Below, piece by piece: positions 1 through 64,000 of a stretch of DNA of 64,000 bases. The notes under the pieces were generated by a model. It made no database searches. It saw only the letters and a program-made list of their open reading frames with translations, and was not told where the DNA came from. Numbering within the stretch: the first letter of the stretch is position 1; the number at the start of each line of letters is the position of its first letter. The stretch spans positions 3,698,932 to 3,762,931 of the forward strand of contig OY848925.1 in NCBI GenBank assembly GCA_963693285.1, given 5' to 3'. The translations under genes and the position numbers were made by a program. Origin of the DNA: Xestospongia muta. Lineage: Eukaryota; Porifera; Demospongiae; Haplosclerida; Petrosiidae.

Positions 1-868
1 TTGTTATATGACAGTTATAGAGAGCCTAAATGGCATAGTTACCGAAATAAACAATGACCATTAATTTAGTAACCCTGTGTTTAATAATATAATTATTGTG
101 AAAAGAAAAAGAAGCTCTATACTGCATGTGCCATACCTAAATGGACATGTCTATATTATATACGTATATAATTGTATACAATTATCTGGCCAGCAATAAG
201 TTGAAATAAATGAAGTTCAATTGATTACAGTAGTGAGAGAGAGAGTTGAAAAGGCACAGTAGAAATGAATGATTTATTATATGGATAAATCAAATTCAGA
301 TACTGTATGTGTTAGTATACTCCACTTGTTATCATTATATAAATATGCATTGTGTATGTACACTGTTTACATGTACACAAATTATGTCTCTTAGTTTTAT
401 GCCAAAAACATGCATCTTGATGTCCATATATGAAAAATATTGTGTTATTATTATAAGTATAAATGCATCTTGATGTTCATATATGATAAATATGGGCATG
501 CTGGCATCCATGTTGTTCTTAATAGAAATATGTTGGCATTCCTGTTATGAATAAATATAGGCATTTTGGACTTAATAATTGAATAAACATAGGCATGTTG
601 GACTTAATAATTTTGACACAGATCACACCCCATACTGATGAGTAGTCTACTTGAGTTCCTTTTTGATTGGATGTTGATATTGCCATTCCTACTTTGGAAT
701 TGTTTGATAAGTGTTACTGCCATCTCTCCTTTTATAAATTCTTTTGACAATTTAGAGTTTTACTTATGTTTATGCAAGTGTGATGCTATTACCATTGATA
801 TGACTTGTCATTTTATATCAGTTTGATATTATTACTTGTATAAAAATAGTGGAGGGTTTCTTAGGACA
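1..868. other. Intergenic, no gene recognised
   Basis: AT-rich sequence with no convincing coding frame. The 62-codon open frame at 638-826 has no recognisable domain. A short degenerate repeat (a unit with 'ggcatgttggacttaataatt' character) occurs about three times between 490 and 612. The stretch ends at the target duplication of the gypsy element. Confidence 0.6.
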
Positions 869-873
869 ATACT

Positions 874-1106
874 TGTCGTAACTGTACACATATTCATTTT
901 GAGTTATTATTTCTGTTAGGCCTTATTTACTTAATTTCCGGTGAAACCTTATATGTATGTATGTATATATATATAGTGCTGTAAAACGTTTTTAGTTTTA
1001 GTTCGTTGTAGTTCGATAGTTCGTTGTGGTTCTGTTGCAGTTCATTAGTGTTGTCAGTTCAATTAGTTCTGTTAAAGTTGTTTTCATCGCGTGGTCGGCT
1101 ACAACA
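874..1106 (+). repeat. 5' LTR of gypsy-1
   Basis: 233 bp, TGT...ACA. It matches 5075-5322 along its length with small indels in the AT repeat near 960 and near the 3' end, so the two LTRs have diverged since insertion. Confidence 0.93.
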
Positions 1107-1108
1107 TT

Positions 1109-1119
1109 TGGCGACAAGG
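1109..1119 (+). promoter_or_regulatory. Primer binding site of gypsy-1
   Basis: tggcgacaagg starts two bases after the LTR. From memory of tRNA sequences it pairs, with one mismatch, to the 3' end of tRNA-Ser(GCT) including CCA. The same site without that mismatch class is seen in gypsy-2 at 53048 (tggtgacgagg). The tRNA identity is an inference. Confidence 0.6.
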
Positions 1120-1127
1120 GTAAAGTC

Positions 1128-1899
1128 ATGTCAGTTCACGGAAAAATTTCTCAATTCATCCCAAACCAAGAAACTTTGTAGTTTTATACCAAAAGATTAG
1201 AATACTACTTCATAGCAAATGATGTTAAGGATCCGACTAAGAAGAAAGCCATTTTACTTACAGTGTGCTGTCCCTCGACCTTCCAATTACTCAAGAACTT
1301 GCTACAACTTAATACGCCAGATAGTAAATCATATGCGGACCTCGTAGACCTGCTTAAAATCACTTCAACCCTACTCCTTTAGTCATTATGCAACGTTTCA
1401 AATTCAACACGAGGACAAGAAAAGATACCGAATCAGTAGCTACATACGTGGCAGAACTCAAGGTGAACACTGCGAATTCGGTGATAAATTGAACGAAATA
1501 GTCAGAGATCTTCTAGTGTGTGGTGTTAACGACATCCGCATGCAAAATCGTTTACTTCAAGAATCAAAACTAACTTATGATAAGGCCTTCCAGCTTGCTC
1601 AGTTAGTCGAAGTTGCTGCTAAAAATGCTGCTGATCTACTAAAAAGGTCTTCCACCCACAACACTACTGTAGTTCAACACCTGCACAGCAAATCACCACC
1701 TAGTAGTAGATTCAGACGCCATGTTAGCTGTTACCGCTGTGGAGGTAATCATTTAGCTAATGTGTGCAATTTTCAGACAGCAGAATGCAGAGCCTGTGGC
1801 AAGATTAGACTTATCACCACAGTCTGCAGGAGTAAAAATAGACAACCCCCCAAGACATCCTCCTGGTGGGACTTTCAAACCTCAAGACAGACCTGTTAG
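1128..1899 (+). pseudogene. Gag of gypsy-1 (broken)
   Basis: The structural protein that would coat the element's RNA. The ATG at 1128 opens a frame resembling the Gag of gypsy-2 (53074), but it meets a TAG after 17 codons and another stop near 1380, then shifts frame into 1489-1899. The C-terminal part keeps one clear zinc knuckle (CYRC...H....C at about 1729-1767) and a second degraded one directly after it (CRAC). It cannot give a full product as it stands. Confidence 0.85.
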
Positions 1900-2039
1900 A
1901 TCCTCAAAGAAAGCCAATGCCACACCTTAACCACAGACTGTGCCTCTTTCCATATCTCTGAAACCTCTGACCCTCCTACCACTTCAAATGGGCTGGAACA
2001 CACTTACACCCTATTTACTTTACCTGGGAAAGTCAAACC

Positions 2040-4816
2040 TATTATTACAGTTAAACAGGTAGACACTGGTGCTTCACTTTCAATCATTAGTGAACAAGCC
2101 TTTCGGGCCATAGCAAGACCAACAGACAAATTACAATCGCCAAGCATTACACTGACCACTTATTCAGGTGACAATCTCCATATCATGGGAACCTACGACG
2201 TTTAAGTGGGTTATAAAAGTCAGTTACAGACACTTCCATTAGTAATAGTACAAGGCCATGGACCAAGTTTATTTGAGAGAAATTGGTTAGAAAAGATCAA
2301 GATAGATTGGAACTCTTATCTACTCACTTCAGGAACAGTCATCATCTCCTCTCATTAATAAATATAATTCTTTGTTTTCTGATTCTCTAGGTTTGTTACA
2401 AGATGCCACTGCTAAATTGTACGTCAATACAGAGGCTGCACCTAAATTTTTCAGAGCCAGACCTGTTCCCTATCAACTAAAAGATAAGATAGAAGTCAAA
2501 CTCAGACGATTGCAAGATTTAGGTATCATTACTTCAGTTCGACATTCTGAATGGGCAGCACCTATTTTTCCTATTATGAAACAAGACGGCTTGATGCGTT
2601 TCTGTGGTGATTATAAAGTCAGTCAACAGAGTTCTCACTCCAGATAATTATCTATTACCTCGAATCGAAGATATTTTTGCTGCATTACAAGGAGAAAAGT
2701 TGTTTTCTAAATTAGACCTCAGTCAAGCATATCAACAGTTACCTCTAGATCCAGATTCAAAAAATTCACTACTATCAATACTCATAAAGGTCTATTTCAG
2801 TTGAAGCGTTTACTATTTGGGATTTCAACAGTTCCTATTATTTGTCAATGTCTCATGGAGAACCTCCTCCAGGGCCTTCTAAACGTCTTTCCTTACATAG
2901 ATGACATTCAAGTTTCTGGTATTAGTGAAGCAGATCACATGCAAAAACTAGAACAAGTATTGTCTCGCCTATCATCAACTGGAATTACCCTGAAACGATC
3001 CAAATGCACCTTTGCCACCACTTCAGTGGAGTATTTAGGTCACATAATTGACAGCACAGGTTTACATCTATCACCTGCTAAAGTTCAGGCAATCCAGAAA
3101 GCACCTGCTCCTACCAATATCACAGAACTAAGAGCCTTTTTATGTCTCGTCAACTTTTATCACAAATTTCTGCCAAACTTATCATCTACATTGTCCCCAC
3201 TTCATATACTGCTACGTAAAGGTACCAAGTGGAATGTGGACTCAGAACCAACAAATTGCTTTTGACAAAGTCAAAGAACTCCTACAATCAGATGTACTGT
3301 TAGTTCATTTTGACAGTGCGAAAACATTATTAGTATATGCTGATGGTTCCCCATTATGGAGTTGGAGCTATACTGGCTCATAAGATGCCAGACAATTCAG
3401 AAAAACCAATAGCATTTGCCTCTCGTACTCTCACTCCAGCTAAACATAAATACTCTCAACTAGAAAAAGAAGCTTTAGCTGTCATCTTCGCTGTCAAACG
3501 TTTCCACCAATATTTGTATGGTACTTATTTCACATTATACTCAAATTACAAACCGTTAGAATGACTTTTAGGTGAATTTCAGTAAATTCCTCAATTGGCC
3601 TCAGCAAGAATTCAACGTTGGGCACTTACTCTTGCTGCATATCAGTACACAATTAAGTACAAACCAGGAAAAAACGTATGTCCACAGCTGATGCTCTCAG
3701 TAGATTAACTCTTCAAACTACTCTGAATGATTCTCAAGTTCCTCTACCAGGTGACCTTTGTCATCTACTCAATCATTTAGACCAGCTCATTGTTACAGCA
3801 TCTCAAATAAAAGTCTGGAGAGACAAAGATCCTCTATTGTCTCGTGTCCGAAAATTAGTACAGTGTGGCTGAATATTACCAACCCAACAGCTGATATCCT
3901 TCCATTTCATACAAGGTACACAGAATTGAGTGATTTAGACGGATGTGTATTATTAGGTTGTCATGTCATTATCCCTGCAGCAGGACAGGACATTGTTCTA
4001 AATCAACTTCATGAAACCCATGTAGGGATTACTAAAATGAAAATATCAGCTCGCTCTTACGTATGGTGGCCAGGTATTGACTCAGATATTCAACGAAAAG
4101 TTCAAGGCTGTTATACCTGTCAATCAAATCATCCAGTGCCAGCAAAAGCACGTCTTCACTTTTGGGAATTTCCACAGAAACCATGGTCTCGTCTTCATAT
4201 TGACCATGCAGGACCATTTCAAGGTAAATTTTTTTTCATACTAATCAACGCTTATTCAAAGTGGCTCGAAGTTCATATTGTTAATTCAACCTCATCTGAA
4301 GTTACTATTCAAAAGCTACAATAAATTTTTTCCACTCATGGTCTCCCAGAGCAAATAGTTTCTGACAATGGACCAGCTTTCACTAGCCATGAATTTAAGA
4401 ACTATATGAAGCAATGTGGTATTCATCACATACGAACTTCACCATACTATCTAAGTTCCAATGGTCACGCAAAACGTGCAGTTCAAACATTTAAGTCATC
4501 TTTAAAGAAACTAGAAGGCAATGTCAAAACTCGTTTATTCACATTTTTAGCTTGTTATTGGGTGACACCACATTCCACTACAGAACTGTCACCTGCAGAA
4601 CTCCTGATGGGAATGAAGTTACAAGCAACATTGAATTTGATAGATCCTGATGTGTCTCGTAAAGTGACTACTAAACTATCATCTAGTTCATCAAGAAAAC
4701 CACCCAACACTTTCAGTGTTGGTGACAAAGTCTTTGCTTGCAACTATCATGGAACAAAAATATGGTTGTCTGCTGTAATAGTTCAAGTGGCAGGTCCAGT
4801 CTCCTGTAAAGTTTAA
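2040..4816 (+). pseudogene. Pol of gypsy-1: protease, RT, RNase H, integrase (broken)
   Basis: Protease active site VDTGAS is near 2059. Reverse transcriptase runs about 2430-3260 and carries the YIDD catalytic box near 2895; frame changes fall near 2640, 2800 and 3265. RNase H lies at about 3300-3570 (LEKEALAVIFAVKRF). Integrase follows: an HH..CC zinc segment (HETHVG ... CYTCQ, 4007-4120), the first two core aspartates (HIDHAGPF, SDNGPAF), and then SNGHAKRA at about 4455, where family members have ...AERA: the third acidic residue is replaced by lysine. Stops near 3563 and 4322 add to the damage. It ends at 4816 before the LTR. Confidence 0.92.
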
Positions 4817-5060
4817 ACGTCATCAAACTTAATTCTAGACGTCATATTGACCAGTTACGTACACGTTATGGACACTCAAATGAAGATACTGATACTCATA
4901 ATGATTTGGATAATTGGACTTTTCCATCATCTATTGATAGTAATACATTTACTCCTAGAACTACTTTATCTACCAACTCTCCACCTGCTCAATCTCAGGC
5001 TGTATGTCCTTCCTCTCGAGTTTGTAGAGCTGTTGACAGATATGGTCCATATGTTTCTTA

Positions 5061-5074
5061 GCTAGGTGGGGGAG
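5061..5074 (+). promoter_or_regulatory. Polypurine tract of gypsy-1
   Basis: gctaggtgggggag directly abuts the TGT of the 3' LTR, the place where plus-strand DNA synthesis is primed in LTR elements. The same motif precedes the LTR of the minus-strand relative near 52053-52066. Confidence 0.75.
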
Positions 5075-5322
5075 TGTGGTAACTGTATACATATTCATTT
5101 TGAGTTATTATTTCTGTTAGGCCTTATTTACTTAATTTCTGGTGAAACCTTATGTGTATGTATGTATATATAGTGCTATGAAACGTTTTTAGTTTTAGTT
5201 CGTTGTAGTTCGATAGTTCGTTGTAGTTCTGTTGCAGTTCATTATGGTGTTGTTAGTTCAATTAGTTATGTTATCAAAAAATTCTGTAAAAAGTTGTTTT
5301 CATTGCGTGCTCGGCTACAACA
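5075..5322 (+). repeat. 3' LTR of gypsy-1
   Basis: 248 bp, TGT...ACA, followed by the 5-base target duplication atact at 5323-5327. Confidence 0.93.
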
Positions 5323-5327
5323 ATACT

Positions 5328-6588
5328 CACTTAATAATTACAAACATAACCTTGACTAAATTTTGCACATAATAATAAATCAGTTCATAACAAATTTGTG
5401 ATACTTTGCTATGAACTACAAGACAAGTCCTATATCTGACTATCTTAATTTTAATATCTTGCGTAGCGTTGGAAGAAATGTTAAAGCTTCTACTTCAATC
5501 ATAATGAGACATAGTACATTGGTTTGTATTATAATTTTTCTACCTTCAGAGCTTGAGTTACTGAGAACAGGAAAAATGACATGAAGAAGAGGGAGAGGTG
5601 AGTTGGAAGAAGTGGTAATAGGTCTTCAGTAGTGTTCTTTAGTACACCTGGACAAAGAAAACATGATAATATTCGAATGTATGAAATGATGTGATAGATT
5701 ATGTCGTGCAATGAGCATATTAACTAATAGTATCATAATGTATGCCACCATATTATCAGTTATATAACTATTACTGTTTGACTTACCAATAAACATCCAA
5801 TGAGTATAATCACACACTATATATAACAAGCAACTCTGACATCTCTTGAGCACACTTTGATAAAACAATGGAAACTTGCTTCTCACCTATTAATGTGAGT
5901 ACTTGAAACAAACTGACAAGATAGTTTATTTGAATTCATAAGTCAAAGTCATAAACAAAAGTGATTGATCTGGTTTGGATCTTCAAAAGATAATTCTTTG
6001 AACTCTTAATACAATCTTCTAGAAGTGATGTAAAGTCATCCTGATAGCATTGATATCTTCAATTTTGAATAATTCTACAAAATAAAATGACAAACAGATC
6101 AGAATAAATATTGTAAAACCTTGTGTTTTTGTTGTTGACAATGTCTGTGCCTAGGAATAAAAGTAGTAGTAGATTTGTTATGTATGTATAATCAACTTGT
6201 AAAATTGTATGGATATCACTCACTATATGTAACATAATACAAACATAGCAGGAGATGTGTCATTTACATTGATCAAAATTTTTCTGCAGTAGTAGTAGCA
6301 ACAGAAGTCACTAGATCATTCCCAGAAAAAGCAAGTTCCTCCAATTTTGACAACAGCTTGATGACTAGTACAAATAATCAGAGCATGTTCATGATTGGAA
6401 CAGATACTGGATAAAAGTTTAAGTCCACTATGTTGTAATACCTTCTTTTGAAGTACTGCTTGAAAGTATGTCAAAAACTCAGGATCTATAAACAGACTAA
6501 AATTAGTCTAGTGCTTTGAGAAGAAATAAAGACATACAAACAGGTCAGAGGCATCATAACAGTTAGGTGGACCTGCACAATTATCATG
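5328..6588. other. Spacer with possible leucine-rich-repeat remnant
   Basis: No intact gene. On the minus strand between about 6400 and 6285 one frame reads LSKLEELAFSGNDLVTS, a leucine-rich-repeat consensus, preceded in the same frame by a stop. A second weaker minus-strand stretch (about 5990-6070) reads DDFTSLLEDCIKSS. These may be worn exons of one LRR gene. Confidence 0.35.
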
Positions 6589-6590
6589 TA

Positions 6591-8125
6591 CCGTGGCGTT
6601 CAAAAGAGTTCGGCCACCCACGCGGAAGTTGCATTATTTGAGTTTATTTAAATTAACCACAGCTACACGTGTAATGCTTCTGTGCTGTTACAGCTGTTTT
6701 TGAAGAGAAGGTTTAACAGGGAGTGGTATGGAGTCTGTTACAGTTACATTAGAAGTTGGAGAAAATTGATGGTAAGTAACGTCTGTGTTTTAAACTAGGG
6801 ATGATGTTTATTTTCGTGTTTTATGGCAAAAACAAAGAAAAAAATATCTTATGTAAGTAAAGATGTGTAGTACTTTGTGTGCCCACCCCTTGCATTAATA
6901 ACAGCTTCAATTCTTCGTGGCATTGACAAGACCAGGTTTTGTATTATCTCTGTTGGTATATTCTCCCAAAGATCATTTAGGGTGACCCATAATTGACAGA
7001 GGGTTGTTGTTGGCAAGTTCTCTAGTTTCTTCTCTAAATAGTCCCATAAGTTTTCTATTGAGTTTAAGTCTGGAGATTTTGCTGGCCATGTAGTACAATT
7101 AACATCGTTTTCGTCCGTCCAATCTGTTATTAGATGAGTTTTGTGGCATAATGCATTATCATGCATGAAGATGTAGTCCAAACCTCTTATTGACCAGGCT
7201 GATGGAATCATTGTATTTTCTAGTATTTCTAAATACTGAAATCTATCCATCTCGCCTTTGACTTGTACTAACATACCCTTTTCATTGCCACAGATGCATC
7301 GCCGCACCATCATACTACCACCACTATGCTTTACTGTGCCCTGTACACAGTCCTCAGAAAATTCTTCTGATAGTCTACGTCATATGTACGTTCGACCATT
7401 GCTATGAAAAAGATTAAACTTGGACTCGTCAGACCATACAACTTTCTTCCACATATCCTCTGTCTAGTCCCTGTGATCCTTTGCCCACTAGAGATGTTGT
7501 TGTTTGTGTCTTGGCAGTAACAGTGGTTTCTTTCTTGATATTTTACCATTTAATCCAGCATCTATCAGTCTTCTCTTCACTGTACTTGAGGAAGCCATGA
7601 CATTATCTTCTTCCTTCCATATATTTTTCAAAAGAGGTGCTGTTAGTTTACGATTTCTGATTGACTTTAACACGAGACTACTATCTTCTCATTTTGAAGA
7701 AAATTTGGGACATCCAGGTCATGGTTCATCAGTTACTGACTTATTTTTCTTGTATTTTTTGATGATGTCATTTATTGTACACTTTGGTATTTTTAATTGT
7801 TTTGATATAGCTGTTGATGGCAGTTTAAGCTGGTGCAAAGCTATAATTTGACCTCTCTGGAACTCACTGGTGGGTTTTCTTCTGGGCATGTTGTGGTCAG
7901 CTATTTACTAATTGTTTTCCAGACACTTGTCTGCAAGTCAAGGACTTTAAACGAGTTTATAGCTGCTGCTCTAATTGCTTTTGTGTAAAGAGCTGTTGAT
8001 AAACGTAACTGAGCAGCTGTAAGATGTTCTGTTAAGTACTTACTGCGCATTGTTTAAGTAAATAAGCTTAAGTATTATTTTAAATGAGAAACACGTGGGT
8101 GGACAACCACTTTTGAGTACCACTG
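6591..8125 (-). mobile_element. Tc1-type DNA transposon, decayed
   Basis: 1535 bp bounded by TA dinucleotides (6589-6590 and 8126-8127), the target duplication of the Tc1/mariner superfamily. The ends are imperfect inverted repeats of about 34 bp; both contain tcaaaag followed by ccacccacg when read inward. The transposase lies on the minus strand. No second copy is seen in the window. Confidence 0.92.
6849..7889 (-). pseudogene. Tc1-family transposase (broken)
   Basis: Cut-and-paste DDE transposase. The start is the ATG at 7887-7889 (MPRRKPTSEF), followed by a helix-turn-helix region, then the catalytic core: SDESKFNLF (first Asp, about 7425), MHDNALCH (second Asp, about 7165), and AKSPDLNSIENLWD (third acidic residue, about 7080-7040). 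The total of 347 codons is the family's usual size. In-frame stops (for example near 7727 and 7465) and frame changes near 7490 and 7320 make it inactive. Confidence 0.9.
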
Positions 8126-8261
8126 TATAACGAAATTAAGACAAACAAATACTGAGGAGTTTGTATTCATTATCTTTATATTTGAGAAATCAATGTTGTT
8201 CAATTTCTGAAAAGGTAAATAGTTCTCACTCAATTTCTTACAATCGAACAAGATACCTAAT

Positions 8262-8930
8262 CTTGACGTCCAACAATACTATATAAAAAACAACAAAATT
8301 AACTGCAATGATGTATTACAAATTAATTTAAACTAGTAGTATAGTGTGTGCTGTTATCTTATACCCTAGATTTTATGAGATGAATGAGAATCTTAAGCAT
8401 TCATCCTGATGTTCAATGATGCTATAGAAATAAAAAAGAAATTAAGAGTAATGATGTATTATGAGTTAACATAAACTAGTAGTGTATGCTGTTAACTTAG
8501 ATTCCAAAGTCTTTCAGATAAATGAATATCTTGATCCTTGATCCTGATGTTGAACAATACTATAGACATAAAACAGAAATTAAGACTAATGATGTATTAT
8601 GAATTAATGTAAACTAGTAGCATATGCTATTAACTTATACCCTAGACTCTTTAAAGAAATATGATGTCTTGAACCTTGATCTTGATGTCCAACGATGCTA
8701 TAGAAAAAAAAAACAGAAATTAACTCTAATGATGAATTATAAATTTGTACAAACTAGTAGTGTATGCTGTTAACTTAAGCCCCAGACTCTATTGAGATAA
8801 ATGGTATAGAAATAAAACAGAAATTAAGACTAATGACATATTATGAGTTAATATAAACTACTAGTGTATACAATTAACTTACACCCAAGACACTTTCAGA
8901 TAGATGGATGTCTTTTACTTTGATCAGTAA
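8262..8930. repeat. Tandem repeat, ~140-bp unit, nearly five copies
   Basis: A unit containing gatgttcaacgatgctatag, then taatgatgtattatgaatta and aaactagtagtgtatgctgtta, repeats with starts near 8262, 8404, 8543 and 8681 (spacing 142, 139, 138) plus a shortened copy from about 8803. No unit keeps an open frame, so it is treated as a non-coding satellite. It begins 135 bp beyond the Tc1 end. Confidence 0.85.
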
Positions 8931-9886
8931 TATCAACCTTCTTGCTTTAGTATGCCTATAATACTAGAAAAGTTAATCACCTAAAAAAGTCAATAATCTC
9001 ATAAGTGAGTGATGGGCAGAGGAGGATTTGGAAGTGAACTGTGTCATTGGAATACATAGAAAGCAGGAAGTACTACAATGAAGCACATATGGAATGATGA
9101 TTTTTTCTGTGTTTGTTGTCCTTCCAAATTGGAACCTCAATGTCACATTTATCGACTTTACACCCATGAATAGAATGGAATAAGGCAGTTCAGTGGCATT
9201 TTCATTATTGGTTAATCATCTCAAGGAGTTTTTTCTCATGAAAACTTGTTTGCAGGCCTGCTTTAAACTTTTTAAAAGTTCTAGCTTGAGTAAGACTCAC
9301 AATAAACTGTGCAACTACAACACCACGCACAACTTAGGTTGATGACATTGTCATAATTGAAATTGTGTTACTGATGCTGTCAGATTTAGAAATAGGAAAT
9401 GTATGAGATAAGTGGAAAGATGGAGTATGTGTTCTAGTTTGTCTTAGATGACAAACTACTTCTAGAATATATGCTCAGTCCTTTTCCCTATAGTAAACAT
9501 AAATAAACATAATAAACATCATCACCATAAATACCTTATGATTTCAATAAACAATGAACTTCATCAAGGGCAACAGAAACCACTTTTATAGTACATGAAC
9601 TCAGTAATAAGCTTTGTCATTTCTTGACTCCAAGAAGACATTCTCTGTTAAAGTTCAGTATCTTCAAGTTGAAGGTACAAGAAGACCATGGGAGATATTA
9701 ATGTTCGGTACCACGACTGTCAAAAAGTAATGGAAGTTCATTTCTAGACTCTCCTCTGCACTTCAGCTTAAAAAAGGAGGAGAGGCTAAATAGTTGGTGG
9801 ATAGCAACCGTTGCTAACCAATAATTAAATTTTATTGACTTTAATAAATAATAAATCCCTGGTTAATAAGACGTCATCATAGAAAA
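8931..9886. other. Upstream region of the first Frizzled-like gene
   Basis: Nothing recognisable beyond AT-rich spacer. The 64-codon minus-strand frame at 8973-9167 shows no domain. The promoter of the gene starting at 9887 should lie here, but no TATA box or other element stands out. Confidence 0.4.
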
Positions 9887-12800
9887 ATGGCCTGTGATTG
9901 TAAAACTCGAAGAAAGTTATCGGTGAATGTTATTGAGATCACTGTTCTGGTTATTGCTCTATGTATTATAGTGGCTCTCTTCTCTTTACCAATTGTGTTT
10001 TACTACGTTTCTGTAAGTACTATCTTTACAAAAACTTGCTTCCTATGACAAAGAATAAAGTGAAATTAGATATGATACAAAAACAATCACAATTATGTAG
10101 ACATAGTTACTACTAGTAGATATAATAATACTTGGTATATGCTGTGTGAAAATACATCTGGTTCTAATGAAGCTGAGGTAGTATGTAATCAAGTAGGTTG
10201 TGGGAACGATGGTATGGATAAGCTATTATTTATTACTGAATGCATTAATAATATCATTTGATGTAGCAATTTGTGAAATGCAGTGTCAAATAAAATAGAA
10301 GTATTCAAAATATTGCCAGTATTGGGATGAATACATTATGTATAATAAACATAATGAATTTTTAATTTAAGTTAAAGGTATATATACTGGTATCATCCTT
10401 CATCCCAACTTTACTACCAGCTATAGACATAAGTTGGTAATATATATAAGAGGAAATATAGCTTGAACCCGGTTGAGAATTTGACTACATTGTTTGTTTT
10501 ACTTCATTGATAGCTTTTTAGCAAATCTCCTTAATATAGCTTACATGACTTCCTAAAATGCCATTTACAGACACTACAAAAGGGATAAAACAGGCACGCC
10601 TGGCTTAACAGCCTTGGAATATTTAATTTTTTTCTCTTTTTCTGCTGATGGTAGAACAGCTTCAACTGGTCTATGCAGATATGACTGGGCATCAGTATTC
10701 ACAAAACACATTTCAAACAATACCTCAGTTTGCAGCTAAAGTTTTTTCTTTTTGAAATTGTTACATTAACATGATTTTGACACGTCCACATTATACATTT
10801 GTGAATTGATAATATTTTCTGCCATCTACTATTTTGTCATATACTCTTTTAGGATTACACTAATTTTTTAGCTGCTTCTCCTGTAAGTATATGTAATCAA
10901 CTTGTATGTTTTAATATTTTATTTCATATAAGTATATGAGATTAATTTATGCATTTTGTAATTTTATTATTATTATATTATTTATTAGTACAAAATGTTT
11001 TTTGACCTTTAGGATTCATCCTACAACAACTTCTCACAATCAAACAATAGCAATAGCAACATTACTAATCTATTCCAAAAAAGGTGTACTACTCTATCAA
11101 TCACTTGGAGTAGACTTAGTATAAACACAACAAATACTGACTGTGATAACAATCCATATATTGGTAGAGTATGTGCTAATGTTCTCTCTGCGTGGCATTT
11201 GTGTACAGTAGAGGATGGAGACATTGTCATACACAGTAATAAATCAGAGTTAACTCAGGCACAACACGAACAAGATTTACTCCAATTGGATTCATTATTA
11301 GGTTATACTAAATTAATACAATTATGTATGATTTCTATTATGATCATTTATAGTGTACTACAAAGAATGTCAACAAGTTGCTATTCCATTTCTCTGTCAA
11401 TATTACTTCCCACTTTATGACTGTCCTAATGGAGACATATATACAGCATCAAGAGAAGACTGTATTGACATTAGTACTGGTATATGTGCTTTACAATGGA
11501 ATCTGGCTATTAATTATGGGTATGGAGACAGATTGCCTAATTGTCAAAAGCTCTCATCTTGTAAGTATGTATTTTAATTAACATAATAGTTTATACACAA
11601 TTGTTATTTGAACATAAGTTGCAAATTACAAATTTAAGTTATTTAGTTAGCACTCCATTTTAATGATTAACTTATCTGCTATGATTTCAGGATTTAAGAA
11701 AAGATGTCCTAGACCCTAAACCCTAAACCGTTGAGTGTATAATTTTAAGACTCAGTAGTCTTCTATAACATGCTATAACATATTCTAAGAGTAACCCCTA
11801 ATGATAATTTCAATTTAAAATAACAATAACTAATAAAATTTAGACCATGGAATGACAAGAAAAATTTAGAAAAGTTTAGAAAAAATAGTATTAAGTTAAA
11901 GCTGAATTAAACATTAATTTAGTTTTCTTATGTAAACACCGAGTGGTTATATATCATAACTATGGCAGCTTTACATTGTGGATTTCAATATAATACAGTG
12001 AAAATTGCCTTAGTGATAGCTCACATTTAGCAACCACTATTCACTAACAACCACTCTGTGTAGCACTATAATACTCTACTATACTATATAAAAAAACCTC
12101 TCTAAGCAAACCAGAACTGTAGTTCCCCAAGTAAGCCCCCATGGGTGCTTGCAGTTCATTTGGAATTTGAAAGGGATGGGCTCTTACACGGGATTTTTCA
12201 AAAACGGCTTCTAATAAGCGCCCACTTATGAATAATTAATTTTATATGCTTTCTGTCTACACAATTCTCAGAGCCTGGGTGGTTCTTGGTGTAACTTGAC
12301 TGTGATGACATCATAGTAAAATGACACATAGTGATGTAGTGATGTCATCATATATGATAACATCACCTAAACCCTAAACCAAACCTAACACTATTAACTC
12401 TATGACACATAGTGATATCATCATACGACAAGTTGTTACATCATCAGTCAAGTTACACCAATAAGCACCCCAGAACCTCTCAGCTTCAACTTTAAATAAA
12501 ACAGAATAAGAGTCTATAGGACTTTCATTTTATTCCTTTGTGGCTCTGAGATGAGCTAATAGTGGGTTCCACTGTACAGTCAAGGACAAAAGGAGATCCT
12601 TCATTGAGCAAAGTGGTTTAGAAGTGCCTTGTGAGCTGACCTTTTCGATTCCAAATGGAATAAAAGACAACGGGTAGCTCTTGGTGTAAATTGACTATGA
12701 TGACATCATAATAAAATGACACATAATGATGTCAATATATATTATGACATCACCTATACCCTAAACCAAACCTAACAATGTTAACTCTATGTCACATAGT

Positions 12801-15235
12801 GATGTCATCATATGGCATGTTGTTACATCATCAGTCAAGCTACACGAAGAAGCATCCAAGACAACGAAACTATAATGTCAAAACTTAGAAAATTACTAGC
12901 CTATCTTATTTCTTTGCTTAACATGTGATAATAACCACAATGACCACAAACCTAAGAGGGTGGGATGGGGGTGGGTGCTTGCATGGGGAATTAACATTTT
13001 CCGTTAAGGGCAAAAATATGGGGGTTGCTGCTTACATAAAGGTGGGCGCTTGCTTGGGGAACTACAGTAAGTGCTTTATTAGTTGAAGAAAACAGGATAT
13101 TGCATGTAAAAAACACCTCTCTGTTAAGATTTGACACCACTGTGATTAGTACCAAAGGTAGTCGCTTTAGATAGATTTCACTGTAGTACACCGTTAAGTG
13201 AAATGTTAATTGGTTGGATTGTATTAATGTCTTTTAATTTATTATAGACACTGGAAATGGCTCTTTTACAAGCCCTTCACTTAATTCTACTCTTCAAAAT
13301 ATAACATGCAGAGATGATTTTATTAAAATCAACAATACATGTCAACCTCGATGTGACAGATTTGAACAAGGCACTCATGATGGAACTCAACTTTTGACAT
13401 ACTCGGAATTAATAGCATCATGTGTTGCTTTGTTACTGTGTGTACTGATTGTAGCAATATCAATCAAGAATCGCAAAACAATGTGAGTTTATCACATGTA
13501 TCTTAAAAAATAAGCAGTTATTTAACGATCATCCACCTTATATGGATGAAGATTACTATGGAATTTAGAATTCTTGTGAATTACTCACCGTATAATTTTT
13601 TGCCCTAGTAACCATTAATACAGCAAATAATTCACATGAACTCTACACTTCATAGTGCCAATCCATATAGGCTATAAATTTGTTTGTGAAAGCAACATAT
13701 TCCCTTTACAGTGTATATACATGAATGTGATCTTGAAATATTTTGTTAGGTTTTCATATACATCTATCTTGTTAATATTTGTAGTCATTGATTGTTCTAT
13801 AATAGGTATGTTATATTCTTATATAATGATAATTGATCAAGGTTTAATTCTTTATATAGCACTATTGGTCATCATCATTTCTATTGACAGAAATGGTTTA
13901 TTCTGCAGTTCAACAAGTCTTAATGATACTCTCAATAATCCAACACCATTTTGTACATTATCAGGTTCATGATATTATTTTACATCAGAAGCATTTGTGA
14001 TTGTTTTATTTAGGAGCTGTATTTCATTATGCTATTATCAACATGGTGCTATTGTGGTTCTTTCATGTCACTATATTTTTCTATAGAGTTGTGATGCCAT
14101 TTCATGCCAATAGAATGGAAAAAATAGGACGGAACAAGTACATTTTAGCAGTAATGATATTTCTTGGTATTTCAGAATTATATATAATAAATAAATTATT
14201 ATTAATTTCACAGGTCTAGTTATACCATTACCAGCTGTTATAGTTTCTCTCTCTGTGAAAGATTATAAATATAACATACATCGTTTTCCTCCAAATATTT
14301 GTATAAGCAATGGACCTATGTGGTTCTATTCTGTTACAGTCATTATTGACATACTTGTAGGTATTGTAACATACTTTCTGTTTGTTGTCTTTTGGATTAT
14401 TCACAAGGTAAACATACTTTTTAACAAATTTTAGTAATATTATGATTATTTTAGAAATCTACCTCTAGATCAACCTTTACCAAAAATAATAGAACACTAA
14501 GTACAGCTGAAAAGAAAATCCTTATTGCAATAATTTTGTTTATAGTCTTTGCTGTATTTATATTAGTACACAGTGCCATTGTTACAGCTAAATCTGACGA
14601 GTTTGTTTCTGTACTGACAGATTATTTCAAGTGTGAGGCTTTAGGACATGTTCCTGGAAAATGCAACAGATCAGAGTTTGAACATATCTACAGCCCCTAC
14701 ATGAGTGCAATATCATATGGTCTTATAGGACTAGTTCCACTTGGTATTCTTAACTTTGTGTTGAAGTGGAGGTCAGTCAAAGAGGTTGCAGTTAAGTCAC
14801 TTCGTCGTCTCACAAGAAAATCTTCTGAGATTACAAATGTTTCAAGTTCATCATCAGACAATAAAGTGTGAGTGGCACTGATAAACATTCCATTGTCATT
14901 TCTTAATGTTATAAACTCATCATGCTATTTCAATTTTATATATTATATTCTTGAATGAATGTTTTAATACTGTTGATTGTAGTAATAACTTGTTCTATCA
15001 TGTATATACTGCTATTATTATTATATTATGTTAGACAATATGTAAAATAGTATGTAAAACATATAATGCTTTTAGTTATTAACAATATTTACTTTACAGG
15101 CTCAAATCAGTGGGAACTAATACAATTAAAGGAACAGGCAGTAGGTAAGTTATCATATTTCTGTTACTTTTTATAAACTCATACATTGTGTATAGACCTG
15201 ATGAAGATATTGAGATGGACGTCAATGAGCCCTAA
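9887..15235 (+). CDS. Frizzled-like seven-pass receptor, 630 aa, 12 exons (FzL-1)
   Basis: Proposed exons: 9887-10012, 10853-10882, 11013-11301, 11354-11560, 13248-13482, 13750-13805, 13860-13964, 14014-14166, 14214-14407, 14455-14867, 15100-15144, 15196-15235. All junctions are GT-AG, all phases agree and the total is 1893 nt. Residues ~12-40 form a hydrophobic leader or signal anchor. Residues ~70-217 resemble the Frizzled cysteine-rich domain: KEC, then FLCQYYFPLYDC, EDC, GIC, and YGYGDRLPNC match the family's C..FLC..Y.P.C ... C...C...GC ... YG..WP..L.C order. A Cys-rich linker and seven membrane segments follow (first ~270-292; FSYTSILLIF and GAVFHYAIINMVLLW echo Frizzled TM2-TM3). The cytoplasmic tail lacks the Frizzled KTxxxW motif, having only LKWRSVKE after TM7. 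Wnt binding is therefore not assured. Confidence 0.87.
11708..11730 (+). repeat. Short telomere-like repeat
   Basis: Three successive ccctaaa units inside intron 4 of FzL-1. Too short to be more than a chance or interstitial repeat; ccctaaacc also recurs inside the MITEs at 12365 and 12760. Confidence 0.4.
12277..12470. mobile_element. hAT-type MITE, copy 1
   Basis: 194 bp. Both ends read gggtg.tt.ttggtgtaac inward and continue ttgact. It is flanked by cagagcct (12269-12276) and cagaacct (12471-12478), an 8-base target duplication with one mismatch. Eight-base duplications are typical of hAT elements. Confidence 0.8.
12672..12857. mobile_element. hAT-type MITE, copy 2
   Basis: 186 bp and homologous to copy 1 throughout. 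It is flanked by an exact 8-base duplication, aagacaac, at 12664-12671 and 12858-12865, which fixes both ends. No coding capacity. Confidence 0.88.
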
Positions 15236-15288
15236 GGTCTTTATCAGTCTAAACCAACTAATGATTTTATGATAAGTAATAACTAAAG

Positions 15289-15294
15289 AATAAA
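15289..15294 (+). promoter_or_regulatory. Poly(A) signal of FzL-1
   Basis: aataaa 54 bases beyond the TAA stop at 15233-15235, a plausible 3'-end signal for the gene. Confidence 0.55.
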
Positions 15295-15316
15295 GGTATA
15301 TGCTATTTATTTAATT

Positions 15317-16673
15317 GTCTCTAACAACAACATAATGGAAGAATTATATAGCATTGTAAGAGTTGTGTACTTAGCCAAGGTCAAGAGGATAATACAACAA
15401 AACAAACACACTCAGGACAGGACAGAAACAACATATGCTTGGGTGTGTCCTTATCGCCCCCATAAATAAATGATAATTAACTACATGATAAGAAAATATT
15501 ACACCAATTACCACATATCTCCTCCCTTAGAATATACATAATAATTAAGAGAATTGCAACAATTAGAAATATCAAAGTACCTGGCTGGATATCATTAAAT
15601 TCATTGTGGGTAACTACAGTTGGTAATGATCGGAGCTTTAACAATTTGCTTGGAATTATGAGGTGGTAAGATGATACTAGAATAATCAGTATCAACATTG
15701 GAGGTAGTACTATCAAAACTTAAGTTAAAACCAAAAATCCAATTTGATTTATGTGTCTTGCCTATAACTGTCCATTATCCATTTGAATTTGATACGACAG
15801 GGGACCAGAACTCTTTTGAACTACACCAGACATCCATAGAGATCTATCCCTGTAATTTCTGGCTAGCACTTTACTTCCAATATCAATTTGTATTCTCTTT
15901 TAAATGAATCATGGTCCTTTTTCTGCTTCTCTTGCTTAGCAAACACATGAGCTTCAATTTTAGGTTTAAAAAGACCTATCCTAGTTTGCAAGTTATGTTT
16001 TAAAAACAGTTCACTAGGAGTTACACCAGTAGTGGTGTGTGGTCTTGATCTATTACTTAAGAGAAAATTGGATAAACAATATTCCACTGATCTTTCTTCC
16101 TTCTCAGATGCTTTCATGGACCTATTGAAGGTTTGAACAAAATGTTCAATAGCTCCATTAGAGGGAGAATGGCATGGTGAAGTATGAGTATGATGAATAC
16201 CATTCTCTTGAAAAAAAATGAGCAAATACTTGAGAAGTGAACTGACTATACAATTGTCTGTAACTAGATAATTAGGTAAACCGTAAGAAGAAAAACATGC
16301 TTAAGGGTTTCAATAGTCTTAGTACATGAGGTGGATGACATATAAAATATTTCAGGCCACTTAGAATGAGCATCTATACAAGAAGAAAAAAAAATTGGTC
16401 CAGCAAAATCTGTGTGAACTCTTTGCAAAGGTTTGTTTGGCCATGACCATGGATATATGTGAGCTGTAGGTGGGGAAGGCTTTGCCACTTGACATACCTG
16501 ACAAGTTTTGCAATAAACTTATCAAAGGATGGCCACCAAACATGATGTCTGGTAATAGACTTCATTCTAGACATACCAAGATGAGTCTTGTGTAGTTCAT
16601 TTAAGATACATTCTTGCAACTTAATGAAAATATCATGCCCCTTAAAGAAAAGGTCAGTGATTAAGCTTGTCAT
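15317..16673 (-). mobile_element. Ty3/gypsy remnant: integrase and 3' LTR (gypsy-3)
   Basis: Minus-strand 3' part of an element distinct from gypsy-1 and gypsy-2. Integrase lies at 15863-16673: HKTHLG with VWWP and TCQVCQ (zinc segment), HTDFAGP (first core Asp) and SNGAIEHF (third core acidic residue kept). Frame changes near 16500 and 16240. After it, about 15520-15535 is a purine tract (aagggaggag on the minus strand), followed by TGTGG..., which would be the start of a 3' LTR ending near 15317. No 5' LTR is seen, so the LTR limits are unproven. Confidence 0.8.
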
Positions 16674-16689
16674 GAATGTCTCTTAGAAT

Positions 16690-17080
16690 AAGAATCAGTC
16701 AGTGACTACATTCCTATAATTTTATGTTTGTGGTTTAGTTGATAATAATGAAATAAAAATATCTATTTATTTATTGATATATATTGTGCCCAAATGTTTT
16801 TTTTTGTTGGAAACAGTAGTTGATTGGATTATGGTTGTCAGGGAAGCATAAGATAATTGAAAACATTTTTGATTATAAAATTCTGTTTCAATGGTTAAAT
16901 ATCAATACAATAATTACCTTCAAATGTATACAATAAACATTAAACTTGAAATATAGGTAGATTCAGATTTTTATGTGAGCAAGATTATACAATTATCTAT
17001 AATATTATTAATTCTTGTTCCCTTGAAAGTGGGCAAAAGATTGACGTTCTTAATATAAATATCTATTGTTTTAAATTTGT
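16690..17080. other. Spacer, nothing recognised
   Basis: AT-rich. Its right half resembles 26440-26720, the stretch just beyond the stop codon of the intact caspase-like gene (both carry ttattaatcttg.t and a shared ttggattatggtt..caaggaagcataagataatt tract in parts), so it is a duplicated 3' flank. Confidence 0.5.
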
Positions 17081-17081
17081 A

Positions 17082-17935
17082 CTATAAGTTCCTTCTCCAG
17101 GTACATGTAGTGTCAATTTCGCATTTCTCTCTAGTTTCCTTGCTACAACGAAGTTTTCTAAAATCAAAAAATTTTGTAGTTTGTCCTGATAAGAGCTTCT
17201 TATTGGAGTACACTAAAATATATTTATTTATTTCATCAAATTCTTGACCTTCAGTAATGAAACACTGTGCAGTAGCTTCTTCATTATTACCACAGGAACA
17301 GTATAGTCTGAGTATTATTCCTTGTTCTCTTGCATAATGTCCACAAGATGGGTTACCAAGGTTATCTAGAATTTCGACACATTCTTTGATCCAAATACCA
17401 GAATGGCTACAATCAGACTCTAATGTGAATTGTTTTCCTTTGAAGTAATCTATATAAAGACCAAAGATATCTTGGAAGGTGATGATTCCATCTTTAAAAC
17501 ACTAGTTACCAGTATTAATTTCTCCATAACCAGTGTAATAGATGATAGCTAAATAGTTAACTTGTATAATCAATATAATATGTATGTGTCCTCTTACCTG
17601 AATTTTGTTTACAGTTAGTAAAGAAGCTACTTATCTCTTTGAGATAGTAATCTTTGGAGTATTCAGTTCCTGGATGATCAAAAGAAGGAAATATATGATC
17701 ACAATGTGGACCTTTTTCGTGTAATTTCATAATAAGGTCAATCTCCTTTGTCATCCATGGATTAGATCCTTCTCGATCACTGTGTATAAGTTTATGTGCA
17801 ACTTGAATGGTTTGAGAATCAGACACTTCTCCAAATGAACCAATGATCAAGAGATCATATGTAGTGCACTGATGATGTTCTAGATGGGTTAAAGTATACT
17901 CTTGTGATATTAAATTCTATAATGTACATTGTTGC
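17082..17935 (-). pseudogene. Caspase-like domain, decayed paralogue (copy B)
   Basis: Two exons matching the last two exons of the intact gene at 26730. The upstream exon (about 17595-17935) encodes the YDLLIIGSFGEVSDSQ segment, but has an in-frame stop just before it where the intact gene has Leu. A short GT-AG intron follows. In the last exon (stop at 17082-17084) the catalytic-type TGHG reads TGYG, so the histidine is gone, and eight codons later the Trp codon of the intact gene is TAG. The SDCSHSG cysteine remains. With two stops and a lost active-site residue this is a pseudogene, or at best a non-catalytic relative. Confidence 0.85.
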
Positions 17936-20400
17936 TGTAGGTTCATGGTCACTTGTTATGGGTTTGCAACTTTTACAGTGATTAGGCAATTTATGAATAA
18001 TTCCCTTTAACATTAATTAAAAACATGAAGTGTATATCTACTGATAGAGGGCAGATGTTATTAACACAGGTTTCCTTGGGTTAACTTTGTGGCTTAAAAT
18101 TAGTAAGACAATGTGTTGGGGGTTTCTATAGGAAATACACCACTAAGGCTTTGTCATTTTGCCTTAGTTCGTATAGAAACTTTTATCTAACCTATAACTC
18201 TTTGTTAGTAGTAATATCTTTATTACAGTGATGTCATATGTATTCCACCCAATACAATTTATTAATAATGATAATGCTTGTTTATACATTAAAATGGAAC
18301 TCTATACTATAGTATGCTCCCAATGTTTTAAACAATGATCATATATAAATGCTTTTTAATGCATACAATCTACTGAATATTTTATTAAAGGATTTTTATT
18401 CAATGAAAGTCTTGTTGTATTTCAAATTAATATTTCAACTTCCATTATGTTCTACAAAAGTGTTAGACATAACTAAATAATATCTATTCAGAATAGGAAC
18501 ATATAGCAAATCTTTTCTTGTAAGTTGTTTTTTCATTATTCAAAAATAATAGTGATTTCAACCACAATATACTCAAAAGCATAAACTTAACTATAAATGC
18601 ATTTTATAATAAATAATTAATAATTTGTATCAACCTATAAGGCTATAACTAGAACCAAATAGAAACTGCAATGATATATTCATGTCCCTCTGATTTAGTT
18701 AAACGTCTACCTACAATAAAAAATCTTTATAGAAAAGGAAGGGCACTAGGGAGTGGTAATGGAAATAGCTAACAATGCCATTCATGAAATAAAAAAAACA
18801 CAGTACATACCTTATTTAAGTAGGAAACAAAGTATAAATTAAAATATTCAAATTGATACAATTATTTCGTCAGTATCATGTTAACAATATAAAAGCAACA
18901 CTACTGGCATCATACTCAGTCAATAATATCTAATGCATAGCTAGCTTCTGTTATCCTCTTCTTATTGGAAATGACTATGTGTAGATTGACCAAATAAAGC
19001 CGTGTACACTATAGGTGAATATAAATTTAATTTTCAGTAATAGAAAATTGATTTTCAATAACTTAAATGGAAATATAGCCATGTAACTAGACAATAAAAT
19101 TGACGTGTGAAAATAGCTTATAGCTATAGTTGATTTTTAAATGAATAAATATTTTTATAACATATTCATAGCGAGTGTATCTGTTATGAATATATTACTA
19201 TAGTATCCTGTTGTGACCTAGTTTGGTCAAACGTCCGCTCATCACTAATGCATTGTTCTTTTAGTCAAGTATTCATAGTTAACAATACAATGATATGAAA
19301 TAATAATACTATTCATATATCATCACAATTGTGACCTTATTTAGTCAACATTCCATCCATTACTGATTGCTTTATTCATAGCAAAGTATGAATCCAGTAC
19401 TGGCCATAAATTGACTTTATAACAAATAGCATACAGGGAATAAGATAAAAGACTAATATGTGTTTCTATAGTACATGCATGTGTTCATATTGCAAGAATC
19501 ATTTGGTGCACCATTAGTTATGTATAAGAATAGCGTTATTGCCATCACAGCTATGTACATTATGGTCTAATGATATTTATAATATACACAATCATCTCAT
19601 TTGGGATTGCTATTAATTGTCTGACTAGTAAGAGTTTATTAGAAATGCACAAAGTTTGCCTCTATTCTATGATTTACATAGAATAAAGTTAAAAATTAAG
19701 GGTTGTAAAAAAGTATGGCAACCATTAAAAGGTAACATAACAGCAGAAGTACCTCTGTATAGTGAACTACTGTGTGGTTACAAATTATATTTATAACCAC
19801 ACAGTAGTTTCATTATACAAAGGTATACTGTATTAGGACTGACAATATTTTACATTATCAGTTGTGCTTATATCTGTTTTGTTGAAGTTGATAATAAAGC
19901 ATTGTTCCTACCTTTAAAAAAACTCTTCTAATAATGGTTTCTTTAGCTGATTGAGTAAATGCATATATTGGTCTCATGTAATAATCACACAACAATCATA
20001 TCATCCAAATAGGTAGTATTACCATAGTACTTATTGTTTATTATAATAAATGGCTTATCTAAATGAACAACATAAAGAACTTAATGATTCAATTGATAAT
20101 TTAGGTAAGTTATAATTCATATATCTCATACTATCATAATTTGACTGAACATATCATTGTCTCATTGTAGATTGTACATATTTGAGAATAGAATTAATGA
20201 AGTATAATTGATTGGTTTAGTAAGTCCAAGTCAGAGTTTGATAAAATACGCAAAGTTGGTATATGCACTTGGGATTAAAATTTGGTTGGTTAAAAAGAGA
20301 TAGTTTGAAGCCAGTTCATGCATGCTGGTCAATATAAATGCATGTATTTAGTATTGTAACAATGTGAAATCAATGATGTCATAGACACATTTGCCAAAAA
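17936..20400. other. Intron-like remains between parts of copy B
   Basis: No coding frame. It holds blocks shared with introns of the intact gene: 18022-18080 resembles the hairpin at 27700-27776, and 18555-18690 matches 21985-22120 and 27880-28010. A self-complementary element sits at 19750-19826. Two diverged copies of a gtgacct..tttggtcaa motif occur at 19212 and 19331. Confidence 0.5.
19750..19826. repeat. 77-bp near-perfect hairpin (MITE-like)
   Basis: The left arm tacctctgtatagtgaac... and the right arm, read in reverse complement, tacctttgtataatgaaac... pair over about 35 bases including actactgtgtggtta on both arms, leaving almost no loop. Confidence 0.75.
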
Positions 20401-21090
20401 ACTACTATGTATTAATTCATAATACTTACTTGTTTGAGAAATAGTTGAGATAATTCATGTATCTACTGGAAGAGGTTGGTTTTGATACACTTATGTATGT
20501 ATTACTTTAGAAATGATACTTTGTATTTCTTACATTAATCTTACCTCTCTCTCTCTCTCTATACTGTTGTCAAGACTGTTATCTTCAGGTACATAGTGAG
20601 ACAGACCACAATAACTAGGAGTACCAGTAATGGATAAATCAGGTTTGTATGTATAATTCCTAAAGTATAGTGACATAAATGAAATACAATAGTATGTAGA
20701 TGCTAATATACATATAAGAGATATATAGTTACAATATGTACATTAAATTTAATATGTCTATATGAGTACGTAGTCATTATATACATCTTTCTCACTCATA
20801 TCAAAAATAATGCATTTCCAATCTATAACAAGATCATTCCAATATCAAGAAGATATAGTAGCTAGGTTTGTCTTTACAATTTTCACCAATGTTCTCATTG
20901 GTGGTTTGGGAGCACACATAGTAACAAGATACAACATTTATCCACTTTGTAAGTGTAAATATATAGAGAGCAATCAGTAAAGATCATTCTAACAATCTTT
21001 TCAAATTGCTTATCTGAGAGTTGAAGGCGAACTTAATTCAATGGTAATGGTACACTCTCGTATACCATTACTCTGGTCAATTTACGAAAG
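20401..21090 (-). pseudogene. Decayed exons matching exons 3, 4 and 6 of the caspase-like gene
   Basis: Reading the minus strand, about 21080-20800 is a worn copy of the 3' half of exon 3 (the block encoding the unrecognised domain); about 20650-20560 matches exon 4 (PDLSITGTPSYCG against PDLDIVATPGSG, then YVPEDNS); about 20500-20430 matches the VYQ.Q.LPVD exon but has two in-frame stops. The order is the same as in the intact gene. Confidence 0.72.
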
Positions 21091-22179
21091 TACATCTGTA
21101 ACACTTGAAATTCCTTAATAGAAGGTATATAGGTGTCAGTATTCCCAGTGTAGCCATTATTACAGTCTCTCTTTTTTGTACCACTTTTTTTCCCAACATT
21201 ATCAAACACTTCTTTTAGTGGAGGTCTATTACCACATATAAAATATCCTTTAACTGTTGTTATATAATCTAGTATAATATATGATGTCCTTTTTATTGTA
21301 TTACCTTCCAGTGCACATTATTCTCTTATCTATCTATCTATCTATCTATATAGACTGTCAAACATTTCAGTAGATATGTTATGGATTATAAGACTGACAC
21401 ACCGTCTCATATCAATTATATTAGTACATAACTGATATAATTTCTTTTAGGTATAAGTTTAGTCTGATTGGTACTCACGTGATAGTGATATATCAGTCAT
21501 TTACAAACATCTTCTTTATTTTAGTGGTAAGCAGAAAAGGCCAGAGTACTAATGAACTAACTTTTTCACAATTTTATTCTGATATCAACTAATTTTGTTG
21601 CTTTAAAACTTTTCAGTACTCAACTTAGATTGACTCATAAGATATTTCCATTAAATTATATATAATAGTTTAAAACTTATTATCTACTTGTATTTCTTTT
21701 AATTTATACTTTCTGTTAATTTATTTGAATATCTCAGTTCTATTATTACATATATTTTATATTCTGCGTAATATCATCCTCTCTGCATGGTGGATATGAA
21801 TCTATGATCTCCTCTCTCCATCTGCAATGGCCAGGAATATATGTGGGGACATTTTATCATCATATTGCTGTAGTAAAATGCTTGACTTTGTTCTTGTAGG
21901 TTGTTTTTTACTTTCTATACCTTCTAAACAATTTCTCTAAATTAGTAGATAAGTATTGTATAAATATTCACAGGTAGAGTACAATGTTGATTTCAGTCAC
22001 AGTGTACTCAAAAGCATGCACTTAATTATAAATGCAATTTTATTACAAATGATGAATACTTTATATCAACCTCAAGGCTACAGCTACAAACAAATACCAA
22101 ATGTTGACTTCCTGTCCATATGAAAGTATATACTCTTTAATTATAATGTATCAATACATTTTTAATAGAATCTATTTTC

Positions 22180-22421
22180 TTAATCTGTTCTCTACTAGCA
22201 CTTTGTGTCGGATTTCTAATTGATGTCTTGACTCTTCATTCTCTTCTTCAAGAGCTTTAACATCCTGTAGATGGTATACATATTAACAAAACAAGTGTAT
22301 CTGTTATCTAATACTGCTAATCTTTTTCCTCATCTCTTCTTTGTTTATCAGTCATATCCTTCTCTACTATAGACAGTTTAGTTTGTTGTTGTGTAGCTAT
22401 AAAGTAAGTAAACCAAATAAA

Positions 22422-22453
<32 letters not shown>

Positions 22454-23380
22454 CAAACTAATTTTAACTACAGATTATGCCGTCATTGCCATTTATACAT
22501 GAAATATTTGCATTAATACACTCTCATTATTACAATAATTAAAAGTTATTGACAAATACTTTAAAATGGCTTTATCATGATACCAATTATCAGACTAGTT
22601 ATTAGCTGATGATGTCTTTAAGAGGTTACTGAAATGCCATAAGTTACTCAGTATAAATAAAGTAAACATAGATCATGCAGTAGCTTAATGCATATTTCAT
22701 TGATACTAAAATGATCCTGTTGATGTATCTATCTCCAGCACTTGTCTTCCATTACATTTATATATTTTAGAAGAAAATATTTATTTTCTTGTATAGACCA
22801 TGCACTTGCAACCAGCTCATAACTACTGTGTATGTCGTATGACTTACCAATGTCATACTAGTGGTCAAATACCTATATCATTATCTGCAATTACTACACT
22901 GATTAGTAACTACAGTAACTAAAGGAGTGATCTAGTTGAAATGTTATGTCAATTGCTCAGTTTGTAGAACTTATATCAAGTCTTTCCAAACGCAGGGTGA
23001 ACGAACTCCTTATTTGCCCTTCATTTTGACAGACATGTGCAACAACAACTATTAATTAACTTCTTAGCAACTTCGAAATTACTAACACGAATGCAAGTGG
23101 TCTTTAGATATATGTTACTAGACAGTAATTATAGTTATAGTGTTAATATCAATACTAACCTGTCTGAGAGATAGTTGAGATGATAGAAGACTTATCTTAT
23201 GAAAGAGGTTGGCCTTGACATAATTCTGTGAATATTTTCTTAACACAGAAATGACACTTTATAATATCTTATATAAATTAATCCATTGGTCTTATCTCTC
23301 TCTTCTCAATACTCTCATTTGTAGAGATATATTGAGATATGCCAATATCATCAGGAATGTCAGTATAGTCCAAGGTTATC
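22180..23380 (-). pseudogene. Decayed coiled-coil cassette of copy B
   Basis: Four exon-like blocks in the order seen in the intact gene's cassette: about 23375-23295 (linker exon), 23230-23160 (PVD..STISQT type), 22400-22325 (ATQQQTKLS..EKDMTDKQRRDE) and 22270-22185 (VKALEEENEESRHQLE). The last two remain open and coiled-coil-like. The intron between the second and third (22560-22810) matches 28470-28720 and 38800-39070. No start or continuous frame could be assembled. Confidence 0.7.
22422..22451. repeat. (AT)n microsatellite
   Basis: About 30 bases of alternating at, inside an intron-like stretch of copy B. Confidence 0.9.
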
Positions 23381-23687
23381 AACAAAATAAGAGAAGCTTT
23401 TAGTAACCAATCTTCATAACCAAATTAACTTTTTCTTAAACTTAAATTTACCATCGGTTGAAGTTCTAGACAGAGTTAAAGAGGACTGGCCTGAAGTTGG
23501 TAGAACTGAATATGGACTAAAACTATAACTAAAAGTTGTTAGATTTAAATATTTTCTTTTAGTGATTATTTGTTAATAGACCTATATTAAATAATTGAAG
23601 GCATTGCTCGTATCTTGCATCCTTTATGATCAGCACCACGTGTTAGACACAGAGTAGTTACAGTAGGGACTATTCATTGAAATGTAG

Positions 23688-24205
23688 CTAGTGGAATAAA
23701 TCATTTGATATCTCAACACATAACAATAGGTTAATGACATCACAAACTATAGCCAAGCTACCTCCTAGTTTAGCAAATAAAGACAGGCACTTCACACAAT
23801 GGTCATGTAGTTGAGAGTTACCTTTCATGAAAGCCATTGTTGATTTAAATTCACCAACAAATGGCATCAATTGAAGGTGATGTTCAGACTTCTCTGTTAA
23901 TGAGATCAGCTGTATACATTTCACTCTCTTAATTTTATCAGCAATGGTTATAAGAAATTGAGGATAACCTTGTAACACTTTGATAATCATTATAAGATTA
24001 GTAGAATCAATTGCTATCATCAGTTCATCCAGTCAATAATAATTATGGTCTTACAACTACTAGTCATACATTTTATATGAGTTGAGCCTGAGATAAAATC
24101 AGCTGTAAATAAGTCTGCAGCTACTCCAACTGGATTAGTAATTGCACAAAGTATCAGAGTCAAAGTATTAATGTACTCCTGAATGGAATGCAATTGTTAT
24201 ATTTT
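23688..24205 (-). pseudogene. CARD-like domain, decayed paralogue (copy B)
   Basis: Minus strand from about 24205: ITNPVGVAADLFTADFIS followed by a Thr/Ser-Cys stretch aligns with the IDDPVSLASGLFSAGLIS core of the intact gene's first exon. Two adjacent stops near 24020 interrupt it; the frame 24020-23688 then opens with AIDSTNLIMIIKVLQGYPQF, matching CDPNNLIKITSILEDHPPL. The remainder of that frame (to 23688) is helical in character but not recognised. Confidence 0.68.
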
Positions 24206-24421
24206 TAAGATTATATATCTTTTTTATGTATTATATCTTTTGGAGGTTCTTGTCCTCAAACAGATTCCAGAAACTTAACATAACCAGCAACATTAGCCTT
24301 AAAATCCTTTACTTTATCTACATCTACCAGTACATAATACCGGACTGTGTCTTTACCATGAACTATGTAGATAAGGTGAGACTTACAGAATATACAATCC
24401 TCCCAGGTACATGTAGAGTCT

Positions 24422-24766
24422 AATTCACAGGATTCAGTAGCTGACTTACTACAAAGAAGTCTAGCAAAACTACCATTTTGTAGTTTGCTCTGATGATAGG
24501 TTTTTATTGTAAAAAATCACAATATCTTTGTTTGTTTCATAAAATTCTTTAGCCTCAGTAGTGTAACATATTGCTTTAGCTTTTTCATTAGCACTGCAAG
24601 AACAAAGTACACCAAATATTATTCCTTGTTCTCTTGTGTGATGCCCACAAGATGGGATTCCAAGGTCACCTAGAGTGTTGACACAATTTTTAATCCAGTT
24701 ACCAGAATAGCTACAATCAGACTCTATGAGTGAATGGTTGAATGCTGCTACTTTGTTTGTGTCCAT
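24422..24766 (-). pseudogene. Caspase-like C-terminal fragment (copy C)
   Basis: Minus-strand frame from 24766 contains SDCSYSGNWIKNCV and the REQGII...CSCSANE segment of the caspase-like last exon. Sequence upstream of the Ser-Asp-Cys is unrelated, so the TGHG histidine part is absent. A frameshift after QTTKW moves the end (CELDSTCTWED) to another frame. The homologous reading seems to continue past the intact gene's stop position into 24420-24270 (YYVLVDVDKVKDFKA). Confidence 0.8.
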
Positions 24767-25329
24767 TTATTACATTTACTTTTTTGAAATCTTTAATTGA
24801 AATCTTTAATTTAGCACTTGCAGCCAAAACTAATTGATTTAATAAGTATGCCAAGTCAACTTGGCAATGGTCAATTTTTCATGTTGTTTGTATAACAATC
24901 TATGCTGCAAACTGAGAGAGTATTGCACATGTTTAGATATAAAACTCCTTTAAAATGGTTGTCATTGTTTGATAAAGAGCTTATATTAAGTCTTTGCAAA
25001 AGCTGACTAAAGTCATTGTGGATTTCTCCTCATTTGGTCTCCATTAAGGTGGATATGTTTAGTAACAATTGATAATTAAATTCTTGGCAACTATTTCACA
25101 AGAATGCAAGTGATATAGTAATTATAGCAATACTGTTAATATTCTTACTAACCTGTCTGAGAGATAATTGTTAAATTCATTACAAAACTATATCAATACC
25201 CTGTTTTACATGCAATTAATGTATAAAGTAGTCATTTATATTTAAATCCCATACATCACTTTTGCAATATTTTGGTGAGATTGTCTACAATATATAACCA
25301 ATTTATAAGTCTAGTTTGTGTACTATATC

Positions 25330-25650
25330 TTATTAAGAATCTTTTCCATATCCAGATTCTAGGACTTTACCATAATCAGCAACACTGATATTCCATTGAG
25401 AACATAAGCTTTGAAAAGTTCTGCTTTATCTTCTTCATCTAGTGCATAACATGAGGCTGGTCTATGTCTGTCTTCACTATACAAATTATTCTAAAAACTT
25501 TATGAACATATGATCCTTTCAGGTACATTAGAGAGTAATTCCCATTATTCAGTGGTTGCCTTGTCACAACAAAAATATGTGAGGTTCTCTTCTTTTGTAG
25601 TTTGTCCTGATAAGACTTATTAGAGTAAGTCACAACATGTTTGTTTGTTT
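25330..25650 (-). pseudogene. Caspase-like C-terminal fragment (copy D)
   Basis: Minus strand: a worn match to the very end of the last exon (GQTTK ... CCDKATTE ... SNVPE), with a frameshift, followed at about 25470-25340 by CYALDEEDKAELFKA and later KVLES, which pairs with the tail seen in copy C. Only the tail of the gene remains. Confidence 0.6.
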
Positions 25651-25659
25651 TATTAAAGA

Positions 25660-26710
25660 AATTATACAGGACATTAATCAGTAGTGGTTATATCATCATA
25701 TTTAAGACTCACAAACACTTCTATCACCCATTACTATATTTATTGTCATCAATACAGCAAATATCAAGTTGTTTAGTTATAGGAGCTAGATTAAAATGTA
25801 GAGAGGTGATCATACTCATCAGAGAAGATGATAATACCCAGTACATGTACAGTACATGTAATAATAAAACTGAGATAAATTAATGGGATGTTTTGTAGAA
25901 TAAATTTAGCCAATTTTTTAAATTAACAAAATAGACTACATTAACCTGTATAACAAATTGATCCTCATGTTTCCAAATCCTCTCTATTAGTTATCAGTCT
26001 CTTTTACAACCTTAAGACAAGGTTGAGATAGATTCATCAAAGATGAGGTTGTCCTACTATATATATATATGTAATTCTCACCGACCCTCTTCAAAAGTCA
26101 GCATCACAACCAGTTTTAGAGTAGAAAAGAGTATGCAAAAGTGTATATATTGAATAGAAACTTGTAATTTAGAAGTTGATTGTTCGCCACTCTCTCATTG
26201 TATATTCTATTGCAATGGTTAGCATATTTAATATTCCTATCATATGTTTATTCTGTATATTTTTACTTATAGTAATCTACAATGATAGTATGATAATCTT
26301 TAAGAAAAGACCAAGAAACTAAGCCTGTGATGAAAGCCTCTTAGAGACTTCTATCATTTTATGTTTAAGGTTTTGGTGATAATAATGAAGTACAATAAAT
26401 AGTTTAGTTAATTAACATTATACTGATGCAAATTTTATTCTTGTCAAAATGCTTTGTTAATGAAAATAATTGTTGAGTGGATTATGGTTTTCAAGGAAGC
26501 ATAAGATAATTAAAATATATGTTGTTTTCAAGGTCTGTTTCAATGGCTAAAATGTCAATACAACAATTATCCTCAAAAGTATATTTTGCGCTTTGTATTT
26601 GACATTTCAGTCATTTTGTAGAATCAGATTATTATAATGATAAGGTATACTATTTTCCATTATATTATTAATCTTTGTTACTTGCAAGGGGGAAAAAAGA
26701 TTGAAATACT
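25660..26710. other. Spacer downstream of the caspase-like gene
   Basis: AT-rich. The 80-codon plus-strand frame at 25641-25883 has no known domain. The part 26440-26700 is shared with 16780-17060 (3' flank of copy B), as expected of a tandem duplication. Confidence 0.5.
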
Positions 26711-26713
26711 TAG

Positions 26714-26719
26714 TTTATT
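26714..26719 (-). promoter_or_regulatory. Poly(A) signal of the caspase-like gene
   Basis: AATAAA on the minus strand, 10 bases past the stop codon at 26730-26732. Confidence 0.5.
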
Positions 26720-26729
26720 TTAAATGCAT

Positions 26730-29700
26730 TCAATACTGTACAATATGTTCCTTCCAGGTACATGTAGTCTCAATTTGACATTTCCCTGTAGTTGTCTTGC
26801 TACAACGAATTTTTCTAAAGTCACCCCATTTCGTAGTTTGTCCTGATGAGAGCTTCTTATCAGTGTAAGTTATAATCATTTTATTTATTTCATCAAATTC
26901 ATGAGCCTCGGTAATGTAACAAAGTGCAGTAGCTTCCTCATTAGCACCACAGGAACAAAATAATCTGAGTAATATTCCTTGTTCTCTTGTGTAATGTCCA
27001 CAAGATGGGATACCAAGGTCATCTAGAATTTTGACACAATCTTTAATCCAGTTACCAGAATAGCTACAATCAGACTGTATTGTGAGTCGTTTTCCTCTGT
27101 AGTAATCCATATATAGACCAAAAATATCCTGGAATGTGATGACACCATCTTTAAAACACCAGTTACCAGTGTTCTTCTCTCCATGACCAGTGTACCAGAT
27201 GATAGCTAAATGTAAGTAATTAATATGTATCATTAATGTAATTTATTGGTTTTGATTCTCTTACCTACATATTGTTTACAGTTAGTTAAGAAGTTTTTTA
27301 TCTTCTCCAAATAGTATTCTTTGGAATATCTATTTCCTGGAAGATCTGAACAAGCTAACACATGATGACAACATAGGTCTATTTCATGCATTTTCTTTGT
27401 AAGGTTAATCTCTTTTGTCATCCATTGGTTAGATCCTTCTTGACCACTGGGTATAAGTTTGTGTGCAACTTGAATGTTCTGAGAATCAGACACTTCTCCA
27501 AATGAACCAATGATCAAGAGATCATATTTGCCATACTGATGCTCTCGATAGGTTGGGTTATATACGGAAGTATACTCTTGTAGTTGTAAATTCAATAATG
27601 TACATTGCTCCTGTAATCTTCTGGTCTCTTGTTGATACTTTGCTGACTCTAACAGTAATTAGACAATTTTTGAATAATAGTTTCATTGACATTTATGAGA
27701 AACATGTAATATCTATCTATAGATAGAACGCAGATGTTTATAAACACCGGTTTCCTTGATAGACACCTCATGTTTATCATTAACATGAAAAGGTATTCTT
27801 TTTGAGTATTCATATTTGGTTGGACTTGTGACATGACTGGGCTTGTTTGGGTGGGACACTACAAAACCTGACTTTTGATTCACAATGTACTCAAAAGCAT
27901 GCCCTTAACTATAAATGCCATTTTCTTATAAAACTAATAAACAATAAATTGTATCAACCACAAGGCTATAGTTTGAACCAAATAAGGAATTTTGACTTCC
28001 TGTCCATTTTAATGTCAATTAGTGTATACACTTTAATTATAATGTAGAATTACCTTTTATAATAGATTCTATTTCCTTAGTCTTTTCTCTACTAGTACTT
28101 TCTTGCATTTCTAGTTGACGTCTTAACTTTTCATTCTCTTCTACAAGAGATATAATTTCCTGTAGATGGTAGACATCATATCAACAAAAGAAGTAATAAC
28201 TGATGTCTAATATTACTGATCTTTTACCTCATCTCTTTTTTGTTTATCAGCATCATCCTCTTCTAGTTTGAAGAATTGACTTTGTTGTTGTGTAGCTGAA
28301 ATCAAATAAATGAAATAAAGAATATACATTTATGCGCGCGCGCGTGTGTGTGTAAAAATAGTAAGCAAGCAAATACAAACTATAGATAATGTTGTCATTT
28401 GCCATTTCAACATGACGGGTTGGCTTTCATATATACCTCAACATTATTTCACTGCTTAAAAGTTATTGACACAAGACTTTCAAATTGCTTTAGTATGTCA
28501 GACTAGTTATCAGCTGATGATGTCTTAAGAGGCTATTGAAGTGCCATATAATTACATACTCAGTATAAATAAACTAAACATGCATCATGTAGTAGTTTAA
28601 TCCATATTTCATTGATACTAAAATGACTCTGTTGATCTATCTATCCCCAGTATTTCTCTTTCATTACATTTATATCTTCTAAAAGAAAATGTTTATGTAC
28701 TTGTATAACCATGTACTTGCAAATAGCTTAAGCAATTACTATGTATTTGGTGCGAATTAAGCATTCTTTATTTTGATTTTTTAAGTAAACAATAACATTG
28801 TAGACAAAAAGGGAGCAGGCAAAGTTTGCATAAACTGCAATGTCATACAAAAAGTCAATTTTCTACACAACTATCTGTAATTACTATACTGATGAGTACA
28901 GTTAAGGAGTGATATAGCTAAACTCTTATGTGAATCAGTCAGTTTATAGAATTGATATCAAGTTTTTGCAAATGCAGTGTGAGCAAATTCCTTATCAGTC
29001 CTCATTATGGGATATATGGAATAATAATTATTAATTAACTAGATAGTACCTCAAAATTATTCACAAGAATGTAATTGGTCTTTAGACATATATTACTAGC
29101 CAGTTATTATAATTGTATTGTTAATATCGATACTAACCGGTCGGAGAAATAGTTGAGGTGATAAAAGAGTTATCTACTGGAAGAGATTGTTCTTGATACA
29201 ACTCTGTATGTATCTTAACACAAAAATAACACTTCACATTATCTTATATAAATCAATCCATTAGTCTCACATCTCTCTCTTTATGGTTCTCAAAATCTTC
29301 ATCTACTGGGATGTATCCTGGGAGACTAATACTACCTGGAGTATTAACAATGCCTGAAGTTTGGCAGCAGACAATAAGAAGATGTTAGTCACCATATTTG
29401 TAGTCAAATTAAATTTATATTAAATTGAAATTGAGTATGAGTTAAAGAAATATAATTATGTATTGTATGATTATTGGAGTGTATTATATTGAATGTAGTT
29501 TACGTATAACATACTAATTGTATCTTTCTTACTTAGTTGTGATGTTAGTGATTTTACATTATCCTGAAGTCTTAGTATCTTTTGTTGTTGTTCTGCTAAC
29601 ACTGATAGTAACTCTTTCTCTTCAGCTAAAAGAAAGCATCATTATTAGAACTATATTTTAGGCTCAGTACATTAGGCAAGTAATTAATAAACAAGAGATA

Positions 29701-32700
29701 ATTGTCATAAATTTAGGCAGTTGGTAGCACAGCTTATGTAGAGGTAGCTCATATCACCCATTTAAACATCTTAGTAGAACATGTTAAATCATAGTATCTC
29801 ATACAAGCAAAAATCGGTGTTCACAGGTTCTCAATATATTGTAGCATTGGAAACACTTATATGTAATGACTAATGTTATAGCTTGAAATGTGTATTGTAA
29901 GAAAAAAATAACATTCTCATTTTTGAGTTTCTTTCTTCAGTCTGGTTTATTTTTATAGCACCAGTTACACTAAATAATCAGTTAAAAATTAAAAGGCATT
30001 CATTAGTTTTTTACAGAGATAGCAGATCAATAAAAGGAGTAGCTGTTTTAGCAATTATCATAACAGTATCAATCCTACATAAAGTACACACAATAAACAC
30101 ATTGCTTTCCAACTATCAATATGTGACTTGATTGCAAAAAGGGACCACTTCTGTCAAAACATTTGTGACCTGATTTGTGAAAAACCCAACTGTTAAAACA
30201 TATTAAAAAAAAGGTTTTGTATACATATAGTTGCTATATATGCATAACTATTCTATATGTATGCAAAAATGTTTTGGATATGTTTTATCAGTGTTTTTAC
30301 AAATGAGGTCACAAATATTTTACAAGAAGTGGTCCTTTTTCGCAAATCTGGTCACATATAGTTTTTGTCATGCTATGTCCATCACTGCTCAATTCTTTCC
30401 TTTTTTATCAGATTGATACTAAGCGATCTCTATATCATATCTATTTTCCAAAGACACTTTTAAGGTTTACTAACTTTGACAAAATAAAATCAGAATTAGT
30501 TGGCATTAAATGTTGGCGGAATATGCTAGGCAAACAACAGAAGTGTCAAAGTAGAGATGGCCCAGATTGACCAATGAAATGAATTTGCAGAAAGCAGAGA
30601 ATATCTTACCAATAGCATATCGGAATATTTTAATATTTGTCAGTCATCCTCCCTAGGTTAACAACCATGTTCTGATTAATTTACAGGCTAAAGCAATGTT
30701 TCTAAGCATTACAGTAGAAGTTGGTGAAAATACTGAATTGTTCACATTTTTTTTCATTTTCTTTTTTCCACAACAATAACTCAAAAATATAGATTTACCA
30801 CCATTTTCACAGATGCAGCACAATTTGAAATAAATCATTCTTTTTGTATCTCATATTTCAATTGTTTTGAAAGGAAATCAATTTCAGCAGTTTATTATCA
30901 AAAGCTACATTAGAAAAACCATTTTTACAAATAAATGGATAGGAAAGGAGATTATAAAAAGCATAGTCTCCTACATAATTATTCTGACTGATAACTGTAT
31001 CTTCTGCTTTGATGTTCCGCATGAAATATCCAAGATATTTATTGGATTACTGATAAGTTATTGAATGTAGCATAGCTATGACGCATTGAATAAAATTTCA
31101 TTATATATAACTTTCTTATTGTATTTTGCGGGACCTCCTAGTTGATGGAACCATTCTAAGTTCCCACCTAAAATCCTGTTATCAATTTTCATGGTAATTT
31201 TATTTAATCAGAATAGGTTTTTCTGTGAGCTTGTTGAACATGGAACTTTACTGCCTTCTATCATGCTACAGCTTTCTCTATTGACTATCAAAAACTAAAT
31301 TGCCCAGTGATATATTGTTGCAATCTAGACTTGTGCTATTATATAGAGATGATACAATTGCGATCTTTACTACCTTGTTTGTATCCTTTCTATTGTTCTG
31401 ATATTACTTATCCCTACATTTCATTTCTTATAAAATGTTTTTATTCACTTGTATAACAAAGTTACAGTCAACCAAGATGTACCAGGTTAATAGGTTGGAA
31501 TATAGGATCACTAAATTTGTTTCTGAAGTGGTCAAAATGAAATCTACAATCTTGTTTGCATTTAGGTTCATACTCAACTAATCCCATATAATCCATTATT
31601 AGAGAAAAAAATTATAACAATTGTCCTCATGTACCTTCCTTTCTTTCTAGAATTGATGTCAAGTATTGAACATCTCTTTCCTTCATTTTTCTCTTTTCTA
31701 AAAATACAAAACATGAATAATTACTACATAAAATTTAAAGAGCTAATTAAACACATATAGATACAGTGAATAAAAAGGAAAACATGTATAAATACCTTCA
31801 ATAGAAGCTATTTTCATAGTCTTTTCTCTACTAATGTTTTGTTGTGTTGCCAATTGATATCTCAACTCTTCAATCTCGACTACAGGAGCTCGAACTTCCT
31901 GTAGATATTAAAACATTATGAAACAATTTTACTAATGCAAAAATCATCCTTCTCATTTTATGAGATGCTGATGTTATAGTGATACACTCTGAAGCATATG
32001 TCGAATCAATCACAGCCATCATCTCAGCACTCACCATTGTCTAAGTATGAGGCTTACGTCTTTTTTATTGCTTTCTATTCTCATGTATCACAATATAATA
32101 AATAAGTAAATACAGACCCAAAATTATTGCCTGTTACATGTTGAGTGGACTAAGGCAATAGCAAAAAATTTTTACCTCATCTCTTCTTTGTTTATCTGTG
32201 ACATCCTTCTCTAGTGTAGACTGTTGACTTTGTTGTTGTGGATCTAAAAAGTAAGTAGCAATACATTGATTATATATTTATATATTTATATGTTACTAGA
32301 CAGCAATTATAGTTGTAGTGTTAATATCATTACTAACCTGTCTGAGAGATGACAGAAGAATTATCTACTGGAAGTGATTGTTCTTGATACACTTCTGTGT
32401 GTACCTTAAAATAGAAACAACACTACACATTATCTTTTATAAATTAATCCATTAGATTTACCTCTCTCTCTGCAGTGTTCTTTGCAATATTAATTATTGG
32501 TCTTTCAAAAGAATCAGTAGAGTTTGAATCTGCTTCTTTAGTGAAATAATATAATAGTATTTTTGTTATTGTAGTGATATATCAGAATAAGTAGAGACTG
32601 TGCTATCGTAAATAGAAGATACACCAACATTTGAATGTAATGTTTTTTGCTTGTATGGACAGAATCAGATCCAGCTTCTAATATTTAATTTATTTCTATG

Positions 32701-35700
32701 TATGTAAGCTAAAGTGTGATTCTATCATCTACATGTAAAATATAAGAGCTGAACCATCCTAGTTTGAGACCTAGTGTTTTATACTAATAAATGCTTCCAT
32801 ATATATACATATTTTCTATTAATCAGTATTTCATTTCCTGTTCTAAAACATACAACTTGTACAAATACCTTCATTTTGTTGTACATTTGACTCAAATTCC
32901 ATAGACAGCTGTTTACTGATGGTTTGTTGTACATGCATTTCCAGTTGATGTCTCAACTCTTCAATTTCTTCTTCAAGAGCTCTAACTTCCTGTAAATGGT
33001 ACACATATTAACAAAACAAGTAGTACCTGTTATCTAATACTCCTTATCTTTTACCTCATCTTTTCTTTGTTTATCAGTGACATCCTTCTCTAGTTTAGAC
33101 AATTGATTTTGTTGTTGTGGAGCTATAACGTAAATCAAATATACAATTGGGATAATAAATACCATCAATGTTATTTCATCTTCTTATTTAATAACACTAG
33201 AAGCAAAATCATTTATTACTATATACAGCATACAAGGATAAGTGATGTTGTTGCTGTAATTATCTCTTAAATTTACAACTTTGCATTCTTTTATTTATGT
33301 AGTGATATTTAAGCACATAACATAGGTAAAACACAGATAAAATCAGCATATGCTGTACTAATGTATGTATAATTCACTTCTGTTTCCAATCCCTCAACCC
33401 TCATTTATCTATGTTGTAATAATGATATATTCAAAAGTAACATATTACTATGAAATCATAAGTTTATAGTTCTACAACTGTGATATAATTTGGTCAAAAC
33501 TCAAATCCATCGCAGACATGGTCATCTGAATATAACATTATTTGACTGGGCTCATAACATACTGAATTATTGCTACATGATCACAAGAACTTTACATTAT
33601 AACTTTTAAAAAGTAAAAATAACTGTCCGAGTCTATAACATGACCTCAATAATTCATTGTATAAAATCCGAATCCCCAATATTAGCAATATATAACAAGT
33701 TATGAACTTAGAATAGATTGTCCATCAGACATTTAATGAAAGACAGCATGCAGGGAACATGGCAAGGTAGCATCATTGTCCTTATATAATACATTTATAC
33801 GCTGACAATATAACAATTGCAATATTTTACTATTGATTTGTACTAGAAATAAGCAAATTTGGACTACACTATTGGGATTTTGAATGTTTCTATTATGATA
33901 AATTTGGTTAATGTCAGTATGAAAAGGTTGAGTTTAAAGCCAATCAATTTATGTATTTAGTAATGGAACAATGCAAATTCAATGATGTCATATAAACATT
34001 TACAGCAATTTATAATAATTTTTCATTAATGCATACTACTACTAACCTTTCCGACAGATAGTTGAGGTGACAGAAAAGCTATCTCCTGAAAGAGGTTGTT
34101 CTTGACAAACTGTATGTATTACCTAAACATAGAAATGACACTATATTTCTTACATAAATGAATCCATCAGTGTTACCTCTCTCTCCGTACTATTATCAGC
34201 ACTCTTATTTCCAGGCACAATGTATGGAAGACTAGGAACAACAATAACATCAGAATCTGCTTCTATAATAACAGATGTCATTAGTTACTATGGTTAACTT
34301 AGTATAATAGTATACAATACACTAAACACACTGCTAAAATTGATAAATAAATCGAATATTTAACATATGAATTGAACATGTGAGTGTCATATATGACAAT
34401 GACTCTGCATATGATACAGAGTGTCTGTATGTGAGTGTCACATATGACTATGACTCTGTATATCAGAAGGTTGTTGAGTACATTTACTGAGTTTGGAAAA
34501 GATATATGGATTTATTAGGGATGTGTATGTATAGACTTGTGACACACTAAAACCAGCTATATGTTGGTACTTTCTAATAACATCAAATGTAATACTTGTG
34601 CACTTAATGTATGCTTATGTACCTAATCTACTAGCATATATTAACTACATAGCTAATATATATCCATATATGGAATAAAATTTAATAATTACAATACATA
34701 TTATGTATGATTAAACAATTAGTCTAGACAACTAATAGAACTAATTATATGACGGCATTAATGTGTGTTGTATGTACATTATAGATATGCCTACTACATA
34801 CTAATGAGTGACATGAACAAGGAAAAACATTAGCATTGCCAATATGTACATGCACATGTTCTAGCAATATGCAACAATCGTTTTGCTGATATGGTGTTAA
34901 CTTAATATTAACAAAGCTACTACCATCACTGCTATGTGAATTATATTAAAAAGGAAGAAAGTTGGTTTACACTCTTGGGATTGTTGCATGCATCACTGTA
35001 AAAATTACTGTTTTTAACAACTAATTTGTAACTTGGATGGATTACTATGGAATCTAGAGTTTAAGTGAATTACTTACTTTACAATTTGTTGGTAGAACAT
35101 ACCAACAAATTATAGTGAGTAAATACACAAGTACCAGAATCTATAGTATTTCAAGAATGTGTTATTAAGCTACAAATTATTTGTTAAAATAACAAATTAA
35201 TTTTACAGCATATATATAATGTTAAAGTTTGTTTAATATCAGTATGAAATGATATGAGTTTAAGGCCAATCTAACCATACTGGCCAATACAAATGCATGT
35301 ACTTAGTATTGTAACAATGTGAAATTGTTGAAGTAATAGAGCAATATTTTGGATTACTTCATAACGTTACTAACCTATCTGAGAGATAGTTGAGATAATA
35401 GAATTTGAGGAGTTATCTACTGGAAGAGGTTGAGCTGGACTCTCAAAACTGTTATCTCTGGGCACATATTGATTAAGGATATTACCACTACCAGGAGTAG
35501 CAACAATGTCCAAATCAGGACGATGTATATTCTAAGGTATAGTGATATCAATAATGTATGTAGATATTGATGTACATATAAGAAAACAAATATATATACA
35601 CATTAATTGATATAAACATGTAAATACCTTTTTATCTCTCTTATCAAGGATAATATTATCTCCCACCTGTAAAAAGATCACTCCAATATCAAGGATATAG

Positions 35701-37063
35701 TGTACGCTTGTCTTTGCCATTACACTCAGTGCTCTTATAAATGACTCAGGAGCACACATTGTGACAATGATGGAGCCAGCTTCCACTTTAATAATATGAA
35801 TATACTGAGTAAGATCGGAGAATACATCCTTGACAATTTTCTCAAACTCTTTGATTGTAAAACTTTCAGGTGAAGACCAATTTAAATGTAGAGTGATGGT
35901 ACATTTCATTGTAGGATTACGACCAGTTAATTCTACTTCTTTCTGTAGCTCTTGAGCAAATGTAGCACTCAGTAACTTCTTACGATAGATCTGTTCTTCA
36001 ACTTCATATGCTTTAATGGCTGTTATAGCATCGGAGAGTTTGAAACGATCGATAATAGCTACTAGAACACTCAAATTAACTGGTGAACAAAGCCTACGAA
36101 CTGCAACAAAAACATCAGTTATGTCTTGTGCTCTTCTGATTTCTTCTTTAAACTCTTCAAATGGATAAGACAGGACTAGAAATTGTTTTATCCTATCAAT
36201 GTTGATTTTAGCTGACTCAGCAACTTCTTGAACATCAAGCACCAAAGCGCCTAATTTTCCTTGCATTAAACTCAAATCTTTATGGATGCTCTCATGAACT
36301 GTGACAGTTTCTGACATAGTGAAATAGTACATATTATAAGTATTTGTATAATGTTAAATCTCTATTGTTATATAAACTTACTATGTAATTGTCTGTTTGT
36401 GGTTGGAGTAACAGATGGTTGATAGTTGAAGTCAGGTGATTCTGGAAGAGATTTTAAGTGAAAAATCATGCATTAATGTTATAACACTCTGAAGATATAT
36501 AAAATAAAATATCTATTAATGTTCTGGTTAATGTTTATTTGTACAATGTTGTTAAGGATTTTAATGTTTGATATGTAATCTTTGGAAACTATAGTTAAAA
36601 ATGACAGTTTGCACACTTCTTTGAACTTTTTTTAACAAGCAATGACATTGAAGCTTTAACTGTCTAAACCTAGTCTCTTATTTACAAGACTAGTCTGAGT
36701 CTTTTACACAGCAGCATGCTTTATTAATAGAGTAAGATTACCGTAGTCTGTTGTCATTTCTTCAGCAATTGAGTCTAATGGAGGATGGTCTTCTAATATT
36801 GAAGTGATCTTAATAAGATTGTTAGGGTCACAAACTACTGCCCCTTTCATTCCATTTAGTAAGTGATAATTCCTAACAATGACACAGCTAGTTTCACATG
36901 AGGCTTTCATCAGTGTCCAGTCAGAGATAAGACCAGCAGAGAACAAACCAGAAGCTAGAGATACAGGATCATCAATGACATGATGTAATCTACTGAAGTA
37001 CTTCTGTATCACCAGATACTCCTTGGTAGAGGCTACAAAGTTGTCATCTGAGTCTATAGCCAT
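26730..37063 (-). CDS. CARD-like / coiled-coil / caspase-like protein, 1077 aa, 20 exons
   Basis: Exons: 37063-36742, 36441-36382, 36310-35628, 35531-35375, 34262-34177, 34122-34047, 33122-33055, 32989-32869, 32535-32462, 32404-32338, 32243-32176, 31898-31796, 31697-31635, 29625-29533, 29353-29271, 29213-29138, 28295-28228, 28159-28054, 27648-27265, 27205-26730. All junctions are GT-AG, phases match, sum 3234 nt. Residues 1-107: helical death-fold-like (CARD-like) domain. 128-354: unrecognised alpha/beta domain. About 407-790: three copies of a four-exon cassette giving Gln-rich and heptad-like coiled coils (LEEEIEELRHQLE). 792-1077: caspase-like domain with TGHG (His ~927) and SDCSYSG (Cys ~966) as in clan CD peptidases. 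Such pairing suggests a scaffold-activated protease in cell death or defence; that role is inference. The start is the first ATG of an open exon. Family name uncertain; splicing needs transcript support. Confidence 0.83.
28331..28352. repeat. (GC)n(GT)n microsatellite
   Basis: Alternating gc then gt for 22 bases in an intron of the caspase-like gene, striking against the AT-rich background. Confidence 0.85.
30118..30360. mobile_element. MITE with ~70-bp inverted repeats and TA ends
   Basis: The left arm begins tatgtgacttgattgcaaaa and the right arm, reverse-complemented, tatgtgaccagatttgcgaa; both continue ggaccacttct and then atttgtgacct. TA stands at both ends, as for Tc1/mariner-derived MITEs. 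It lies in the longest intron (29626-31634) of the caspase-like gene. Confidence 0.82.
34378..34470. repeat. Short direct duplication
   Basis: gtgagtgtcatatatgac..tgactctgcatat recurs about 54 bases later with few changes. Intronic. Confidence 0.7.
35070..35125. repeat. Short hairpin
   Basis: ttactttacaatttgttggta and taccaacaaattatagtgagtaa are inverted copies separated by five bases. Intronic in the caspase-like gene. Confidence 0.7.
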
Positions 37064-37340
37064 TGCAATTTAAATCTAACCATATATGGTTATTGTTATT
37101 TTAAGAGTTATTGGTTTGCACAAATTACTACCTGGCTACTGTGAATGCACTGATGTTTTGGTTGTAGTTTGGAAGCTTTGTTCACTAGTTATATTCAAGA
37201 GTTATAGTTGATATGTTATGCTTTGGTGGGGTATGGTTTGTGATTGATGAATTTACTACTGTATGTTACATAAATATTGAAATCTCCATAAATTATGTAC
37301 TGAGTTTTTTATAAAATGCACTACAAATAAATTTGTTAAG
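37064..37340. other. 5' flank of the caspase-like gene
   Basis: The promoter of the minus-strand gene should lie here. No distinct motif was recognised. Confidence 0.4.
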
Positions 37341-37807
37341 ATGATTGTGTATATTGATATCAAAAGATATCTTGGCAGTTTATTTACAAAAACACTTCAT
37401 AACTTCATATCATTTAAAGGGAGTGTGACATACATAGATAACATCGATATGTATCCATTGTCTAATTTTGTTTCCTTTGGTGATATAAATGGTGAAATTT
37501 TGTTTAAAAAAGCTCTAATCAAATCTTTTTGCCTTGCAAAGCTGCCTGTTTTCTCTACAACTGATCTTCCTACTATCTCGTTGTGGTTAAAAAAAGGCGT
37601 GGACATGGTATGACGTCATTAAAGGATGCTGTTTCTGCCAAAAGTACTGATTCTGATTATGTTTCGAGAGTTTTGAGTCTTTATGTTTCTATTCTTTCTT
37701 CGAGATTGAACATTCTGAAAAAGAAAATGTTGACAAATTTTATAGAACTGTAGAATCGTATCAGTTTAAACTTATAGCATCAGTTGAACCTGACTCAATG
37801 GAGTAGG
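37341..37807 (+). pseudogene. Unrecognised coding remnant
   Basis: The frame 37341-37613 (90 codons) reads like protein (GSLFTKTLHNFISFKG, KALIKSFCLAKLPVF) and is followed, in another frame, by 37611-37755 (LKDAVSAKSTDSDYVSRVLS) and then by a third, about 37715-37807 (ENVDKFYRTVESYQFKL), which ends in TAG. Three consecutive protein-like stretches in shifting frames suggest a decayed gene of unknown family. Alternatively 37341-37613 is a chance frame; a shadow frame covers it on the minus strand. Confidence 0.35.
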
Positions 37808-37809
37808 GA

Positions 37810-39684
37810 CTGGAAAATAACGATGAATCAAGACTGAGTAATGTAGATTGGTAAGACTTATTAATAGTGCATTCAATAATAATTGAGGAGAAAAAGAGCA
37901 GGAGAATGGTAGTGAAATAAGTTGTATAGTGTTGATCATGAGGGATTCCAGAGTATTTGTTTAAATATATAAGTTACTAGAGGCTGCGTATTTGTCCTAT
38001 AGACACAACTGAAGAACTACATGTTATTCAAGAGTGGGGTACCAATTAGTACTAATGTTAAATGTCATGTTGAAAATCTTTCCTCACTATAATTGTTTTT
38101 GGTTTTTTGCATATTTATGGCAATTATATATACCTATGAAGTTGGTGTTGGGGTTGGTTTGGAAGGAGAGTGAGGGTAGTCCTACCAACTTGTGCTGTGG
38201 GTAAAATCAGGAGCTCATTAAATTTCCATAAACATATACTGGATTGAAATATCCAGAACACTTTGATTTTGTTAAATGTTGAATGTGTATTGTCATCAAG
38301 GTTTGATTTTTCTTATAATAAATTTAATATGTATTATAATAATCAAACATTAATTTTATTGGACACTAAATATACTCTTGTGCATTTTGACAGCAGTTGA
38401 CTTTTCAGGTCACTCATACCTATTGCAAAGTTGTTTTCTATCTTGTCCTTGTAATACACCATGAGAATACTCAGGAAAGTTCTCACTGTGACCAGAATAT
38501 TTATTGTGTATGTAGAACAATCACTCAGCCTGGATTACATCACCACTTCTACTTGAAGTTGAGACTATGGACCAGTATAAGTGATTTATTATTGTTTTTT
38601 TCCATCTCCATCTATTTGCAATCCTTTTGTTCAGCCAGAGTCTGTACTTTCTTACAGAGACCTACATGCATTTAACATGAGATGTTTTGGTGAATTCTGT
38701 ATTTTTAAATGCCTTTGGCAATGTGACTAGGTCTTAATAGTCTATAACTGTGGATGATAATGTAGTAATTGGCATTTTAGCATGAAGGATTGACATTTGA
38801 TAAATTCCCATTATTTCATTCATTAAAAGTCATTGAAAAAAAGAGTTTAGCATGACACAAATTATCAGACTAGTCATTAGATAAAGATATTTTAAGAATT
38901 TATTGAAATGCTATTTAATTATATACTCAATATAAAAAATAATTATGCATTATGTAGTAGCTTAATCCATATTTCATTGACACTAAAACGATTCTTTGAT
39001 TTATCTATCTCCAGTATTTGTCTTCTATTACTTTTATATTCTTTTATGTAGTTGTAGAGACCATACATTTGGAACTAACTTACTATGTATGTGACATAAA
39101 CTCAGCTTTGCCAGAAATAGTTTTTGAACATTTGATCTCTTTTATGAACTCTCCAAATAGACATGACAAAATAAGGTAGCTGACTTGCTTAGCAGCATTT
39201 TTTTGTATTACAACTGTTTGTTGACACATCTTATAGTAGAGATCTATTACCATATATGGAAAAAATATGATTATTATCATCATAATAACTGTAATAGCAG
39301 ATCTAATTATGAATACTATAGTATATTTATATGAGTCATATTAACAGAAATTGATAGATAATAGATTCTAATCCTAGTTTTTGACCTTGTCAATCCCTTC
39401 AATAGGTTCATGTTTTTAATACATATGACTTTGGTAACTGTATAAAATGTATCATTGCCTTCAGCCATAATAGTAGTCTGTTACATAAATAATGTAGTGT
39501 ATTCTATTGTTCTGTATGTCAGTGATTGTTTATATGTGGTAATAATGAATAGTTGCATATTTACTTTGTGGTTTTGCACTTTCCTTTTCTTGTTAACAAT
39601 CTGGTAATATAAAGAAAAATTAGTGAGTATATATATTTTTTCTGCAGGCAATAGTGAAGAGAAACAGCAACTACTTCAGTTATT
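37810..39684. other. Spacer with a duplicated intron block
   Basis: No gene seen. 38800-39070 matches 22560-22810 and 28470-28720, intron sequence of the caspase-like family, placing a further broken copy here. The frame at 38397-38675 has no recognisable domain. Confidence 0.45.
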
Positions 39685-39869
39685 CTACGTTACAATCAAA
39701 TTGTCTAGAGCACGTATAGCTAAAAGTACAGTCTCCACAAAGCAAACTAGAGCGCCAAACTTTATGTAAGGCAGGCTTTGAGTATAAGACTTATAGTCAT
39801 TGGTAATTGCGCCCACGTTTTTAATGATGAGTGGACTCGTCGATAGGAAATAAAGGAATAAAAATTTTC

Positions 39870-40086
39870 TTATCTTATTTAAATAGTAATCTTTGGAATA
39901 TTTACTTCCTAGAAGATCTGAATAATCTAACTCATGATGAAAACTTAGGTCTATTTCATACTTTTTCCTAATAAGGTTGATCTCCTTTGTCATCCATTGA
40001 TTAGATTCTTCTTGATCATGAACTGGGTATAAGTTTGCGTGCAACATGAATGGTCTGAGAATCAGACACTTCTCCAAATGAAACAA
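39870..40086 (-). pseudogene. Caspase-like fragment (copy E)
   Basis: Minus strand from 40086: after a damaged start it reads ESNQWMTKEINLIRKKYEIDL and YSKDYYLNKIRKFL, matching the penultimate exon of the intact gene (27648-27265) from the SNQWMTKEIN segment to the splice site. The last exon with the histidine and cysteine is absent. It lies upstream of the intact gene in the same orientation. Confidence 0.8.
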
Positions 40087-40119
40087 TGATCAAGAGATCG
40101 CATGTAGTGATATTAATAT

Positions 40120-40198
40120 GAAACATGAGGTATCTATCTACTATAAGAGTGCAGATGCTTATAAACACATTTTTTTGGTTGATAGATACCTCATGTTT
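40120..40198. repeat. 79-bp hairpin with perfect 18-base arms
   Basis: aaacatgaggtatctatc at the left and gatagatacctcatgttt at the right are exact inverted copies. Related, more worn versions stand just upstream of the same exon in the intact gene (27700-27776) and in copy B (18022-18080). Confidence 0.8.
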
Positions 40199-40690
40199 CT
40201 CATTATACTTTTGAGTACATTGTTGCTGAAATCACTAAAAAGTTGAAAGACATTTACATTGTGTTTCTACTGTGAATGGTTATTACTTAGTTATGTCTAA
40301 TACTCTTGTAGAATATAATGCAAGTTAAAAATCAACTTGAAATACAACAAGACATTATTGAAAAAAAATTGTTTGTAGATTGTATGCAATATGAGGGTTG
40401 GGCGCATACTATAGACTGGAATTGCATCATAATGTACAAGGCAAGCCTCATCATTATTGATAAATTGTTTTGGAGGCGATACATATATTTTCATTATACT
40501 GATAAGAAATAGCTATTAACAAAAAGATATAGATTTGACAATTGTTTCTACACAAAGTAGAGCATGAGAATGAAGCCTGAGTGCTATGTTTACTACAGAA
40601 ACTTTCAACACAATGCCTCACCAATTTTAAGCCAAAATGTCTTCCCAAGCCAGCCCAGTCATGCTATAAGACCAACGGTCTAGTAGAAGT
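40199..40690. other. Spacer, nothing recognised
   Basis: Short open frames on both strands between 40297 and 40648 overlap one another and show no domain. Confidence 0.4.
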
Positions 40691-41070
40691 TAGCGTAAAA
40701 AGGATTTTACGCCTAGAGTTACTCATGGAATGATTTTACACCAACGCAATCTGGAGTATATCATGAGACAATTTTAAATCAATACAATCTTGATTTTACT
40801 CCAAGGCCAAGTTTATACTATTGTTTTAGTTTAAAATCCCTCAGTAAAGTCATCTATCTTTGTATTATTATGGGGTAATTTTATACCAATATTGGATAAT
40901 TAAGGGGTTTACTCATTTAACTTCCTTCCACAGTGAAACTAATATCTATTTTATGGCACAATTTCACACCAGTCGCCACCCTCAACTGGAAATGGTGTAA
41001 AATTACCCTATATAAAGTGAAAACTATACATTCAACTGAAGGAAGATTTTAATAATGACCTTTCAACTCA
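40691..41070 (+). repeat. Left inverted repeat of the helicase element
   Basis: Starts with a perfect 20-base palindrome (gcgtaaaaaggattttacgc) and carries at least four tRtaaaattac-type submotifs. Confidence 0.8.
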
Positions 41071-41219
41071 CTTTAAATTTTCCCATTATAAAATAATGAA
41101 CAAGAGTACTGTGGTGGAAAGTTAATGCTGTATATAATTGAGTAAATATATGAATTCAGTTCATAACACTGTTTTAGCACTATAATGAATTGAATATTAA
41201 TAAAATCAGCAGTCATTCC

Positions 41220-41474
41220 TGTTAGAGTTTATAGTGGTGAATGACTAGAACAAACTCAAAGTATCTTGAATGAAAAACAATAAGAGACAGCGTATGAGAG
41301 AGAACAACAATGAACAAAAGAATCAATTACTTATATAGTACATAAACAATTCTAGAAAGTTCTACAGTAACATGTGCAAAGGAACCTTCTAGACTTAATC
41401 ATACAAAGGTTAAGTACTATCAAAACAATATTATAAGTGACAAACAATCAGTTAACAAATGTCCATTTCCAATA
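41220..41474 (-). repeat. 3' LTR of the copia element
   Basis: 255 bp, equal in length to the other LTR. Ends TATTGG...CTAACA on the minus strand. Confidence 0.95.
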
Positions 41475-41481
41475 CTCCTTC

Positions 41482-43990
41482 TCACTTGAAACTTGATTGT
41501 TCACATAGTCCGGATAATTCTCGCAACTTCTTAAATCTTTCCTTTCCTAATACTTTTGTCAGCATATCTGCTACCATATTACTCGTTTGACAGTACATCA
41601 GTTCAATGGTCTTCTTGTTGACTTGCTCTCTAATAAAATGGTACTTGATCTCAATATATTTAGATCTTCCATGACTTTGTGGGTTTTTAGATAGACAGAT
41701 AGCTGCTTGATTATCTTCATAGACTGTGATTGGTTCAGGTGGTTCACCTTGCAGATCAGTGTAGAGTTGTCTCAACCATATGGCTTCTTGTGCTGCCTGA
41801 GACAAAGCAATGTATTCTGCTTCAGCAGTGGAAAGAGCTACACGATTGCTTACGACTTCTCCAGCTTATTGCTGTACCACCAACTTGAAAAATGTAACCT
41901 GGAGTGGATTTACGGTCATTCACATCACCGGCCCAGTCTGAATCAGAAAAACCTTCACAACTACTTGAATTGCTCTTGTATAACAAGCCAAAATTGTGAG
42001 TTCCTTTGAGATATCTTAAAATTCTCTTGACTGCAGTCCAGTGCTGCTTTGTCGGTTTTGAGCAATATTTGGCAACATTCGATACAGCAAAGGTTATGTC
42101 AGGTCTGGTCATTGTTGAGAAATACTGTAAGCTTCCTACTGCTGATTGATATAGATTTTCATCAACTAGTTCATCACTTTCAGTAGTTTTAACTAGCTTT
42201 GAGCCAACACAGACTGGTGTTGCTACTGGCTTGGCATCTTTCAAACCAAATTTCTCTAAGATGTTGAGAGTATAGGCAGGTTGACCAATCCATACTGACT
42301 TTTCTGAATGATTTTGAATGATTGAAACACCAAGAAGATATTGTAAATCACCAAGATCCTTAACCTCAAACTGAGCAGATAGTTTGCTTTTCACATCCTT
42401 CATTCTTTTCTTGCTTTTTGAGGCAAGTAGAATATCATCAACGTAGACAGTTATTATACATAATTCTCCTTCTGAGCTAATGTAAAGACATGGGTCACTC
42501 TTGGTTTGTTCAAATCCCATGTTCTTCAACAGATGATCAAGGGTCATGTTCCAGCACCTTGGTGCTTGCTTTAATCCATAGAGACTGCGTTTGAGTCTGC
42601 AGACCAAGTGCTCTTTTCTTTTCACTTTGAACCCTTCTGGTTGAGTCATGTATACTTCCTCTTCCAGATCACCATTGAGAAAAGCTGAGGTAACATCCAT
42701 CTGATGGAGCATCATCTCATTTTGAACTGCCATTGCAATGATTGAGCGAATGGATTCAAACCGGACAAATGGACTGAACGTTTCATCATAGTCTTGTCCA
42801 GCTTTTTGTGAAAAACCTTGATCAACCAGTCTTGACTTAAATCTCTCAACTGATCCATCAGCCTTGACTTTTCGTTTGTATACCCATTTACTTCCCACAA
42901 CTTTTCTATCTTTTGGAAGTTCTACCAGGTCATACACATCATTAACTTTCAGGGATGCCATCTCTCTCTTCATAGCTTCCATCCATTTGTCTCTCTCAGG
43001 ACACATAGATGCTTCCTCAAAAGTACGAGGTTCGTGATACTGTTCTTTGGTCTGAGTAGAATTGATCCACACCCCATAGTAATCCGGTTGGCGCCTTTCT
43101 CGATTGGAACGTCATAAACCAGTAATTCATCTCTTGTAACCTCATTACTTGATTCACCTTCAACTTGATCAACTACCTTTTGAATGTTTTGCGAGATTTC
43201 ACATTCATCATCAGGTAAGTCAATTTCCACTAATTTGTCAGCTTCACTTTCATTTTCCACCTGCTCCTTTCAAGTCCATACTTGGTCTCATCAAAAACAA
43301 CATCACAACTATAGATGATTCTTCTCTCTTGCAGACAATACAGCCGATAACCCTTGACATTAGTTCCATATCCTAACAGGATACATCATTTGGCTTTTGG
43401 ATATAACTTCTTTCTCTCTTCTTTTGGTATGTGTGCATATGTCACACAGCCAAACACCTTGAGTTGATTAACAGCTGGCTTCCTACCTGTCCAGGCTTCA
43501 TAGGGTGTTAAACCATTGACAGCTCTGTTGGGCTTCTATTTCTTAGGTACACAGCTGTTGCTAAGGCTTCTGCCCAAAACCTTTGTGGTAACTGAGCTCC
43601 AACTAGCATTGATCTAACTGCTTCCATTAATGTGCGATTAAGACGCTCTGCTACACCATTTTGTTCGGGTGATCTTGGAACAGTCAGCTCGTGTTTAATA
43701 CCTTCTCTCTTTAGATAGGACTGGAACTCAAGTGAGGTATATTCACCTCCATTATCAGTACGAAGAGATATTATTCTACGTCCTGTTGACCTTTCAACCA
43801 TGGCTTTCCATTCTTGGAAATACTGAAACACTTGACTCTTGCATTTCAATATATAGATCCATATGTACCTGGTCTTATCATCTACAAAGGTAAGAAAATA
43901 CTCTGCTCCACTCAGAGACTTTGAATTTATCTTTCCACATACATCACTGTGAATCAATTCTAGTGGTGCTTCTGCTCGTTTAACCTCACT
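41482..43990 (-). pseudogene. Pol of copia: integrase, RT, RNase H (broken)
   Basis: Integrase core at about 43990-43508: IHSDVCG (first Asp), RTDNGGEY (second), PEQNGVAERLNR (third acidic residue), all kept; the frame ends in a stop near 43510. A linker at 43260-42970 changes frame near 43090. Reverse transcriptase runs 43072-41822 with KWVYKRK, the DVTSAFLNG block and the YVDD box near 42445. Another frame change at about 41825 separates RNase H (41805-41482: SQAAQEAIWLRQL, EDNQAAI, KYIEIKYHFIREQV). The stop is at 41482. Key catalytic residues are present but the polyprotein is interrupted. Confidence 0.93.
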
Positions 43991-44003
43991 AGTCGGAAAT
44001 GGG

Positions 44004-45393
44004 CTTCAGTGGATCTTTCCCTGAACGCATGACTCACACAGTGCCATCTCATCAGATACATCACTACAACTTAAACCTTTTACCAACTGTTCATTTGCCA
44101 ACTTTCTCAAACTTGTTACATTCAAATGTCCATAACGATGATGCCATATCATAATGCGACTATGATTCTTCACTGTGTTACATTGATAGTTTGCTGTGGA
44201 GTGTTTACCTGGCAGCTTAGGTAATAGCGACTTCCATATTTTTGTAGATACACCAATTACTTCTTTAGCTTTATTGAAAATCTTACAAGTAGACTCATCA
44301 AATCTGACTATTTTCCCAAGTGATGTTGCTTTAGCAATGCTCAACAAGTTATACAATAACTCTGGTACATAGAGAACATCATGAAAAGTACCACTTCTGT
44401 ACGATCCGTCACTTTGTTTCAACTTCAGTTTAACTGTTCCTTGTTTGTGGGTCTCTATACTTCTTCCGTCTCCTAATGTAACAACCTGCGGTGTATCCAT
44501 ATCCTCCATCTTGTCAAACATTGTCTTATTACAGCATATGTGACATGTTGCACCAGAATCTATGATCCAGTTATTTCTTTGACTGTCACTGTCATCTGCT
44601 AGTGCATGTGCTAATGCTAGCAATCCAATATGAGTACTGTCTTCATTCTTCTTTTTAGCAGTATATCTCTGTTGAGACTTCCTTGATTTCTCACTCTTCC
44701 TTTCACCACGTTCATAGCAGTCCTTCTGAATATGTTCAAGTTTTCCACAATTGTGACAGCGTATTCCTCGTTTCCACTTCACCTTACCTTTAACATTCAA
44801 CGCTTCTCTCTCAATTTCTGTCTCTGCCTGACGAGCCTTAGCTTTTCTCTCCTCATACAGGTTTCCATGGAGGAAACCTTTTCATTGGCCTCTAATGCCG
44901 TAACAAGTGTATCGTAGGATTCGGGTAGACTGGCCAGTAATTGTACCACTCGATCTTCCTCGTCCATTGGAGCTTCAATTGCTGCAAGCTCATTAAATAT
45001 TTCGGTTATTTTTTTGATATGTTCCTGGATCGACTCTCCTTTCAAATGCAAGGAGTGAAGTTTACGGCGTAACACCAGTTTATTAGCCCAGGTTTTCTTT
45101 TGGAACTGGCTCTTCAGTTTCTTCCATACTTCAACAGGTTCTTTGGGGTCACCTATCAGGTACAACAATGATGGGTCGATAGATAGCACAATTGTAGCTA
45201 ACGCTCGATCATTTCTTGTACGATACTTTGCAATAGTAGCAGCAGTTGCATCTTCAGCTGGAGGTGTTTCTGTTTCATCGACAATACTCCAGAGATCCTC
45301 TTTCATTAGTGCCATTTGACACTGTAGTTTCCAAGTTGCGTAATTGCTGTCTTTAAGAGGAACAACACTGACAATCTTAGATTCTGTTGCCAT
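44004..45393 (-). pseudogene. Gag and protease of copia (frameshifted)
   Basis: The ATG at 45391-45393, about ten bases after the primer site, begins a UBN2-type Gag of about 198 codons (NYATWKLQCQMALM, HLKGESIQEHIKK). A frame change near 44800 leads into CHNCGKLEHIQKDC (a CCHC knuckle), the protease box WIIDSGATCHI (about 44575) and the Gag-pre-integrase segment HRYGHLNV ... CESCVQGKIH, which ends at a TGA near 44005. Confidence 0.93.
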
Positions 45394-45403
45394 CCTAGCG
45401 AAC

Positions 45404-45416
45404 CGGGCTCATAACC
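45404..45416 (-). promoter_or_regulatory. Primer binding site of copia (half-tRNA type)
   Basis: Directly after the 5' LTR the element reads GGTTATGAGCCCG. This is complementary to the anticodon stem-loop of initiator tRNA-Met (CGGGCTCATAACC class) rather than to a tRNA 3' end, the priming mode described for Drosophila copia. Basis: remembered tRNA sequence. Confidence 0.75.
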
Positions 45417-45671
45417 TGTTAGAGTTTACAGCGGTGAATGACTAGAACAAACTCAAAGTATCTTGAATGAAAAACAATAAGAGACAGCGTATGAGAGAGA
45501 ACAACAACGAACAAAAGAATCAATTACTTATATAGTACATAAACAATTCTAGAAAGTTCTACAGTAATATGTGCAAAGGAACCTTCTAGACTTAATCATA
45601 CAAAGGTTAAGTACTATCAAAACAATATTATAAGTGACAAACAATCAGTTAACAAGTGTCTATTTCCAATA
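45417..45671 (-). repeat. 5' LTR of the copia element
   Basis: 255 bp. The six differences from the other LTR are all transitions. Confidence 0.95.
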
Positions 45672-45676
45672 ATTCC

Positions 45677-46186
45677 ATTTGGTGTACAAATGTGCCTCAT
45701 CAATTGCAATGAGTGACAATTTATCAGCATGTGGAAGGGAATGTTACTTCATCTGATTACTGGGCTTGGTTATCCACTCTGGAGTGACAAATATCAACTG
45801 TTCTTTATACTGTCTGGGTTCAAAGCACACACTTCAGTTAGTTTATCAAGCTGAGCAGATTGCAAAAATATAGGTGATATTTGTATATCATTGAGTTTAT
45901 GCATCTGGTCTTGCATTAAGCTTATGGTTGGAGGACCCCCAATAGCCTTCTTGTTTAGATAAACAGGTGGAAAAAGAAAACATAAACTTTTACCACTACC
46001 TATTGGTTGAACAACTAATGCATCATTTCCTTCGATGGCAGTAGTTATGACATTTTTTTGAAAAGGTTTAAAAAGGAGGTAAGATCTCTCAGCCAAAGTT
46101 GTGATGAGTGTAGCATGTTTAAATGATTCTTCAGCTGACAATGAATTAAAATTAATGTCATCATACTTGTCATACTCATCTTCCAT
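45677..46186 (-). pseudogene. RecQ-like helicase N-terminal fragment
   Basis: Superfamily 2 DNA helicase of RecQ type. From the ATG at 46186: LFKPFQKNVI, motif I QPIGSGKSLCFLFPP (ATP binding), TISLMQDQM (motif Ia), then a frameshift or stop after NPDS near 45795, and in the next frame FVTPEW and LSLIAIDEAHLYTKW, the DEAH box of motif II. The copia element begins right after it. The sequence on the far side of copia (below 41215) does not continue the helicase, so the rest was already missing or has decayed. Minus-strand frames at 46045-46341 and 46439-46738 (with CPFCTKLPFLPHC) may be upstream exons; a GT donor follows DVQLCS near 46497. Confidence 0.85.
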
Positions 46187-46989
46187 GTTATAATCACATA
46201 GAGTGGATATATGTGTTTTGTCAGACTCAGATGGCTGATTTTGTGGTGTTTCCTAACATCACAGTCATATTTCAGATCATTCATTGTATTAGCTAAGGTA
46301 CTAAATATTTCACACCAAAATTTCATTAAGGTTTGGTACAAGTATAATAAACATATTCATACAGGTAACACTATATTATGCTAAAGTACTCGATTTTACA
46401 AGTAATTTATTTGCTGACTAGTATTGGTCTAATTTTTTTTATGCTATTATTATGTTGATCAACATGTCATGCAATAACCAGATTAATATATCTTTACCGG
46501 AACAAAGCTGAACATCTATTTTCAATGATAAACCACTCATTCTCTCTTCTTCAAAGCCTGCCTTTGATATGAGTTTAAATGAAACCAATGAGATGGAAAA
46601 TGAAAAATCAGAGCCAGTAACACAATCCATCCTGGTAGAGCAGTGTGGCAAAAAGGGCAACTTGGTGCAAAAAGGACATTTCCTCTTCCAACAGAGCCAT
46701 AGCTCTGAATATTGTTTGCTTTTAAAAAAGCAGGTCAAATATCACTGTTGCATTTTATTAACAGACAAATGATTAGTACTTTGAGAAACTTCATCACTAC
46801 AGTTTTACTGCCTGACAACGCTCTACTTTAAGTGTCAGGCCAGCTCCACCCTAATATAGCTACAATTGATAGATCCTTGCATGTCTCAGCCACACCTAAC
46901 ATTTAACCACACCGGCACCCACTACACATGCAAGATCCTTAAGTAAAAGTCTTCTTGAGTTGATTTTCGGATAATTCTCACGGGAAGGT

Positions 46990-47370
46990 TTTAAGTGAGT
47001 TCAAAGGTCAATGTTAAAATTTCCTTCAGTTGAATGTGTAGCTTTCACTTTATATGTGGTAATTTGACACCATTTCCAGTTGAGGGTTGCAACTAGTGTA
47101 AAATTATACCATATAATAGAAAAGGAAATTACTGTGGAAGGAAGTTAAATGAGTAAAACCCTTAATTAGCCAATTGGTGTAAAATTACCCCATAATAATA
47201 CAAAGAAAGATGAATTTACTGAGGGATTTTAAACTAAAAACAATAGTATAAATTTGGCTCTAGGGTAAAATCAAAGTTGTACTGGTTTAAAATTGTCCCA
47301 TGATATACTCCAGGTTGTGTTGGTGTAAAATCATCCTATGAGTAACTAAGTGTAAAATCTTTTTTATACT
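46990..47370 (-). repeat. Right inverted repeat of the helicase element
   Basis: Inverted partner of 40691-41070. Shared tracts include tggagtatatcatg, ccctcagtaaa, ttgtattattatggggtaatttta and cccaactggaaatggtgt-like sequence. Confidence 0.8.
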
Positions 47371-47906
47371 AAAATATGTAGGACCAAGTCCAACCCAAGC
47401 GAAATGATCACGAAGAATGTTCTCTTGTGTAGCGTCCAAAAGATGAATAATACCTTTTTATTCAGCTTCCTTTTCATAATTTTTCATCAAATACAGTGCT
47501 TAATTATTTCTTGCAATTATTGATCATGTGAAGATAGACTGAATGCTGCATAGGTGGTCAGCAGACTTTTTTGTGGATAACACCACGAAATTTATTTTGA
47601 CTAGGATTCGTTTTATGTTTATGGCAGTTGTTTCAACAAAATAAATTATTTCTGTCAATGCCTATTCTCTAATTATAATATACTTGCCTTGCATGAGGAA
47701 TAGTTATGATATAAACAATTCTCCCACACACCTGATTAATGACTGCACTAACAAAGTTAACTTAATACTAAAGATACAAACAAAATTTATACAAAAGTGT
47801 AACAAATGTAATAACATATTCAATGTATAACAGACTAACACTTGTATAATTAATGTGTTTGTAATGTCAAATGACATGGTCTGATATGTGTGGATATATC
47901 TTACTA
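47371..47906. other. 3' flank of the second Frizzled-like gene
   Basis: No gene. The minus-strand gene upstream stops at 47907; no clear AATAAA was found close to it. Confidence 0.4.
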
Positions 47907-48384
47907 TCATGGATCAGTATCATCTCCTTTATCACTTGATGATATATTTGTAGGATTTGTGGCTGCTACTATTGTTTTAGTAGATCTCCTGAGACATTCA
48001 AAGAATATTTTCACTTTCTTTTGGATTGATCTCCATTTAAGCACAAAGTTGAGAATACTTAAAGGAATAAGTCCCATCAGAATATTTGATATTGCAGCTA
48101 GATATTGATTGTAGTGCTGTTCAAAATCAGATCTATTACATTTTCCAGGAATATGACCAAAAGCCTCGCACTTGATGTAATCAGTCAGACCAGCTATAAA
48201 TGTATCTAAAGTTGCAAGTCCAAGACTATTCTGTACTAAAGTGACTACAGCAAAAAGTATAAATGAGCACAATGCAATAATTATCTTCTTTTCAGCTGTA
48301 CTTAGTTTTCTTTTCTTGTTCGATGAAAACACAGAATTCTGAACAAAATATAATAGATATCATGTTTATATATATGTATATGTG

Positions 48385-48459
<75 letters not shown>

Positions 48460-50162
48460 CCCTTTTAATAATCCAAAAGACAATAATTAAAAGGTAGACT
48501 CCAATGGCAACAAGTACATCAATAATGACAATAATGGAATAGAATGACATAACTCTACTACTTATACATATAGATGGAGGGAAATGAAGTACTTTATAGT
48601 GATGTTCTTCTACTGAAAGAGACACTATGACAGCTGGCAATGGCACAAACAATGCTATAGTATGATAATAATGACATACTTGGCAATGTGTATACATACC
48701 CAGGAGTACAATAGTTGTAAAAATATATTTATGTTGTCCCATTTTTTTCATTCTATTGGCATGAAAAGGACAAACAACTTTATGAAAAAATATACATAAA
48801 TGGAAAAACCACCAGAGTATGAAGTTTACCAGCACATAATGAAATATAGCACCTATATGGACATTTATGTGACTATTATGTGTGATATGAAACTATAATA
48901 ACCTGAGATTGTACAAAATAATGTTGGGTGATTAATACTGTCAATAACACTCGTTGAACTGCATAGTAAAGCATTTCTGTCAATGGAAATGATCAAGAAC
49001 AAGGTAGCTGTAAAAGTGAGAATATGTTTAACAACATGTCATCATATCTATCTTACCTACTACTGCACAATCAATGACTTCAAACAATATGATGATAGAC
49101 GGATATACAAACCTATAAACAAAGATTACCAATTTTCACAATTTGTTTGTAATATTTATGAGCTCACATTGTTTTATAATTCTTAATTGATAAAATCACA
49201 ATTAGTATACAAAGTAACAAAGCAACACAAGATGGTATTATTTCTGTGTATATCATCATTTGAGTTCCAATATGAGTGCCTTGTTCAAATCTATCACATC
49301 GAGGTTGACATATATTGTTGACTTTACTAAAATCATCAGCACATGTTATGTTTTCAAGTATAAAATTTGAAGACTGGTTTAGTAAAGACTCATTCTGATA
49401 ATCAGTGTACAAGTCAAAGGAAGCTATTTTAACGAGACATATAGCATGTATACATTTCCTTTCTAATTATAAATTTGTAATGAAATGACATTCATATAAA
49501 ATGACACAATAGTCATGCAATTAGCTATTAGTAATTATTTTAAATGAAACTATAATAGTTTGAAGTTCTTACATGCATGATAATACTGTATGTATATAAT
49601 TATTAAACAAACAATTTCATGCTATCCTCACAAGATGGCAGTCTTTGACAGTTAGGTAATCTATCACCAAAACCATAACTAATAGCCAGATTCCATAATG
49701 AAGCACATACACCAGTACTTATGTCAATACAGTCTTCTCTTGATGCTGTATATATGTCTCCATTAGGACAGTCATAAAGTGGAAAGTAATATTGACAAAG
49801 AAATGGAATAGCAACTTCTTGACATTCTTTGTGGTATACTAGACATGTAATTGACTAAATTATGTGATAAATTAATAATATTATTACTAACCTAATACTG
49901 TGTCCAACAGTGATAAATCCTTTTCTCGTTGACTTTGAGTATGTTCTGTCTCATTAACATAAATACCACCATCTTCAATAGTACACAAATGCCATGTTGC
50001 TAGAATGTCCCTACATTTTGTACCCATATATGGATAGTTATTACAGTTTGGAGATGTTGTGTTCACTCTACTCCAGGTCATGGACATTGTGGTACAACTG
50101 GTCTTGTTATTGATAGCAGTTGGTTTGGTAGTTCCATTGATTTTTCTCTCATTTAATGAGTC
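47907..50162 (-). CDS. Frizzled-like seven-pass receptor, 5' end missing (FzL-2)
   Basis: Paralogue of FzL-1 in opposite orientation. Exons: 50162-49892, 49838-49632, 49423-49168, 49112-49057, 49007-48903, 48852-48700, 48654-48461, 48338-47907; total 1674 nt (557 aa), phases all agree, GT-AG throughout. Exons two, four, five, six and seven are 207, 56, 105, 153 and 194 nt, exactly as in FzL-1. The cysteine-rich domain keeps HKEC, FLCQYYFPLYDC, EDC, GVC and YGFGDRLPNC. Membrane part: PSCVALLLCILIVILSI (TM1), MFVYPSIIILFEVID (TM2), GAIFHYVLVNFILWWF (TM3). The tail is shorter, ending at TGA 47907-47909 without the two last exons of FzL-1, and lacks KTxxxW. Exons equivalent to the leader (about 52 residues) were not found above 50162. 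The intron at 48339-48460 holds a (TA)n tract. Confidence 0.84.
48366..48457. repeat. (TA)n microsatellite in an FzL-2 intron
   Basis: About 90 bases, almost pure ta, filling most of a 122-base intron right next to the GT donor. It makes a false Tyr-Ile open frame on the minus strand. Confidence 0.93.
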
Positions 50163-50169
50163 CTATTAA

Positions 50170-51900
50170 TTAGGTATAGCTGTCATTTGTGGCATAAACT
50201 AATATATTTATAACTGTTCATGACATTTATAAATAATTCATTCCCATTTATATTATATTTCTTATAACATTAAAAATAATTGTATCTACACATACAAAAT
50301 CAATCAATGCATTTATAAATGTCTCATAATATTTACAAATGGTGCTATGACATTTGTAAAGGCCATAAAAAATTTATAGTTATATTATTGACAGCTTTAG
50401 TGTGCAAATGGCACCCCATAAATTAGTGGATGAAAATTACACACTGCAAAAATATGTAAAATTAATTGTTTGTTTTATTTGATTTATGTACTTTTTGCTT
50501 TCTATACAAAATACATTAAACAGTATATATCAATTTCATACTAACATCAATTGTCCAACATTATAGTTGTTTACAATAAATTATATCACCACAGTTTTAA
50601 CAATTACATGAACATACAATTCCATAGTACATTAGTAGTAATAACAGTAGGTTGTTTACTATATTGGATCAAACATTTGCTACAATATCATTTGGAATAT
50701 AAAATTAAAAAATAATTAGTAACTGTTCAATTTATTGAAAGACTCAATAGCTTCCTTCTGTACATTATATCATACATGAGCTATATTGTAAATAATGTAA
50801 CACTTCATTTGTTAGTTTTAATTTAGCCTGACATCTCGGTAATTATTCAATGCAGTCAAAGGTATACTAGTTAATTCTAATTTACAGTCTATTATTTAAC
50901 AACTAGTGTAATAGCCAGGACAAAAATTTCGATAAAACTTGCACGTAATTTTCTTTTTTCTTTGCAGCCAAACACCATCTTTATTAGCAATAGTTAACTG
51001 TTGATGACTTAAACTTGTAATTACAGCTATATATAGATGTCTTTGTCGATGTAAAGTATGTGGAGTTGAAAAGTTCACGAGAAGATTACTTTAAAGCTCC
51101 ACCTTATAATTAGCATAGTTTTGGTTTTGTTGTATGTTTAAATGATTTCATTGAATGTTCTGTATCCTTTTTGTTGAAGTGTTATGTTAAATTGTTATGT
51201 ACATGCATGACAAAAAATATTGAGAATTTTACTTAGTTATATGGTAAAATACAGACTTTATTATAATAATAACTTTATACTAAATTATAATTATACTGAC
51301 TACAAAGTTGATATATGAGGTTAGGGTATAGTATAGCTATGTAGGGTAAGAAAAAAGGGAAGTATCAATAGGTAGCATAAATATATAGCAGTCAAGAAAT
51401 AAATAAGTAAAAATGAAATAATACTTTTGTTGTTACCAGGTGAAGAAAGCATGTTTATGTCAGCGTGTTTCAGTGGACTTTACAATTTAATTAAAAAATA
51501 GTAATAATCAGGAATGATTTTTTTCTTAGTTTGTGGAGAGTATTGTTTGCACAACAATACCAGAGGATTCAAATAACTAAACTAGTGCTTTGTAATGTAG
51601 TAAAATTAATGCATGTTATTTAATGTTAATAAGTTACTGTTTTATAATGGGTGTGGTTAATGTGTATGATTATTATAAGATATTACATCATAGGTAAGTG
51701 AAGATTTTATATTATTTGCCATACCTCCAATCACATGATCATAACTGTAGTAAAAGCATATGGATTATTTGGTAAACATATGAAATGCACCACGGGTGTA
51801 TCATACATTGTATACATATATGATAATGCATACAAGTGCATCATATATTGAATACATGTATGATACATATATGATTAGTGCAGATAGGTGTCTTATATAC
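50170..51900. other. Spacer upstream of FzL-2
   Basis: Should contain the missing leader exon(s) and promoter of FzL-2, but no hydrophobic ATG exon with a GT donor was recognised. The minus-strand frame 51078-50896 (60 codons) has no known domain. Confidence 0.4.
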
Positions 51901-51902
51901 TA

Positions 51903-52567
51903 TTTTAAAACTAAAGGTTTTATACGAACTAAAACTAAAGGTTTTTTTACAGCACTATATATACATATATACATAAGGTTTTACTGGAAATTAAGTAAAA
52001 AAGGCCTAACAGAAATAATAACTCAAAATGAATATTTATACTGTTTACTACACTCTCCCCCACCTAGCTAAGAAACATATGGACCAAATCTGTCAACAGC
52101 TCTATGAAGTTGAGAGGACCGACGTACTGGCTGAGATTGAGCAGTTGGAGAGTTGGTAGATAAAGTACTTGTAGGAGTGAATGTAATATTACTATCAGTA
52201 GATGATGGAAAAGTCTAATTATCCAAATCATTATCAGTAACAGTTTCTCTATTTGAGTATCCATAATGTGTACAAAACTAGTCAATATGACGTCGTAGAA
52301 TGAAGTTTGATGACGTTTTAACTTTATAGGAGACTGGACCTGCCACTTAAACAATTTCAGCAGGCACTACATTTATGTTCCATGATAGTTGCGAGCAAAA
52401 ACTTCACCAACACTGAAAGTGCGGGGTGGTTTACTTGATGAACTAGAAGTTCGCTTAGTAGTCACTTTATGAGATACATCAGGATGTATCAAATCCAATG
52501 CTGTTCGTAGATTCCTTCCCATCAGGAGTTCTGCAGGTGACAGTTCTGTAGTGGAATGAGGTGTCAC
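51903..52567 (-). mobile_element. Truncated relative of gypsy-1
   Basis: Minus strand: 52567-52373 matches the integrase C-terminal region of gypsy-1 (TPHSTTELSPAELLMG, then FSVG); 52354-52067 matches its tail; a purine tract ggtgggggag precedes TGTAGTAAAC at 52052, the start of a partial 3' LTR that runs to about 51903. Its inner end repeats a tagttttagttcgt / aaacctttag segment. Everything upstream of the integrase end is missing. Confidence 0.87.
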
Positions 52568-52609
52568 CCGATAACAAGCTAAAAAAACGAGCTTTCTAAA
52601 AATGTGAAT

Positions 52610-52840
52610 AAACGAGCTGTCAATTACTGTGTTGTCTTGTTGTAGTGCAAGTGGCCATGCCTTGCCACCAATGATAGTGTTTGACAGAAAGGCATTAAAG
52701 GCTGAAATGACTGTAGGAGAGGTGCCAGGGTCAATGTATGGCTTGTCAGAGAGTGGTTGGATTGATGGTGAACTGTTTGATCTGTAGTTCTTACATTATT
52801 TTCTGTCTCATACTCCACCACTTTGTCCATTGCTTTTATT
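52610..52840 (-). other. Clean unidentified coding frame fused to gypsy end
   Basis: On the minus strand one frame reads without stops for about 60 codons (for example PYIDPGTSPTVISAFNAFLS), just upstream of the truncated gypsy copy and just downstream of the gypsy-2 5' end. It is not gypsy integrase. Family not recognised; possibly a captured exon or another element's scrap. Confidence 0.35.
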
Positions 52841-53047
52841 GGGAGATGAACATTCCTCTCATATGTAATAATTTGTGTGTTTAATTACTGATTATTAATT
52901 ATGTAATGATCATGTAATGATTATGTTTTTTTGTGAGCATGCGCTCAGATCATGTGTTGAGCTAGTCATTCCTTTCTTCTAAAATAAGTTGTTGTCAATC
53001 TCCTCTAATCTTGGTTGTTTGTTAGCGTAGTCTCAAGTTACCTCATT

Positions 53048-53058
53048 TGGTGACGAGG
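53048..53058 (+). promoter_or_regulatory. Primer binding site of gypsy-2
   Basis: tggtgacgagg, the same position and type as in gypsy-1 (1109); fits tRNA-Ser(GCT) 3' end with one mismatch by memory. Confidence 0.55.
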
Positions 53059-53073
53059 ATAAAAACGTATTCG

Positions 53074-53862
53074 ATGCCAGTTCACAGGAGAGTTGAGTCT
53101 TTTGATCCAGCAACCGACGATTGGTCTACTTATGTTGAGAGGTTAGAACATTACTTTATTGCGAATGACATAACAATGGAAGCCAAGCATCACTCTACCT
53201 TGTTAACAGTAGCTGGTCCAGAGGTATATTCGTTAGCTTGTAATCTGGTAGCACCAGACAAACCAGGTGATAAATCGTATGATGACCTCGTGGCACTTAT
53301 CAAGAAACATTACTCACCCACACCATCCATTATCATTCAGCGGTACAAGTTTCATACACGAGTACGGAATCAAGGTGAATTGATAGCGAATTTTGTTGTC
53401 CACTTACACAACACAGCCAAGCATTGTGAGTTTAACGATGCTTTGGACGATATGCTCCATGACCGATTAGTTTGTGGTGTTAAACAGCCAAAGATACAAA
53501 AAAGACTTCTGGCTGAACCTGAGATGTTTCCATTCACCAGGTGCAAGATAAAAAGCAAGGAACTACCTGTTATCGTTGTGGAGGTCAACATTCTCCTACA
53601 GTTTGTTGATTTAAGGACTACCAATGCCATTATTGTGGTAGAACAGGGCACTTACAGAAGGTGTGTCATAAGAAGAATGGTCATAGGAAGACACAACAAC
53701 AGTGTTCACAAAAAGGACAGCAACATGATTTAGAGACCAATATGCTTACTGTTGTATCAGATGATAGTGAGCCGGAAACAGAGTTTCTCACTATGTACCC
53801 AGTGAAAACAACATCTGTGAAGGCAATTCGGGTGTCAATGGTGATTAATGGTCAAAGTTAGG
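53074..53862 (+). pseudogene. Gag of gypsy-2 (frameshifted)
   Basis: ATG at 53074 opens MPVHRRVESFDPATDDWSTY, a gypsy Gag of the kind with FDP..DDW..Y.ERLE near the start, and stays open to about 53520. The zinc-knuckle part lies in other frames after that (CYRCGG- and CHYCG-like codons near 53567-53660). It runs on to a stop at 53861, where the protease begins in the next frame. Confidence 0.85.
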
Positions 53863-56735
53863 ACATGGAACTCGATACTGGTGCATCTGTATCACCTATA
53901 AGTGAGCCAACATACTTCAAATTGTGGTATTCAGATAGCTGACCAACACTCAAGCCATCAAAAGTTCGTTTAAAAACGTATACAGGAAGCGTGATGGAAG
54001 TTGTTGGTGTACTAAATGTTGAAGCTAGTCATGAGGGTCCAAACAAAGTGGTACAACTACATGTTGTAAAGGGGGATGGACCTAGTGTATTAGGCAGAGT
54101 CTGGCTCCAGGTGATCAAATTGAATTAGGCTCAAATAAATCTAGTATCAAGCCCCTCTCCTGCTTTAGACAAGTTACTGGACAAGCATGCTGCACTATTC
54201 CAGGAAGGATTAGGTTTATTTAAGATGTCATTGTCAAGTTACATGTTCATCCAGATTGTGTTCCCAAATTCCACAAGTTTCGTCTGGTGCCATTTGCACT
54301 TAGAGAAAGAGTTGAGAAAGAGTTGGAAAGACTACACAGACTGGGAGTAATCAAGCCAGTTGCCACATCAGACTGCGCAGCACCAATAGTATCTGTGGTT
54401 AAAAGAGATCATTCAATTAGAGTGAGTGGAGATTACAAGCTGACTATTAATCAAGCTAGTAATACAGAAATTACCCTTTACCTTGTATAGGGGAAATATT
54501 TGCGTCACTTAAAACTTTTAGAAAGTTGGATTTGCAGAATGCATACAAACAGCTGTTGTTAGAAGAGAAGAGTCAAGAACTGGTAACAATAAACACACAC
54601 AGGGGGTAGTTCCAATATACACAGCTACACTTCAGGATAGCTTCTGCACTGGCAATTTTCCAAAGAACTATGGAAACAGTGTTACAAGGCCTTCCAGGTG
54701 TATGTGTATACTTGGATGACATTCTTGTTACAGGAGCATCTGAAAAGGAGCACTTGGAGCACCTGAAATTAGTGTTGCAGAGATTGGAGGATGTTGGTTT
54801 GCGGCTAAAGAGAAGTAAATGTCAGTTTATGGTGTCTCATGTAGAGTACCTTGGCCATCACATTGACCAAGAAGGATTACATCCAACAGCTGAAAAGGTA
54901 GAAGCGATACAGAAAGCTCTAGCTCCAACTTACAAGACTCAGCTCAAAGCATTTATCAGTTTGGTAAATTATTATTGCAAATTCTTACCTCAATTGTCTT
55001 CTAGGTTGTCACTGCTCTATTTGTTGCTCAGAACAGTCGGTGGTGTTGGACTAAAGCGCAAAAGAATGCATTTCAAGCTGTCAAGTCAGGATGTCTTCAG
55101 ATCTGTTGTTAATTCATTTTGACCCAAACAAGAAGATTGTTTTGACCTGTGATGCCTCACCATATGGGGTGAGGGCGTCCTATCTCATCTCATGAATGGC
55201 ACAGAATGTCCAATTTCTTTTGTCTCTAGGACATTGTCACAGGCAGAGGGTAACTATGCTCATATAGAAAAAGAAGGATTAGCCATAATATTTGGTGTAC
55301 GATGTTTCCATTCTTATCTGTTCAGGAGATATTTCAGTATTTGCTCTGACCATCAACCACTAAGGTATCTCTTTGGAGAGAATAAAGCAGTGCCAACACT
55401 AGCATCTGCTCATATTCAGCACTGGGCACTGATTTTGAGTTCATACAGTTACACCGTGTCATACAAACCGGGTAGTTAATACTTAATGTGGATGCACTGA
55501 GTAGGCTACCACAAGATGTCCCAACACACTCCACAGCTGAAGCACAAGAAGAGGAAGTATTTTTGTTTGCAGAACAACAAGGTCCAATGGTAGTCACTAG
55601 TAAACAAGTCAAGTATTTTACAGCTCATAATCCTGTCTTATCAGCAGTAGTTAGGTTTACTTTCCAAGGCCTACCAAAGTGGACAATCATGGCTTACAGC
55701 CATATTGGTGTAGACGTCTAGAACTGACTGTGATTGATAATTGTTTATTGTGGGGCTCAAAGGTTATTATACCTCCACAAATTCAGGATTTAGTGTTAAA
55801 AGAGCTTCATGATACGCATATTGGTATATCAAGAATGAAGTCCCTCGCTCGTAGTTATGTCTGGTGGCCTTCACTTAATATAGACATTGAAACAATGGTT
55901 AGGACTTGTATACCTTGTCAAAGTCCGCTCAATGCACCTGCTGCTGTTCCACTACACCAGTGGGGGTGGCCACAATGTCCTTGGTGCAGGTTGCATTTGG
56001 ACTATGCGGGACCATCATGGGGAAGATGTTTTTAGTTGTTGTGGATGCCCACTCAAAATGGCTAGAAGTCAAGATGGTACATGCAGCAACGTCAAAAGCC
56101 ACCATAGTATGTCTTAAGTCAATATTTGCCACACATGGTCTTCCAGAGAGAGTGGTAACGGATAACTCACTAGTAAGGAGTTTAAGGCATTTCTAGATGC
56201 AAATGATATTGCTCATTCTACTAGCTCCCCATACCATCCAGCCTCTAATGGATTGGCAGAGAGGGCAATCCAGAGTTTTAAACAGTCTATGAGGAAGTTC
56301 ACCAGTGGATCTATTGAGTCTAAGCTGTCACGGTTCTTATTTACTTACCGCCTCACTCCTCATGCTACCACATCACAGTCTCCAGCAGAATTGTTATTTA
56401 AACGTCACCCACAGTCCAGATCAGATATCTTGGTTCCTAGTATTGAGCAAGTGGTTGAACGACGTCAGGACAATCAGAAGAAAAGTCATGATATTCATAG
56501 TGCTACTCGTGTGTTTGCTATAGGTGACTCAGTTTTTATTAAGGACTTCCGTCCTGGCAGTAAACATTGGCTGCCTGGAAAGATAGTAGAATTGTTGGGT
56601 CCGGTGTCAGCTCAAGTCAAGTTGTTGAATGGAGAATTTCATAGACGTCATTTTGACCATATACGAACGTGTCAAGTACCAGACCAACACTATTCACCTG
56701 TAACATCAGTTGATAGTAATACCGAAGATTGGTAA
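53863..56735 (+). pseudogene. Pol of gypsy-2 (broken)
   Basis: Protease box ELDTGASVS at about 53868. RT from about 54280 (VIKPV...IRVSGDYKLT) with the YLDD box near 54708; stops near 54488 and 54608. RNase H about 55130-55480 (HIEKEGLAIIFGVRCF, CSDHQPLRYL). Integrase from about 55740: HDTHIG, VWWPS, CIPCQ (zinc), first core Asp region LDYAGPSWG, a worn second Asp (TDNSLVRS), and SNGLAERAIQSFK near 56246, keeping the third acidic residue. The end (56253-56735) is a clean 160-codon frame with the FAIGDSVFIKDF fold. At least six frame changes or stops. Confidence 0.9.
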
Positions 56736-56739
56736 GATT

Positions 56740-57200
56740 GATAAGTACCCTTACGGTATTATATGAAATTAAGTCTTTGTGATAAGTTAGCCATAGGGGA
56801 AATCAAAAGGGAGCTCATGGCTCACACAAAAGGAGAAAGACACGACACCATATATACTGTAAGACGTGCACAAATAACCACTATTACATGTAGATACTTG
56901 CTTTGATATTGCTCCATTGCTATTAAGTATTTGTAAAAATATACTAAGATACTCACAAAAGCTGTTACATTCACTCAATCCCAGGCAAAACTGGTAAAAG
57001 GTCATTTGTGATGTAAGACAAATTGATACGATGCAGGTTTAAAGAACAAGTAAGACATCTAAAACAGTAACAAGTATAACAAAAATGTTCTCCAAACTTT
57101 TTGATACATAGCTTTGGCAATTAATGACATTGATTTGCTCATGCCCATAAAGGATTAAGTATTATATATATGTTCTCATGCATGCAGTATGATGTATCTA
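56740..57200. other. Spacer, nothing recognised
   Basis: The 72-codon minus-strand frame at 56787-57005 has no domain. No 3' LTR of gypsy-2 appears here. Confidence 0.45.
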
Positions 57201-57204
57201 TTAT

Positions 57205-57900
57205 ACACTGTCTGAGTTGAGAAGAGCCCTTTACTTAAAAAGATGTCTTATGCATGGCATGTAAGGTGAGGTACTTCCACACCTATTGCATGTATTTGCA
57301 ATTAGTGCTAAAGCTTATTTATTATTATTATTCATTGTTTGCTAACATGAATGTCATATGAACACACCATGTTTTCTCTCATGTCATTAAGATGCCAAGA
57401 GGAAAGAGACTAAGGTCAAAAACATAGGAGGTTGTTACAAATGTCTGACTATTTCGAGGAACTGAACTGGCATAAACAGACTCAAAGATCTATTAAACAA
57501 ACCTCTGATGCCACAGGAGTTTCATGTCCCAGCATCAAGACACTTTGGAAGGAGAAAGATAACATTGGTGGAGCTGCTTTTTCAACTCCAACAAAGAGAT
57601 ACAGACACTCCACACACCTGTTACTTGATGATTTTGATCACGAAGCCATCTGATGAAAAACCAAACACCTCTGTCAGGCCAAAGAGCATGTGACACTTGC
57701 CAAGTTGCTTGTTGTCTTAAAATATAATGAAAAAACTGCTAATAAAAGAGTAAGTTACCAATCGACCCCTACTCAAATGGTTTGATTTGTTACAATCCAG
57801 AGACAGAAAGGAAGAGAGGTATAGACATAGATAAGTCATTTTAGACTATTTTGTCTTACAATGTTTATACTTTATATATACTTGCACCTATAACACATTC
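57205..57900 (+). repeat. Repeated transposase-exon unit, copy 1
   Basis: Contains an exon 57392-57749: MPRGKRLRSK, a stop, then TQRSIKQTSDATGVSCPSIKTLWKEK and a GTAAGT donor. This resembles the N-terminal helix-turn-helix of DDE transposases of the IS630/DDE_3 kind (inference). Flanks before (gagaagagccc..., catgaatgtcatatgaacac) and after (caatccagagacagaaa) recur in the other copies. The exon has an internal stop and frame change. Confidence 0.75.
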
Positions 57901-58261
57901 AATATTATAGGACTAGTGACTCAAGACAATAACATTGTAAGGCCAAAAGGTAGATGGCACACCATCAACAAATTATTAGTGAAAAAAATTCAAATCTGTG
58001 AAGGAAAACGAAAAAGTGCTAAAAGTTCAGAAATTAAATTGATCTCCTCAAAATATTAGTTATAGCAACATTTCGTGAATATCATATAATACTTGTTTTT
58101 CCTTTCAGTACACAGTAATTCTGACAAAAAAACCTGCTAAATTGTATCAAGTCAATAGGGCACAAAAGTTGCCCATCTGTGTTATTGGTATGCCAAAAAT
58201 GGAATGACCTCAATCATGTCATCAGCCAAAAGGTTCATGAGACAAAAGTTATTATAATCTG

Positions 58262-58780
58262 TCCTAGTCGAGAAGAGCCCTTCATTAAAAAGGTGTTTTA
58301 AGCATGGAATGTAAGGTGAGGTATTTCCTCACCTATTATATCCAGTTAGCACTGAAGTACATTTTAATATATTCATTGTTTGTTCACGTGAATGTCATAT
58401 GAACATACCACATTTTCTCTTATGTTGTTAAGATGTTAAGAGGAAAGAGACTGAAGTCACAAACAAAGGAGGACATTGCGAATGTCTATGATGTGACGGA
58501 CTCAATGTTCTTTAAACAAACCTCTGATACCACAAGAGTTTCATGCACCAGCATTAAGAGGCTACAAAAAAGACATTTGATAATGATGGAGCTCTTTTTG
58601 AACTCAAACAAAGAGATATGGACTGTCCAGATGCCTGTTACTTGATGATTTTGATCATAAAAGCAACAGATGAAAAAATCTACCACCTCTATCAGGCCAA
58701 AGAGGATGTGACATTTGCCAAGTTGCTTGTTGTCTTAAAAGATAAAAAAATGTTAATAAAGAGTAAGTTAGTAATTGGGC
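58262..58780 (+). repeat. Repeated transposase-exon unit, copy 2
   Basis: Same 5' flank (gagaagagccc, ggtgaggta, gaatgtcatatgaaca) and exon (58433-58762: MLRGKRLKSQTKEDIANVYD, then a gap replacing the GSIKQTS segment with FFKQTSDT). Ends at the same GTAAGT donor. Missing about 40 bp of exon relative to copies 1 and 4. Confidence 0.78.
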
Positions 58781-59039
58781 CCTACTTGAATTGATTGTTT
58801 TATCAAGCAACTTCATTATTGAATAGTGAGTCTTCAAGTTTGGGTCAGATTATCAAGTCTCGTCATATTGCCTCTCCTCGGAGATTTTAAGTAATTTTTT
58901 ATATTCATTATTGTTTACGCTGTTTTGAAGTAAGTTTCTTTACTTATCTATGCACTTCAATCAGTATCAACATGAAGGCTCAAAAAATTCTTGAGAAAAT
59001 TGGTAGCATTGAAAACACTCAGTTTATGATATGGCATAT

Positions 59040-59285
59040 TTAGCATGACGAAGAATCTACCACCAGTATCAGGCCAAAGAGCATGTGACATTTGACAAGT
59101 TGCTTGTTATCTTAAAAGATAATGAAAAAAATGTTAATAAAAAAGTAAGTTAGTAATTGGGCCATACTCAAATGGATTATTTTGTTACAATCCAGAGACA
59201 GAAAAAGAGAGATGTATAGATAGATCTTAAGTCATTTTAGCCTATTTTGTCTTACAATATTTATACTTTATATATACTTGCACAC
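59040..59285 (+). repeat. Repeated transposase-exon unit, copy 3 (3' half)
   Basis: Begins in the exon at the cc.tc..tcaggccaaag part, continues through aagttgcttgtt.tcttaaaagataatgaaaaa, the donor, and the caatccagagacagaaa flank to tacttgcac. The 5' half is absent. Confidence 0.78.
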
Positions 59286-59504
59286 TTGACTATAATAATC
59301 CTTTGTGAAAATACAAAGGGAAAGAGATTGAGATGATCAGACCTGGATACCATTTCAAGAACATCATAATGCTGTGGAAATGAAAAATGCTTATTGTGTC
59401 TAAGTGGTCTTGGTGGTCAGAGTTGCAGTGTTGGTCAAGGGGAACGGTCGGCTTATTCCAATCCCAGAGACTGTCTTAAGGTGACATTGCTCGTTCAAAA
59501 ACTA

Positions 59505-59815
59505 TTCTATTACTATTTTGAGGAATTGAACGGGTGTGGACGGACTCAAGGATCAATTAAACAAACCTCTTATGCCACAGGAGTTTCAAGTCCCAGCATC
59601 AAGAGGCTATGGAAGGAGAAAGTTGACATTGGTGGAGCTGCTTTTCAACTCCAACAAAAGAGATACAGACACTTCACATGCCTGTTATTTGATGATTTTG
59701 ATAGTGAAGCAGTCAGATGAAAAACCAAACACCTCTATCAGCCCAAAAAGCATTTGACACTTGGCAAGTTGCTTGTTGTTTAAAAAGATAATGAAAAATC
59801 TTAATAAAAGAGTAT
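59505..59815 (+). repeat. Repeated transposase-exon unit, copy 4
   Basis: Exon part only: YFEELNGCGRTQGSIKQTS and CPSIKRLWKEK-like codons to the donor, where gtaagt has become gtatgt. It then joins directly to hAT sequence at 59816. Confidence 0.75.
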
Positions 59816-60802
59816 GTTAGTAATTGGGCCATGCATTGTTACAGATAATGCATCTAATATGACAGCAGCAGTCAGGCTCACTCCTTGGAAGCACCTACCT
59901 TGCTTTGCACACACTTTAAATCTTATTGTCCAAAATGCAATCAACAGTGATGAAGCTTTGGTGGAACTACGCGGGAGATGTAGGGACATCCTAACTTTTT
60001 TCAAGAAGAGTGTTCGAGCAAGTGACAAGTTGAAGGATATACAAAAAGAGAATGGTAGAGATGAGAAAAAGCTTATACAAGAAGTAGAAACAAGATGGAA
60101 CTCCACTTTTTATATGTTTCAAGCCATTGTTGATGAATACAGAGAAGTAAAGCTTACCCAATGTTCAGTCGATCGCGAAGATTTATCCATCAGCACTGGT
60201 GATGTGGCTGTTCTCAATGAGGCATTGGAACTATTAAAACCCTTTGAGGAGCTACTTGTGAACTATCATGTGATACTTACATTTCATTGTCAAAAGTGAT
60301 TTCTTTGGCACGTTCCTTGCAATGCTTGACAAATCTTTCCCAATCATCACTTGACCTAAAGAAGGAGCTTCTAGCAAACATGGGACGAAGGTTTAATAAT
60401 ATAGAGGGGAATTATATCTTATCTGTATGTGCTTTGTTGGACCCTCGGTTTAAGAAGTTAGCATTTGATCAAGCCTTTATGTACCAGAGTACAGTAGAGA
60501 AACTAAGTGGCGAAGTTACATTGGGACAATCAAGGGAAAATTCTGAGCAATCGAGAAGTACGACATGCAGAGACAGTTGTCGATCATCATTGTTATGGTC
60601 TATCATGGATAGTCGCATTACTAAAGTGAAGTCTAGCCTTCAACCATTGCATTCTGTGACCTTAATCAAATCATTCCTTGATCAGGTCAACTTACCAAGT
60701 AATCAAGTAGTACTCAAATATGTAGCTGAAGTAATCGGTACTTGTACTTGGTATCAAATTTTGACTACACTTAATCTAACGCTTAAATCATCCAAGTACT
60801 AA
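59814..60802 (+). pseudogene. hAT-family transposase remnant
   Basis: DDE transposase of the hAT superfamily (ZBED-like). The frame 59814-60299 has CIVTDNASNM (a core Asp), LPCFAHTLNLIVQ and VETRWNSTFYM, all hallmarks of this family. After a frameshift at about 60290, 60300-60480 gives the NYILSVCALLDPRFKKLAF block. The frame ends at 60802 with no recognisable dimerisation domain, and the N-terminal BED finger is missing (replaced by the joined DDE exon unit). Confidence 0.88.
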
Positions 60803-61438
60803 ATATTACATACATAAGAACACAACTTTTAACTGATTTTCTAGAGCAACATTTCATGTATATCATATAATACTTGTTATTCCTTTTGATACACAGGAAT
60901 TCTGTCGAAGAAAAACCCGCAAAATCTTATAAAGTAAAAAGGGTGCAAAAGTTGCAGAGTTACTTTATGGTATCACTCTATACTTACCAGGTGCATTTTT
61001 CAAAGATGAGGCAATGTTATATTGTTTTTCACCTACAGAGTTGAACCTAACCAATGTAAAAGCAGAGAAAAAGAGTGTTCTTGCCAAACTAATTATGATT
61101 AAATACATATATGTCTATATAAGGACCTGAGTTATAAATCAAGTTAATAGTACCAGAACTGCCAATCCTATAAGATGACAGACAAAACATGTACAGCAGA
61201 GATTAAGCAAAAGACATTTGTAGGTTTATTAATAAATAATTCAGCATAGTACATGTGTTAGAATACAATCAATAAATTTCTCTTGATTCATTTTGATAGA
61301 GATACTATAGCTTTCTACAGGGCTCAGATTGACTTCAGATGAAATATTTGTATATTATGCACAATGTTTTATGTACATGTATATTTCTAGTATATATTGT
61401 TGTATATATTATGATGTACATTATCTGTATTTACTTAG
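60803..61438. other. Spacer, nothing recognised
   Basis: The first ~120 bases resemble 58060-58160 (ttcatgtatatcatataatacttgttattcctttt..acacag), so part of this belongs to the repeated transposase unit. The rest is AT-rich without coding frames. Confidence 0.5.
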
Positions 61439-61535
61439 GATGAAAATCTGTTGGAAGCTGCTGCAAGAGGACAATTGGATATAGTCAAAAAAAGCCTTAA
61501 AGAGGAATTCAAATGTGAATGCTAAAGAGAAAGTT
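61439..61535 (+). pseudogene. Orphan ankyrin-repeat exon
   Basis: An AG acceptor at 61437-61438 and a GTAAGT donor at 61536 bound a 97-base exon reading DENLLEAAARGQLDIVKK, then, after a one-base shift, NVNAKEKV: one ankyrin repeat. No neighbouring ankyrin exon was found. The shift suggests it is a fragment. Confidence 0.6.
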
Positions 61536-61559
61536 GTAAGTTATGCCTTATTATAATTA

Positions 61560-62035
61560 ATGATTCTCTTCTGCATGGGGGAACAAAGGCCATATTGCCC
61601 CAGTTTGCCGAACTAAACATTAGATACGGACCAACACAGCCAGTGGACGAATTAAGAAACTCTTCACAGCCAATGTTGTGAATGAGGACAGCATCAACAC
61701 TACCGACTCCGATAGAGATGAACACTATTTATTAAAGCTGCATGAATCATCCTTCCATCCAATGGAAGTAACCATGACCGTTGAAGACAAACCACTTGTT
61801 ATGGAGGTAGACACCGGCGCCGCTGTGTCTATCATCTCGGAAGACTCTTGAACGAAATTATTTCCACATCTGAAACTACATAAATCCAAGGTTGTCCTGA
61901 AGACATAAACAGATGAACCAATACAAGTTAAGGGACAACTTAATGTCCACGTTAACTACAAAGGATAGACTTCACCTCTAAAATCAAAAAACCAGACAGC
62001 TAACAGAGTCTGGAAAGTACAAACTTCTTACTACA
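61560..62035 (+). pseudogene. Gypsy Gag-end/protease fragment
   Basis: Plus strand: MLMNEDSINTTDSDRDEHYL-type Gag end followed by MEVDTGAAVSIISED (protease active site, about 61806), a stop, and more protease sequence (PIQVKGQLNVHVNYKG). Bounded on the right by the TTF/hAT gene remnant. No LTR or RT attached. Confidence 0.82.
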
Positions 62036-62059
62036 TCACCGAATGAAAAAATTCCACAC

Positions 62060-64000
62060 AATCAAACCTCAAGCTTGGATTACAGATATTTTCCTTATAA
62101 AAGGGGTAGTCAACAAAGAAAGATATCCTTTCAAAGGAAATGGTTGGAACAGCACACATGGCTTTTCTATGGTGGATGTGTGGAGAAAGGAAGTTGGTGC
62201 TTACCGTGCATAATTTTCTTAACAGATAGTGAGAAGGCACAGCTCAAGAGTTTTTTTAACACCCCTTTTGTCAATTACAACAAATCCACTGAGATTCTTG
62301 CTAGACACTGCAAACATGTTGCGTGCAGTTCAGAGATCGTACACCTTCAAAGCTAGCTATTCCAATCCAGAAATCAGAATTGACAGTAGACTCACAGATA
62401 CTAATCAGAAAAATTTTTTTATTAATTCTGAAATTTTACCTGTCTTAGTAGAAGCAGTTTTAACTTGTGCCAGGCAGAAAGTGGCCCTGCAAGGACATAA
62501 ACAAGACAAGATAGATTTCTCCAAGCCTCCATGTTTCAATGAAGGTAATTTCATAGCTATTTTAAGACTGCTTGCCAAAACAAACAGCACTATCCAGGCG
62601 CATCTAGTTTCTGGTCCAAAAAATGCAAAGTATATTAGCAAAACAATCCAAAATGAGATCCTACAAATAGCTGCCACACAAATTCGTCGATTTTATTGAG
62701 ATTGCTTGATGATTTGTCCTCATTTTTCAGTGATAGCAGATGAAGTAATTTCTCATGGTAAAGAGATCTTATCAGTTTGCTTATGCTTTCTGGAAGTTAG
62801 GACTAACACTGAATTTTTTGCTAAGAAACACGAGGTCCTCTTGGATTTTCACTTCTTAAAAAGAATCACAGGGGAAAAGATAGCTGAGGGTATCCTAAAG
62901 GTACTTGAATGTCATGAAATCAATGTAACAAAATGTTGTGGGCAAGCATATGACACTACAGCCTCTATGAGTTCTTCAAAGTCAGGTGTACAAGCCCATA
63001 TTCAGAAATTTCCTCCTGATGCGATTTACCAAGGATGCGTATTACATAGCTTAAACCTTTTAATATGGAAGTCCTCAAAAATTTCATCTATTAGAATTAT
63101 GATAGACAGCTGCCTTCAAGCATTTTTGTTCTTTGATAACTCCCTAAAGCGCCAACGATTTCTTGAAAAAAATGTTCTTTGATAACCCCCCAAAGCGCCA
63201 ACGATTTCTTGAAATGGTAATCAAATGTTTTTGTCCTAATCATGCAAAGAAAGTTAAAATAAATGGCCTATGCAAAAGCAGATGGATTGAATGACATACC
63301 ACTTTTACAGCTATTTTTGAATTGTATCCACACCTTGTTCAAACTTGGAATGAAATATGCCATCCAAGTGATGAGGAACAGTTATATCCAGAAGGTAATC
63401 ATTGGAACTGGGATTCTGAGTCTCGCAGTTATGCAAATGGACTTCGACACACTTTCTGTAAATTTGAGCACATAGTCGTCTTCTTGATTGCAAAAGAACG
63501 TTTGGAACAAATTCGTCCAATTGCTGAATGCCTTCAAGGAAGACTACATACAGGAAGTTTACTTTGGCTTTAAAAAGGTTGATGAAGTAAAAGAGGCCTA
63601 CAAGAGAATGAGGGAAGATGTATCTACTCAGCACAATTCTGTTTACTCTAAAGCTCTCAAGCTGGCAGATGACATAGGGAGTAATGAGGACATGCCACGC
63701 ATACTGAAGGGAAGACAAACAATGAGATCAAATCATGATGTTACATCTCCAAAGGATTACTGGAAAGTAACAGTTACAATTCCCTTCCTTGACTCAATTG
63801 TTTCTGAGTTAGAGTGTAGGTTTGCACCAGAAAAACGGGCACATTATGAGCTTTGCTCCTTAATTCCTGAAATCATCACTAAAAAGGATGAAAGTGATGT
63901 TAGTGACACAGCTGATCTCCTACCTTCAAAATGGACCCATCTGATGCCATCACCAGATAACTTTGAAAGTGAACTTAGACGATGGAAAGTACACAGAAGA
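62060..64000 (+). pseudogene. TTF-zinc-finger/hAT-like protein (P52rIPK/ZMYM1-like), broken, incomplete at right end
   Basis: A member of the domesticated-looking hAT group that joins a TTF-type zinc finger to a DUF4371/RNase-H-like core. 62075-62290: SFQRKWLEQHTWLFYGG followed by SWCLPCI (TTF finger). A frame change then leads to 62290-62699 (KIDFSKPPCFNEGNF, the DUF4371 type), a stop at 62698, then 62706-63182 with FSVIADEV (core Asp), CCGQAYDTTASMS and CVLHSLNLL. A 46-base tandem duplication (63131-63176 and 63177-63222) breaks the frame. Reading resumes at about 63300-63470 and finally 63539-64000, open to the window edge (RQTMRSNHDVTSPKDYW, IPFLDSIVSEL). The C-terminal dimerisation part would lie beyond 64000. 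Confidence 0.87.

Follow-up and report, generated by a model that had tools for sequence, protein, structure and literature searches.

A sponge gene with DED-like, TRADD-N-like and predicted caspase-fold domains joined by a stalk of duplicated exon modules

The window, meaning the whole 64,000-nucleotide stretch of DNA that was analysed, contains a 20-exon gene on its minus strand. In the explanation we prefer, held with middling confidence, this gene is a member of the sponge Death-like/TRADD-N expansion and encodes a scaffold with a Raptor-like, partner-capturing pocket and a stalk whose length is set by exon copying. The DED-like and N-terminal helical domains would join an assembly through homotypic contacts, and TRADD-N would link this assembly with the remainder of the protein. 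The stalk, in which linkers and coiled-coil segments alternate, would dimerise or oligomerise and set the reach of the C-terminal clan CD-type domain. That domain would present a conserved His/Asp-Cys-Ser pocket in the Raptor register, serving mainly to bind peptides or capture partners rather than as a standard cysteine protease. The gene has lost an accessory tail but retains its pocket under selection. Oligomerisation and partner binding, together with any immune or cell-death role and the location in the cell, are what we infer from this arrangement.

The gene lies on contig C9 of the 158-Mb genome and runs from 37063 to 26730. Its spliced exons total 3234 nt, the stop codon included, and encode 1077 residues; the phases agree, no stop codon interrupts the frame and 19 of 19 introns have GT...AG ends. 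The exons and their products are:

36742..37063, minus strand: exon 1, residues 1–107; helical N-terminal domain, death-fold-like at most
36382..36441, minus strand: exon 2, residues 108–127; linker, a phase 1-1 exon also found at the matching place in sister gene A
35628..36310, minus strand: exon 3, residues 128–355; DED-like six-helix bundle, then a TRADD-N-like α/β domain with a Gly-Ser turn
34047..35531 (35531-35375, 34262-34177, 34122-34047), minus strand: exons 4–6, residues 356–461; Ser/Thr/Pro-rich linker
32869..33122 (33122-33055, 32989-32869), minus strand: exons 7–8, residues 462–524; first coiled-coil pair, module C-D
32338..32535 (32535-32462, 32404-32338), minus strand: exons 9–10, residues 525–571; linker pair, module A-B
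29533..32243 (32243-32176, 31898-31796, 31697-31635, 29625-29533), minus strand: exons 11–14, residues 572–680; second coiled coil, with counterparts in sister gene B
29138..29353 (29353-29271, 29213-29138), minus strand: exons 15–16, residues 681–733; linker pair, module A-B
28054..28295 (28295-28228, 28159-28054), minus strand: exons 17–18, residues 734–791; third coiled-coil pair, module C-D
27265..27648, minus strand: exon 19, residues 792–919; coiled-coil end and first half of the caspase-like domain (sister genes have stops in the first third)
26730..27205, minus strand: exon 20, residues 920–1077; core of the caspase-like domain, containing the motifs YTGHG (His927) and DCSYSG (Asp965-Cys966-Ser967); the stop codon is at 26732-26730

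Two sister genes occupy the same contig. Sister gene A (C9:3591000-3606500), about 121 kb from the window gene, has the same kinds of exon in the same sequence and with the same phases, but differs in how many stalk modules it contains. Sister gene B (C9:3556500-3566499) matches the window gene from exon 3 on, the examined stretch ending near exon 3.

The N-terminus was initially annotated as CARD-like, an assignment that the searches do not support. A Pfam check of residues 1–107 (exon 1) returned no death-fold match, and neither exon 1 nor its relatives match CARD or any other death-fold family in Pfam; a PDB profile search with the exon 1 family likewise gave no death-fold match, and the window is missing among the 15 CARD matches of the genome. 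Six other sequences share exon 1 at 35–50% identity, and the corresponding region is helical in the model of relative P0002. Better evidence for a death fold is found in exon 3, where the predicted structure points to a DED. Elsewhere in the same genome (C8:7571657-7573540), a CARD match and a strong caspase match lie 1 kb apart on one strand, which is probably a classical CARD-caspase.

Exon 3 also accounts for the ‘unrecognised domain’ that had been placed between the two ends of the protein: on model evidence it is most likely a DED-like death fold followed by TRADD-N. The predicted model of the window exon has the TRADD-N topology, an RRM-like β-α-β-β-α-β arrangement with a tiny-Ser turn between β2 and β3; no entry titled TRADD occurs in the fold-search lists for exon 3. 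Pfam PF13820 and PF20694 do not match the window exon, and among 14 family members PF20694 matches one and PF13820 two, with weak best E-values of 0.0025 and 0.0065, respectively. Searching the genome for TRADD-N gives four weak matches (E 0.4–0.6), all within the exon 3 family. A Pfam scan of this family lists 18 families at E up to 1, with NrtR_WHD and OGFOD2-like (four members each) above TRADD-N or DED; these two were discounted because neither suits the fold or the motif. Searching PDB sequences with this family turned up nothing relevant. None of 1969 candidates scored in the exon 3 database search, which reflects a limit of the search rather than absence, because relatives found through the other domain align over exon 3.

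The C-terminal domain is predicted to adopt the caspase-type α/β/α core of clan CD, as judged on a relative with 52% identity, and the clan originally proposed for it is therefore retained, as is the 39-residue spacing between TGHG and SDCSYSG (His927 to Cys966). The structural match to caspases spans model residues 436–666, ending before the C-terminal tail described below, and Raptor/mTORC1 entries are among the best Foldseek matches. A search against Peptidase C14 (PF00656), suggested with the initial annotation, gave no match for the window protein, and relative P0001 barely passes (22.1 versus 21.4 bits). The Raptor profile PF14538 does not match the window protein either, and gives weak matches (best 0.0089) in four of the 10 rows of family alignment A4, which represent nine proteins because P0007 is entered twice. 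When the family was compared with eight caspases of the same genome using hhalign, the HG block alone was aligned, at 0.5% probability; classical caspase membership was rejected on this profile evidence.

The motifs themselves resemble those of Raptor. The Raptor RNC motifs GHG and D-C-S-x-A-G are in register with those of the window protein (the genome's own Raptor has YNGHG and DCSHAG), and the offset test gives 1.80 at zero shift. D-C-S-Y-S-G matches Raptor, in which serine occupies the place of the caspase cysteine, and comparisons with GSU0716 and Raptor put Ser967 at the canonical caspase Cys position after strand 4. Direct scoring against own-genome caspases instead places Cys966, weakly, on the caspase Cys. 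Relative P0028, with D-C-C-Y-S-G and LGHS, carries a Cys where the Raptor register places the caspase Cys and would be a good natural test of the Cys/Ser register question.

These observations bear on whether the domain is an active clan CD protease triggered by induced proximity, with a His927/Cys966 dyad and a loop geometry that lets the shifted Cys act. We regard this as quite possible, though less probable than the scaffold reading. The fold, the weak Cys-on-Cys score and the strong selection on the block that contains both His927 and Cys966 all fit a protease, as does the fact that TRADD-N proteins have been annotated in print as carrying caspase effectors, at least as given in the main text (PMC8195603). 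All 25 aligned relatives have the Cys and 21 of them have the His, but the loss of His in the other four, and in 4 of 30 own-genome copies, argues the other way, as do the negligible profile probability and the Raptor register itself. The Cys of Arabidopsis Raptor is reported to face the core, the dyad Cys of Leishmania Raptor is reported to be dispensable, and human Raptor had no DEVDase activity where tested. On these comparisons the initial label of ‘protease’ is unproven, and we lean towards a binding module like that of Raptor.

The window gene was also called intact. Its reading frame is open, but the description needs qualifying because the window gene and both sisters lack about 80 C-terminal residues kept by most relatives, which run on past a CTWED motif. 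In this genome 25 of 30 loci have the tail. So do 22 of 26 database rows, the exceptions being P0025 and P0027, which end without it, and P0011 and P0026, whose sequences are incomplete in that region. The five tail-less loci are the window gene, A, B, a decayed copy (17.1–18.0 kb) and L031. All but L031 end no more than 13 residues after the CTWED Trp and form one clade (support 0.993), so the loss is old; L031, which falls outside the clade, together with P0025 and P0027, rules out tail loss as a mark of these four genes alone. From 70 nt before its stop, the 3′ end of the window gene is 71–72% identical to A and the decayed copy over about 460 columns, and it matches B in two pieces (67% and 80%). 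In the P0002 model the tail is a separate small β-β-α-β piece (residues 689–738) outside the caspase match, and the core fold can therefore survive its loss.

Downstream of the window gene lie decayed members of the family:

17058..24184, minus strand: what is left of one or more decayed sister genes, including parts of exon 1, TRADD-N, the linker, the coiled coil and the caspase-like domain
24214..25657 (25657-25288, 24730-24214), minus strand: two copies of the end of the caspase-like exon with the C-terminal tail, both decayed and containing stops

In the decayed sister, stops interrupt the TRADD-N part, another stop falls in the motif block, and Tyr replaces the His. The two tail copies were considered as a downstream exon of the window gene and rejected: they are separate remnants, because they contain stops and continue upstream into decayed caspase-like exons. 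A frame-shifted fragment of another exon 19 copy lies at 39859-40120 (minus strand), and open frames resembling Copia, Gypsy and hAT mobile-element proteins, as read by eye from their translations, occur at 41482-45408 (minus strand), 1348-4816, 53026-56735 and 59370-60802 (all plus strand).

The pocket block is under strong purifying selection while the codons beyond it drift. Over the 68 codons of exon 20 from YTGHG to CGHY, dN/dS is 0.20 for window–A, 0.11 for window–B and 0.15 for A–B (Fisher 3e-4, 1e-6 and 2e-3, respectively). Over the next 82 codons the values are 0.52, 0.77 and 1.36, none of them significant. This lack of significant constraint, the missing tail with its decayed copies downstream and a clearly dead neighbouring sister would suit a decaying family member, in which the frame is open but truncation of the C-terminus makes the product non-functional. 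We find that explanation rather improbable: the truncation is old and common to the clade, three of whose four members keep open motif blocks under purifying selection, the caspase structure match ends before the tail, and all 20 exons are open.

The stalk is made of repeated exon modules. Linker exons A and B have phases 1-0 and 0-1, as do coiled-coil exons C and D, and together they form a phase-symmetric module. The window gene contains three C-D pairs, sister gene A four, and sister gene B four clear pairs and a fifth that is less regular. In sister gene A, a 2.7-kb stretch repeats at 1.47 kb with 88% identity, a visible tandem duplication, and similar repeats occur in B; the stalk is thus expandable, as had been proposed. 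Exon 4 resembles linker exons A and B fused without an intron, and the matching stretch of sister gene A is intron-split. The long coiled coils of the initial annotation hold in part. Three stretches that resemble coiled coils alternate with linkers, and two of the three have clear periodicity: in 1000 shuffles, the 3.5-residue periodicity of the second coiled coil (exons 11–14) was reached twice and that of the third pair (exons 17–18 and the start of exon 19) seven times. The remaining stretch, exons 7–8, is charged and poor in Gly and Pro, and its weak periodicity was reached by 101 of 1000 shuffles; none of three linkers showed such periodicity beyond shuffles. Between TRADD-N and caspase exons, the distance is 7.3–10.6 kb in the stalked clade and 0.3–4.4 kb (median 1.7 kb, n = 19 neighbouring pairs) in the cluster at 5.19–5.35 Mb, these being DNA distances between exons paired by neighbourhood rather than stalk lengths.

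A bolder version of the scheme is a long shot. In it, the nearly invariant His and Asp-Cys-Ser-Tyr-Ser-Gly pocket would be a working non-canonical clan CD site whose nucleophile is either Ser967 or the shifted Cys966. Activation would be tuned through stalk length, which changes as phase-compatible coiled-coil exon modules are copied in tandem, and the protein would be a one-chain counterpart of scaffold-plus-paracaspase assemblies.

The scaffold reading that we prefer depends on the 20 exons forming one gene. An independent splice search did not single out this model at either intron penalty used: a penalty of -3 gave 22 exons, adding one of 6 nt and one of 156 nt with weak sites and lengthening exon 7, and a penalty of -1 gave 36. 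Relatives, namely sister gene A with its matching layout and other sponge proteins that align over exons 1–3 and 19–20, decide for the 20-exon model, and with the splicing they uphold the single 1077-codon frame first proposed. Sister gene A was automatically modelled with 25 exons, of which one has zero length and several correspond to nothing in the window gene. Where exon 19 begins at its 5′ edge is uncertain, as the matching sequence in both sisters contains stops and has to be left out. It is very improbable that a Death-like/TRADD-N gene and a separate coiled-coil/caspase-like gene have been read as one, as introns of up to 2.0 kb within the stalk and a model built from genomic sequence might suggest, since sister gene A repeats the whole layout and the predicted Amphimedon queenslandica proteins P0003, P0005 and P0006 (36–47% identical over matched parts) carry both ends in one chain.

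The family was described initially as sponge-specific. All 14 species-assigned members among the 30 database relatives are from demosponges (13 Amphimedon, 1 Dysidea), which agrees with that description as far as it reaches, the searches leaving room for distant relatives outside demosponges. Read by eye, A. queenslandica P0007 starts like a signal peptide and has, after TRADD-N and before the caspase-like domain, a stretch that looks membrane-spanning, and some family members may therefore be membrane-anchored.

With this gene, a class of sponge death-fold proteins that is in print but has been little described is tied to a defined locus. It turns ‘caspase effector’ into a testable question, enzyme versus Raptor-like binder, and should the pocket prove to be catalytic through a shifted nucleophile, the caspase active site would have to be defined more broadly. 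The stalk shows clearly how a signalling spacer is lengthened when parts of a gene are duplicated within it, and the sister genes allow direct comparison.

The Death-like/TRADD-N/caspase combination was published for Amphimedon in 2021, in the NCOA6 clade (Kaur et al. 2021, eLife, PMC8195603). As presented in the main text, the Amphimedon proteins resemble the window protein in having an N-terminal Death-like unit, TRADD-N and a variable C-terminus that may be a caspase, and in their large lineage-specific expansion; a coiled-coil stalk, the Raptor register and tail loss go unmentioned there for sponge proteins. A word search of that main text gives no ‘raptor’ or ‘exon’ and one ‘coiled-coil’, on RNA polymerase, and the available text of a Dysidea NLR paper (PMC12909245) has neither ‘TRADD’ nor ‘coiled’. 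Among open-licence papers, none was found that joins ‘pseudocaspase’ with ‘sponge’. Within the open-licence literature, including the main text of the 2021 paper, the general architecture is known, and the copied stalk exons, lost tail and unusual active-site layout look new. To the known class this locus adds its stalk modules and register, a tail loss shared with its clade, and selection focused on the pocket block.

Three better-known systems offer partial parallels. The Raptor RNC domain shares GHG followed by D-C-S-x-[SA]-G, but Raptor runs on into HEAT or armadillo and WD40 repeats, whereas the window protein has a death fold, TRADD-N and a stalk. Classical DED/CARD initiator caspases also combine a death-fold domain and a caspase fold in one chain; here, in contrast, there is no C14 Pfam match and no QACRG, and TRADD-N and a stalk are added. 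In the assembly of a CARD-coiled-coil scaffold with the MALT1 paracaspase, a death fold, a coiled coil and a caspase-like domain cooperate as separate proteins, whereas here they are joined in one chain, a likeness that we draw without a claim of homology.
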